Source of the DNA: Cliona cf. orientalis
Taxonomy: Eukaryota; Porifera; Demospongiae; Clionaida; Clionaidae
DNA: 64,000 nucleotides
Assembly (NCBI GenBank): GCA_963930775.1
Contig: OZ005692.1
Span: 1,784,135-1,848,134, forward strand
Direction: 5' to 3'
The translations under genes were made by a program, and so were the position numbers. The notes under the pieces are model-generated. The model was not told the DNA's origin. It made no database searches and worked only from the letters and a program-made list of their open reading frames with translations. How positions within the stretch are numbered: position 1 is the stretch's first letter; the number at the start of each line of letters is the position of its first letter. Shown piece by piece: positions 1-64,000 of this stretch.

Positions 1-90
1 ATTCCTTCAGCTATGATGGATCATGTTCTGTGGAAATCAAGAATGGCAGCAAAAGAACGCCACCTTAGCAGAGAGACAAAACAGAAATAA
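1..90 (+). CDS. Possible 3' end of an upstream gene (partial)
   Basis: The first 90 bases are open in frame 1 and end with a TAA at 88-90. They encode about 29 residues rich in Lys, Arg and Glu, ending in a run such as RETKQK. The stretch could be the last exon of a plus-strand gene that begins before the window. There is no homologue that I recognise and the segment is short, so it may equally be noise. From 91 to 328 I see no gene, only the upstream region of the reductase gene. Confidence 0.3.
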   Translation: MPSAMMDHVLWKSRMAAKERHLSRETKQK

Positions 91-328
91 TTTGCTGCAT
101 GTACAGTTTGTGCCTTGTCCAGCCCCAGGTCCATTCCCATGCAGTCTTTCATTGTTGTATGCTGAAAACTTGTCTCTCTTTCTGATATTACTGAATCACT
201 AGATGTGCAGATTGTGTATTTATGTCATATGTGCAAGAGTAATTAATAGACACGTACACGTGCTAGGTAATTAGCCCCGCCCCCTCTCGATCGATCTAAC
301 GTTTTAATTCTCACACCAAGAGGACAAG

Positions 329-3300
329 ATGGATAGCCTTCTGGATATCTTCGTTTCTGAGCGCTACTGCTTCTACAGGTACGTAAATTGTGCCATGGCA
401 TGAAAAATCTGTTAGGTTTATTTACTACCTGCCCCTAATAATAGAGCAGTACCGGTATATACTTACAGTTGACAATAGCTCTAAATTTAATACAACGTGC
501 AGACGTGCCTCTCTAAAGATGTGCCACCTGGACCAGAACGAATGCGCCACCCAAAGTCGGTAATTATATTTTAGTGGCGCGTTTAGTTAGAACGGATACG
601 GTAGGTACATGTAAGTTAGTCTGGGTAGCTACCCACCCCCCCCCCCCCCCCCCCTTCACAAGAGGAAGGAGCTGGCACCATAGCACTCAGACTACACCCT
701 AAGTGGCTCTAGAGCACGGGTACTTTTAATATATACACGATGGACCTTGGCTACAATAAACAGCCATCAATGCATCAGTTAAATTTTTGCACAGTGTGGC
801 TCATATCAAATTTAATTCCCTCTAGGAATGTAGCAGCTGTGGTTGGTGTTCTCTGGCTCTCTTGGACGGCTCTTAAGATACTGAAGTTTTTCGCGGTAGA
901 GTTTCATGCCTTTGTCCTTGCTCCATGGGGGATATTCAGGACAAATCTCAAGAAGTATGGAGAGTGGGCAGGTGAGCCAATTAAAAATAATCATCAGTAC
1001 GTATACGTCTTGCAGGGAAGAGAAGTGGAGTAGCCACGCCCCCAGGTCCATTCCCAGCATTTTACTATTTTATGGAATTTTTTTTATCATAGTTGTGACT
1101 GGATCTTCCGAGGGGATAGGAAGAGGCTATGCTCTTGAGGTGATTAATGTGATTCTTAGCTAGTTCGAAAGGTGTCTGGCATAATATGTTATACTGTTTT
1201 GTATCTGCTGTAGCTTGCTAGACGTGGTCTGAATGTTGTGATCATGAGTCGATCTCAAGAGAAACTGAAGAAAGTGGAGGATGAAATAAGTGAGTTGATG
1301 TGATAACATAATGATTCCTGTCCCCTCCCCCTAGTCTCTCTCCCTCCCTCCCTCCCTCCTTTCTCTCCTCCCTTTCCCTGTTACTGTACTATAGCCATGC
1401 TTAAAGTTGCATAATATTATAATATTATGTCAGAGTATTCCCAGTACATACTCAGAAAGGATAATAATGGATTTTTTTTACAGAGCAGAAGTATCATCGT
1501 GAAGTTCTTGTGATCCCAGTGGACTTCTCTCGAGGAATGGAGATCTACCCGCATCTTGCTGAGCAGCTGAAAGATCTGGACATTGGCATTCTAGGTGAGA
1601 ATGATCGGCTGAATGCATTGCTATGAGGTGACCAATAATGGCAATAATCCTATTATACACTGCACAATGTCATATAATATAGTAATGGTCACGTGATTAC
1701 CATAAATAGCGAATATTTCGTGTCCAAAACAATTCATGCAATAATTTTTCACGTTAAATAATTTTCGGACAAACGCATATTAATTTTGTTAATATTGTGC
1801 ATGTATTTTCATGCGTTTAATTTTTGCACAAGCCAGGCTGTCCGAAAATATTTTAAAGACGAAATATTCGCGATTTACGGTACATGTATCATAATATTAT
1901 GTATACACAATGTACTAGTATTAATATTGTGATCGATAATGTACATGTAATTATTCTGCAGTAAACAATGTTGGACTTTCCTACGAGTGTGCTGGTGTCC
2001 TACATGACCAGCCAGCTGGTGTGAGTCAACCATCATGTAACTTTGAAATTTAGCCATGTCACATTCTCGTGCCCTATTCCCATGTTATGACTGGGACCCT
2101 GCATGCATGCATGGGTCTCGACGAGGCTATAATAAGGCATAAAATTATTGGCTTTAGATATTGTGGAGATTACACCTCCTCGACATGTATATTATTATTA
2201 TATGACTGCAGAGGATGCACAAGATTATTGAGCTCAACTGCCAGTCAATGGTCCAGGTATGTGATACACAATCATGGCATCACCACACGTACAGGGGGTG
2301 CATGTTAAGTATAGCTATGAGTACATAACCACTACGTATAATAGGCTGAGGTCAAACACTAATATCATACCATGTTTTCCCATGCATGGCTGCTTAATTA
2401 CACTAAATTGTATATATGCATGTACAGTACATGTATTACGGATGTATGCATTATCGGTCTTGCGTCATTTTTCAATACTGATCCTGATAATGATTATTAT
2501 CGCTCCTCAGATGACCAAGCTGTTGTTGCCTAAGATGTTGGAGAAGAGGAATGGTCTGATTGTGAATCTCTCCAGCGGCTCCAGTAAACTTGCTCCTCCC
2601 ATGCTCATGTGCTATGCAACCACTAAAGTACACTATATTATTATACCTACCATACAGCCACATGCAGAAATTTCACCCGGTGAAACTCTTTTTTGCCAAT
2701 AGAATTTTGTCAATTCTTTCTCTGAGGGTCTGAGTAAGGAGTACAGCAGTGAAGGCATCACTGTTCAGGTTGGTTGATGATAATGAACCGGGATCATGCA
2801 GTGTGGACAGGCCCACACAGTGCCGCCGATTAATTTGAGTTTTCTGTACATGTTGCAGCATGCTATTAATACTGGTTCTGTGCTGGAATTGCTCACAAGA
2901 GCTTAGAAAAATTTCGACAAGTGAAAAGAAAAAAAAAATCAATATCCATCCATATCACATATAGCCAAACCCTATAGACTAACCCTGCTAACCATTGGCA
3001 ACCCATCCCAAAACCCCCCAGCCCCACCCACCTATACCGCGTATACCGTATAGGTGGGTGGGGCTGGGGTGTATACGTATATCATGAACGAACCATTGTT
3101 GCACGTGCCTCCCTATGGCCATTCCAGCACATCGAATGGAGCCCATTGTGCCGCACGCTACACATGTACATATACTAGACAAGATGGGCATTATCATTTA
3201 GAACACATATTATGGGCAGCTCTCACTATGACAAGCTTTCTGAGTTCATCTATCTGTATGCTGTATATTATTCATGTACATGATTCATGTACATTATTAT

Positions 3301-3738
3301 AATATTATTATAATTGTATCACTCGAGCTCACGTACTGATCGATATCTCCGCACACTATCACTATAATCAGTGTGTGATGCCATTCTTTGTGGCGACGGC
3401 AATGACTCCTTTTCGTCGCTCTAACTTCTGGGTAGCTGATGCTATTCAGTTCACCCGCTCAGCTGTGGCTACCATTGGCATCAAGAAATTCACCTACGGC
3501 AATGTTTCACATGAAATTCAGGTTTGTGATCCTTGCCCTCTTCCACCACATACTTCGGACTCTTGATCTCACCCCTCCCTCTCTCTCTCTCTCCCTTCTC
3601 TCCCCCACCTCTCTCATGCAATAGGGATGTGTAAGTTCTCTGCTACCATCGTTCATAGTGGATCGTCTAGCGTGGAAGATGATGAAGGCGGGTAGAGCAC
3701 GCTACCTGAAATGGAAATCCAAAGCTAAAGGACATTAA
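329..3738 (+). CDS. HSD17B12-like: Very-long-chain 3-oxoacyl-CoA reductase, copy A (11 exons, intact)
   Basis: Exons: 329-378, 826-971, 1093-1139, 1214-1289, 1484-1594, 1962-2020, 2212-2256, 2511-2627, 2703-2768, 3372-3521, 3625-3738. All introns are GT-AG, and the sum of 981 nt gives 326 residues, close to the usual 310-330 of the KAR/HSD17B12 family. The enzyme is an ER-membrane short-chain dehydrogenase that reduces 3-ketoacyl-CoA in the very-long-chain fatty-acid elongation cycle. Visible motifs: an N-terminal hydrophobic segment in exon 2; the NADP-binding TGSSEGIG in exon 3; NNVG in exon 6; and the SSGSS serine with the catalytic YATTK (YxxxK) in exon 8. The C-terminus ends KAKGH, a KxKxx-type ER retrieval signal. 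The start is the first ATG of the exon conserved in copy C. Introns carry inserted repeats, including an inverted-repeat element at 1698-1882. The gene is tail to tail with the Roco gene at 4141. Whether it prefers acyl chains or steroids cannot be read from the sequence. Confidence 0.9.
434..603 (+). repeat. Dispersed element in intron 1 of reductase copy A
   Basis: This roughly 170-bp stretch recurs in inverted orientation, and somewhat longer, at about 10617-10856 inside pseudogene copy B. Shared blocks include TAGAGCAGTAC, TTGACAATAGCTC and CCACCTGGACCAGAACG. It therefore looks like a mobile or repeated element. It is immediately followed by a poly-C run at about 638-654. No coding capacity is seen. 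Confidence 0.6.
1698..1882. mobile_element. MITE-like inverted-repeat element in intron 5 of copy A
   Basis: The ends are inverted repeats of about 24 bases, starting TACCATAAATAGCGAATATT on the left; the right end reads TACCGTAAATCGCGAATATT on the opposite strand, about 22 of 24 matching. An inner inverted pair (TTTTCGGACA / TGTCCGAAAA) lies between them. With 185 bp and no ORF, it fits a non-autonomous DNA element. The superfamily is not assigned. Confidence 0.65.
3016..3069. repeat. Perfect 21-bp-arm hairpin in intron 9 of copy A
   Basis: The left arm 3016-3036 (CCCCAGCCCCACCCACCTAT..) is perfectly inverted at 3049-3069, around a 12-base loop. The arms are C/G-rich. It could be the core of a small fold-back element. 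Confidence 0.8.
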
Positions 3739-4140
3739 TATTTTGATGATACTATAATAGTTATATTAGCTACATTAATTTTATACTTGTACATAAGAAT
3801 AATTAAGTTTATACAGAACAGTACAATGTCACAGTTATGGTTCACTGTTACATAATTATAGTGTTTTGGTAATGATTCATGAATTGGGCATGACAAAATT
3901 GATATAAAAAGTTATAGACCATGGTAAAATTCTATGCTAATAATTAAAGGAACACCAACATTATTATCAGTAAAATATCCTAGCCCTAGATTCGAATTCA
4001 CATTTAATAATAAGTAACTACTGGGGTATACAACTAACAAAAAAATTAATAATGATTATACTAATAATAAAGATTTGGGGCTCAAATACAAAATTGGGGT
4101 ATTGCTCTTCTTATTGCCGTAATTAACCTCTATAAAATAA
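3739..4140. other. Convergent 3' intergenic region
   Basis: These 402 bp separate the stop codon of reductase copy A from the stop codon of the Roco gene on the opposite strand. The stretch is AT-rich and must hold both 3' UTRs. I see no ORF or RNA gene in it. Confidence 0.6.
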
Positions 4141-7100
4141 TCACAAATCCAAAACATCTTTCACATCATCGGCTAATTCTGGTAGTCCAGCATCAATCAA
4201 AGCCTGAGTGAGTGCAGTCCAGGATACCTCACCATTATTGCCTTCTAACCATGTGGCTAGCATCTCACGGCATGCTTCCTCATCATGATCTAAATGTCTG
4301 GTCTTGATCATGTCAATGTCTTCTTGTCCCATGTCCAGTGCTTTGGCCACCTCCTCCCACTCAGACCCTATGCTCTCAACAACTCTGACCTTTCTCCCCC
4401 CATGACCTTCTAGCTCCTCAAGAGCTTCGATATTCAGCACTGTTTTAATGCCGGAGCCTACATAGATTGCAATTATAATAATAATTATTATTATTAATAC
4501 AAATGAGATTATAGCTAGAAGTATGTGATTGTATACCTTGCTTGGCTAGTAGTGCCCCAGTGAGTTCACTGTTGCCACTTTTTGTAGTAGATTCACTTTC
4601 ACATTTTGCAGATTTAACTGTGCATGTGCACGCATAGATATGATATTAAATTATTTTGGTACATAGTGGCATCAAAAAAGAGGAATATACCTTGAATACT
4701 GCCACTGACGGCATCAGGAGTGGCAGTGGTCGATGCCTCTTGAGTTTTGGTGTCTACTGTCATTGGAGCCTCATCAACACTAGCACCCTAAAGATAATTA
4801 TAGATAAAGACAGAGTAAATTATGCCCGAGTTAATGAGAGGGCTCTGTTAAATATTAGCCGAGAGGATAACAAAAAGGGAATACTGCAGCAAGATTTATA
4901 CAGATAACAATGAAGTGAGGATATTATAGTAGTGATTCGTATAATCTAGAGTGGGTACGTACACTGGCATACAGATGGACCCACATGCATGCACCCCTAT
5001 GGTGACATTACATCTTTTTTCATATAATATTATGTGAAACTTACAATCTTAATAAATTTCAACAAGTCAACTATTTCTGGTAGATTCGCCGCTCTTAAAG
5101 ACTGGATGAGAACATCCCATGTTGGAGGTCGAAGGTCGTGACCTCCAGCCAACCAGCCAGTGAACATCTTCAAACAGGCATCTTCTGGTCGCCAGGGTGC
5201 CCCCATCTCTATCGCCTCAATCCTAGGTCCATTGAAGCCAAGAGCAATTGCCACCTGCTTCCATTTTGGTGTCACTCTCTCCATGATTCTCAATGACTCC
5301 CTTCCTTTGTCAAATTCAAGAAGTTGTAGCTCATACAGTTCAGGTCTTTTTCCTAAGAAATTTACCATCACAGTAACAAGAATGAGTTGCACTCCTGGAC
5401 TCCATCACTACACATACCTTTCACCGTAATACTAGCCATGGGGAGCTCATCGTGTGTAACTCCTGCAGATTGTGTTTCATCTCCTGCAGATGAAGCAGCA
5501 CGAAGATCACTCTGATCCTTGTCTAATTGTGTTGCTTTGATCATGTCAGAATCCTCTAGTGCTTCAGCCATTTTCTCTACATTTCCATCTAAAATGGCAT
5601 AATGTATGTGAGATACAGTTCAAACAGCTACTATAGCAACTGTATTACCTTCTACCCTGGACGTTGAAAATAAATTTTGGTTAATTTGTGATTCCTGTTT
5701 TCCCTCATTTGATAATGGTTCTTGCTGATTTCCTGCAAGATCCTATAATTATATTATTATGATTATGGTTAATAACATACATAACAAGTTAGCAAATTTT
5801 GTGTAAGCTTTAAAAATACCAAATACTTACCAGTATATTTCTTCCAGCAAAGATACTATGTTGATCCATTGCTTGACGAAAATCTTTGTAGGTTTTTTTA
5901 TTAGTCTTATCACTATCTCTCCATCTCAATAGATCTTGATAAAGCTGATTTTCACTTGTATCACTTGTCGAACTTCCTGAAACTGCTTTAATTAAATAGC
6001 TTAGTTCATCTGTCGCTTTTTGAACGAACTTGGCAAAAAAGTTATTTTCGATCACTTTATTTTCATTTTTCTCGTCACATAACTCTTGAATAGTGGGTAA
6101 ATTCATCTCAAGATAAGGCTCAAATGATAAAATAATGTTGGCAGGAACAGTACAAAATGGAAATACAACATCTGGATGCCTACAGTCAGCTCTTACAATA
6201 GCTGTAGTTAGGTTTTGGAGAGAGCAAGTATGATTAATAGTATCTGCAGGATTTAATGGATACTGGAGAGGTGAAGAGGAATCAATAAATGACTCAGTTA
6301 CAATAACTCTCGGACAAAATTGCTCTTTGCATTGCAGAATGGTGCTGATGACAGCTGATCGAAGATGGATGCACTGTAAGAGATTTGCTTTTCGGAAGCG
6401 TGCTAAAACGATGACAGATTTGTTATCCGATGTAACTTCAACTATGGTCTGCATGCTGAACACACTCCCCCAAAATACTCCACTCTTCCATAAATGGCAA
6501 TCTCGGTGAATTCCTGGACCAATACTCTGAGTAGCTATGTCCCACGATGCTTCAAGAGCAAAAGAGAAGGCTAGCCTCAATAATAGAACTTGTAAAAACC
6601 GAGAACTGAAGAATTGTTCCTGATGAATACATTTCAAAATCCATCCAAAGTTATAATCATACATAATCGATTGCATTTTCCATACAAAGTCATCAGCCTT
6701 TATGGAGATTAAACCAGGAAACAAATAGTAGCGCTCACCAGATATTTGGGAGTATTGTTCAGATATGAGCTGGTGAAGAGCTTGATCTGAAATTTCATGA
6801 CAGAATTCAAGGTGAGTTAAGAAGCCAATCAGAATATCTACATCTTTTTTTCGAACTTTATCAACTTTAGAAAGCCAACTTGAAATCTTTGATAAAGGTA
6901 CTACACCAGTGTTAGTAGAAAATTCATTGTATTGCTTAAAGTCTTTTGGAGCAAAAACAGCACCAGGTACTTTAGAAAACAGAAATTCTTTATTAATGAT
7001 AATTAAACTGTTTTCAATGGCCATTCTGTCCTTTAACAATAAAATATGGCTTCTATCATTAAGCTCCAAGCAGATTTTGTAAAGTGCATCCAATTTTGTG

Positions 7101-10093
7101 GGGAGAAACTCAAATATTCCTTCTTTTGACTGTTGATTCTTTATTGTTTCAGAAATGGTTTTTATCGTAACTGCTGTGAGATTTATGAATTTATCTATCA
7201 AATATACGAGAAAGCAATGAGCATTGAATGTAATGGGTTCACATATTCGTAGTTGCTGACAACTTCTGATCAGCAAATGACGTAAATCACTCATGCCTGT
7301 CGATTCATGTAACTGACAGTTCATAGTAACAAAGCCAATATACTCCATGTTGGTGAAACACTCTTTATCAAGGGCACTAATGATGGATTTTACTTTATCC
7401 TTGGGATTTACTTCCTTCAAAGTGTCAGCATGGCTACCAACAAGAATGATATGGGGTCTACAAGTGACAGAAGCACATTGATTTTCCAAAAACTGTATCC
7501 AATAAAGGATATTTTTAATGATATTATTATCATCTTCAGAAAGCTTAACTACAAGAAGGAATATTGGAGGAGTGGACTGTATAGCAGTCTGAAGGAGAGC
7601 AGCATGGCCACTGTAGAATTCTCTATGACCTGCAAAGTCATACAATGTAACACGGCCGAAATATCCACTCTCTAAGTCATGAGGTACTATTCCAACCGTC
7701 TTTTCATCAACTCCAGACACTTTCCCTGAAGAAAAAAATTGAGCAATAATCCACTTCTCTGTCTTGAGTGCTGCAGTAAGGGTGCTTTTTCCAACCGAGG
7801 GATTTCCAACAACAAATACCTTGACTGGAGGTTGGAGTGGTTTATTTGTTCCCAGAGCTTTTTTATAAGATTTGTACATAATGCTTGTTTTGGCACCATA
7901 TCTTATGAGATCTTTAATGATTTCTGGATTTGTTGTCAATTGAAGTGGTAAGCATACTTCTTCATTTTTGCTCCTGATATTTGGATCACAGTGAGCTATA
8001 GAGAGTAAATAGTTCACTATGACATTACTGTCAGATTTGCAGGCAAGATGAAGAGCAGTGTAGCCATCACTGTTCATGTCATTAGGATTTCTTAGCAATG
8101 TTCCTTTTGTTGTTGAGAGTTTAAATAGCTCACTTACTCTGGGATCTCTGCTATGCCTTGATATTAGTTTAAATACAACATCTGTTGTCATTTGTGCACC
8201 ATGCTTGATAAGTGTCTTCATGATCTTTAAATCTGAAGTTAGCTGAAGTGGCATTTGCCTACCACTATCAATACAATTAGGATCATACTGACATTCAGTG
8301 AGTAGGTATTCAACCAAGCTTTTTTTATCACGTGATGTACTACATGTGCATACAACATGAATGAGAGTACTTCCATCTTTAGTAATGGTTTTGTGATTAT
8401 CTACCAATGATTGTAGTATACACAACATTGTTGCATCATCAATCAACAATGGATTACTCAGCCATTTAGTAATTGTCTTTGAATGTGGTGATACTCGACT
8501 GTGTTGACAAACACAATTGATAATTTCCATATTTGTTGTCATATCAACAGGCAAACTACCCTCACTGTTTTCTATATTTGGACTGCACTGAGCGTCATGG
8601 ATTAAATATAATACTAAAGGAAATTTATTAGTATAGCATGCAATATGAAGGATGGTATTTCCTGCACTGTCAAAAGTATCTGGATTCCAACCATTCTCCA
8701 GTATATAATATTGCATTAGCTTAGTTATTTTGTCACTCTCAATATTGGATAGGCAGAGAACATGAGGAAAGTGAGCTCCATCCACTGTTTTCCAATTTGG
8801 ATTAATAGGTTTCATTTCATTGATAGTTATCTTCCTGCTATTACTCAATAACTTTGCCAGCATCTGCGAACAAATGCTTGATATGGACATTTCTGATTGT
8901 AGCAGGAGTTGAAGGAGAGTATGACCATAAGCTGTCTTACTGTCAGGTACTGCTGAAGAAACTTGTAATACGATTCTCTCAGATTGGAATACTAGTTGAA
9001 TGACAGTATCACCATCAGCTGTTCTCAAATAAGGTTTAAAATAATATGTAATAATACAATCAATTATATTGGCATCATGAGAACTTAGTATTTGTGACAC
9101 CACTGATGATGGTATATGTGCTATACATATCTTGGAACTTCCCACTAGTTGAAGAATATTGTCCCCATTGGCAGTTTTCCACTCTGAATCCTCAATGGCA
9201 TTGCTACGTGCCCATGTATCAGCCCTTAAGATAATATATTTTATGAGATTGATAGTTGTCTTGATTCTATTTGTACTTAGCATCTCATCTGAGGATATAC
9301 AGTGCTGGCAAATATATACAGCAGTATAATATTGGTTATTGTTTATAGCATAGTCAAGAGGTTCTAATTGGTTGATATTGTCCCTCATTAATGGATTCAG
9401 GTAATGTTTTTTGATGAGATATGTAATAATATCAATCTTACCACATAGACAAGCATAATGCAGTAGACTTTCACCACTATTAGTCACCACATTAGGATCA
9501 CAGCCATACTTTTCAATGAGTAGCTTAACAATATCAATGTGATCATGTCGACAAACATAATGCAGTAGACTTTCACCACTATTAGTCACCACATTAGGAT
9601 CACAGCCATACTTTTCAATGAGTAGCTTAACAATATCAATGTGATCATATCGATAAGCATAATGCAGTAGACTTTCACCACTATTAGTCACCACATTAGG
9701 ATCACAGCCATACTTTTCAATGAGTAGCTTAACAATATCAATGTGATCATGTCGACAAACATAATGCAGTAGACTTTCACCACTATTAGTCACCACAATA
9801 GGATCACAGCCATACTTTTCAATGAGTAGCTTAACAACATCAATTTGATCATATTGACAAGCATAATGCAGTAGACTTTGATTACTCTTAGTGACCACAT
9901 TAGGATCACAGCCATACTTTTCAATGAACATCTGAATAATGTTTAACCAACCGTGTTTACAGGCTTGATGGAGAGGAGTATCACCCAAACCAGGGTGCAC
10001 ATATCTGGCATTATTCTGGTTTACTAGCTTGAGAATTTGATGTTTGAAGCGTAGAAAACAAGCCCAGTACAAAGAATCATCCGCCGTTGACAT
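4141..10093 (-). CDS. Ankyrin-Roc-COR protein with two C-terminal death domains, unit 1 (7 exons, intact)
   Basis: Exons on the minus strand: 10093-5831, 5742-5649, 5588-5418, 5352-5045, 4787-4691, 4617-4537, 4457-4141. The spliced 5331 nt keep one frame for 1776 residues. Domains: N-terminal ankyrin repeats (about 15-290), variant repeats of the form TADGDT..LQL, more ankyrin repeats, then a Roc GTPase near residue 765 with P-loop GNPSVGKST, DFAGH switch II and the SHAD variant of the G4 motif. A COR region follows, then a half death-domain-like stretch ending exon 1. Exon 4 encodes death domain 1 and exon 7 death domain 2. The order is that of DAPK1 without the kinase, so a cytosolic GTP-regulated death-fold scaffold is likely by family; the partner is unknown. 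The start MSTADDSLYW matches paralogues. An ATG at 10207 is in frame but sits inside an NRF1-type palindrome and is unlikely. Four nearly identical 102-bp ankyrin units lie at about 9440-9850. Confidence 0.88.
9440..9850 (-). repeat. Near-identical 102-bp ankyrin units inside unit 1 exon 1
   Basis: Four successive ankyrin repeats of 34 residues (102 bp) are almost identical in DNA, not just in protein. The variants alternate: the bases behind VCRHDH recur exactly 204 bp apart. Recent unequal crossover or conversion within the coding sequence is the simplest reading. Confidence 0.85.
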
Positions 10094-10269
10094 TATTGCC
10101 GACTTGACCTTTGAATTGGGATCCTGGACCCACGTTGCAATCACATGATGACCACCCAAAGAAGCCATATTATGATACGTCCGATCTGCTGGTTGCAAAA
10201 TGCGCATGCGCTAAAGGGTGCGGCTCATCTGCACTCACATGCCCTCAGCTTAATAGTCCAAAAGTTGAA
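10094..10269. promoter_or_regulatory. Divergent promoter of unit 1 with NRF1-type site
   Basis: This is the gap between the start codon of the Roco gene (-) and exon 1 of reductase pseudogene B (+). The palindrome TGCGCATGCGCT at 10201-10212 matches the NRF1 consensus core GCGCATGCGC. A CACATGATG block at about 10142-10150 is also present in the unit 3 promoter. No TATA box stands out. Confidence 0.5.
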
Positions 10270-10616
10270 GTGGATCTCGTTCGTGAAGGAATAGGACTCT
10301 TCTTTTTCGAACGTTTCTGTTCCTATAGGTATTTAGATTAATAGCTCTATAGCTTAGCATAATGCGAGCTGAACGGCCTCAAATTATAGTCCTTGTACTC
10401 GTACACCTACCATATTTGTTATGCTCCACGTCCCTACCCCAAGTCCGGCCAAGTAAGGGATTTTGTATGGGGCTTGATATCAGGACTTGTCCCTAGGGGT
10501 GTGGATTTGTACCATGCCTTTTGGCATTGTGTCTGTAACTTCTGCACATATGCAAGGGACTTTTAATCTAGGAGTTGTCCGTAGGGTAAGTACTTTGCTA
10601 ATTAATTGGTGCAAAA

Positions 10617-10856
10617 CCCCTACTGTATCCTATCTAATTAACACACCACTAAAAAATAATTACCGATCTTGGGTGGTGCATAATTATAGCATGGAAATTA
10701 ACGTTCTGGTCCAGGTGGCGCATCTTTTAGAGAGGCGAAAATGTGGAAAACGTGGCTTCCAGTACTCTGTATATATATATAGGATACTCGGGTACTATTG
10801 AGCTATTGTCAATTATTGTAAGTACTGTATACCTGTACTGCTCTAATTAGAATGCC
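10617..10856 (-). repeat. Inverted copy of the intron 1 element of reductase copy A
   Basis: The reverse complement matches the stretch at 434-603 (blocks GAGCAGTAC, TTGACAATAGCTC, CCACCTGGACCAGAACGT). The two reductase copies carry it in opposite orientations, so it inserted independently or was inverted, rather than being inherited with the duplication. Confidence 0.6.
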
Positions 10857-10925
10857 TGGAAAAAATAATTAGCATGATCACATAGCAAATTCTTAGAGCG
10901 TGAAAATTAGGATCCTGGCATAGGT

Positions 10926-11122
10926 GGCATGTTCATTATAGAGGCACCTAATTAAATTTGATACATTAATTATACGCCTCCACCGTGGCTAGCCTCGTCC
11001 CCAGGCCTTCTGAGGGGGCCCGGGGAGGGGGAAGGAAGGCCTGGGAACGAGGCTAGCCACGGTGGGGGCATATAATTAACGTATCAAACCTAATTAAGGT
11101 GCCTCTATAATGAACGTGCGGC
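10926..11122. mobile_element. Fold-back element with arms of about 85 bp
   Basis: Nearly the whole 197 bp folds on itself. The left arm runs from GTTCATTATAGAGGCACCTA through CACCGTGGCTAGCCTCG, and the right arm returns it with few mismatches, around a short G/C-rich centre. There is no ORF. It fits a foldback MITE inserted in pseudogene copy B. Confidence 0.8.
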
Positions 11123-11865
11123 CTGACTTGGAGTACGTAAGTGGGGCATTGATAGGTGCATCACAGGAATGTGGCTTCAGTTAATTATTGGTGTTCTATG
11201 GCTGTCTTGGTTGACGTTGAGAGCTGTAAAGGCTCTTACTGGTGACTTTTGTGCCTTCTTCCTGGTCCATCAAGAATAAACCTCAAGAAATATGGATCAT
11301 GGGTAGGTGTTTTGAAATCTGCATGTGAATTGTAACTACATAGGTGCCGGAAGCATTTTGAATGTGCAAAATTTTAAGCCATGCCCACTAATTAACGGTA
11401 ATGTATTCATGACACTGATGGTGAAAATGAAGAAACGATGATTGATAACAGGCAAAAATAGTCAATTTTGACTCAGAGCTGACAGAAGGCTGTTGCAGAC
11501 AGGTAAAATTGACAAGTTCACTGTTTTTGCTTAGCACAAGGCAAGAGTGGGTGTGTCAGCCTGAAAAAGTTGGGGGAGCCATGCCCCCCCTCCCCCCCCT
11601 CCCCCCGGTTCTGACACCTACAAACTATGTTTTGTCCTCTCTCTCTGCCTCTCTCCCTCCCTCCCTCCCTCCTCTCCAGTTATAACTGAAGGAATTATGC
11701 GTGGTTATGCTCTTTATGCAGGACGTGGTCTGAATGTTGTGATCACAAGTCACTCTCAAGAGAAACTGAAGAAAGTGAAAGATGAAATAAGTGAGTACAT
11801 GCAGCAACACACCATTCTCTCCATACATCACACATGCAAATACTGTACACATACCCTTATGTATC

Positions 11866-12198
11866 CAGTGGCGTATCCAGGATTTGAAGGAGGGAGGTGC
11901 TAGCTCGGTCGCGCGCGAAGCGCGCGCGCAAAATTTTTAGCCACGCCCCCAAAAGGTTGACCACGCTCCTCATTTACGCGTTCTTGAAGATAGCTGGCCG
12001 ACAAAGAAGGCTGTTTTAGGCCTAGTGGCGATGAGAAAACGCCGTTAAAGGATCGAATTTTAGAGGCCAGTAAGTTTATTGTTGGTAGGAGCTGCCAATT
12101 ATTGATTATCATTGTCACCGGAGGTACTAAGCTGGCTGTTGTGCCAGAGCTGAGGGGGGTGCTCGAGCACCCTGAGCTCCATGCTAGATACGCCACTG
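11866..12198. mobile_element. MITE with CAGTGGCGTATC terminal repeats
   Basis: The left end CAGTGGCGTATCCAG is inverted at the right end (reads CAGTGGCGTATCTAG on the minus strand). The flanks share GTATC on both sides, a possible 5-bp target duplication. CAG ends of this kind are common in hAT-like elements, but the expected 8-bp duplication is not clear. Its interior resembles sequence at about 20440-20600. It lies in intron 4 of pseudogene B. I see no transposase. Confidence 0.65.
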
Positions 12199-12837
12199 GT
12201 ATCCACACATACACATGCTACCGGAAGAAAAGTACAGTCGTAAAGTAGCTAGTTGTCATCCTGTGACTTCTCTGATGGAATGGAGATCTACCCAAATGTT
12301 ACTGAATAACTAAACGACTTGGCCCGACATTGGTGTTCTCGGTATGCAGTTAGCAAAACTTTATCGTAGTGCTTATAAGTTTGTTATTAATTTTGAATTC
12401 TCCCTTATTTCTAGTCAATAATGTTGGGCTTAGATATGAGCATCATGAATTTCTCAATGAATATTCAGCAGAGGTGATGAGTTGTATAGCTACACAGCAA
12501 CTCCAGTGATCAACTTTTCGGTGTTTTATCCTTGCTTTTTGCTTTGTAGAGGTTGTACAAAATGATTGAAATCAGCTGTCAGTCCATGATCCAGGTAAAG
12601 CTCTCTCTCTTCCCCTCCTTCCCTCTTCATCTTTCCACCCCTCTTTCCCACTGACTCCGTATACACATGCACTCCTCTCCCAATAATCTAGCAGTGTTCA
12701 TTGTCTCTCATTCTTTTGCAGATGACAAAGGTCGTGCTTCCAAAGTTGCTTGAGAAGAAGGAAGGAGTGATTGTTCGTCTGCAGCTGATTAGAACTGAAT
12801 CCTTCCATGTTCTCATGCACTCTACAATGCCACAAGG

Positions 12838-14609
12838 GTGATCACTTTCAAGTTAGTTACTACATCTACATTGTAGTTATTGGTACTTTTCTATAGCCAT
12901 TTTAAAATGCCCTCCCTGCAGCTTAAGATTTCTTGTTTTCCCATGCATGATGTGTATACTGGTAAGGTTAGGCTAGGGACATTCTAAACCCCAGGCTAAA
13001 CATACCTACTTGTGTCATTGGACACAGCGTAGCATAGCTAATATCTGCACACATGCGTGGGCAAACCGTAAATCTTTGGTTTTTCACTTTATGTAGAGTA
13101 CATTTTCAGATGGCCCCCACCCAACCCCACCCCACTCAGACCACTCTTAGCTAGCATTGTGTTGGATATCATGTTCAAACCCTGATTCTGGTAGTTGCCA
13201 TCGTTCCTGTACCACCATGCACTGCTATAGCTAGCAACTGTATAATGTAGCTACAGTGTAGCATAATCTCTTGATATTAATTGATGACTCTCTATCATAA
13301 CCCTGTACTAGGTTCAGAGGCTACAATGTTAATTTTCCACTACTTGCCTTGATGTGTGCATGAATTTGTCAGTGTAATGACAAAGAATGCACCAGTTGGA
13401 GCATCATTGTTCAGGTTGATTCCTCTACTCAATGCAAGCATACCTCATAATTTCACTGTAGCCACACTGAGCCACCCTAAAGAGTGCCAAGTATGTAGAT
13501 TCATCCTATCAGTCCCTCACCTACAGTACCATTGCTGCTGTTTGCACCTGCACACAGCCGCTGTACCCACAAATTATGTTTCGACATTAGAGGTTGACCA
13601 CTTGTAGCTATTGTATGCATGCATGGTGATCCATGGATTACCATAAATGGTAATCCACGTACATAAACAGATGGGGTATTCATGTGCATCATTGTCCAGC
13701 TGCTATTTCTGATATCTGCGCTGCTGAGGCAGCCAACAATTTATGCTTACTCAGCAATAATGTGAATGTTACTGTATACTGCTTTTACTGGCACATTCTC
13801 CGCACAGGTACAATGATCAGTGTCAGACTCCTGGCTGTATATATCAAAGAGTGGTATTCTATAGCTATGCACTGCTATGTAGCTATGTGACTACAAAAAT
13901 TATCAAGCCTGGATGCACAATCATGCCATTCAGGTGAGTAGCTAGCTAGTATAAAAATAGTGGGTAAGGGATTCATGAATAATTAGCCTGCACGGCGCAT
14001 CATGACTATGTCATAGTTATATAACTTTATTGTGTTGGAGACTTCTGTGTAGCTATAATATATGTAATAACAGGAGCATATGAGCCACCAAAGGTGGTGA
14101 AGGAGTGTGCAACTACCATGTACACCCGGGTGCCATCGAAATACAAGTTCAAGCGCAATAATAATTTCCAAATATTATAGAAGTGTGCACTGAGTCTATT
14201 GGAACTGGCAATTGCCATCAGATTCTACATACACGGGTAGCCACACGTATCCAATTCCGCATTTGAATTTGCATTTTGATGGCACTTAAGTTACACGCTC
14301 CTTCGCTGTGTTCGGCAGCTCATATGCTCCTGGTAATAATTTTCATTCCTTCTATCTCATAATAATAATAACTCTCCTTCCCCCCCCCCCCCCCCCCCCC
14401 CCACTCTCTCTCTTTCCCTTACCCTCTCTATCTCTCTGTCTCTCTTCCCCTCTCTGTATATCTTCCTTCTCGCTATAGGGGACTCGTATACCTTGAGGCC
14501 CTGTTTTCTTCAATCATACAACAACAACAAAAAAAAACACGATAATTATACTTCATAAGCTTGAAAGTTTTGTAATATCAGTTCTGTGGTAACTATTAAA
14601 TTTTTTACC
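12838..14609. other. Stretch with no supported gene
   Basis: Apart from the exon 9 remnant of pseudogene B, this region holds only AT-rich unique-looking sequence. There is a small imperfect hairpin near 13632-13658 and a poly-C/pyrimidine run at about 14381-14460. No ORF here has recognisable protein content. Confidence 0.5.
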
Positions 14610-15690
14610 TGTTGTAGCTACATGTATAATCACATACATAATTTCATATACAGCAGTGATACTCACTAATTCTTATTCTATGCCTAAGAACTGACAACGT
14701 ACTACACAAGACACAATGCCATAATATATCTACCATGAAGCTACACAATACCACTAGTATGGAACACTGATCTATACTTATCACAAATGTCTCGTGCTAT
14801 AAACCCATGGCCAGTATATATAGCTATATATACAATAATAATTATTATTATCATCAACAGTAAGCTATAATTATAATAATTATGGCTTGTTAATCAGATC
14901 GGTTCCAGATTTATTGTTCTGGTACAATGCTATTGTAAGGATACAGTACTAGTCCAGGCTTAGTAGTGGTAATTAAGGCACACCCCATCTGCATGTGGAT
15001 GCCATAATTGGCATTATGTTGAGTACAATGCATTGTACAATAGACACCGAGGACAAGGGATCTACAGTACTTAGCATCCCAATGGCCCCGAGCTGTGACA
15101 TCCAAGCGTTGCAAGGGTGTTACAGTGTTACTAAGAGGACAGAGGGATGCTAAATACTGTGGATACCATTGGACAAGGTGATCTAAGTTACTAATTTTTA
15201 GAGTTTTACAACTGTTGCTATAGTAGTACAGCTATTTGCCTTGGAGCTCTCGTAATACCATGGATCCTACTGGCCAAAATTTACATTGTCAAGTTACTAT
15301 TAGAAGTAAATTTACAAGTAACTATATAAGTAAAACCTACAGATTACAGGAAAGTGTGGCAGTAAAATTCTAACAAAGATAGCTAATGCTGTTTGCTTCA
15401 TGAGAACATGTGACTCATTCGAATTCCCTGCGTCTCATGATCAAGTAGCTAAAGAATTAGGGACAGTGTCAACAACCAAGTTTGAAGTCAGATCACCATA
15501 CAGATGTTACAATACTGTAACACTTATTATAATGTTTTTTTATGTTGTGCATGATATTCTTGTTAACGTTGCCACATGCACAAAGTAAAAATAATCATGG
15601 CATGCACCATCATCACAGTTGGCATTGTCTCATAATAATGATACAATATACCATTGTCTACTCAGTGAGATAATATTATAGCTAGAGCTC
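14610..15690. repeat. Interspersed 1.1-kb repeat R1, copy 1
   Basis: This block is repeated at about 21283-22440 and 44740-45680 at high identity. Shared landmarks include AATTTCATATACAGCAGTGA, GACATCCAAGCGTTGCAAGG and GGACAGTGTCAACAACCAAG. Copies differ by small indels, and short ORFs inside are not conserved as frames. Copy 1 diverges from the others near 15665-15690, where the R2 repeat begins. No terminal inverted repeats are evident, so the element class is unknown. Confidence 0.8.
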
Positions 15691-16458
15691 TATAGAGCAC
15701 ATACCCCGCGCGCACATTGCGCAATCTATAGATCTGCTTTTGTTGCTGCTTGGTTGTATCAAGAGCTTATAGACCCCATAAGCCCTTGGTTGTATAATAA
15801 TAATAATATTATAGGGCTCTTGGTGATATCAGCAAAAACACGATATCAGCAAAACACTACTAACTCTCTGTGCACCAGATCGCTACTGGCCAAGCATGTG
15901 CCACTAGCATTATTGACGACCTTTACCAGTCCATAACATTCAATGTTATGCGCATGAGCAGAAAGCACAAGGCCTGCAATGCATAATGCATTGTGGGCAC
16001 TGTCGATAGGCGTGGTTACAAAGGATAACAAAAAGGCACTATTTATGGCGCTCGTGGACCATATATCCCTCGATTCCAAACACACTGAAGCCCGTTTTTC
16101 ACCAAATACGACTCATTCATTGTGTTTACTAGTCACTCAGGTGCCTAGATCTCGAGATAAGGCCATTTTTCTGCTAACGACAATGACAACTAGAGCTCTG
16201 TAGAGCACATACCCCGCGCGCACATTGCGCAATCTATAGATTTACTTCGGTGCATGGCTATAATTTTGTGAACTTCAAAATTATAGCCATGCAGAAATAA
16301 TGGAAAATTATGCTGCTTAGTTGTCCCGGTGAAACTTGAAACAGCGCTCTCTGCACCCAGACCTAGCCCAGACTAGGAAGACATGAACTTGTACCTATAT
16401 TTTGTTATGATAGTGATTGATTCTATCACTGATATCATGGAGCTTCAGATTTCAGTCA

Positions 16459-16930
16459 GGCCACACCAAATTGATTACCTGTTTCTCGGATCCGGCGGGT
16501 CCCTTTTTGTAGAATTCAGCAAAAAAATATAAATTAGTGGGTGTGGTCATATTTATGGGCGGTGCACATGCGCTATGTGGATTGTGTAATGCTTGTGGAC
16601 GTTAATTGGAATTCCTGGTATTCTCCTCATGGTGAACTGAACTGATGGTGCAGAAAGTATGGCTACCTTATCAGCCTGGCTAAGCGTATTGGTTAAGCGT
16701 GGCCTAGAAATCGTTAAACCGCGAACAGTTGTCAAATGCCTGTGGGAAGATACATTTGGAGAAGTTGGATGTGACGCCGGGATGTCAGTGTTGAGAAGTA
16801 ACTTCAAATAATTGTGGTTAAAAAATTTTTTTAATGAGATTCATTTATTATTATTTTTTTTATTTCCGCCACCCGGGTCACTATTTCTGGCTAGTCTGTC
16901 CGAGAAACAGGTAATCAATTTGGTGTGGCC
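16459..16930. mobile_element. MITE with perfect 32-bp terminal inverted repeats
   Basis: The ends begin GGCCACACCAAATTGATTAC and are perfectly inverted over 32 bases. The flanks show TCA on each side, a possible 3-bp target duplication. The 472-bp interior has no convincing ORF. Confidence 0.8.
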
Positions 16931-17225
16931 TCACTATAGACGTCACGAGCATTATTTAGAACATCGACGATCTTTACCAGTCATACGCTTGTTAGTTGCT
17001 CGTGGACCATATCCCTCGATTTGACGCACACTGAAGCCAGTTTTTCGCCGAATTCGATTGATTCGAAATATGCCGATTTTTGTGCTAATAGTATACTTGT
17101 ACTTTGGTGTGTACAAATCTTGTATATCAATTACAAGTATTACAAGTGAAATAGGCACCTGAGTTTGAAATACCACTCTGAGTTGAAATACCTATCTGAC
17201 TTTGTGTATGTATACTATTAGCCTG

Positions 17226-17381
17226 TGATAGTGAGGTTGTATGTTGAATTTGGATAAATAGCACTCTGAAATAGGCATTTGGTTCATCAAATTGTACTCG
17301 CTATCGCTCGTACAATTTTTGAACCAAATACCTATTTCAGAGTGCTATTTTACCCAAATTCAACATACAACCTCACTATTA
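17226..17381. mobile_element. Inverted-repeat element around CGCTATCGCTCG
   Basis: Arms containing GTGAGGTTGTATGTTGAATT and AGCACTCTGAAATAGG are inverted on the right side, with a short centre at about 17290-17312. The outer arms may extend further, from about 17086 to 17392. It is non-coding. Confidence 0.7.
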
Positions 17382-18277
17382 CCTATACTAACAACAACGA
17401 CAACAACAACAACAACTAGAGCTCTATAGAGCACATACCCCGCGCGCGCGCTGCAGCGTCCTGGTCGACCGGTCGACGTCAGATCAGAGAGCTCAATGAT
17501 ATTATGATGCGAGCAGCCTGTTGACGACCTTTACCTACATATGCTGCCAGGTTGTGCGCATGAGCAGAGAGCACATGGCGGGCATTGTCCATAGGCGTGG
17601 CCAACAAAATGCAGCATTTGCAACGCTCGTGGGCCTTGCCAAACAATTCGAAGCATACTGAAGCCAGTTTTTTGGCGATATTGACGGATACGTTGTATTT
17701 ACGAGTCGCTCAGATGCCTAAATCTCCAGATCTGGCGATTTTTGTGCTAACAGACGACGACGACAACAGACAGACAAAACCGATTACATTACCCCTTGCG
17801 CATGCGCACAGGGTAACTAGAGCTCTATAGAGCACATACCCGCGCGCTGCTCACCTACATATTGTGCCAGGTTGTGCGCATGAGCAGAAAGCACATGGTG
17901 GGTAGTGTCCATAGGCGTGGCCAACAAAATGACAAAATGCAGTATTTGCGATGCTTGTGGACCTTGCCAAACGATTCGAAGCATAATGAAGCCAGTTTTT
18001 CGACGATACCGACGGATATACTGTACTTACGAGTGGCTCAGATGCCTAGATCTCCAGATCCGGCGATTTTTGTGCTGACACAACCGATCACTTTACCCCT
18101 TGCGCATGCGCGCGGGGTAACAACGACGACGACACGACCGAGTACTTTACCCCTTGCGCATGCGCGCGGGGTAAATGAGGTTTAACGGAGTTAAACCGAG
18201 TTAACTGGGAGGACGGCCGAGGTTGGAGCGGGGCGTGCGCAGGGTAGCGCCGCGCCGCGTAGCGTAGTTAATATATA

Positions 18278-18696
18278 CTATAATATATAGTGACATGCAG
18301 AACATGGTTTGGGGCGAGCCTGAGCTCGTGACTCAACAGCCAGTCTTTCACTCTGGTTAATTCTCATTCGCTGTAGCCTAGCTTCTCTCTGTACAGCTGA
18401 CTCATCAGCTAGTCTGTCTCGCATCTGCTGTAGTCTGGCCTCTCTTTCTCCAGCTGACTCAACATTTAGCCTATCGCGTCTACTTTGCAGATATGCTTGC
18501 CTTTGTTCTGCTGTTTGAGCAGCTCGTCTGGCCCTGTCTCTGACTCGCCTCTTTGCCAATCTTCCGCTTCTCTTTGTTCGGCTGACTCCGAGGCGCGGCG
18601 AGCTCTCTCTCGCTCTCGCCTCCTCTGAAGCTTTCTTTCTCTTTGATCTTCGGCTGATTCAGAGAATAACTGACTTTCGTTTGTTGATGAAGCCAT
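18278..18696 (-). pseudogene. Broken arginine-rich STPR-like repeat ORF
   Basis: An ATG at 18696 opens a frame starting MASSTNESQLFSESAEDQRE. A frameshift near 18560 moves the reading into a second frame that continues the same repeat pattern to a stop at 18278. The repeats follow ESAEQREARLQ..R.R...RRA with spacing of about 19-23 residues, like the score-and-three-amino-acid (STPR) repeat found in some DNA-binding proteins and in helicase-like mobile-element proteins. No further domain follows. A 16-base inverted pair (18310-18325 and 18950-18965) flanks it, so it may be a remnant carried by a mobile element. Confidence 0.5.
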
Positions 18697-18999
18697 GGGA
18701 TTTAAAGAAGAACGATTTTATGTTTGCTCATACATGTAGCTATCATATACACGAGTGTAAATTTGCAATTCGCTAAATTAGAAAGGCATATCTAAGGCCC
18801 AGTATATAGCCCAGGCATGAGAATGCGCAATGGAATATTTCGCGTTTATGTCCATAGAGCGATGCGGAGATATAATTTCGCGTGACGGACGTACCATAAT
18901 ATATAATAATATATAATTCGCGCACAGCTGTACCGTTCATGTGGGGCTCGCTCAGGCTCGCCCCAATTAATAACAGGAGATCGTTAATCGAGCTACTGG

Positions 19000-20430
19000 A
19001 TTGGTAGAATCCAGTAGGTTGCTATGATGCTATAAAGAGCGGGAGGAAACAATAAGGGCAGTCTATCGTCTTAGCAACGGGTGGGTAAGTGGAAAAGCCG
19101 GACACGGGCGGACACGGAATCGGACGCGGACTCGGACTCGGACTCGGATTCGGACACGAACATAGCGAAATGTGGTAAAGGTCGTCATCGCCTAGAGTGC
19201 AGGCATGCTTATTGTACTTTGGCTAGAGACGCTAGATAGCTAAGAAGATGCTCCTACATAATATTAGTAGCCAGGAAATTTTGATATTCAGCCCCCAAGA
19301 CAGTTCAATTCTCGGTTCAATTACTGCCACACCCTGTAGCTGCAATTAACTTTCTCTGTGACCGTGACTCATTCATTACTCGGGGTCAAAATTAATGTTG
19401 GTCAGGATTCCCATGATATTAAAGACATGATAATAAATATTATTGTAGCTACTATGGTATATAGCTGCCACATGGAATCAGTGGACTCAGATTACCTAAA
19501 ATTCAGAGAGATTACAGTGGGGTTGAAGTATTGAAAACAGTACACACACTGATCAGATAAACTAGCGATCTATGAACACTAAAATTAATTGGATGTTATC
19601 AGTAACTGTTCTGAGATCTTTCCTCTGCTTTACACTGCCTTCCAAGTTCACCATGGCAGAGTGAGACGAACAACTGACGTCTCTGTTTTCATCTTCAAGC
19701 AATTCCAATGTCAACTGTGTATGATTGTGGGTAAAGAAAATTATTTCTTCACTGGCCTATCGCCACCTGTATTGAGCTGTGTCCACATTCCATTCAGTAC
19801 TATGATACTATATTCTGAATGGAATGTGGACACAGCTCAACACAGTGTGAGGTTGAGCTGTGTCCACATTCCATACTGGCCCACGTGGGCCAGTGATCGT
19901 TAATATTGTTGAACTATGACAATAGCTCAAAGGGTGCCTATTCAACCAAGATCAGAGGAAGCACGCACACACACACACATACACACACACACACCATACA
20001 TACATTGATTAGCTGGATGCAACACGATCATGCATAAGTTTCAAATTTGCTACTGTGAGATCTTTAATAATATTCATAGCTACTATGCGGCACTCATAAG
20101 CAAGAATACCAATCACCATGATCTACTGAAAACTTTGAATTGAATATTTAATCTCGACTTATTTAAGGTATGCTATCCTTGGAGTGTTCTTGACTTGCAT
20201 ATAGGAGAAATTCATATTCTCCCTGTCAGTCATGATTATTTATGATTCCCAAAAGCAAGCGTAGGGATGTACAGTGGTTGTGATTATCTCTTATCCTTGA
20301 GAAATCTTGTTTGTGTACTTTTTGGCATTGCCATCCCTACTTCAACCTTCAATTTTATTCAATTGTTTTTTATACTTGTTTCTGTTCTTTTTTATTGCAT
20401 GAGTGCAACTATTACCGTATACAGTAAGCA
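19000..20430. other. Gene-free stretch with local hairpins and simple repeats
   Basis: No gene is supported. A short hexamer-like GGACTC tract lies near 19110-19155. A perfect 26-bp-arm hairpin lies at 19772-19797 and 19815-19840, with a third arm copy at 19853-19873. The palindrome CTGGCCCACGTGGGCCAG follows at about 19876-19893. A CA-rich tract lies at about 19968-19994. Confidence 0.6.
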
Positions 20431-20900
20431 TAGATGAAGTTCGCGCGTGCGCGTAAAAGTAGTAGCCACGCCCCTCGTTAACTCTCATAGGCGATAAAGC
20501 TGTTTCAGACGGAGACTCTAGTACTAGTATAGCTATAATTTATTGATTTATCGATTATCTTTGTTACTACTGAGCTGGCCGCTGTTATGCTGACTGCTGA
20601 GGGCCGTGTCGCGCCCGTACGTTGAGGCCTCGAGTCTCCATATCTCAGCGCAGTACTAGCGCTGCACGCGCTAGCCTCTAGCTAGGTTCGCTTTTATCGC
20701 GCTCGCACTGGCCTAGCTCGCGCGGGATAGCCTGGCGCTTAGCTACGGCTAGGCTAAGCTAGCTTGGTTCGAGGCGCTAGCTACTATACTAGCGGCGGTG
20801 GCGCGCGCCGCTGACTACAGTCACATGACTTCACCATGGCAACACATTATGAGCATGCGCATTATATGATAAAAATGGCGTATCATCAGACACACCCGAT
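20430..20900. repeat. GC-rich fragment related to the 11866-12198 element
   Basis: Blocks such as TAGCCACGCCCC, GCGATAAAGCTGTTTCAG and TTGATTTATCGATTATC recall the interior of the element at 11866-12198, suggesting a diverged relative without clear ends. The following 20600-20830 is dense in GCTAGC and GCGC motifs, unlike its AT-rich surroundings. No ORF is supported. Confidence 0.45.
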
Positions 20901-21282
20901 AGTTAATGCGCCGTACACACCCACCATTACGTGACTGTATAGATAACACAAAACTAGCGTGCCACTGCACTGCGCGCTACAAAATAGAGTGGATTTATAT
21001 GAGAACTAAGGTGAGAGGTCCAGAGAGTCTTGAGTTAGCCCTGGAAATGAGAAAGAAAGAAAGATTGAGAAATGGCTATTTTTTTAACATCTGGTTCTGG
21101 CATGATTGTACAATTGTTTTGATAAATGATCTTGGTCTCAATAGATAGATAATTTGTTGGAGATTCTGATTTTGGCACTTAGAAAGTTCACAAACTTACA
21201 TATTTTGAGATATTTGGGTGTTTGTAATGTATTACGCATATGAGAGTGTCCGTGCCATCCCTACTTATAGAGTCTACCGACT

Positions 21283-22440
21283 CTATGATAATCACATACA
21301 TAATTTCATATACGGCAGTGATACTCACTAATTCTTGTTCTCTATGCCTAAGAACTGACAACTACACAAGACACAATGCTATAATAATATATCTACCATG
21401 AATTAAGCTACACAATACCACTAGTATGGAACACTGATCTATACTTATCATAAATGTCTCGTGCTATAAACCCATGGCCAGTATAGCTATAATATATACA
21501 ATAAAAATTATTATCATCAACAGTAAGCTATAATTATAATAATTATGGCTTGTGAATCTGATCGGTTCCAGATTTATTGTTTTGGTACAATAGGATACAG
21601 TACTAGCCCTTATATAGTAGTGGTAATTAAGGCACACCCCATCAGATCCTGCATGTGGATGCCATAATTGGCATTATCATATGTTGAGTACAATGTATTG
21701 TACAATAGACACCGAGGATAAGGGATCTACAGTACTTAGCATCCCAATGCCCCCGAGCTGTGACATCCAAGCGTTGCAAGGGTGTTACAGTGTTACTAAG
21801 AGGACAGAGGGATGCTAATAAATACTGTGGATACCATTGGATAAGGTGCATGAGCTAAGTTAATAATTTTTAGAGTTTTACAGCTGTTGCTATAGTAGTA
21901 CAGCTATTTGCCTTGGAGCTCTCATAATACCATGGATCCTACTGGCCAAAATTTAGCTACATTGTCAAGTTACTATTAGAAGTAAATTTACAAGTAACTA
22001 AGTAAAACCTATACAGATTACAGGAAAGTGTGGTAGTAAAATTCTAACAAAGATAGCTAATGCTGTTTGCTTCATGAGAACAAGTGACTCATTCCCTGCG
22101 TAAGTAAAGAATTAGGGACAGTGTCAACAACCAAGTTTGAAGTCAGATCACCATAACAGATGTTACAATAAAATTATTATAATGCTTTTTTATATCGTGC
22201 ATGATATTCTTATTGCCACACAAAGTAAAAATAATCATGGCATGCACCATCATCACGGTCGGCATTGTCTCATAATAATGATACAATAATATACCATTGT
22301 CTACTCAGTGAGATATAATTATAGTGAGCAATACTATAGCTAAATCTATAGGGATATGCCGGTCGGGAGTCACTCATAATGCATGATCGACTCTGTCCAG
22401 ATGGGTCACTAGGCTAGTGTAGCGTGCCACAATGGCTCCG
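21283..22440. repeat. Interspersed repeat R1, copy 2
   Basis: High-identity copy of 14610-15690. It continues at its right end (GTGAGCAATACTATAGCTAA through GATGGGTCACTAGGCTAG), where copy 1 has been replaced by R2 but copy 3 (44740-45680) still matches. Confidence 0.8.
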
Positions 22441-23440
22441 TGCTGGAATGGCCATAGGGAGGCGCGCGCAACATCGGCGCAAAACGCGCGAATAACGGGT
22501 TAACAATTGCACGGTCGCAATATTTAACGTTATGATCGCAATAATTATTACTAAACATAATATTGCGCATGCAGAAAAAGAGACGCTATTAGATTTAGCG
22601 ATGTTAGCTCATCAATTGATATTGCAACTTCTCTTCAATTAATGGACAAAATTTAAATCTCCATGTGGTGATATTGCAACTTCTCTTCAATCAATCATTA
22701 TTATATATGTACCAAGTGTATAAATCTCCATGTGGTGATATTAACAATCTGCTTTAATATAAATATTATAGCTACATTAAAATAGTATAGTGATTACAGT
22801 CCCGATACATTACTACCATAGGCAAGAGTACGGATTACAGCTGTAGCTATTTGTACTCTTACTCTATAATAATTGGTATGCTCTTGCTAATTAAGCCTAG
22901 GGCAAATTCCATAGCATACTATTAGCTATAGCTAATATGAGTTAGACACTGCATGATTAGGTTTGGGAGGTTTCTATGTGATTTAGAAGACCGAAGAACT
23001 CAAGAATCCCAAGCAAAGAGAGGGTTCTATGAGAGCCCTGAGGTCTTCTATAAATCACATATAGAAACCGACTATGAGATATAGATGCCTGTCAGTAGTC
23101 AATCAAAATTAATTGCTGTATTTGTCACAGCTAACTAATCACATGTTTTAATCCTTGTACAATCAATAGGGCAGCAACAGTATAATCGTATGCTTGTACT
23201 TGTATAGTCAAATTAAATAGCACTCGCTATCACTCGTGCTTTTATATACTGGCCGTAACTCGTACATGTAAGAGTTCAGTACTATTTACTGCCTTAATTG
23301 TACTCAGAAGTGTGTGATTAATTATACCAATCAAAGCAAAAATCATATTATAATAATTATATACTAGCTAGGCCTATACAGTACATCTTCGATCATTATA
23401 CATGGTTGGTCTGCATGCATGCATATTAAACATTAGATGA
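22441..23440. other. Non-coding stretch with one inverted-repeat element
   Basis: The arms GGTTTCTATGTGATTTAGAA (from about 22969) and their inversion (to 23069) bracket about 100 bp, a small fold-back element. The phrase CTCCATGTGGTGATATT is repeated near 22660-22740. Nothing else is recognisable before the minisatellite starts. Confidence 0.55.
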
Positions 23441-23452
23441 GATATCTATACA

Positions 23453-26400
23453 CAGTACAAATGCTAAGAGATCACCTCCATGCCCAAATGGCTCTATACA
23501 AAGTACACATGCTAAGAGATCACCTCCATGCCCAAATGGCTCTATACAAAGTACATGCACATGCTAAGAGATCACCTCCATGCCCAAATGGCTCTATACA
23601 CAGTACACATGCTAAGAGATCACCTCCATGCCCAAATGGCTCTATACAAAGTACACATGCTAAGAGATCACCTCCATGCCCAAATGGCTCTATACAATGA
23701 ACAAATGCAAAGAGATCACCTCCATGCCCAAATGGCTCTATACAAAGAACAGATGCAAAGAGATCACCTCCATGCCCAAATGGATACAAAGTACACTGGC
23801 ATGCTAAGAGATCACCTCCATGCCCAAATGGCTCTATACAAAGAACAGATGCAAAGAGATCACCTCCATGCCCAAATGGCTCTATACACAGTGCACATGC
23901 TAAGAGATCACCTCCATGCCCAAATGGCTCTATACAAAGTGCACATGCTAAGAGATCACCTCCATGCCCAAATGGCTCTATACACAGTACACATGCTAAG
24001 AGATCACCTCCATGCCCAAATGGCTCTATACACAGTACACATGCTAAGAGATCACCTCCATGCCCAAATGGCTCTATACAAAGTACACATGCTAATAGCT
24101 ATATCACTTCCATGCCCAAATGGCTCTATACAAAGAACAGATGCAAAGAGATCACCTCCATGCCCAAATGGATACAAAGTACACTGGCATGCTAAGAGAT
24201 CACCTCCATGCCCAAATGGCTCTATACAAAGAACAGATGCAAAGAGATCACCTCCGTGCCCAAATGGCTCTTAGACTATACACAGTACATATGCTAAGAG
24301 CTAGATCACCTCCATGCCCAAATGGCTCTATATATTATACAAAGTACACATGCTAAGAGATCACCTCCATGCCCAAATGGCTCTATACAAAGTGCACATG
24401 CTAAGAGATCACCTCCATGCCCAAATGGCTCTATACACAGTACACATGCTAAGAGATCACCTCCATGCCCAAATGGCTCTATACACAGTACACATGCTAA
24501 GAGATCACCTCCATGCCCAAATGGCTCTATACAAAGTACACATGCTAATATATCACTTCCATGCCCAAATGGCTCTATACAAAGAACAGATGCAAAGAGA
24601 TCACCTCCTGCCCAAATGGATACAAAGTACACTGGCATGCTAAGAGATCACCTCCATGCCCAAATGGCTCTATACAAAGAACAGATGCAAAGAGATCACC
24701 TCCGTGCCCAAATGGCTCTTAGACTATACACAGTACATATGCTAAGAGCTAGATCACCTCCATGCCCAAATGGCTCTATATATTATACAAAGTACACATG
24801 CTAAGAGATCACCTCCATGCCCAAATGGCTCTATACACAGTACACATGCTAGGAGATCACCTCCATGCCCAAATGGCTCAATATATACAAAGTACACATG
24901 CTAAGAGATCACCTCCATGCTCTATACACAGTATACACATGCTAAGAGATCACCTCCATGCCCAAATGGCTCTAAACAAGTGCACGTGCTAAGAGATCAC
25001 CTCCATGCCCAAATGGCTCTATACAAAGTACACATGCTAAGAGATCACCTCCATGCCCAAATGGCTCTATACACAGTGCACATGCTAAGAGATCACCTCC
25101 ATGCCCAAATGGCTCTATACAAAGTGCACATGCTAAGAGATCACCTACATGCCCAAATGGCTCTATACACAGTACACATGCTAAGAGATCACCTCCATGC
25201 CCAAATGGCTCTATACACAGTACACATGCTAAGAGATCACCTCCATGCCCAAATGGCTCTATACAAAGTACACATGCTAATATATCACTTCCATGCCCAA
25301 ATGGCTCTATACACAGTACACATGCTAAGAGATCACCTCCATGCCCAAATGGCTCTATACAAAGTACATGCACATGCTAAGAGATCACCTCCATGCCCAA
25401 ATGGCTCTATACAAAGAACAGATGCAAAGAGATCACCTCCATGCCCAAATGGCTCTATACAAAGTACACTGGCATGCTAAGAGATCCCAAATGGCTCTAT
25501 ACAAAGAACAGATGCAAAGAGATCACCTCCATGCCCAAATGGCTCTTAGACTATACACAGTACACATGCTAAGAGCTAGATCACCTCCATGCCCAAATGG
25601 CTCTATACACTGTACACATGCTAAGAGCTAGATCACCTCCATGCCCAAATGGCTCAATATATACAAAGTACACATGCTAAGAGATCACCTCCATGGACAA
25701 ATGGCTCTATATACAGTATACACATGCTAAGAGATCACCTCCATACCCAAATGGCTCTATACAAAGTACACATGCTAAGAGATCACCTCCATGCCCAAAT
25801 GGCTCTATACACAGTACACATGCTAGGAGATCACCTCCATGCCCAAATGGCTCTATACAAAGTACACATGCATGCTAAGAGATCAGCTCCATGCCCAAAT
25901 GGCACAACACACAGGATTTATAATACCAAGAGATTATACCTCCATGCCCAAATGGCTCAATACACAGACTGAGTATATAATACGCATAGTATACCAAGAG
26001 ATCACATTCATGCCCAAATGGCTCTATGCAAAGTATGCAATGATACTAATGGCTCCACACACTGTAGCTATAATATATACAATCATACTAATTAATAAGA
26101 GATCACTTCTATGGCCAAATGGCTCTATATAAAGTACTCATTAATATTTAATTTATACTAATTAAGAAATTACCTCCATGCCCAAATTGCTCTATACAAA
26201 ATACTCATAATATTATACTAAGAGATCAGCTCCATACCCATGCAAATGCTCAATTAACACACAGTATGCAATCATAATATTATTATAATACCAAGATATC
26301 ACCTCGGAGTCCATGCCCAAATGGCTCAACACACATATACTATAGCTATATACGATCATAATCATGCAGTGGCGTCTCTAGGCAATTATTTAACTGGGTG

Positions 26401-27640
26401 CAAGCCTTATCGAAAGTAACCGCACAGGTGGATGCATATAAATTAAAGCTAACAGAAGAGTGTACTACATGTACCTATAGCTACGTTACAGCTAGTACTA
26501 TAATATTATTGTATAGAAAAAAATTATTATATATGTAGTGATGTGTATACATGCATGTACATAATTATTATTACATCACTGGCTGTAGCAAAATTTGCAT
26601 ACTGTGACATGCAAGCTCAACAAAACTACACTGACAATGTCATGAATAGGATGGGTGCACAGGTGCATGGATTGGGTGCAAATAACCCCACATGCACCCC
26701 CCTGGCGACACCACTGATCATAATTATAATTAACACCTAGAGATCACCTCCATGCCCAAATGGCTCAACACACAGTAGCTATACAATCATAATACCAATT
26801 AAGAGATCAGCTCCATGCCCGAATGGCTCGAGCAACACACAAGCTTAAGAATAATATTATTAATAATTATGTAATACCAAAAGAATACCTCCATGCCAAA
26901 ATGGCTCTATATATACATACATGCACATAATATTATGCGATCATATTATAAATACCAAGAGACTACCTCCATGCCCAAATGGCTCCACATGCACACTCAG
27001 TGTATAATAATACATACTAAGAGATCTGATTCACTTCCATGGCCAAATACAAAGTACTTGTATACGAAGAGATCAGCTCCATGCCCAAATGGCTCAACAT
27101 GCACACAGTATACAATCATAATAATATTATTATAATACCTCCATGCATGCCCAAATAGCTCTATTATAATTAATACACTGAGACAGTATGCGATCATAAT
27201 AATATTATAATACCAAGAGATTACCTCCATGCCCAACATAATAATATATCAGTATGTCTCCACACTGTAGCTATAATAATTATTAATATAATATACATAC
27301 TAAGAGATCACCTCCATGGTTATACAAGATACTCGTACGTATTATATACTATTAAGAGATCAGCTCCCCAAATACTAGGCTATAATTAAGCTCGATCAAC
27401 ACACAGTATACATGTGGTCATGCAAAATATAATACCAAGAAATCAACTCCTTGCCCAAATGGCTCTATATATACGCAGGACATACTAAGAGATTACCTCC
27501 ATGGCCAAATGGCTGCATGTATATACACCGTGCAAATTAAATACCAAAAAAATTAAGGGATTATCTCCATGGCATTCCCAAAATTATGGCTGTATATTTA
27601 TACACAGTGCAATTAATATTAGTATATACTCAGATTGTTC
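23453..27640 (+). repeat. 48-bp minisatellite array 1
   Basis: About fifty tandem monomers of 48 bp share the core AGAGATCACCTCCATGCCCA followed by AATGGCTC and a variable linker (CTATACAAAGTACACATGCTA or close). The core array runs to about 25900. From there to about 27640 the monomers decay: the core persists but linkers lengthen and diverge. A higher-order unit of about 448 bp is visible (for example 24314 and 24762 begin the same way). Because 48 is a multiple of 3, long spurious ORFs of 16-residue repeats appear on both strands, but they carry no sign of coding selection. Confidence 0.95.
26367..26716. mobile_element. CAGTGGCGTC-ended element inside the decayed array
   Basis: The ends CAGTGGCGTCTCTAGG and its imperfect inversion (CAGTGGTGTCGCCAG) resemble those of the element at 11866-12198. 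ATCAT occurs on both flanks, a possible 5-bp target duplication. It interrupts the decaying part of minisatellite array 1. No transposase is seen. Confidence 0.6.
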
Positions 27641-28785
27641 AAAAGTATCCTAAGAGTCAGATCATGCAGCTATATATATAGTCTTAAGACATTCGCTAAA
27701 TTTTCAATTCTATAGTGGAACAGCTAGCATACACTTATAATTATCTGCATGATTTATTTTACTTTAATCTTCACTGCATATACTATTCGTCTAACTTTAA
27801 ACTAGGCACAGTGTCCGTAGGCTCTGTAAAAATTTATGAAACTACTGCTGTAACAATAATTATCATGCCATCCAGCTCTCTCTATATATAGAGTCATAAT
27901 TAATTACAAAAAACAACAAAAACAACATCTGATTCAAGAAAACAGAACTCTTATAAATGCCTAATCTGATCCCGGATACTTTCTTTCCAAATGAAAAGCT
28001 CTTAATAGCTTCTAAATTATATTGGAGATTAAATTTTTTCATTAGCAAAGTGTTACCATTGCCTGTATTATAAGTAAGAAACTTTGATATTATTGAATAT
28101 TGAAGCTCCAAGTGAAGCATAGCTAATATTAATTATTACGGCATGAGTATTGGTACCTCGTTAAAAGAACATCTTCTGCCATGTTAATCCCGAACACTAT
28201 ATCTATAGTATACTCTCCCCGGAAGATAGATTTGTGCCAGGTTGTGGAAATAATAGACAATTTCAGGTGACATCCATTAATTAACTATACCATGTCTGGT
28301 ATAATGGCCATTTATCCTGCGCGCGCAGTCCCTGCGAGGGGCAGGGGGTACCCCCACGCGCACGCGCACGCGCGCAGACTTGCACTGTGATTCACACTAG
28401 CTCATGATCAGTGTGTTAACAGTTTTGCTAGCTACACTCGTTGAAGCTTGATTTTCGACCAATCAGCTATTAATAGAGTCTATCGTAGCGACTATGCCAT
28501 ATACAAGAGGAAGATATTGTTGGCCAGTGGGAGTGAGTCAGCTAGGCGATGGCTCTTCAGTCCGGCAGCCATACTGAGCGGTCTTCCCGAGAATCTCGCT
28601 ATGCAGGAAGCCGATTTGTGTAACCCCCCCCCTCCATTTTCTCCTCGTCCTATCTATCACGAGGCGGAAAATGCTGTTTGCCGTCCAGCCATTTAAAATT
28701 AATATTCTGGATCACTAGCATGACTAGCAAGTGACTCAGTCTTCCGAAATCAAGGTGAGCTTTAATTAAAAATGGTTGAGCCTGT
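27641..28785. other. Gene-free stretch
   Basis: AT-rich sequence contains one GC-rich patch near 28317-28375 (CGCACGCGCACGCGCGC). Short ORFs, including one of 82 codons at 28448, have no recognisable content. I cannot support a gene. Confidence 0.5.
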
Positions 28786-30206
28786 GTATATTTAAGGTAC
28801 CATTTAATTGCGTGGGCGTGAGCGTCAGGAATGGCTAATTCAATTAGCGAATCGTGAAGGGGCGTGGCCGAAGAGGCCATACGAGTGCTTTTGGTCGAAG
28901 GTGGGCGTGTCCAGAATCGGCCAGGGATGATTATGCGCGTGTAATTAGCGACCGGAAGTGGCCCCTGAAGAAAAGGCCGGTAATTGCCCACATCAAAGCA
29001 AGATCAAAGCATTCTTTCTTAACTATTAACCGCAACGACTTATTATACACTAAGTAGAAAAAAAAAGCAAATTTAAATAAATAATCTAATTCATGGGGGG
29101 TTTGGGAGTACTTGGGGGGACAATTTTTACATGGGCACGCAGAATGGGTCAAAACTAGAGATTTGACCGAACAAATTTTTGATTCACTCCTTAGAATTAA
29201 AGTTCTGGCCCTTTGAAGTTTCCCCATATGTTTGTATAGGAAGCCATGCATTTGCAATGTTTTCCGCCCACGCGCGCACATTAACGTGACGACCTTTACC
29301 CGATTTGTTCAAAATTGGAGTACAGGCTGCCTGCTTGCATGGTATGGCTCTACTAAGCATCCATCTCAACTATGTGGTGGTTTTGGACAGTTTTTTTTTC
29401 TGCTTAGTGTTCTGGTCTCCTTGAAAAAAAAAAAAAAAAAAAAAAAAAAAGCTTATTAGGCCTAATTAAGCATGTGGGCGTGTTCCTGGCACTGTGTGGA
29501 GTGTGTGCGTGTGCGTTAATGCAGGTTTTATTGCTTCCGACTGGGCGTGGCTTCACGGGCCAGTGCTTGGACATCGGCGCCTGGGACTTGGCCTCGGCGA
29601 TAGGTGGGCGTGTCCCGGAAGCGGTGGTGACCTTTGAACCCCGCGAAGAGGCTTTGGGGGCGTGGCAGGAGGTCAAAGGTGAGGCCATGTCTGTTAATGA
29701 GGCACTGTACGGCGGTGCGATCGAGGGGCCTGTACGGCTGGACGGAAGCTGACGATGGTTTGAAGCGGATGTGGTTGCGATGACGTGTTGTTACTCCGCC
29801 CACACAGGAAATGAGGTGAGCTCTTGCGTGGGCGGTGTGGCAGAACGGCCTCCAAGTGTTTGTGTGTGTTTTGGCCTTGAGGAAGCTGTGTGTTTTAATT
29901 GGGATTGATTGTGGGCTTCCGGTGGACATCCGGTGGTTAGTAGGCACTTGATTGAGAATGGTGGTCCTTGGGGAACAGGGTGGGGCTGTTTTGGGCGTGG
30001 CCTGGCCCCTCCCTTCCGGCTCGGCTTCCGGTCCATGGAGGATATTAAATGAACACTTCCGGCTCTAGCAGCCACACCCCTGAGACCTGTGCAATTAAAA
30101 GGGCGTGGTTACACAACATGCACCTCACTAATGACTTTGATGTGGTTTAGGTGTCATATCCCCCACCTCACGCCCACGCAATTTAATGGTACCTTAAAGT
30201 GTATAT
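28786..30206. mobile_element. 1.4-kb element with terminal inverted repeats of about 38 bp
   Basis: The left end has TTTAAGGTACCATTTAATTG followed by CGTGGGCGTGAG; the right end inverts this with few differences. The interior is GC-richer than its surroundings and full of GGGCGTGG-type words. It contains a poly-A run of about 25 at 29424-29449. Its longest ORFs (92-139 codons) overlap on both strands and match nothing I recognise. It is probably a non-autonomous DNA element. Confidence 0.75.
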
Positions 30207-30509
30207 CCTGTGGATGTGGAGGAGATTGGTCATGAAGGTTGACGGTTGCAGGGGTATAAAACTTACACCGTAGTAGCTGAAATTTTTGTATTAGCATCTA
30301 ATAATAGCTAGAATTGTGTATTATATAGCTATGCAAACGGACACTTTTGTGTCAGTGGAGTTTGACCTTTCAAGTTCACATAATCATATGCTAACTATGG
30401 GGTACAGGCAGCTACTGGTGTTTGTCAAATCTTTGAGCACTTGTGATCAGTCCTTAATCGAAATAGAAGCGGCCTGGAGAGATCACCATGCTATGCTGTA
30501 GGCCATATA

Positions 30510-30720
30510 TACCGTATAGCGGGAAACTTTCGAGGGAGAAAACTTTCACGAATTTCGTGATTTTCCAGCCATCCGCGAAAGTTTTCTCCACGAAATTCTA
30601 GGCATGCCACACCCATTATGCGACCAGTTTTAACATTCCGCGAAAGTTTTCTCCGTGAAATGCTCCTTTCCTACCGATCCGCGAAAGTTTTCTCCCTCGA
30701 AAATTTCCCGCTATACGGTA
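30510..30720. mobile_element. MITE ending TACCGTATAGCGGGAAA
   Basis: Terminal inverted repeats of about 36 bp (TACCGTATAGCGGGAAACTT and onward into GAGGGAGAAAACTTT) bound 211 bp. The word CCGCGAAAGTTTTCTCC is repeated three times inside. TA at both outer edges is compatible with TA target duplication. An isolated end-like fragment (CTGCTATACGGTA) sits at about 31267. Confidence 0.8.
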
Positions 30721-30804
30721 CATGTGCATGTAGGTGAGCTGCATGGGTGTTCTGGTAATTCTATCATACATAATATTATATTCTGTGGGCTTTATGGCTA
30801 GGTA

Positions 30805-31236
30805 TACCGTATTACCTCTAATTTAACGGACACCAGAAAAATAATTATTTGGCCAGTATCCGCTATTATAATAATTGAAGTGTCCGATAAATTGGAACAC
30901 GCTTTCACGCATGTGCATACATTCGGTCAAATGGACGTGCGATCGAGCAGCTGCAAAGATTGAGAAAATGAGACGGTACCTGGAGCTCCCTGTTCATGGT
31001 AGGAAAGAAAACAACTCTCCTCCCTCACTACCACCAAAGAAGTAGCTGTCCATTGCAAATTTTGCTTGATCAGTACCACGCTAGCACGAGCTGTCCAATG
31101 ATGTCCGGATAATAATTAGAACAACCAAAATTCAAACTTCATGACTGTCCAGTTTAATTAGAGGTAAACAAATAATTCGAAATGGTGTCCGGATAATTGG
31201 CTAAGAGATGTCCGTTAAATTAGAGGCAATACGGTA
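30805..31236. mobile_element. MITE ending TACCGTATTACCTCTAATTT
   Basis: Terminal inverted repeats of about 28 bp (TACCGTATTACCTCTAATTT then AACGGACA) enclose 432 bp. GTCC.ATAATT words recur inside on both strands. No coding sequence is seen. Confidence 0.8.
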
Positions 31237-31287
31237 ATAAGAATTTGGACCAAAAAAAAAAAATTCCTGCTATACGGTATATATTGC

Positions 31288-32129
31288 TGTAGCGTAAGCC
31301 GCCATTTATCGGCATGCAAATTTTCCCGATTTGTAACTCCCGCCAGGAATGACGTATGAACTTGGTTTTTGCACTGAAAGGAAGCTCTTGACGTAGGCTT
31401 TCATTAACTAGAATCCAGCGAGGTAGGCCCTATTAATCAATGAGCTATAAGCGCTAATGTGCAGACATGAAAATACCATTTATCGGCAACCGGTACGTAT
31501 TATCGGCACACCTATTCTTTTCCATAATGGCGAATGCGCCATTTATTGGCACCTTGGCCTTCTCGAGCCTTTTACTGCTGCCTTACTTGCCAGAAAATTA
31601 TAGAAAAAATATCCCCAGATACTTCAGGATGTCCTCTCACTATATCTCTCTTCTCATATTGATCGCTTGCATCGTCTTTGAACGGCAGCCGTGAATGTGT
31701 TGATACTACACGTAAAATCGATACTGGAGCCGTTTCAACAGTATAATAAATTCGTGAAGGACTTGGATGTGTTCTAGGCATCAGCCTCCACCTTAAGAGC
31801 AACTATGACGGAATAATAATCTTTCTAGCTCTTGCTAGGCCACGGTAAAGCCGCCATGAGCTGTTTCTCCCTGTAGACGCCAGATACTTCATCCGATTTT
31901 GATCGAACTTGGTATAGAGCTTCTTCACCACGCCTTCTTGCCAGTAATATCATCCTTTTCTTCCTGTTTACTTTCCTTGGTGTGCAATGGCCATTGAAAG
32001 TTTCAGGTCCGTAAACGCTTCAGCGATGTCCGTATAATCCCGTAAAATACGTCGTAAACTAGATGCCGATGATTGGCACGGGCGGTGCCGATATTACGTA
32101 CATGCCGATATATGGCGGCTTACGCTACA
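31288..32129. mobile_element. MITE-like element ending TGTAGCGTAAGCCGCC
   Basis: The left end TGTAGCGTAAGCCGCCATTT continues ATCGGCATG; the right end inverts it with one mismatch over about 29 bases. The interior of about 840 bp contains more CGGCA words, but its ORFs of about 75 codons have no recognisable content. Confidence 0.75.
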
Positions 32130-32242
32130 ATGGTGACATACTCTAATCAGAACAGATGATCAAACCATTTGAATGTATATTTACGTAGTTATGACGTTGT
32201 GTGTTTGTGTGTATAATAGAGTGCAAATAATTTGTCGAATGT

Positions 32243-35200
32243 GTTCTGTGTAAGAAGCCATTTGGACATGGAGGTGATCTTTTAGTAGTATAACTATGTC
32301 CATTTGGGCATGAAGGTGATTACTTAGTATGTGTACTGTGTGTTGAGCCATTTGGGCATGGAGGTGATCTCTTAGTATGCATATTGTGTATATAGAGCCA
32401 TTTGGGCATGGAGCTAATTTCTTAGCATGTGTACTGTGTGCATGTTGAGCCATTTGGGCATGGAACTGATTTCTTAGCATGTGTACTGTGTGTTGAGCCA
32501 TTTGGGCATGGAGGTGATCTCTTAGTATGCGTACTGTGTACAAGAGCCATTTGGGCATGGAACTGATTTCTTAGTATATGTACTGTGTGTTGAGCCATTT
32601 GGGCATGGAACTGATTTCTTAGTATATGTACTGTGTGTTGAGCCATTTGGGCATGGAGGTGATCTCTTAGTATGCGTATTGTGTATATAGAGCCATTTGG
32701 GCATGGAGCTAATTTCTTAGCATATGTACTGTGTGTTATGTACAATGTGTTGAGCCATTTGGGCATGGAACTGATTTCTTAGTATATGTACTGTGTATAA
32801 GAGCCATTTGTGCATGGAGCTGATTTCTTAGCATGTGTACTGTGTGTTGAGCCATTTGGGTATGAAACTGATTTCTTAGTATATGTACTGTGTGTTGAGC
32901 CATTTGGGCATGGAGGTGATCTCTTAGTATGCGTACTGTGTATAAGAGCCATTTGTGCATGGAGCTGATTTCTTAGCATGTGTACTGTGTGTTGAGCCAT
33001 TTGTGCATGGAGCTGATTTCTTAGCATGTGTACTGTGTGTTGAGCCATTTGGGCATGGAGCTGATTTCTTAGCATATGTACTGTGTGTTGAGCCATTTGG
33101 GCATGGAGGTGATCTCTTAGTATGCGTACTGTGTACAAGAGCCATTTGGGCATGGAGCTGATTTCTTGGATTGTGTACTGTGTGTTGAGCCATTTGGGCA
33201 TGGAGGTGATCTCTTAGTATGCGTACTGTGTATAAGAGCCATTTGTGCATGGAGCTGATTTCTTAGCATGTGTACTGTGTGTTGAGCCATTCGGGCATGG
33301 AGCTGATCTCTTAGCATGTATACTGTGTGTTGAGCCATTTGGGCATGAAACTGATTTCTTAGTATATGTACTGTGTGTTGAGCCATTTGGGCATGGAGGT
33401 GATCTCTTAGTATGTGTACTGTGTATAAGAGCCATTTGTGCATGGAGCTGATTTCTTAGCATGTGTACTGTGTGTTGAGCCATTTGGGCATGAAACTGAT
33501 TTCTTAGTATATGTACTGTGTGTTGAGCCATTTGGGCATGGAGGTGATCTCTTAGTATGCGTACTGTGTATAAGAGCCATTTGTGCATGGAGCTGATTTC
33601 TTAGCATGTGTACTGTGTGTTGAGCCATTTGTGCATGGAGCTGATTTCTTAGCATGTGTACTGTGTGTTGAGCCATTTGGGCATGGAGCTGATTTCTTAG
33701 CATGTATACTGTGTGTTGAGCCATTTGGGCATGGAGGTGATCTCTTAGTATGCGTACTGTGTACAAGAGCCATTTGGGCATGGAGCTGATCTCTTGGATT
33801 GTGTACTGTGTGTTGAGCCATTTGGGCATGGAACTGATTTCTTAGTATATTATGTACTGTGTGTTGAGCCATTTGTGCATGGAGCTGATTTCTTAGCATG
33901 TGTACAGTGTGTTGAACCATTTGTGCATGGAGCTAATTTCTTAGCATGTGTGCTGTGTGTTGAGCCATTTGGGCATGAAGGTGATCTCTTAGTATGCGTA
34001 CTGTGTATAAGAGCCATTTGTGCATGGAGCTGATTTCTTAGCACGTGTACTGTGTGTTGAGCCATTTGTGCATGGAGCTGATTTCTTCGCATGTGTACTG
34101 TGTGTTGAGCCATTTGGGCATGGAGCTGATTTCTTAGCATGTGTACTGTGTGTTGAGCCATTTGGGCATGGAGGTGATCTCTTAGTATGCGTACTGTGTA
34201 CAAGAGCCATTTGGGCATGGAGTTGATCTCTTGGATTGTGTACTGTGTGTTGAGCCATTTGGGCATGGAACTGATTTCTTAGTATATGTACTGTGTGTTG
34301 AGCCATTTGTGCATGGAGCTGATTTCTTAGCATGTGTACAGTGTGTTGAACCATTTGTGCATGGAGCTGATTTCTTAGCATGTGTACTGTGTGTTGAGCC
34401 ATTTGTGCATGGAGCTGATTTCTTAGCATGTGTACTGTGTGTTGAGCCATTTGGGCATGAACTTCAAGGTGATCTCTTAGTATGCGTACTGTGTATAAGA
34501 GCCATTTGTGCATGGAGCTGATTTCTTAGCATGTGTACTGTGTGTTGAGCCATTTGGGCATGGAGGTGATCTCTTAGTATGCGTACTGTGTACAAGAGCC
34601 ATTTGGGCATGGAGTTGATCTCTTGGATTGTGTACTGTGTGTTGAGCCATTTGGGCATGGAACTGATTTCTTAGTATATGTACTGTGTGTTGAGCCATTT
34701 GTGCATGGAGCTGATTTCTTAGCATGTGTACAGTGTGTTGAACCATTTGTGCATGGAGCTGATTTCTTAGCATGTGTACTGTGTGTTGAGCCATTTGTGC
34801 ATGGAGCTGATTTCTTAGCATGTGTACTGTGTGTTGAGCCATTTGGGCATGAACTTCAAGGTGATCTCTTAGTATGCGTACTGTGTATAAGAGCCATTTG
34901 TGCATGGAGCTGATTTCTTAGCATGTGTACTGTGTGTTGAGCCATTTGTGCATGGAGCTGATTTCTTATCATGTTTACTGTGTGTTGAGCCATTTGGGCA
35001 TGGAGCTGATCTCTTAGCATGTGTACTGTGTGTTGAGCCATTTGGGCATGGAACTGATTTCTTAGTATAATATTATGTACTGTGTGTTGAGCCATTTGGG
35101 CATGGAGGTGATCTCTTAGTATGCGTACTGTGTATAAGAGCCATTTGTGCATGGAGCTAATTTTTTAGCATGTGTACTGTGTGTTGAGCCATTTGGGCAT

Positions 35201-35615
35201 GTAGGTGATCTCTTAGCATGTGTACTGTGTATATAGAGCCATTTAAACATGGAGGTGATCTCTTAGTATGTGTACTGTGAGTGGGGCCATTTGTGCATGG
35301 AGCTGATCTCTTAGCATTTAGTATCAGCTACCATAATCTTAAACCCCAAATTGTGGGATAGTTAGAGGTGATAAAGTGTCATTAGTATGTTAATGGATCA
35401 ATAGTGACTGCTACCAAATAGTCAGATGTTGGTTTTGCATATTCTATGAAGCGGCAAAGAGATGATCTCTTGGTATTATGTTCTGTGTATATAGAGCCAT
35501 TTGGGCATGGAGCTAATATCTTAGATATGTGCTACGCAAAGAGCCATTTGGACATGGAACTGATTTCTTAGCATGCGTACTGTGTATATAGAGCCATTTG
35601 GGCATGGAGGTTAGG
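32243..35615 (-). repeat. 48-bp minisatellite array 2, inverted relative to array 1
   Basis: About sixty monomers carry the reverse complement of the array 1 core (GAGCCATTTGGGCATGGAGG on the plus strand), so the two arrays face each other. Monomer subtypes (GGAGGTGATCTC, GGAGCTGATTTC, GTGCATGG) are arranged in higher-order units; a 392-bp unit is repeated almost exactly (34231-34521 and 34623-34913). Edges decay after about 35300. Long ORFs on both strands follow from the period of 48 and are not genes. Confidence 0.95.
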
Positions 35616-35947
35616 GAATGCGTGAAGTTTGACCAGCCTAACTGGCCAGAGATAATAACATGCAGCTTATAGATACACACTTGATTAGTCATAGATATGC
35701 TCCATCGAGGCCCTGAGTTTTCTCATAATTACCTCATAGGTTTCATCATAATTATACCTAATATCACAAAAAAAATAAATTGCTATTGGGGATGTAATGT
35801 GTAGCCATTTGATGTTAACATTGTCATAGTTTTATCTTTGAATGTACAGGCACACTGGTTCCTGATGACATATTGACTTTGATAACCTTGAGCAGAGAAA
35901 ATTATTAAATTTTAATTCTGATATGCATCATTTTGTCAATTAGTATG

Positions 35948-36448
35948 TACAGTGGAACCCCGCTTAACGGACACCCCTCAACGGCGGACACCTGGGATAT
36001 AACGGACAATTCTGAATGTCCGGATTGTATTTCCATAGACTTCAATAATATATTCAAACCCTCTTAACAGCGGACACCCTGCTACTCTGTACAACAGACA
36101 CTAATTTTGGTCCCGGTCGAGCCTGCGTAGTAGTGAACAACCTCGCATAACGGACAGTTAGGCTATACCCATCATTAAAATCGGTCGGTTTCAGCAACCA
36201 GTAACTACAGTAAAGCCTAAATATCATAGTATGTCTCAAATTCCTACTTATAGGAGCTGTCAGTTGACAGATCTCTCATCAATACGGTCTTTTTCGTCGT
36301 CCTCAGTACTACTAGTGCTTTATCATAGCTGGCTGCGATTGTAGGAGGGGCGTGGTCAACCACTAACCCCTGAGCTAAGGACAGGGCCTCACTACAGCGA
36401 CAAAATTTTTGGTCCCAATGGTGTCCACTTTAGAGGGGTTCCACTGTA
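35948..36448. mobile_element. MITE with TACAGTGGAACCCC ends (mariner/pogo type)
   Basis: The ends TACAGTGGAACCCCGCTTAA and the inverted GGGGTTCCACTGTA enclose 501 bp, with TA at both outer edges. CAGTGGAACC ends with TA duplications are known from pogo/Tigger-like elements. Inner words of the form AACGGACA.. recur. No transposase ORF is seen. Confidence 0.75.
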
Positions 36449-36449
36449 T

Positions 36450-37376
36450 ATGTAGTTGTAGCTATATAATATAGCTACCATGTAATATCATGATAGTATT
36501 TATTTTGACTGTAATACTATACTATTCATGATAATTAAATGCACATCAGTTTCTGATGACAAAGTGACTTCAATAGCCTGCAGAAGAGAACAGCATTCAC
36601 TGTACATCATGAACTTTTTTATGCTGTATAAAAATTATAATATCATGCAGGTATTATTTTTTAATGCGCGCACTTTTTTAATGTGCGTAGCGAATATTCC
36701 TGCCAATTAAATTTACGCATATGGGAGGGGTCGTCAAAGTATTCGGTAATTCCGTGATCACGGAGTTAATGATGCGGCCGAGCCATTCCAGCACGGAGCC
36801 ACTACAGCACGCTACAGCTAGTCTACAGGTACATGCATGGGGATACATGACACTGTATGCTTCAAACTTATTAGAACCGCTGCTGGAAACATGCATGCTA
36901 TCTTTTACACAATAGATAGTAATTTTATTGTTCTGGAACAATAATATAATTATTATAATTGTAAAAACACAGCGCTAGTGTGTGAGTTGACAGTCACACC
37001 CATCGATCTGTTATTGTGTTGAATACAATGATGTACAAACTTATCCATGCATGTACAGACAATAATATTTATTTTATTGTTTGCTCATGAGAACATGTGA
37101 CTCGTTCCTGAGAGAATCTGAGACAATGTCAGCAACCATGTCTGAAGTCACATGTTGCATTTTACAATGACATGACATTGTCCATGTCTCACAATCTAAA
37201 CCAAACTCATAATCAAGGTGTCATCGATAGCGCCACGGTCGGCATTCCCTCATAATGGTAATGTATAGATAGGTTTAGTCAATACACAGTATCATAATTA
37301 TAGCTTAATAATAAATTCACAGTGCATACGTAACTTTACAGATATCGTACTACAACAATGTAAAGCCCAGAAAATA
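36450..37376. repeat. Downstream flank of unit 2, duplicated near unit 3
   Basis: From about 36820 the sequence (for example ATACATGACACTGTATGCTT, GACAGTCACACCCAT, CAATGTCAGCAACCATGTCT) matches 45665-46510 beside unit 3. The Roco genes therefore duplicated together with about 0.5 kb or more of 3' flank. The part 36776-36830 is related to the reverse complement of about 22428-22470. 36450-36775 shows nothing recognisable. Confidence 0.7.
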
Positions 37377-38592
37377 GGAAAAAAAAGTGTGCTGGTTTTA
37401 CACATATAGGTGTGCTAAGTCAATGTCTCCAGTTTTGACACAATGCACATGTGCTGAAACTTGCACTGTGCTGAAGTTGCACATGTGCTATTTGCATATT
37501 TGTGCTATTCTAGCATATGAAATTGTGCTATTATTGATGTGTTGATTCAAAATAGTCACATGACATTACAAAAAATAGTTGCATATTTAATTTAGTACAC
37601 AAAATAACGATAAAATACAAACAATTATTAAACAAAATGTCATAAAACACACGTGCACAATATCATGTACCTATGTACCTGGCAATCTATTACAAACATA
37701 ACAGCTGTCTATAACATACTTGAAGTTTGTAAAAGTAGAGTAGCTTCATACAAGCATCTCCATCTTGGTTTCTTGAGTGGTAGCTACATGTATATGATAC
37801 CATATGCTGTAATGAGAGAGAAGCCAAATAAACTTTTTACAACTATTACAGCATAAGAGGGAATGTATGTAGAACACCTTATACAAGCACTGTTAGCTAC
37901 TAGCTTTTTTACTGCTTTTGAAGACTGATAGTCTAAGACTTATATTATATGTGACATACGTCAAATTTTATTGGTAAGGCTGTCTCTATCACACCTAAAT
38001 TCTTTTTATTGGGTCATTAATATAAATAAGTACCTTATTTTGATGGTTCTCAGGGTTTGAGGCTTAGACTGGTGACTTCTTGACCATAAATTTGATGACC
38101 TGCAACTTGTAGATATTTAAAGATGTATAATATGGCTGTACCTTCTCTCTTAATTTCTCCCCTTCTTACTTTTGTAGCCGCTTAGTAAACAATATGCTAG
38201 CTATAGCACATAAGGCATGCACACACAGCAGCTGCAGGTAGTAATATGATTTATAGAGTTCACTATTAATAGCTCACCATTTTTTATGAAAGTACTGCTC
38301 AACTCAAGCTTCCTTTTCCATTTCTCATTGACTTACAAACTCCAGAGCTGTGTTCACTCCATTTTGATACAGAAAATAATTGTAGCTAACTTTTGACTTC
38401 AGCAGCTTTTTTTAAATTGAGTGGCAGCTGTTTGGGAATGCTGAATCTGATGTGCTGTTTGTAATGTGATAATTAATAACTAGCACACTGCTGTGTGCAT
38501 TTAGCACATTTGCTGTGCTACTTTTGGAAATCAGCACACCTTGTGCAGTCTTAGCACACCAAATTAGAGCCAAACTACACGCCATTTTTTCC
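37377..38592. mobile_element. 1.2-kb insertion in the flank of unit 2
   Basis: The flanking sequence AAGCCCAGAAAATA .. GAAAGAAAGTACTTTATC is continuous at 46485-46525 beside unit 3 but split here by about 1.2 kb. The inserted ends are roughly inverted (GGAAAAAAAAGTGTGCTGG on the left; GGAAAAAATGGCGTGTAG reading in from the right). The word TGTGCT recurs near both ends. I see no transposase, and the target duplication is unclear. Confidence 0.65.
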
Positions 38593-38756
38593 TGTGAAAG
38601 AAAGTACTTTATCTAGCTATACATTCTTCTACATATCATCTTGTCCTATACATAACTATTACTGTAACAATGATTTTGGCTTGCAACATTCAGTAATTAC
38701 TGCTTTTAGACTATCAATTAACTTTTGTTGACATAAAAAATAAGCCTATATATAAA

Positions 38757-41700
38757 CTACTCACAATACAATATACCTTTTAAATTTTCAGCTAATTGTG
38801 GTAGTCCAGCATCAATTAAAGCCTGAGTGAGTGCAGTCCAGGATACCTCACCATTATTGCCTTCTAACCATGTGGCTAGCATCTCACGGCATGCTTCCTC
38901 ATCATCATCTGAATGTCTGGTCTTGATCATGTCAATGTCTTCTCGTCCCATGTCCAGTGCTTTGGCCACCTCCTCCCACTCAGACCCTATGCTCTCAACA
39001 ACTCTGACCTTTCTCCCCCCACGACCTTCTAGCTCCTCAAGAGCTTTGATATTAAGTGTTGTACTAATGCCGGAGCCTAATAAGTATATTGTGTAAATTT
39101 TGTGATTGCTAAAATGTAATTGCAATAAAGTAGCACTACCTTGCTCTATATGTGGTGCCCCTGCCGGTTCGCCATCCATGTTCCAGTCCACTTTACGGGA
39201 CTCTTTTTTATCACATTTTGAAGATAATTCTGCTGTTACAGTATGTATGTATGCACGTAACAATAAAAAGATTTTACATGAACGAAGCATGTACACACAA
39301 GAAATTAAAAATAATAGGACATTGAATAGAATAATACCTTTTGCTTTCATATTATCAGAATCAACAATGGATGATTTTTCTTCAGACTCAATGTCTACTA
39401 CCACTATAGATGAGCTACTATCATTAACATCTTCAGCTTCCTGTACATTAACAATTTGATTAATATAGAGCTGTATGTTTTGTCTAGTAATAACTTAGGT
39501 TGAAACTTACAATCTCAATTGTATAACTTAATATGTCAGCTATTTCCGTTAGATTTGCTGCTGTTAAAGATTGGATGAAAATATCCCATGTTGGAGGCTG
39601 AAGGTCACGACCTCCATTCAACCACTCGGTGAACATCTCACGACACGCCTGTCTTGGTTGATAGTGTGCACCCATCTTTATCGTTTTAATCCTGGCTCCA
39701 TCAAAGCCTAAAGCCACAGCAACTTCATCCCATTCAGGAGCCACTTCCTTCATGATTCGAAGTTCAGTTCCATTGGGGAGCTTGAGCAGCTGAAGTTCAC
39801 GCAACGTAGGTGCATTACCTGTAAAGCAGTTGGCTAACACTAATAATTGTATGGCAGTCACTATAGCTATATTGTCTCACCATGTGGTTTTAGTTTGCAT
39901 TGCTGTTTCTCTTCCTCCCCTTCTACAGTGGCTGCTTTGGGAAGCTGTAGTTGTTTCCCTGCTAGTTCCTATTGAATTTCAGAGTTTATAAAAATTAACA
40001 CATGTTCGAACTGCAGTAAGTTTTAATGACTTACCAGTACATTTCTTCCAGCAAAGACACTGTATTGGTCCACAGTTTGGCGAAGTTGTTTGTATGTTTT
40101 CTTATTAGTCTTATCACTATCTCTCCATCTCAATAGATCTTGATAAAGCTGACTTTCACCTTTACTACTTGTTAAACTTCCTGAAATCAAGTAGCTTAGT
40201 TCATCCGTTGCTTTTCGAATAAATTTCAAAAGAAAATTATCTGAAGTTGTTTTGTTCTCATTGTTCTCATCCCATAATTCTTGAAGGGTGAGTGATTCTA
40301 TCTCAGTGTATGGCTCAAATGAGAGAAATCTTTTAGCAGGAACTGCTTTTCCAGAATCTGACAGAACAGCTGACGGGCTCTCACAGTTACTCACTAGAGC
40401 TTGTGAAAGGTCATACAATGTACAAAATCTTTTGTCAGAATTAAGATCAAAGGGATATCTTAGGGGAGAAGAGGCATCAATGAATGATTCAGTCACAGAT
40501 ACTCGTGGGCAAAACCTATTTTGGCATTCTAGAACAGTACACACCACTTCTAAACGATGCTTGAGACTCTTTTCTAAATTTTCTCTTTGAAATCGAGAGA
40601 TTACAATGACAGATTTATCTCCAACTACTTCAACAAGTGTTTCCATACCAAACTCTCTTCCCCAGAAAATGCCGTTCTTCCATATGGAACACTTTCGATG
40701 AATTCCTATTGTATCACTGCCATCACATGTAGATTCCAGAGCTAATGAGAATGCCAGTCTCAAAATTAAAACTTGAAGAAACCGAGATGTTAAAAATTGC
40801 TCCATATTCGTGCATTGCAAAGTCCATCCAAAATGAAAATCAAAATCAACTTCTGTTTCCCACACATTTCTTTGTGCTTCCAACGATATCAATCCTGGGA
40901 ATAGATAGTAGCGTTCCTTTGAATTCAGTGCTTGAGAGTGATCTTTTGAAATTTGCTTTAAAAGATCTTGATCTGATATTTCATGACAAAATTCGAGATG
41001 AGTAAAAAAAAGGCAATCAAAATGTTAGTATCACTCTCAGGAAAGCAATGAGCAATCTTTGATAAGGGCACCACACCAGTGTTTGATGATAAATCCTTGT
41101 GTTGTTTAAAGCCTTCTGGAGCAAAGACTGTGCCTGATATCTTTGAGAGCAGGAACTCTTTATCAATAACAACATAGCTATTTTCAACAGCTATTCTGTC
41201 CTTTAATAATAAGATATGACCCCTATCGTTAAGCTCCAAGCAGATTTTGTAAAGTTGATCAAAATTTGTGGGAAGGAACTCTAATACTCCTTTGGACTGC
41301 TGATTTTTTTATTGCTTCAGAAACAGTTTTTATAGTAACTGCTATGACATTGAACTTGTCTATCAAATATACAAGAAAGCAATGAGCATTGAATGTAATG
41401 GGTTCCTTTATTCGTAGTTTTTGACAACTTTTAATCAATAAACGGTGCAAATCACTCATGCCTGTTGATTCATGTAACTGACAGTTCATAGCAACAAAGC
41501 CAATATACTCCATATTAGTAAAACACTTTGTATCAAGGGTACTATAGATAGATTTTACTTTATCTTTGGGATTTACTTCCTTCAAAATGTCGGCATGGCT
41601 ACCAACAAGAATGATATGGGGTCTACACGTGACAGAAGCACATTGATTTTCCATGCAGAAATGATATCCAATAAAGGATATTTTTGATAATTTTATAATC

Positions 41701-44207
41701 ATCTTCAGAAATGTTGACTACAAGGAGGAATATTGGAGGAGTAGACTCTATAGCAGTCTGAAGAAGAGCAGCATGGCCACTGTAGAATTCTCTATGACCT
41801 GCAAAGTCATACAATGTAACACGACCGAAATGTCCACCCTCTAAGTCATGTGGTACTATTCCAACCGTCTTTTCATCAACTCCAGAGACTTTTCTTGAAG
41901 AAAAATATCGGGCAAAAATCCCTATCTCAGTCTTGAGTGCTGCAGTAAGGGTACTTTTTCCAACTAATGGATTTCCAACAACAAATACCTTGACTGGAGG
42001 TTGGAGTGGCTTATTTGTTCCCAGAGCTTTTTTATAATATGATTTATACATAATGCTTGTTTTGGCTCCATGTCTTATGAGATCTTTGATGATTTCTGAA
42101 TTTGTTGTCAACTGAAGTGGCACTTTGTTACTATTGCTCTTTATGTTTGGATCACAATGACCTTCAGTGAGTAAATGTTTCACTATAATAGTTTTTTCTG
42201 CTTTGCAAGCAAGATGAAGAGCAGTGTAGCCCTCAATGCCTCCTTTGATGTTTGGATCACAGTGAGCTACAGAGAGTAAGTAAGTCACTATGACAAAACT
42301 ATCAGCTTTGCATGCAAGATGAAGAGCAGTGTAGCCATCGCTGTTCAAGTCGTTAGGATTCCATAATAGTGTTCCTTTCATTGTTGAGAGTTTAAGTAGC
42401 TCACATAATCTATAATCTATGTTATGCAATGATATCAGCTCAAATACAACATCTGTTGTCATTTGTGCACCATTATCAATAAATGTCTTCATGATCCCTA
42501 AATCTGAAGTCAACTGAATTGGCATTCTCCCTTTGCTATCCAAGCAATTAGGATCACACTGACATTCAGTGAGTAGGTAATCAATCAACCTCTGTTTATC
42601 ACGTGACATACTACACATGCATATAACATGAAGGAGAGTGCTTCCATCTTCAGTTATGGTTTTGTGATTATCTACCAATGATTTTAGTATACATAACATT
42701 GTTGTATGATCAACCTTTGGGTTGTTCAGCCGTTTGATAATTGTCTGTGAACGTAGTGATACTCGATTATGTTGATAAACACAATTGATAATTTTCAAAT
42801 TTGTTGTCATGTCAATAGGCAAACTCCCCTCACTGTTTTCTACAATTGGATTGCACTCAGTTTGATCTATTAAATATAACACTAAAGCAAGTTTATCAGT
42901 TAGGCAAGCAATGTGAAGGACAGTATTTTCATCACTGTCTGAAGTATCCGGATTCCAACCATTCTCCAGTATATAATATTGCATTAGCTCAATTACTTTG
43001 TCATTCTCAATGTTGGATAGGCAGAGAACATGAGGAAAGTGAACTCCATTCACTGTTTTCCAATTTGGATTAATGTTTTTGATTTCATCGATAGATATCT
43101 TCCTGCTATTGCTCAATAGCTTCGTCAGCATCTGTGAAGAAATTCTTGATATGGATCGTAGTATGAGTTGAAGCAGGGTATCACCATCAGCTGTCTTACC
43201 GTCGGGTATGGCTATAGTCATAGAGTGAAGAACACTATTCCTTAACCAATTCAAGAATACTGTGGAAGATATTTGTATTAAGCATTTCTCAGACTGACAT
43301 ATTAGTTCAAGGAAATTGTTACCATCCGCTGTAGTCCCTCTTAATGTATCAATTTTCATGTCATTGAGATCAGTGGAGTCACTTAACCACTTCAGCATCA
43401 ATGCTGAAGACATTTGTGATACAAGAATCTCAGATTGGTACACCAATTGAAGGATAGTATCACCATCAGCTGTCCTCAAATCAGGTTTAAAATATCTAAT
43501 AATACAACTGGCACTACGAGAATTTGATATTACTGCTGATGGCATATGTGCTATGTGCATCTTGGAACTACCCACAAGTTGAAGAATATTGTCCCCATTT
43601 GCAGTTTTCCACATTTGATCCTCAATGCTGCTGTATACCCATGTATCAGTTCTTAAGATAATAAATTTCATGAGATTGACAGTCGTCTTAATTCTGTTTG
43701 GACTTAACATCTCATCTGAGGATATATGCTGGCAGAGGTATACAGCAATGGAAGGTTCACAGCATAATCAAGAGGTTCTGATTGGTTGATACTATCTCTC
43801 ATTAATAGATTTAGTTGCTGCTTGTTGACAAGATATTTAACGATATAAAAGTTACCACACTGACAAGCATGATGTAATAGACTTTGGTTGCTTTTATTCA
43901 CTATATTAGGATCACAATTATACTTTTCAAATAATAGCTTAACAACATTAATGTGACCATATCGACAAGCATAATACAGTGGACTTTCACCACTCTTTGT
44001 TACCACATTAGGATCACAGCCATACTTTTCAATGAGTATCTCAACAATGTCTAACCAACCTTGTTTACAGGCTTGATGGAGAGGAGTATCACCAAAACGA
44101 GGGTGTACATATCTGACATTATTCTGGTTTGCTATCTCAAGAACAAGATGTTTGTAGCCATTAGAACAAGCCCGGTACAGAGAATCTGATTTATCTGCAA
44201 TGGACAT
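38757..44207 (-). pseudogene. Ankyrin-Roc-COR-death-death gene, unit 2, with four frameshifts
   Basis: Exons: 44207-40035, 39968-39881, 39818-39511, 39440-39338, 39232-39140, 39076-38757. Domain order matches units 1 and 3 (ankyrin, variant repeats, Roc with GNPLVGKST, COR, two death domains), but the small third exon of the others is missing; splice phases still fit. Exon 1 is broken four times: a 10-bp deletion near 43760, a 4-bp net insertion near 41655, one extra A in a poly-A run near 41310, and an indel in a T run near 41010. Both homopolymer changes could be sequencing errors, but the 10-bp and 4-bp changes are harder to explain that way. Splice sites and both death-domain exons remain intact and conserved, so decay is recent, or shorter products are made. 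I call it a probable pseudogene. An in-frame ATG at 44306 lies upstream; the conserved start is MSIADKSDSLYR. Confidence 0.8.
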
Positions 44208-44360
44208 CTTACTGAACTTGATCTTTGAATTGACATACCTGAGATCCACCCACTTTGCATGTTGATAGGCACGTGATGAATGAATAACAATATTCATTAA
44301 TGACAATAATTGTAGTTGTGGTATTATGCAGGTTGGCTGTGAATAATATTATATTATTAT

Positions 44361-44620
44361 CTATAGGGCTCTTCTTTCTGAATGGCTCTGTTTCAAACCC
44401 TCCCCCAATTCATGTCATGAGCATGCACATCAAAAACTGTGTGTGCAATGAGTTCATAGTCCAAGGTGTGTTCTACTGGCTGCCACTGCTAGAAAGCCAG
44501 CATGGAAAGCTAGGCCGCATTGATGGGAGAACCCAAATGTGCCCATGTGCCGCCACTGATTAAATGCAGCTGCTACCTGAGATGGAAGTCGAGTCTCCAT
44601 CACAATTAAAGTCATAGAAA
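44361..44620 (+). pseudogene. Fragments of a reductase gene upstream of unit 2
   Basis: ATAGGGCTCTTCTTTCTGAA at about 44362 aligns with reductase exon 1 of copies B and C (ATAGG.CTCTTCTTTT.CGAA), in the same head-to-head position. A second patch near 44570 (GCTACCTGAGATGGAAGTC) resembles the last exon of copy A. The remaining exons are absent, so unit 2 seems to have lost nearly all of its reductase partner. The exon 1 match is moderate and the second match is short. Confidence 0.45.
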
Positions 44621-44739
44621 TGGAAGAAAATAATGGTGCACATATAGATTCTCTCCCTCTAGGGTTGTATCTAAGGCCCTCAATCATACAAAATTAATTT
44701 TGTTAATTTAAAATAAAGTGTTCCATTTAGAGGGAAAGC

Positions 44740-45680
44740 AATATAATAATATTATAATAATTATTATCATCAACAGTATATTATAATAAATATGGCTTGT
44801 GAATCAGATCCAGATATTATTGTTCTGGTACAATACTATTGTAAGGATACAGTATTATAGCCCAAGTAGTGGTAATTAAGGCACACTCCATCTGCATGGA
44901 TGCCATAATTGGTATTATATTGAGTACAATGCATTGTACAATAGACACCGAGGACAAGGGATCTACAGTACTTAGCATCCCAATGGCCCTGAGCTGTGAT
45001 ATCCAAGCGTTGCAAGGGTGTTACAGTGTTACTAAGAGGACAGAGGGATGCTAAATACTGTGGATACCATTGGACAAGGTGAGCTAAGTTACTAACTTTT
45101 AGAGTTTTACAACTGTTACTATAGTAGTACAGCTATTTGCCTTGGAGCTCTCGTAATACCATGGATCCTACTGGCCAAAAATTACATTGTCAAGTTACTA
45201 TTAGACTGAGTAAATTTACAAGTAACTAAGTAAAACCTACAGATTACAGGAAAGTGTGGCAGTAAAATTCCAGCAAAGATAGCTAATGCTGTTTGCTTCG
45301 TGAGAACATGTGACTCATTCCCTGCGTCTCATGATCAAGTAAAGAATTAGGGACAGTGTCAACAACCAAGTTTGAAGTCAGATCACCATACAGATGTTAC
45401 AATAAATTAATACTATTATAATGCATTTTTATGTCATATATGATATTCTTGTTGCCACACAAAGTAAAAATAATCATGGCATGCACCATCATCACAGTCG
45501 GCATTGTCTCATAATAATGATACAATGCATGCTCACTATAGAGTAGACAATGGTACATGTACCACCATTGTCTACTCTATAGTGAGCAATACTATAGCTA
45601 AACCTATAGGGACATGCCGGTCAGGAGTCACTCATAATGCATGATCGACTCTGTCCAGATGGGTCACTAGGCTAGTCTAC
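44740..45680. repeat. Interspersed repeat R1, copy 3, with a 23-bp-arm palindrome
   Basis: High-identity relative of 14610-15690 and 21283-22440. Near its right end, 45531-45553 (GCTCACTATAGAGTAGACAA..) is perfectly inverted at 45565-45587 around an 11-base centre. The other two copies have only the single right-hand version, so the palindrome arose in this copy. Confidence 0.8.
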
Positions 45681-46152
45681 AGGTACATGCATGCCATGGA
45701 GATACATGACATTGTATGCTTCAAACTTATTAGAACCACTGCTGGAAATATATGCATGCATGCTATCTTTTACACAATAGATAGTAATTATTTTTATTGT
45801 TCTGGAACAATAATATATAATTGTAAAAACACAGTGCTAGTGTGTGAGTTGACAGTCACACCCATATATCGATCTGGATGCAACAATTGGTATATGATAT
45901 TATTGTGTTGAATACAATGATGTACAAACTTATCCATGTACAGACAATAATATTTATTTTATTGTTTGCTCATGAGAACATGTGACTGTTCCTGAGAGAA
46001 TCTGAGACAATGTCAGCAACCATGTCTGAAGTCACATGTTGCATTTTACAATGACATGACATTGTGCATGTCTCACAATCTAAACCAAACTCGATCATAA
46101 TCAAGGTGTCATCGATAGCGCCACGACGGTTGGCATTGCCTCATAATGGTAA

Positions 46153-46382
46153 ATTGAAGGGCTCAGAACCAGAGTGGCCTAACCCACAAATGTTGAGTTA
46201 GCCCCCCTAATCTTGAAAACATGTTCAAAATGCATTTCATGAGCAACAGAAATTTCACATTTTAGAAAATTTGAGTAATTTGGTAGAGTAGAGTGTTTGG
46301 TTTTTAGTCCATTTTTGAGCTTTTTAGACAATTTCCCGCATTCAATTTGGGGTTAGGCCACTCTGGTTCTCGACCCTTCAAT
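46153..46382. mobile_element. 230-bp MITE with TAA target duplication
   Basis: The ends ATTGAAGGG..AACCAGAGTGGCCTAACC are inverted over more than 30 bases with few changes. TAA flanks both sides (46150-46152 and 46383-46385). The duplicated flank of unit 2 near 37257 has the empty site with a single TAA (AATGGTAATGTATAG). A 3-bp TAA duplication fits the PIF/Harbinger superfamily. Confidence 0.85.
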
Positions 46383-46670
46383 TAATGTATAGATAGGTTT
46401 AGTCAATACACAGCATCATAATTATAGCTTAATAATAAATTCACAGTGCATACGTAACGTTACAGATATTGTACTACAACAATATAAAGCCCAGAAAATA
46501 AAAAAAGAAAGTACTTTATCTAGCTATATACACTCTTCTACATAATATCATCTTGTCCTATATAACTATTACTGTAATAATGATTTTGGCTTGCAACACT
46601 CAGTAATTACTGCTTTTAGACTATCAATTAACTTTTGTTGACATAAAAAATAAGCCTATATAATTATAAA

Positions 46671-49600
46671 CTACTCACAATACAATATACCTTTTAAATT
46701 ATCAGCTAATTGTGGTAGTCCAGCATCAATCAAAGCCTGAGTGAGTGCAGTCCAGGATACCTCACCATTATAATTGCTTTCTAACCATGTGGCTAGCATC
46801 TCACGGCATGCTTCCTCATCATGATCTGAATGTCTGGTCTTGATCATGTCAATGTCTTCTTGTCCCATGTCCAGTGCTTTGGCCACCTCCTCCCACTCAG
46901 ACCCTATACTCTCAACAACTCTGACCTTTCTCCCACCACGACCTTCTAGCTCCTCAAGAGCTTTGATATTCAGCACTATTTTAATGCCAGAGCCTACATA
47001 GATTGCAATTATAAAATTTAATATTTTATACGTATGAGATTATAGCTAGAAGTATGTGAGTGTATACCTTGCTTGGCTTGTAGTGCCCCAGCGAGTTCAC
47101 TGTTACCACTTGTTGTAGTAGATTCACTTTCACATTTTGCAGATTTAACTGTGTGCACACATAGATAATGATATTTGGTACATAGCGGCATCAAAAAGAG
47201 GAATATACCTTGAATACTACCACTAACGGCATCAGTAGTGGCAGTGGTCAATGCCTCTTGAGTTTTGGTGTCTACTGTCATTAGAGCCTCATCAACACTA
47301 GCACCCTAAAGATAATTATAGATAAAGACAGAGTATATGTAAATTATGCCCGAGTTAATAAGAGGGCTCTGTTAAGTACTATACTAGCCGAGAGAATAAT
47401 AAAATGGGACATATTATTGTGGCAAGAATTATACAGAAAACAATGAAGTGACGATGGCAGCACCAAATACAGTAAATACACAATATCATGTGGACATGTA
47501 TAGAGACTTGCTTGTATAATCTAGTATGGGTGCACTGGCCATGGCATACAGGTGGACGTACGGACCCACACGCATGCACCCCCCCCCCCCCATGCATGGT
47601 GACATTACATCTTTTTTCATATACATGAAACTTACAGTCTTAATAAATTTCAACAAGTCAGTTATTTCTGGTAGATTCGCTGCTCTTAAAGACTGGATGA
47701 GAACATCCCATGTTGGAGGTCGAAGGTCGTGACCTCCAGCCAACCAATCGGTGAACATCTTCAAACAGGCATCTTCTGGTCGCCAGGGTGCCCCCATCTC
47801 TATCGCCTCAATCCTAGGTCCATTGAAGCCAAGAGCAATTGCCACCTGCTTCCATTTTGGTGTCACTCTCTCCATGATTCTCACAGACTCCCTTCCTTTG
47901 TCAAATTCAAGCAGTTGTAGCTCATATAATTTAGGCGTTTTGCCTAATAAATTTTCAATCATGAAAACAAATTCTCATTCAATGAATAGCCATCCACTAT
48001 TACATACCTTTAACAGTAATGGGGAGCCCATCGTGTGTAACTCCTGCAGATTGTGTTTCATCTCCTGCAGCAGCACCAGTATCACTTTGATCCTTGTCAC
48101 CATCTAATTGTCTCGTTTTGATCATGTCAGAATCCTTCAGTGCTTCAGCCATTTTCTCTACATTTCCATCTAAAATGACATAATGTATGTGACATAACAA
48201 TATAGTTCAAACAGCTATGACTGTATTACCTTCTACCCTCGACGCTGAAAGTAAATTTCGGTCTTCATTAATTTGTGATTTTAATTTTCCCTCATTTGAT
48301 AATGGTTCTTGCTGATTTCCTGCAAGATCCTATTATTATGATTATGGTTAATAACGTACATAATGAGTCAGCAAATTTGTGTACTTAGCAATACTTACCA
48401 GTACATTTCTTCCAACAAAGACACTGTATCGATCCATTGCTTGACGAAAATCTTGGTAGGTTTTTTTATTAGTCTTATCACTATCTCTCCATCTTGATAG
48501 ATCTTGATAAAGCTGATTTTCACTTGTATCACTTGTCGAACTTCCTGAAACTGCTTTAATTAAATAGCTTAGTTCATCTGTCGCTTTTTGAATGAACTTG
48601 GCAAAAAAGTTATTTTCCATCACTTTATTTTCGTTTTTCTCATCACATAACTCTTGAATAGTGGGTAAATTCATCTCAAGATAAGGCTCAAATGACAAAA
48701 TAATTTTGGCAGGAACAGTACAAAATGGAAATACAACATCTGGGTGCCTACAGTCAGCTCTTACAACAGCTGTAGTCAGATCTTGGAGTGAACAGGTATG
48801 ATTAGTAGTGTCTGCAGGATTTAATGGATACTGGAGACGTGAAGAGGAATCAACAAATGACTCAGTTATAACAACCCTTGGACAAAATTGCTCTTTGCAT
48901 TGCAGAATGGTGCTGATGACAGCTGATCGAAGATGAACACACTGTAAGAGATTTGCTTTTCGGAAGCGTGCTAAAACAATGACGGATTTGTTATCTGATG
49001 TGACTTCAACTAGGGTCTGCATGCCAAATACACTCCCCCAAAATACTCCATTCTTCCATAAATGGCAATTTCGATGAATTCCCAGATTGGTACTCTGGCA
49101 AGCTTTGTCGCACGATGCTTCAAGAGCAAAAGAGAAGGCTAGCCTCAATAGTAAAACTTGTAGAAACCGAGAGCTGAAGAACTGTTCCTGATGAATACAT
49201 TTCAAAATCCATCCAAAGTTACAATCATACACAGTTGATTGTATTTGCCATACAGAGTCATTGGCTTTTAGGGAGATTAAGCCAGGAAATAAGTAGTAGC
49301 GCTCACCAGATACTTTGGGATATTGTTCAGATATGAGCTGGTGAAGAGCTTGATCTGAAATTTCTTGACAGAATTCAAGGTGAGTTAAAAAGGCAATCAG
49401 ACTATCTACATCTTTTTTGCGAACTTCAACTTCAGAAAGCCAGCTTGTTACTTTTGACAAAGGTACTACACCAGTGTTAGTAGACAATTCATTGTATTGC
49501 TTAAAGCCTTTTGGAGCAAAAATAGCACCAGGTACTTTAGAAAGCAGAAATTCTTTATTAATGACAACTAAACTGTTTTCAATAGCCATTCTGTCCTTTA

Positions 49601-52600
49601 ATAATAAGATATGGCTTCTATCATTAAGTTCCAAGCAGATTTTGTAAAGTGCATCAAAATTTGTGGGAAGGAACTCCAATACTCCTTCCTTTGACTGTTG
49701 ATTCTTTATCGTTTCAGAAATAGTTTTCATCGTAACTGCTGCAGCAGTAACAGCTGTGCAATTTATGAATTTGTCTATCAAATAGACGAGAAAGCAATGA
49801 GCATTGAACGTAATTGGTTCACTTATTCGTAGTTCTTGACAATTTTTGATCAATAAATGACGTAAATCACTCATACCTGTCGATTCATGTAACTGACAGT
49901 TCATAGCAACAAAACCAATATACTCCATGTTGGTGAAACACTTTCCATCAAGGGTAGCAATGATGGTTGTTATTTTATCCTTAGGATTTACTTCTTTCAA
50001 AGTGTCAGCATGGCTACCAACAAGAATGATATGGGGTTTACAAGTGACAGAAGCACATTGATTTTCTAGAAACGATATCCAATAAAGGATATTTTTGATA
50101 ATTTCATCATCATCTTCAGAAAGATTGACTACAAGAAGGAATATTGGAGGAGTGGACTGTATAGCAGTCTGAAGAAGAGCAGCATGGCCACTGTAGAATT
50201 CTCTATGACCTGCAAAGTCATACAATGTAACACGGCCAAAATGTCCACTCTCAAAGTCATGTGGTACTATTCCAACTGTCTTTTCATCAACTCCAGATAC
50301 TCTTCCTGAAGAAAAAAATCGAATAATTCCTCTCTCAGTTTTGAGAGCTGCAGTAAGGGTACTTTTTCCAACTGATGGATTTCCAACAACAAATACTTTG
50401 ACTGGAGGTTGGAGTGGTTTATTTGTTCCCAGAGCTTTTTTATGAGATTTATACATAATGCTTGTTTTGGCTCCATGTCTTATTAGAACTTTAATGATTT
50501 CTGGATTTATTGTCATTTGAAGCAGCACTTCTTCACTATTGCTTTTGACATTTGGATCACAGTAAGCTACAGAAAGTAAATAATTCACTACGATATAACT
50601 GTCAGCTTTGCAAGCGAGATGAAGAGCAGTGTAGCCATCACTATTCATGTCATTAGGATTTATTAACTTTGTTCCTTTTCTTATTGAGATTTGAAACAAT
50701 TCACTTACTCTAGAATCTGTGTCATGTATTAAAATCAGTTTAAATGCAACATCTGACGTCAATTGTGCACCATGCTCAACCAGTGATTTCATGATCCTTA
50801 AATCTGAAGTAAGCTGAATTGGCATTTCCTCATTTTTGTTCTTGATATTTGGATCACAGTGAGCTACATGGAGTAAAAGTTCTACTATAGTAGAATTACC
50901 AGCTATACAAGCTAGATGAAGGGCGGTGTAGCCATCAATACCTCCTTTGATGTTTGGATTACAGTGCAAAGAAAGTAAAAGGATTACTGTGCCAGTGCGG
51001 TCAGCTTTGCAAGCAAGATGAAGGGCAGTGTAACCATCATAATCCACATCATCAGGGTTCCAGGTTGTTAATAGTAGTTTGATTAATGAATGCTTATTTG
51101 CTTCACTTTCCATAGCCACAAATCTAAGTACTATCTTTGGAGTTACTCTCGCTCCACTTTCAATAAGTAACTTAGCAACGTCCAAATTTCTTGTCACCTC
51201 CAATAGTGAATTAAAAAGGTAATTTGCACTTGGATCACATTTAGCTTCTGTAAGCAAATAAATAACAATTGCTGGCTTATTGTGAGAATCAGCAAGTTCT
51301 AAAGCATTATTACCTTCTCTATTTACGTCTGTAGGATTCCATAACATTGTTCCTTTTCTTGATGAGATAGCAAATAAATCAACTGCTGTAGACTCTGTTA
51401 TATACACTGATGTTATTACTTGAAATAAAATGTCAGTTGTTATTTTCGCACCATGTTCAACAAGTATCTTCATGATCTCTGAATCAGAAGTCAACTGAAG
51501 TGGCAATCGCCCTTTGCTATCCAAGCAATTAGGATCACACTGACATTCAGTGAGTAGGTATTCAAACAACCATTTTTTATTATGTGATGTGCATCCCATG
51601 GCCACAGTCACAGTGTCATGCAGTAGAGTGCTTCCATCATTAGTTATGGTTTTAAGTAAATTCACCAATGATTGCATCATTGTTGTATCATTAATCAACA
51701 ATCGATTGTTCAGCCATTTACTAATTGTCTTTAAAGGTAATGACACTTGGTAATGTTGACAAAGATAATTAATAGCTTCCAAATTTGTTGTTAAGTCAAC
51801 AGGCAAACTCTTTTCATGGTTTTCTATATTTGGATTACACTGAGCTTGATCCATTAAATATGACATTAAAGCAAGTTTATCAGTTTGGCAAGCAAAATGA
51901 AGGACAGTATTTCCTTCACCATCCAAAGTATCTGGATTCCAACCATTCTCCAGTATATAATATTGCATTAATTGAGTTACTTTGTCATTCTCAATGTTGG
52001 ATAGGCAGAGAACATGAGGAAAGTGAGCTCCATCCACTGTTTTCCATTTTGGATTAACATTTTTCATTTCATTGATAGTTATCTTTCTGCTACTACTCAA
52101 TAGCTTTACCAGCATCTGTGAAGAAATTCTTGATATAGACATATCTGATCGTAGTATGAGTTGAAGGAGGGTATGACCATCAGCTGTCTTACAGTCGGGT
52201 ATGGCTGTGGTCACAGAACGAAGAACTGTCTTCCTTAACCACTTCAAAAATACTGTGGAAGATATTTGTAACAAGCATTTCTCAGACTGACATACTAGTT
52301 CAAGGAAATTACTACCATCCGCTGTAATCCTATCTAATGTAACAATTTTCATGAGATCAGTTGATTCACTTAGCCACTTTATCATCACTGCTGAAGAAAT
52401 TTGTGATACGACTCTTCGAGATTGGCATACCACTTCAAGGATACTATCACCATCAGCTGTCCTCAGATCAGGTTTGAAATATTCAATAATACAACTGGCA
52501 TTATGAGAAATGGACATTAATATTACTGTTGATGGTATACGTGCTATATGCATCTTGGAACTACCCACAAGTTGAAGAATATTGTCCCCATTGGCAGTTT

Positions 52601-53501
52601 TCCATAGTGGATCCTCAATGCTACCGTATACCATCCTGAAGATAATAAATTTAATGAGATTGACCGTCGTCTTGATTCTGTTTGGACTTAACATCTCATC
52701 TGAGGATATATACTGACAGAGGTATATACCAATGGAAGGTTTGTCATTGTTTATAGCGTAATCAAGAGGTTCTGATTGGTTGATACTATCTCTGATTAAT
52801 GGATTTAGGTGCTGCTTATTGATAAGATATTTAATAAAATCAATGTTACCATGATATTGACAAGCATAATGCAATAGAGTTTGGTTGCTCTCAGTTGTCA
52901 CACTAGGGTCACAACCACACTTTTCAATAAGTAGCTTAATAAAACCAATGTTACCACATCGACAAGCATAATGCAGTAGACTTTCACCACTCTCAGTCAC
53001 AGCATTGGGGTCACAACCATATTCAATGAGTAGCATAACAATCTTAATTTGACCATATTGATAAGCATAGTAAAGTAAACTTTCATTACTGTTAGTCACC
53101 ATGTTGGGATCACAACTATACTTCTCAATGAGTAGCTTAACAATGTCAATGTGACCATACAGACAAGCATACTGCAGCAGACTTCCATTACTCTCAGTCA
53201 CCACATTAGGATCACAGCCATACTTTTCAATGAGTAGTGTAACAATATCATTGTGACCATATTGACAAGCAAAATGCAGTAGATTTAACTTATTCTTAGT
53301 CACAACATTAGGATCACAACCATACTCTTCAATGAACATCTCAACAATGTCTAACCAACCTCGTTTACAGGCTTGATGGAGAGGAGTATCACCGAAACGA
53401 GGATGTACATAATTCACGCTATTCTGGTTTGCTAACTCGAGAATCCGATGTTTAAAGCCGAGAGAACAAGCCCAGTAAAGAGAGTCATCCGCTGTCGACA
53501 T
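46671..53501 (-). CDS. Ankyrin-Roc-COR protein with two C-terminal death domains, unit 3 (7 exons, intact)
   Basis: Exons: 53501-48399, 48329-48230, 48169-48008, 47943-47636, 47305-47209, 47148-47068, 46993-46671. The spliced 6174 nt give 2057 residues in one frame. Ankyrin repeats occupy about 1-260, followed by variant TADG..L.L..S repeats (about 300-500) and further ankyrins to about 1010. The Roc GTPase starts near 1030 (P-loop GNPSVGKST, DFAGH, G4 variant SHAD) and leads into COR. Exon 1 ends in a half-length death-domain-like stretch (LYQDLSRWRDSDKTNKKTY). Exon 4 is death domain 1 (WKQVAIALGF.. PPTWDVLIQSL) and exon 7 is death domain 2 (WEEVAKALDM.. SWTALTQALIDAGL). Short Glu/Ser-rich linker exons lie between. 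It equals DAPK1 architecture without the kinase. By family it should be a cytosolic GTP-dependent scaffold in death-fold signalling; the ligand is unknown. It is head to head with reductase copy C at a 118-bp distance. Confidence 0.92.
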
Positions 53502-53619
53502 AATATTACTGAACTACCCACAGCAATCACATGATGAGGTTGGCTGCTAGGTGCGCATGCGCAGAAAGGGTGTGGCTCCTCTGCGATCATATGCATAATC
53601 TCCGCCCCAAAATCTAGAA
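53502..53619. promoter_or_regulatory. Bidirectional promoter of unit 3 and reductase copy C with NRF1 palindrome
   Basis: Only 118 bp separate the two divergent start codons. The palindrome TGCGCATGCGCA at 53552-53563 is a full match to the NRF1 consensus. CACATGATG lies at about 53528-53536, as in the unit 1 promoter. There is no clear TATA box. Co-regulation of the two genes is inferred, not shown. Confidence 0.6.
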
Positions 53620-57565
<3,946 letters not shown>

Positions 57566-57912
57566 CACTATCTCCATAGCATGGTTGGTACAATTTTTGT
57601 AGAGGTGATTATTAAATTTATAGACGTACATGTATATAGCATTCTATATTGAACACAGTACAGACTGTTGAGATTTATACTGTAGTTCCCTTCCCTGAAT
57701 AGAATGTTTTTCTGCTGTTTGGCAAAGGTTGTCACGTGTACATGTATAATAACAGTAATGTTGAATACACTTCAAAAAAGTGGGCTAGGCCTAATTTACT
57801 GGTATCATGCCGAATTTTTAAAAGAAATACGACGCAAAAGTTGCTTATCACAACTAAATTAATCATTCAGACACTCGATTACAAATTATACACACAACAC
57901 ACCTTAAAAAAA

Positions 57913-58095
57913 ATCAGCAAGCTTGGACGTTGAATAGGACATACTGGTTGTTTTGCTTATGACAACAAAATTTAACAACAGTATACATGAACACACAGCA
58001 CACCTTTAAAAGAGTCAGGTTCTACTCAAGCTTGGACGTTGACTGGTACGTACTGGTTGTTTCGCTTGCGACAACAAAATTTAACGGCAGTATAA
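57913..58095. repeat. Tandem duplication of the 3' end of the death-effector membrane gene
   Basis: AGCTTGGACGTTGA..ACTGGTTGTTT..GACAACAAAATTTAAC occurs at about 57919 and again at about 58029, where it is the coding end of the gene at 58026-61207. The outer copy is diverged and lies in or beyond the 3' UTR. Confidence 0.75.
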
Positions 58096-61000
58096 TATAT
58101 GATGTACACAACCAGGCCAATGAATAGTGCGAGTAGAAATAGAGCAATGGGAAGAGCACTCGTCAGCAAAACCTCCGATAGGTGCTCCTTTACTTCAAAG
58201 TGTAAAATACCGCCTTCATATTCTGTATATGCGACAATGCACACCTTTCCAGTTTCAAATAATCCAAGATCGACAGTGCACTCCCTCTCTTCATCGATAT
58301 CTGAGATATTGCAAATCTGCTGAGCTGGCGTTGTGATCACAGATGTTACATTAATGGTTAAATTCAGGTTGTACTTGTACTGGGGGTCGATAATTACACT
58401 GTGGAAGTTGTAATACCCTCGTTTCTCAACTGAATACGAGTCGTCAAAATATGCACCTTTCTTGAACGTTTTGTCACTGAAAATTGTACAGTCCGGCGAC
58501 CTATTACATTTTTCCGAATCAAATTCTTTACTCTCGGGCCCGTACGTGATATAAGCATATCCTATTGGCCCAAGTCCTGCATCAGATTCTAGTGGTTCAT
58601 CCATGTCTACAACTCTAATAGAATTGTGATCGACCGGTGAGATGGTGTAACGTATCATGGATCCTGGCAATAGGTAATGGTGGGTGTAATTTTGGCCTCC
58701 GTTGACGTTTGATTTTTGCCAGTGAATGATATCATGCTTTGTCGGTAGACGATCACAGCTCATATTAAAGCGATAAACTTTTATGACACTTTCTTCGAGA
58801 CGGTACCCCACCTTTGGAAATAGCCGGAACTGGCGGTCATAGTACTGATTTAGGTCCGTGATAATAACCGCACTTTTGTTGTACACAAAGATATCATCGG
58901 ATGTCTGCATGTGGAATACATGTCTCCACACTGTGCCACAAAGACTACCAGCCAGTGCCAGAGTTATCACAAGAGCTAGGATCCAGCAGCAGCATAGGAT
59001 TGCTTTACAGTGGTGGGTACGTGAATCAGGTCCAGTAGTTGACGTTGGGACTGGCAAAATAGATGTGTCCACTGCTACATGTATAATATTATTATTATGC
59101 AGATAATTGTTATGATGATTGTAATATTTCTTATTATAATAATATAATAGCCTTGTTTCCTGGCTTCCCCCCCCCCCCCCCCCCCCCCAAAAAATTCTTG
59201 AGATATAGGTTTAATATTGAAATTCTTAGAACAGGATAGAGAAACAAGCCCAATATAAATAAAGACGAGTGTAGACAATAATTATGTACCATTCATGATT
59301 GGTTTAATCAAGATCAACGGAACTGCACCATATTGTTCAGCACAATAACTAGTGTGAGAAGGTTTACATACACGGTATGATCCCAGTGACAAGTAAAACA
59401 CACAATACCACCTGGTCCTCTGTCTTTTGCACAATACTACACAAACATGCACAGGAAATCATACAATATTATTATTATTAATTACCTTGTGAGCTGAATT
59501 CGGAATCACTAGTTGAAGTCCCTTCAGATTCTATTGGACTTAGTTGACCTATAACAGAAAATATTACCCAGGCCACACGCCAACATTTCGATAATTAGCT
59601 AGCTAGCTAGCTGTAGGATAGTTGTTTTGTGGGGTGGGGGAGGTAGATGAAGGATAGGGATATACATGTATCTATATACAGGGGTAGGTAAATTATGCCA
59701 TCTTTTGGCCTATAATGTTATTCTCAATGCTCAAAAACTCCCTAATAAGGCCAGACCAATTAAATAAGTTGTTGCACGGATTCGCTCGCTCCAATTTTTG
59801 CGCAAACAGAAAAAATTTTTTAATTAAGTTGGGTGGAGCTTATGTACAGTAGAGTGGTTTTTGTATTCTATCTTGATTCCTTAGTCCTAGATAATAACAT
59901 TAGTCTATCTTAATTAGATTGTGGTCTGTAACCATACCCCAATTAATTGCTTTTTTTTCGATCGCTCGGTCCAATTTTTACCTCACAATATCCGAGCAAC
60001 AACAAATTAAATTGGTCTGGCCTTATGCTCCAGAAGTGCACCTATTGCCCATTATACTCAAGTTGAACCGACTATAACGTTAACAAAATTATTGATATGA
60101 GACATGAGGAGACACAGTTATAGAGTGCAGCCATTCTCAAATGCACACCTATTATGCTTCAAAATTATGCCAGCATAATTTACCTACTCCTGTACATCTA
60201 TAGAGCTAGATCTGGCACACATACCTAGAGTCCTCAAGCTTTCGTCAAAGTCCCTGCTCCTGTGATCTTGCCTGTCTCGGAACCGACGATAGCCATAGCG
60301 ACCACTTATCAAAAGCCTGGACCTTGCGTATGCAGCTCCATGGCCAGTGTCAGACGATTGGTCTAAAGAGAATTTTCAACGACTATTACACAATTATTTA
60401 GCTAATACATCATCTCTTACACTTTTATACCTGTGGTTATGTAGGCTTCGGTTTGGGGATCTGTATAATAATATTATTACAAAAACAAAGAAATTAACGA
60501 CGATAATATTATTATTGGAAAATGTTGCACAATGCTTTATGGAACGAACCTTCTTCGATATCCCTCACTTCCTCAATTTCATCCAGGCCTACAGACTTGT
60601 GGTATTTGTTGAGACATATCAGACACTGCACTGCCCTTGTACTTCCCAATTTCAAAAGAGCTCTCCGCAGGTGGTAAGTCTTCTTTGGGGCGATGATGTC
60701 ATTCTGTACCAATCGAATGAAAAGATCTGGAAGGTGCTTCAAGTGGCGAGGGTTGACGTTCAAGAAACGCCTCTTCGAGAATCGGTATTTCAATCCTTCT
60801 TCAAGATCAAGCCCCCTTGCTTTCTTTGCAATTCTCGTTAGACACTCAAAGAATTGCAATTCCTCGGTCATTTGATTTTGATCAGAAGCAGTTGGCAGGG
60901 AGAGCCCGTATTCTTGTAGGCAGTTATCACCAACGAGATAGGTACCCCTCAAGTCACCTCCAAGTAGACTGAGTCCATGAGCAAACCAGTATAAGGTCTT

Positions 61001-61207
61001 TTCCTTGTCGTTCTGAAAACACTTCTTGAGAAGAAAATTGTGAATCTCACTCGGTGTTTTCAACCCCTCTGCAACAGCATATTCTACCCTCAAGTAAGGG
61101 TACAGTGGCAGCTTCAGGAATTCCACACTTTCTCCAGGCGATATTTGCTCGTCTACGTGTCGCAACCACCGGAGAATCGGGTCTAGTAGAGATGGAGAAG
61201 TCGCCAT
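58026..61207 (-). CDS. Death-effector-like N-terminus fused to a two-pass membrane protein (5 exons)
   Basis: Exons: 61207-60550, 60460-60431, 60362-60225, 59548-59486, 59074-58026. Every junction is GT-AG and in phase, and 1938 nt give 645 residues. Residues 113-202 look like a death-effector-type helical bundle (DLFIRLVQNDIIAPKK..LRRALLKLG), and residues 8-95 may be a second, more diverged death fold. A basic Ser/Arg-rich linker (about 230-310) precedes a hydrophobic segment at about 321-343 (ILCCCWILALVITLALAGSL). About 255 residues with several N-glycosylation sequons and cysteines follow, then a second hydrophobic segment at about 599-624 and a 21-residue basic tail. This predicts both termini in the cytosol and a large ectodomain. 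I do not recognise the ectodomain family. A receptor or adaptor role is inference. The start is the first in-frame ATG. The DED call is moderate: the usual RxDL motif is not evident. Introns contain a MITE (59677-60194) and a poly-C run near 59167. Confidence 0.75.
59677..60194. mobile_element. MITE in intron 3 of the death-effector membrane gene
   Basis: The ends TACAGGGGTAGGTAAATTAT and the inverted ATAATTTACCTACTCCTGTA bound 518 bp, with TA at both outer edges. An internal inverted pair (GGCCAGACCAATT near 59751; AATTGGTCTGGCC near 60013) lies inside. It has no ORF. Confidence 0.8.
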
Positions 61208-61557
61208 TCTGCAACGGTTGGGTAATCTGAGAGCTCCACGGATTGCGCATGCGTAGTTATGTAACACGACGAATGATTGGTAAAGGATCGCGTACGCTAA
61301 GGCTGCGTGCTAATGATGTCATGATGATTTAATGCTAGTTTTCATCATGAATGTTTCACTATTGTCGTCACAAAATGTACAGTTTATCATACACCTTTGG
61401 CAACGTTATTTTTACAACATTTTCAGTTCTGGAAACAATAGCTATAATTATAGCTTGCCACTGAGCTACAATTATATCATAGCTATTTGACAATAGAATA
61501 GCTGATTGTAGTGCTGACTATAGCTACCCAGTGAGTGCACTGATTCACAATCCAACG
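61208..61557. promoter_or_regulatory. Divergent promoter region with NRF1-type site
   Basis: These 350 bp separate the start codons of the death-effector membrane gene (-) and the beta-helix gene (+). TTGCGCATGCGTA at 61243-61255 contains the GCGCATGCG core and lies close to the minus-strand start. The right half is AT-rich. Confidence 0.45.
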
Positions 61558-64000
61558 ATGTATAAATATCTTAGCATTAAATTTTACTTAGTTATTCTGA
61601 TAGCTTTAGTTGCGTCTGTCGGGTGTAAAGAATTTTATGTTTCATCTTCAACAGCTAATAGTTCGTCATGTAGTGCCAGTACTAGTACTGATTCATGTAT
61701 GAGCCTCTCTGATATTCCAGCCGCAGTCTCTGATCTAGATGCAGAATCAAACCTTACCATCATCTTTTTGCCCGGAAACCATACTCTCAACTCTACAGAT
61801 TTTTCTCTTATGATTTCCCATGTCACAATGAAATCACAAGGAAGAGATGGACCTTCCGGTTATGTGATAAAGTGTCATAATTCTTCAAAATTTCAATTCA
61901 GATTTAATACTTTAGTCCATATCAGTGGATTAATATTCAATGGATGCTTTGAAACTGAAATATATCACGTTAATGAGTTTGTGGTGGAAGATTGTTGGCT
62001 ATTTGGCAGGGAAACACCATTAAATCTTGGTAGAGGCTTGGTGGTGACACAGAGCGAGCTGAGCATTAGGAGAACTTATTTCACATCATTTCATGGAAGT
62101 GCATCACACAAAGGTGGGGCAGTGTACTGCTCACAAAGCACTGTTCATCTGTCTGATTGTGTGCTCACAGAGAATAGTGCTATTAGCGGAGCAGCGGTGT
62201 ATGTTGAAGACAATAGTACTCTGATTGTGTCAAACTGTTCATTTTCCAACCACACTCTGTGCAGCAACAGTTATAATGAAACTGAAAATATTCAATGTTA
62301 TGGTATTGTGTATGCGAATGCTTCTTTTATCGTCCTATCAGACTCTAGTTTCAGTAATAACAGTTTATGTCCGGGGAATTTCACGACTAGCAGCTGTAAC
62401 AGTGGAGTACTTGGTGCACTGAAGAGCAATATCAGTATCTCTGGGTGTACTTTCATGGGAAATACAGCCTTTAATGGAGGTGTTATTCACTGCCATGAGG
62501 GAGCAAAGCTTACGATTTCTGACACAAAATTTACTCAAAATAGAGCAATAAATAATGGTGGAGTTATACATCAATTAGATTGCGATGTCCACATCTTTGG
62601 GAGTAACTTCAGTGACAACATTGGCAAATTAGGTGGCATACTGTATCATACTGCTGTGCAACCAGTATATGAGGCTAGACTTGTAATAAAAGACAGTAGC
62701 TTTCACAAAAATTCAGCAGACAGAGGTGGTGGAATCTATTTCTTCAGAGGTACCACAATAATGAATGGGTGCCATTTTAGTTTTAATACAGCCTCTGAAC
62801 ATGGAGGAGCAATGTTCCTGGCTTTCTCAAAGGCCACAATGATCAGCAACCAGTTTAAGAATAATGAAGCAGTGACACTTGGAGGAGCCCTTCGAGCAAT
62901 GAATGATAGCCAAGTGTACATTTTAGGCTCTGTTTTGTTTGAAAACAATTCAGCATTTTACGGAGCAGCCGTACACCTTTACAGAGCTAAAAAGATTGAA
63001 TTTAATGGTACCATCATGATTACTAGAAATAATGGCAATCTTGGAACCATTGGTGTAATAGATAGTGAAATAAGCTTTTTCGGTAATGTATCCTTTGCTG
63101 ACAATGTTGGATCCCTTTTCTGTTATGGTAGCTACATTTACTTCGGAGGTACTGTAACTTTCAGTCGACACAAGATTGAAAGCTTAATGACAGGTTACAA
63201 TAATACACTCGAAAAGAAGGAAGGGGGCTGTATAACACTACTTCTGAGCCAAATCAGTATCCATACTGATCACAACAATATTGGGTCATTATCGTTGAGA
63301 GAGAGTATTGCAATCAATGGAGGTGGACTGCTAGCAATCTCCAGTATATAGCATTAATATTTTTGACACTACACTTAATATACTTGATAATAGTGCAATC
63401 GACACAGGAGGTGGGGTCTATATGTACCAAAGCAAGCTGTATATTAGAGGTTCTGCAAATATTTCCTGCAACAGAGCTGAAAATTTTGGTGGTGGAATAC
63501 ATGCTATTAGCTCAATGATTGTCCTACACATTCAGCATACTGATAGAGTCCATCTTTATCTACAATCAAACATAGCAAGTAGAGGTGGAAGTGCCTGCTT
63601 GGAAACGAATTCAAAATTTTTTATCACACAATTATTGATCCAGTTCAGAAATAATGATTCATATGAAGCAGTAAGGGCTATCCACTTGCTCAATAACAGG
63701 GCAGATTATGGAGGGGCACTTTTTATAGCAGATAAAACAATAAGAGGTACATGCTCAAGCGGGCAGGAGAATACAATAACGGCATTTACGCAGTCAGAAT
63801 GCTTCTTTCAGATAATTGCAATAGCAAATGACTCGTATACTTTTAGAGACGCATTTGAATTTGCTAACAATTCTGCCAATGCTTCAGGTTCGCTGCTTTA
63901 TGGAGGATTGTTAGACAGGTGTACAGTGAGTACTATTAATAAAAGTCCCACAAAATATTCCAGCATTCCTGGATATGTGGATGATATCATCGATGACACT
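61558..64000 (+). CDS. Secreted or surface parallel-beta-helix (Pmp-like repeat) protein, partial, with one frameshift
   Basis: The first ATG is at 61558 (MYKYLSIKFYLVILIALVAS), followed by a signal-peptide-like stretch ending near VGCKEF. The mature part is built of repeats of about 20-30 residues with GGA(V/I)x(C/F) turns and FxxN..A..GG patterns (for example SHKGGAVYC, DRGGGIYFF, SEHGGAMFL, VTLGGALRA), typical of right-handed parallel beta-helices such as polymorphic-membrane-protein repeats. N-glycosylation sequons are abundant, which fits export. The frame stops at 63349-63351, but the same repeat style resumes in the next frame from 63353 (INIFDTTLNILDNSA..TGGGVY) and stays open for 216 codons to the window end. 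A one-base gain within the TATATA at 63344-63350 would explain it, by mutation or read error. Function is probably adhesion or recognition at the cell surface, by repeat type only. Confidence 0.75.

Follow-up and report, generated by a model that had tools for sequence, protein, structure and literature searches.

The window analysed here is a stretch of 64,000 nucleotides (C4:1784135-1848134) of the Cliona cf. orientalis genome, and the genome searches covered 216.8 Mb in 149 contigs. On the minus strand of the window lies a gene of five exons which, when joined, form a frame of 1938 nt with a single stop, coding for 645 amino acids. Each of the four introns begins with GT, ends with AG and lies in phase 1, and the small exons of 30, 138 and 63 nt are therefore multiples of three in length. 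Exon 1 (60550..61207) carries the start codon and encodes residues 1-219, a putative tandem death-effector-like module with paralogues across the genome. Most of the linker is encoded by exon 2 (60431..60460), exon 3 (60225..60362), which contains an Arg-rich stretch, and the Ser/Thr/Glu-rich exon 4 (59486..59548), all of phase 1-1 and with splice sites common to a tandem paralogue; exon 3 also has a counterpart in a more distant paralogue. Exon 5 (58026..59074) encodes the remainder of the linker, a first membrane segment, an APD1-4-like ectodomain, a second membrane segment and a short basic tail before the stop. The original prediction of a spliced gene of this size with four GT-AG introns in phase is confirmed by the joined sequence and by the tandem paralogue. 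Its description of the linker as basic holds for the Arg-rich middle only, since residues 220-300 as a whole contain 10 Lys and Arg against 14 Asp and Glu.

Directly 3' of the stop, also on the minus strand, the genome search revealed a partial duplicate of the coding end (57920..58006, corresponding to C4:1842054-1842140), which is 62% identical over 29 residues. The tandem paralogue also has such a partial duplicate of its 3' coding end (C4:1851023-1851109), with 59% identity.

Paralogues and the gene model

The tandem paralogue (L025) is located at C4:1851-1853 kb and starts about 8 kb from the window gene. Its GT-AG introns lie at the same four positions, and its exons differ in length from those of the window gene by +6, 0, -3, +6 and -375 nt, leaving a frame of 523 residues intact. 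Over aligned positions, introns 1 to 4 are 80%, 93%, 49% and 85% identical and the exons 83-91%. Because L025 is a fairly recent duplicate in which introns 2 and 4 are also this similar, common splice sites alone are weak evidence. The gene model is based more on the frame-keeping differences between exons, on dN/dS and on intron 3, which is barely alignable (404 of 676 bases gapped) next to an exon 4 that is 90% identical, than on the splice sites. Between the window gene and L025, dN/dS is 0.25 in exon 1 (219 codons), 0.43 in the linker (96 codons), 0.46 in the ectodomain (126 codons) and 0.39 overall (519 codons), suggesting that the pair is under purifying selection. A value of 0.9 in the last 47 codons reflects very few changes, too few for a reading of relaxed selection, which was not taken.

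In the more distant paralogue, L026, exon 1 is 47% identical to that of the window gene and has a phase-1 donor. Three candidates for its linker exons (48, 153 and 54 nt), chosen by eye, are each flanked by AG and GT, and one of them (TESSDQ...DEKIATL) matches window exon 3 (TDQSSD...DESLRTL) in sequence; the start of the last exon is ambiguous, with three acceptors in phase. Identity in the ectodomain is 35% as compared to the 47% of exon 1 and this, together with the dN/dS values of 0.46 and 0.25, suggests that the ectodomain changes faster than the exon of the death-effector domain (DED) type.

The queries for the whole-genome searches were exon 1 and the last exon, taken from the window gene and from its paralogues. 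At E below 1e-4 the N-terminal exon is found at eight loci genome-wide (C4:1844685, C4:1852828, C4:2113698, C12:6972176, C12:6975662, C12:9259010, C12:9261807 and C10:7160672), and at all eight a last-exon match follows downstream on the same strand, at a distance of 311 to 1756 bases. In two of these pairs, C12:9261807 and C10:7160672, the ectodomain match falls into two parts that lie in different frames, with stops where the parts meet, and these pairs may be frameshifted copies. The last exon has twelve loci, including four with no N-terminal exon match (C4:2130329, C4:2219952, C4:2320925 and C14:1966090), of which C4:2219952 and C4:2320925 are interrupted by a stop. Matches at E 0.12 or worse (on C2, C5 and C6 and at C9:268011) and the short 3' duplicates at C4:1842054 and C4:1851023 were left out of the locus counts. 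Judged by these matches, the window gene appears to be one of eight two-part loci in the genome, which make up a small family.

The presence of four ectodomain loci among twelve with no DED exon match would be in line with two adjoining but separate genes, one for a soluble DED protein and the other for a two-pass membrane protein, that share no transcript. However, order and strand are alike at a spacing of 0.3-1.8 kb in all eight loci that do have the DED exon, and the linker exons, all of phase 1 and with a dN/dS of 0.43, keep the frame. The eight paired loci and the frame-keeping, selected linker exons led us to reject the separation into two genes, to which we attach only a very small probability. 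That the DED-type exon and the membrane exon belong to one gene, as originally proposed, is therefore supported by the sequence.

The N-terminal module

The N-terminus of the window copy gave no Pfam match at E 10, death-fold models included, and no PDB match. Its relation to the DEDs is seen through other members of the family, for which the N-terminal modules of eight members were aligned and made into a profile (A5). Pfam DED (PF01335) matches were obtained for L030 (4.4e-7, 30.5 bits), L031 (9.4e-7, 29.4 bits) and L035 (5.2e-4, 20.6 bits); none of the eight reaches the curated PF01335 cut-off of 35.9 bits and the other five have no DED match (thresholds of E 10, 5 and 1). Exon 1 of the window gene in turn matches L031 at 1.1e-6 and L030 at 2.5e-5 in the whole-genome search. 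A sub-threshold Pfam Death match in L030 (0.0052) fits a death fold without telling which kind. Matches of L035 to SHOCT_2 and CARD were below cut-off and were rejected.

The A5 profile was compared with 891 ORFs drawn from the loci fetched for this analysis, and the E-values are relative to that set, which is not a neutral database. It matched L040 (the same as L001, at C9:268008) at 7.4e-13 in a single alignment running through both units (profile positions 14-201), whereas the best of ten residue-shuffled sets gave 0.17. Values for other top DED loci were 0.0018 (L005), 0.044 (L006), 0.051 (L007) and 0.11 (L008), and L002-L004 were unmatched at E 1 among the same ORFs. The ORF at C9:268008 is the best DED in the genome (5.5e-21). 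In the PDB its tandem DED matches caspase-8 (6.7e-15), and its relatives there are caspase-8, FADD and c-FLIP chains. A Peptidase_C14 match lies 1.1 kb downstream on the same strand, and the two are perhaps parts of one gene. Profile against profile, the family module and seven DED proteins of the same genome gave 31% with a score of 31.8, against at most 18.8 in 50 shuffles; by unit, the second gave 53% and the first 3.7%.

None of the profiles A1, A2 and A5 had a credible match in the PDB, and profiles of five and of eight members found no death-fold chain there. Structure prediction had been proposed as a check of the N-terminus. The single-sequence model of exon 1 contains two runs of six helices (8-98 and 115-205) and a last helix (212-218), but it is of low confidence (pLDDT 47). 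Foldseek with this model showed no death fold among the 50 matches listed and nothing at E 0.001; most of these matches were helical-repeat proteins, with E values of 0.19 upwards, and the comparison was uninformative. The profile matches relate residues 1-219 to the DEDs, and we infer from them the fold of a divergent tandem DED module. The original prediction of a death-effector-type N-terminus is thus supported by the L040 match and by the DED matches of L030 and L031, and can be narrowed to two units in tandem that are related to a prodomain of the caspase-8 type.

Like the caspase-8-type prodomain at C9:268008, the module consists of two N-terminal units, and the family profile aligns across both. 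Unlike that prodomain, the window family has a linker and a membrane unit instead of a protease domain, stays below the Pfam cut-off for DED and differs in a short motif. R-x-D-L near the domain end is a sequence to which a role in DEDs is attributed. Among the seven DED proteins from the same genome used as controls, it is present near the end of the second unit in all seven and of the first unit in five, while none of the eight family members has it at either DED place (L031 has RTDL elsewhere). With R-x-D-L missing at these places, assembly with caspases may not work.

The missing motif would suit a capping or blocking partner and, together with a Pfam scan that found no catalytic domain in the window copy, it raises the possibility of a membrane-bound brake, in which the DED pair would hold DED caspases or adaptors inactive at the ER or the plasma membrane, in the manner of the DED-like domain of BAR. 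BAR (RNF47, bifunctional apoptosis regulator) is described in the available part of its source as an ER protein with a membrane-anchored DED-like domain that binds DED caspases (PMC4021871). The window protein is similar to BAR in that a DED-type domain is anchored to a membrane. However, the RING and SAM domains of BAR were not found in the window protein by the Pfam scan, and the part of PMC4021871 available mentions no large ectodomain for BAR. A simple brake would have no need of an ectodomain that is large, glycosylated and quicker to evolve than the DED exon, and we consider this role unlikely.

The membrane unit and its ectodomain

Hydropathy supports the two-pass topology of the original prediction, with 19-residue windows for the two membrane segments starting at 317-329 and 594-613. 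All seven N-glycosylation sequons of the protein are located at residues 362-552, in agreement with the glycosylation-rich ectodomain that had been proposed, and the second segment is followed by a basic tail of about 17 residues. The ectodomain has no significant Pfam family, and the window copy reaches neither PF16040 nor PF16041; the best direct match of the family to APD1-4_N, in L031, is 0.024 and not significant. Several other candidates were rejected as below cut-off, namely a KASH domain at the second membrane segment (E 4.3 for the window protein and 0.077 for the tandem paralogue) and TMEM154, DAG1, Ninjurin, VAS1_LD, Glyco_hydro_25, GET4 and DUF7125, each found in one or two members only. 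A single-sequence model of the last exon was uninformative (pLDDT 41).

The relatives of the ectodomain were found within the genome itself, where PF16040 is matched 22 times and PF16041 19 times with an E of 1 or less. Twenty PF16040 loci were fetched. When the ectodomain was aligned by hhalign to ten of these APD1-4-like proteins, eight of which were already in the list of weak matches and so amount to a selection in favour, it gave 95.2%, P 2.6e-8 and a score of 59.7, as compared to at most 18.0 in 50 column shuffles and 13.8 for the reversed profile; with membrane segment 1 included, the comparison gave 97.3%. A repeat with the ten other fetched, unselected loci gave 92.2%, P 5.7e-7 and a score of 54.2, whereas 50 shuffles reached 17.6 at most and the reversed comparison 18.1. 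These profile comparisons relate the ectodomain, at some distance, to that of the plant APD1-4 RING E3 ligases. It is probably a divergent domain of this type, and the membrane unit would then be no novelty by itself.

Plant APD1-4 proteins have two membrane segments around their ectodomain. The window protein, like APD1-4 (PF16040, PF16041) and the relatives in its own genome, has a related ectodomain between two membrane segments, with YLLPGS-like and GYY-like landmarks recognized by eye. The APD1-4 family is listed in PMC6118397, and the available part of PMC13210498 presents the plant proteins as transmembrane RING E3 ligases that are needed for pollen mitosis II and are associated with V-ATPase and Rab, with no known substrate. 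The window protein differs from these ligases in that no RING match was found in it and the tail stops after about 17 residues. A RING match was likewise absent, at E 0.1, from all nine APD1-4-like ORFs of the same genome that were scanned.

The tail carries a Y-x-x-hydrophobic sequence, a sorting motif, in the window copy (YVPV) as well as in L025, L026, L027, L020 and L043. This would fit a protein of the endolysosomal or secretory pathway, whose APD1-4-type unit would serve membrane traffic or the quality control of organelles and whose DED module would tie cell death to damage of an organelle. However, the tails of L030, L031, L044 and L046 are without such a sequence, and in the literature available in part the function of the plant APD1-4 proteins is itself not settled. 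A location of this kind is therefore one that we hold to be improbable.

Proposed function and known membrane DED proteins

A death-effector module is expected on the cytosolic side of the membrane and the sequons on the outer side, so the N-terminus and the tail probably face the cytosol and the ectodomain the exterior. We also infer a cell-surface location and a role in killing. In the function that we propose as the most likely of those considered, and for which our judgement is evenly balanced, the protein would be a membrane platform with cytosolic N-terminus and tail that recruits DED caspases through clustering of its ectodomain. The tandem DED (residues 1-219) would be joined by a flexible linker (about 220-316) to the membrane segment, the glycosylated ectodomain, the second membrane segment and the basic tail. 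A ligand, a neighbouring cell or membrane stress might cluster the ectodomain or change its conformation, and clustering would bring several tandem DEDs together. The gathered tandem DEDs could then recruit DED caspases or DED adaptors directly, without the step from a death-domain receptor to FADD. An ectodomain that changes faster, and the duplications of the gene, fit a role in recognition.

Possible partners exist, as the genome has 65 DED matches and 47 caspase-domain matches, counted by exon, and counts of large families in the genome search are lower bounds. For the sponge Amphimedon, the available part of PMC13012725 treats a receptor, FADD and CASP8 as a basal death-inducing complex, of which the adaptor alone was supersaturable, so in animals of this kind the assembly of DEDs would be a plausible outcome. 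DED proteins have also been reported in number from other sponges, with many in two haplosclerid species (PMC4704026) and seven in Dysidea avara (PMC12909245), as far as the available parts of these sources go.

The proposed platform would share with death receptors of the Fas/TNFR1 type a possible role, the passing of a membrane signal to caspase-8 through death folds. Those receptors have an N-terminal ectodomain and one membrane segment. Their death domain is C-terminal (PMC8195603, available in part). The window protein, in contrast, has its death-effector module at the N-terminus and two membrane segments, and does not show their ectodomain-first, single-pass topology. An oyster expansion comprises proteins with a Cys-rich ectodomain, a TM, a DED and TRADD-N (PMC8195603); these too are membrane proteins that combine an ectodomain with a DED in the cytosol. 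In the available part of that source, however, the oyster proteins are ectodomain-first with one TM helix named, and their Cys-rich ectodomain, TRADD-N and variable C-terminal modules set them apart from the window protein. Our literature search, made on titles and the openings of abstracts and covering few subscription papers, found no DED joined to a two-pass membrane unit.

With membrane DED proteins already in print in oyster (PMC8195603) and in BAR (PMC4021871), as these partly available sources describe them, the suggestion of a new class of surface death-fold receptor was too strong. We regard the window gene as a variant of the membrane-anchored DED proteins, one with an ectodomain whose relatives can be named. 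A bolder proposal would have it represent a receptor class with the tandem DED in the receptor itself, in which an APD1-4-type ectodomain recruits DED caspases directly and the ubiquitin-ligase output of the plant proteins has given way to a death-effector output at the opposite end of the chain; this we put forward as a tentative and rather doubtful possibility.

If the proposed role is true, the gene would provide an adaptor-free short-cut from the membrane to DED caspases in this lineage, and an ectodomain known from plant E3 ligases would be linked to animal death signalling. Such a short-cut would also bear on how extrinsic apoptosis was first wired.

Ankyrin-Roc and Death-domain genes of the window

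Three long copies of an ankyrin-Roc GTPase gene, alike by eye, are located on the minus strand of the window (48351-53513, 5810-10210 and 40023-44348), and the copy at 40-44 kb is broken across several frames. Ankyrin repeats are present in the copy at 48351-53513, the only one of the three scanned against Pfam, with Roc falling slightly under the cut-off. The same strand carries two Death-domain ORFs, at 47489-47974 (4.6e-5) and 38760-39494 (1.6e-12). The former follows directly on the downstream side of an ankyrin-Roc gene, of which it is possibly the final exon, and a hydrophobic stretch can be seen by eye in the latter. Long short-repeat arrays, open in several frames, are found at 23516-25480 and 33989-34525, about 10 kb apart. 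Long GA/CT tracts occur at about 55400-55540 and 57180-57350, and intron 4 of the gene under study contains a G run (about 59170-59190).

DED and caspase complement of the genome

Counted by exon, the whole genome contains 65 DED and 47 caspase-domain matches, with DED clusters near 7.04-7.22 Mb of contig C10 and near 11.16-11.24 Mb of contig C4. Adjoining the family member on C10 is a DED-like protein (C10:7164073-7164795; 2823-3545 of the fetched locus L046; 3.1e-5, under the cut-off), the C-terminal end of which is a hydrophobic stretch. Eight of its ten genome-wide matches at E 0.01 are on C10.

Neighbours and variants of the ectodomain family

A divergently transcribed gene with Chlamydia PMP-like repeats (1.1e-6) neighbours the gene under study on the plus strand (61483-64000). 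Directly upstream of the ectodomain-only locus L027, a long ORF (2-2350) resembles this neighbour and contains numerous hydrophobic stretches, both as judged by eye.

In the tandem paralogue (L025, 3130-3803) the ectodomain is shorter by about 125 residues with the frame intact, and because these residues are absent while the frame is kept, the paralogue may be a decoy or may bind something else. Three APD1-4-like proteins of the same genome (L056, L060 and L064) terminate in PPPPYK or PPPPYS, ends which we take to resemble WW-domain ligands and through which an E3 ligase is perhaps called in.
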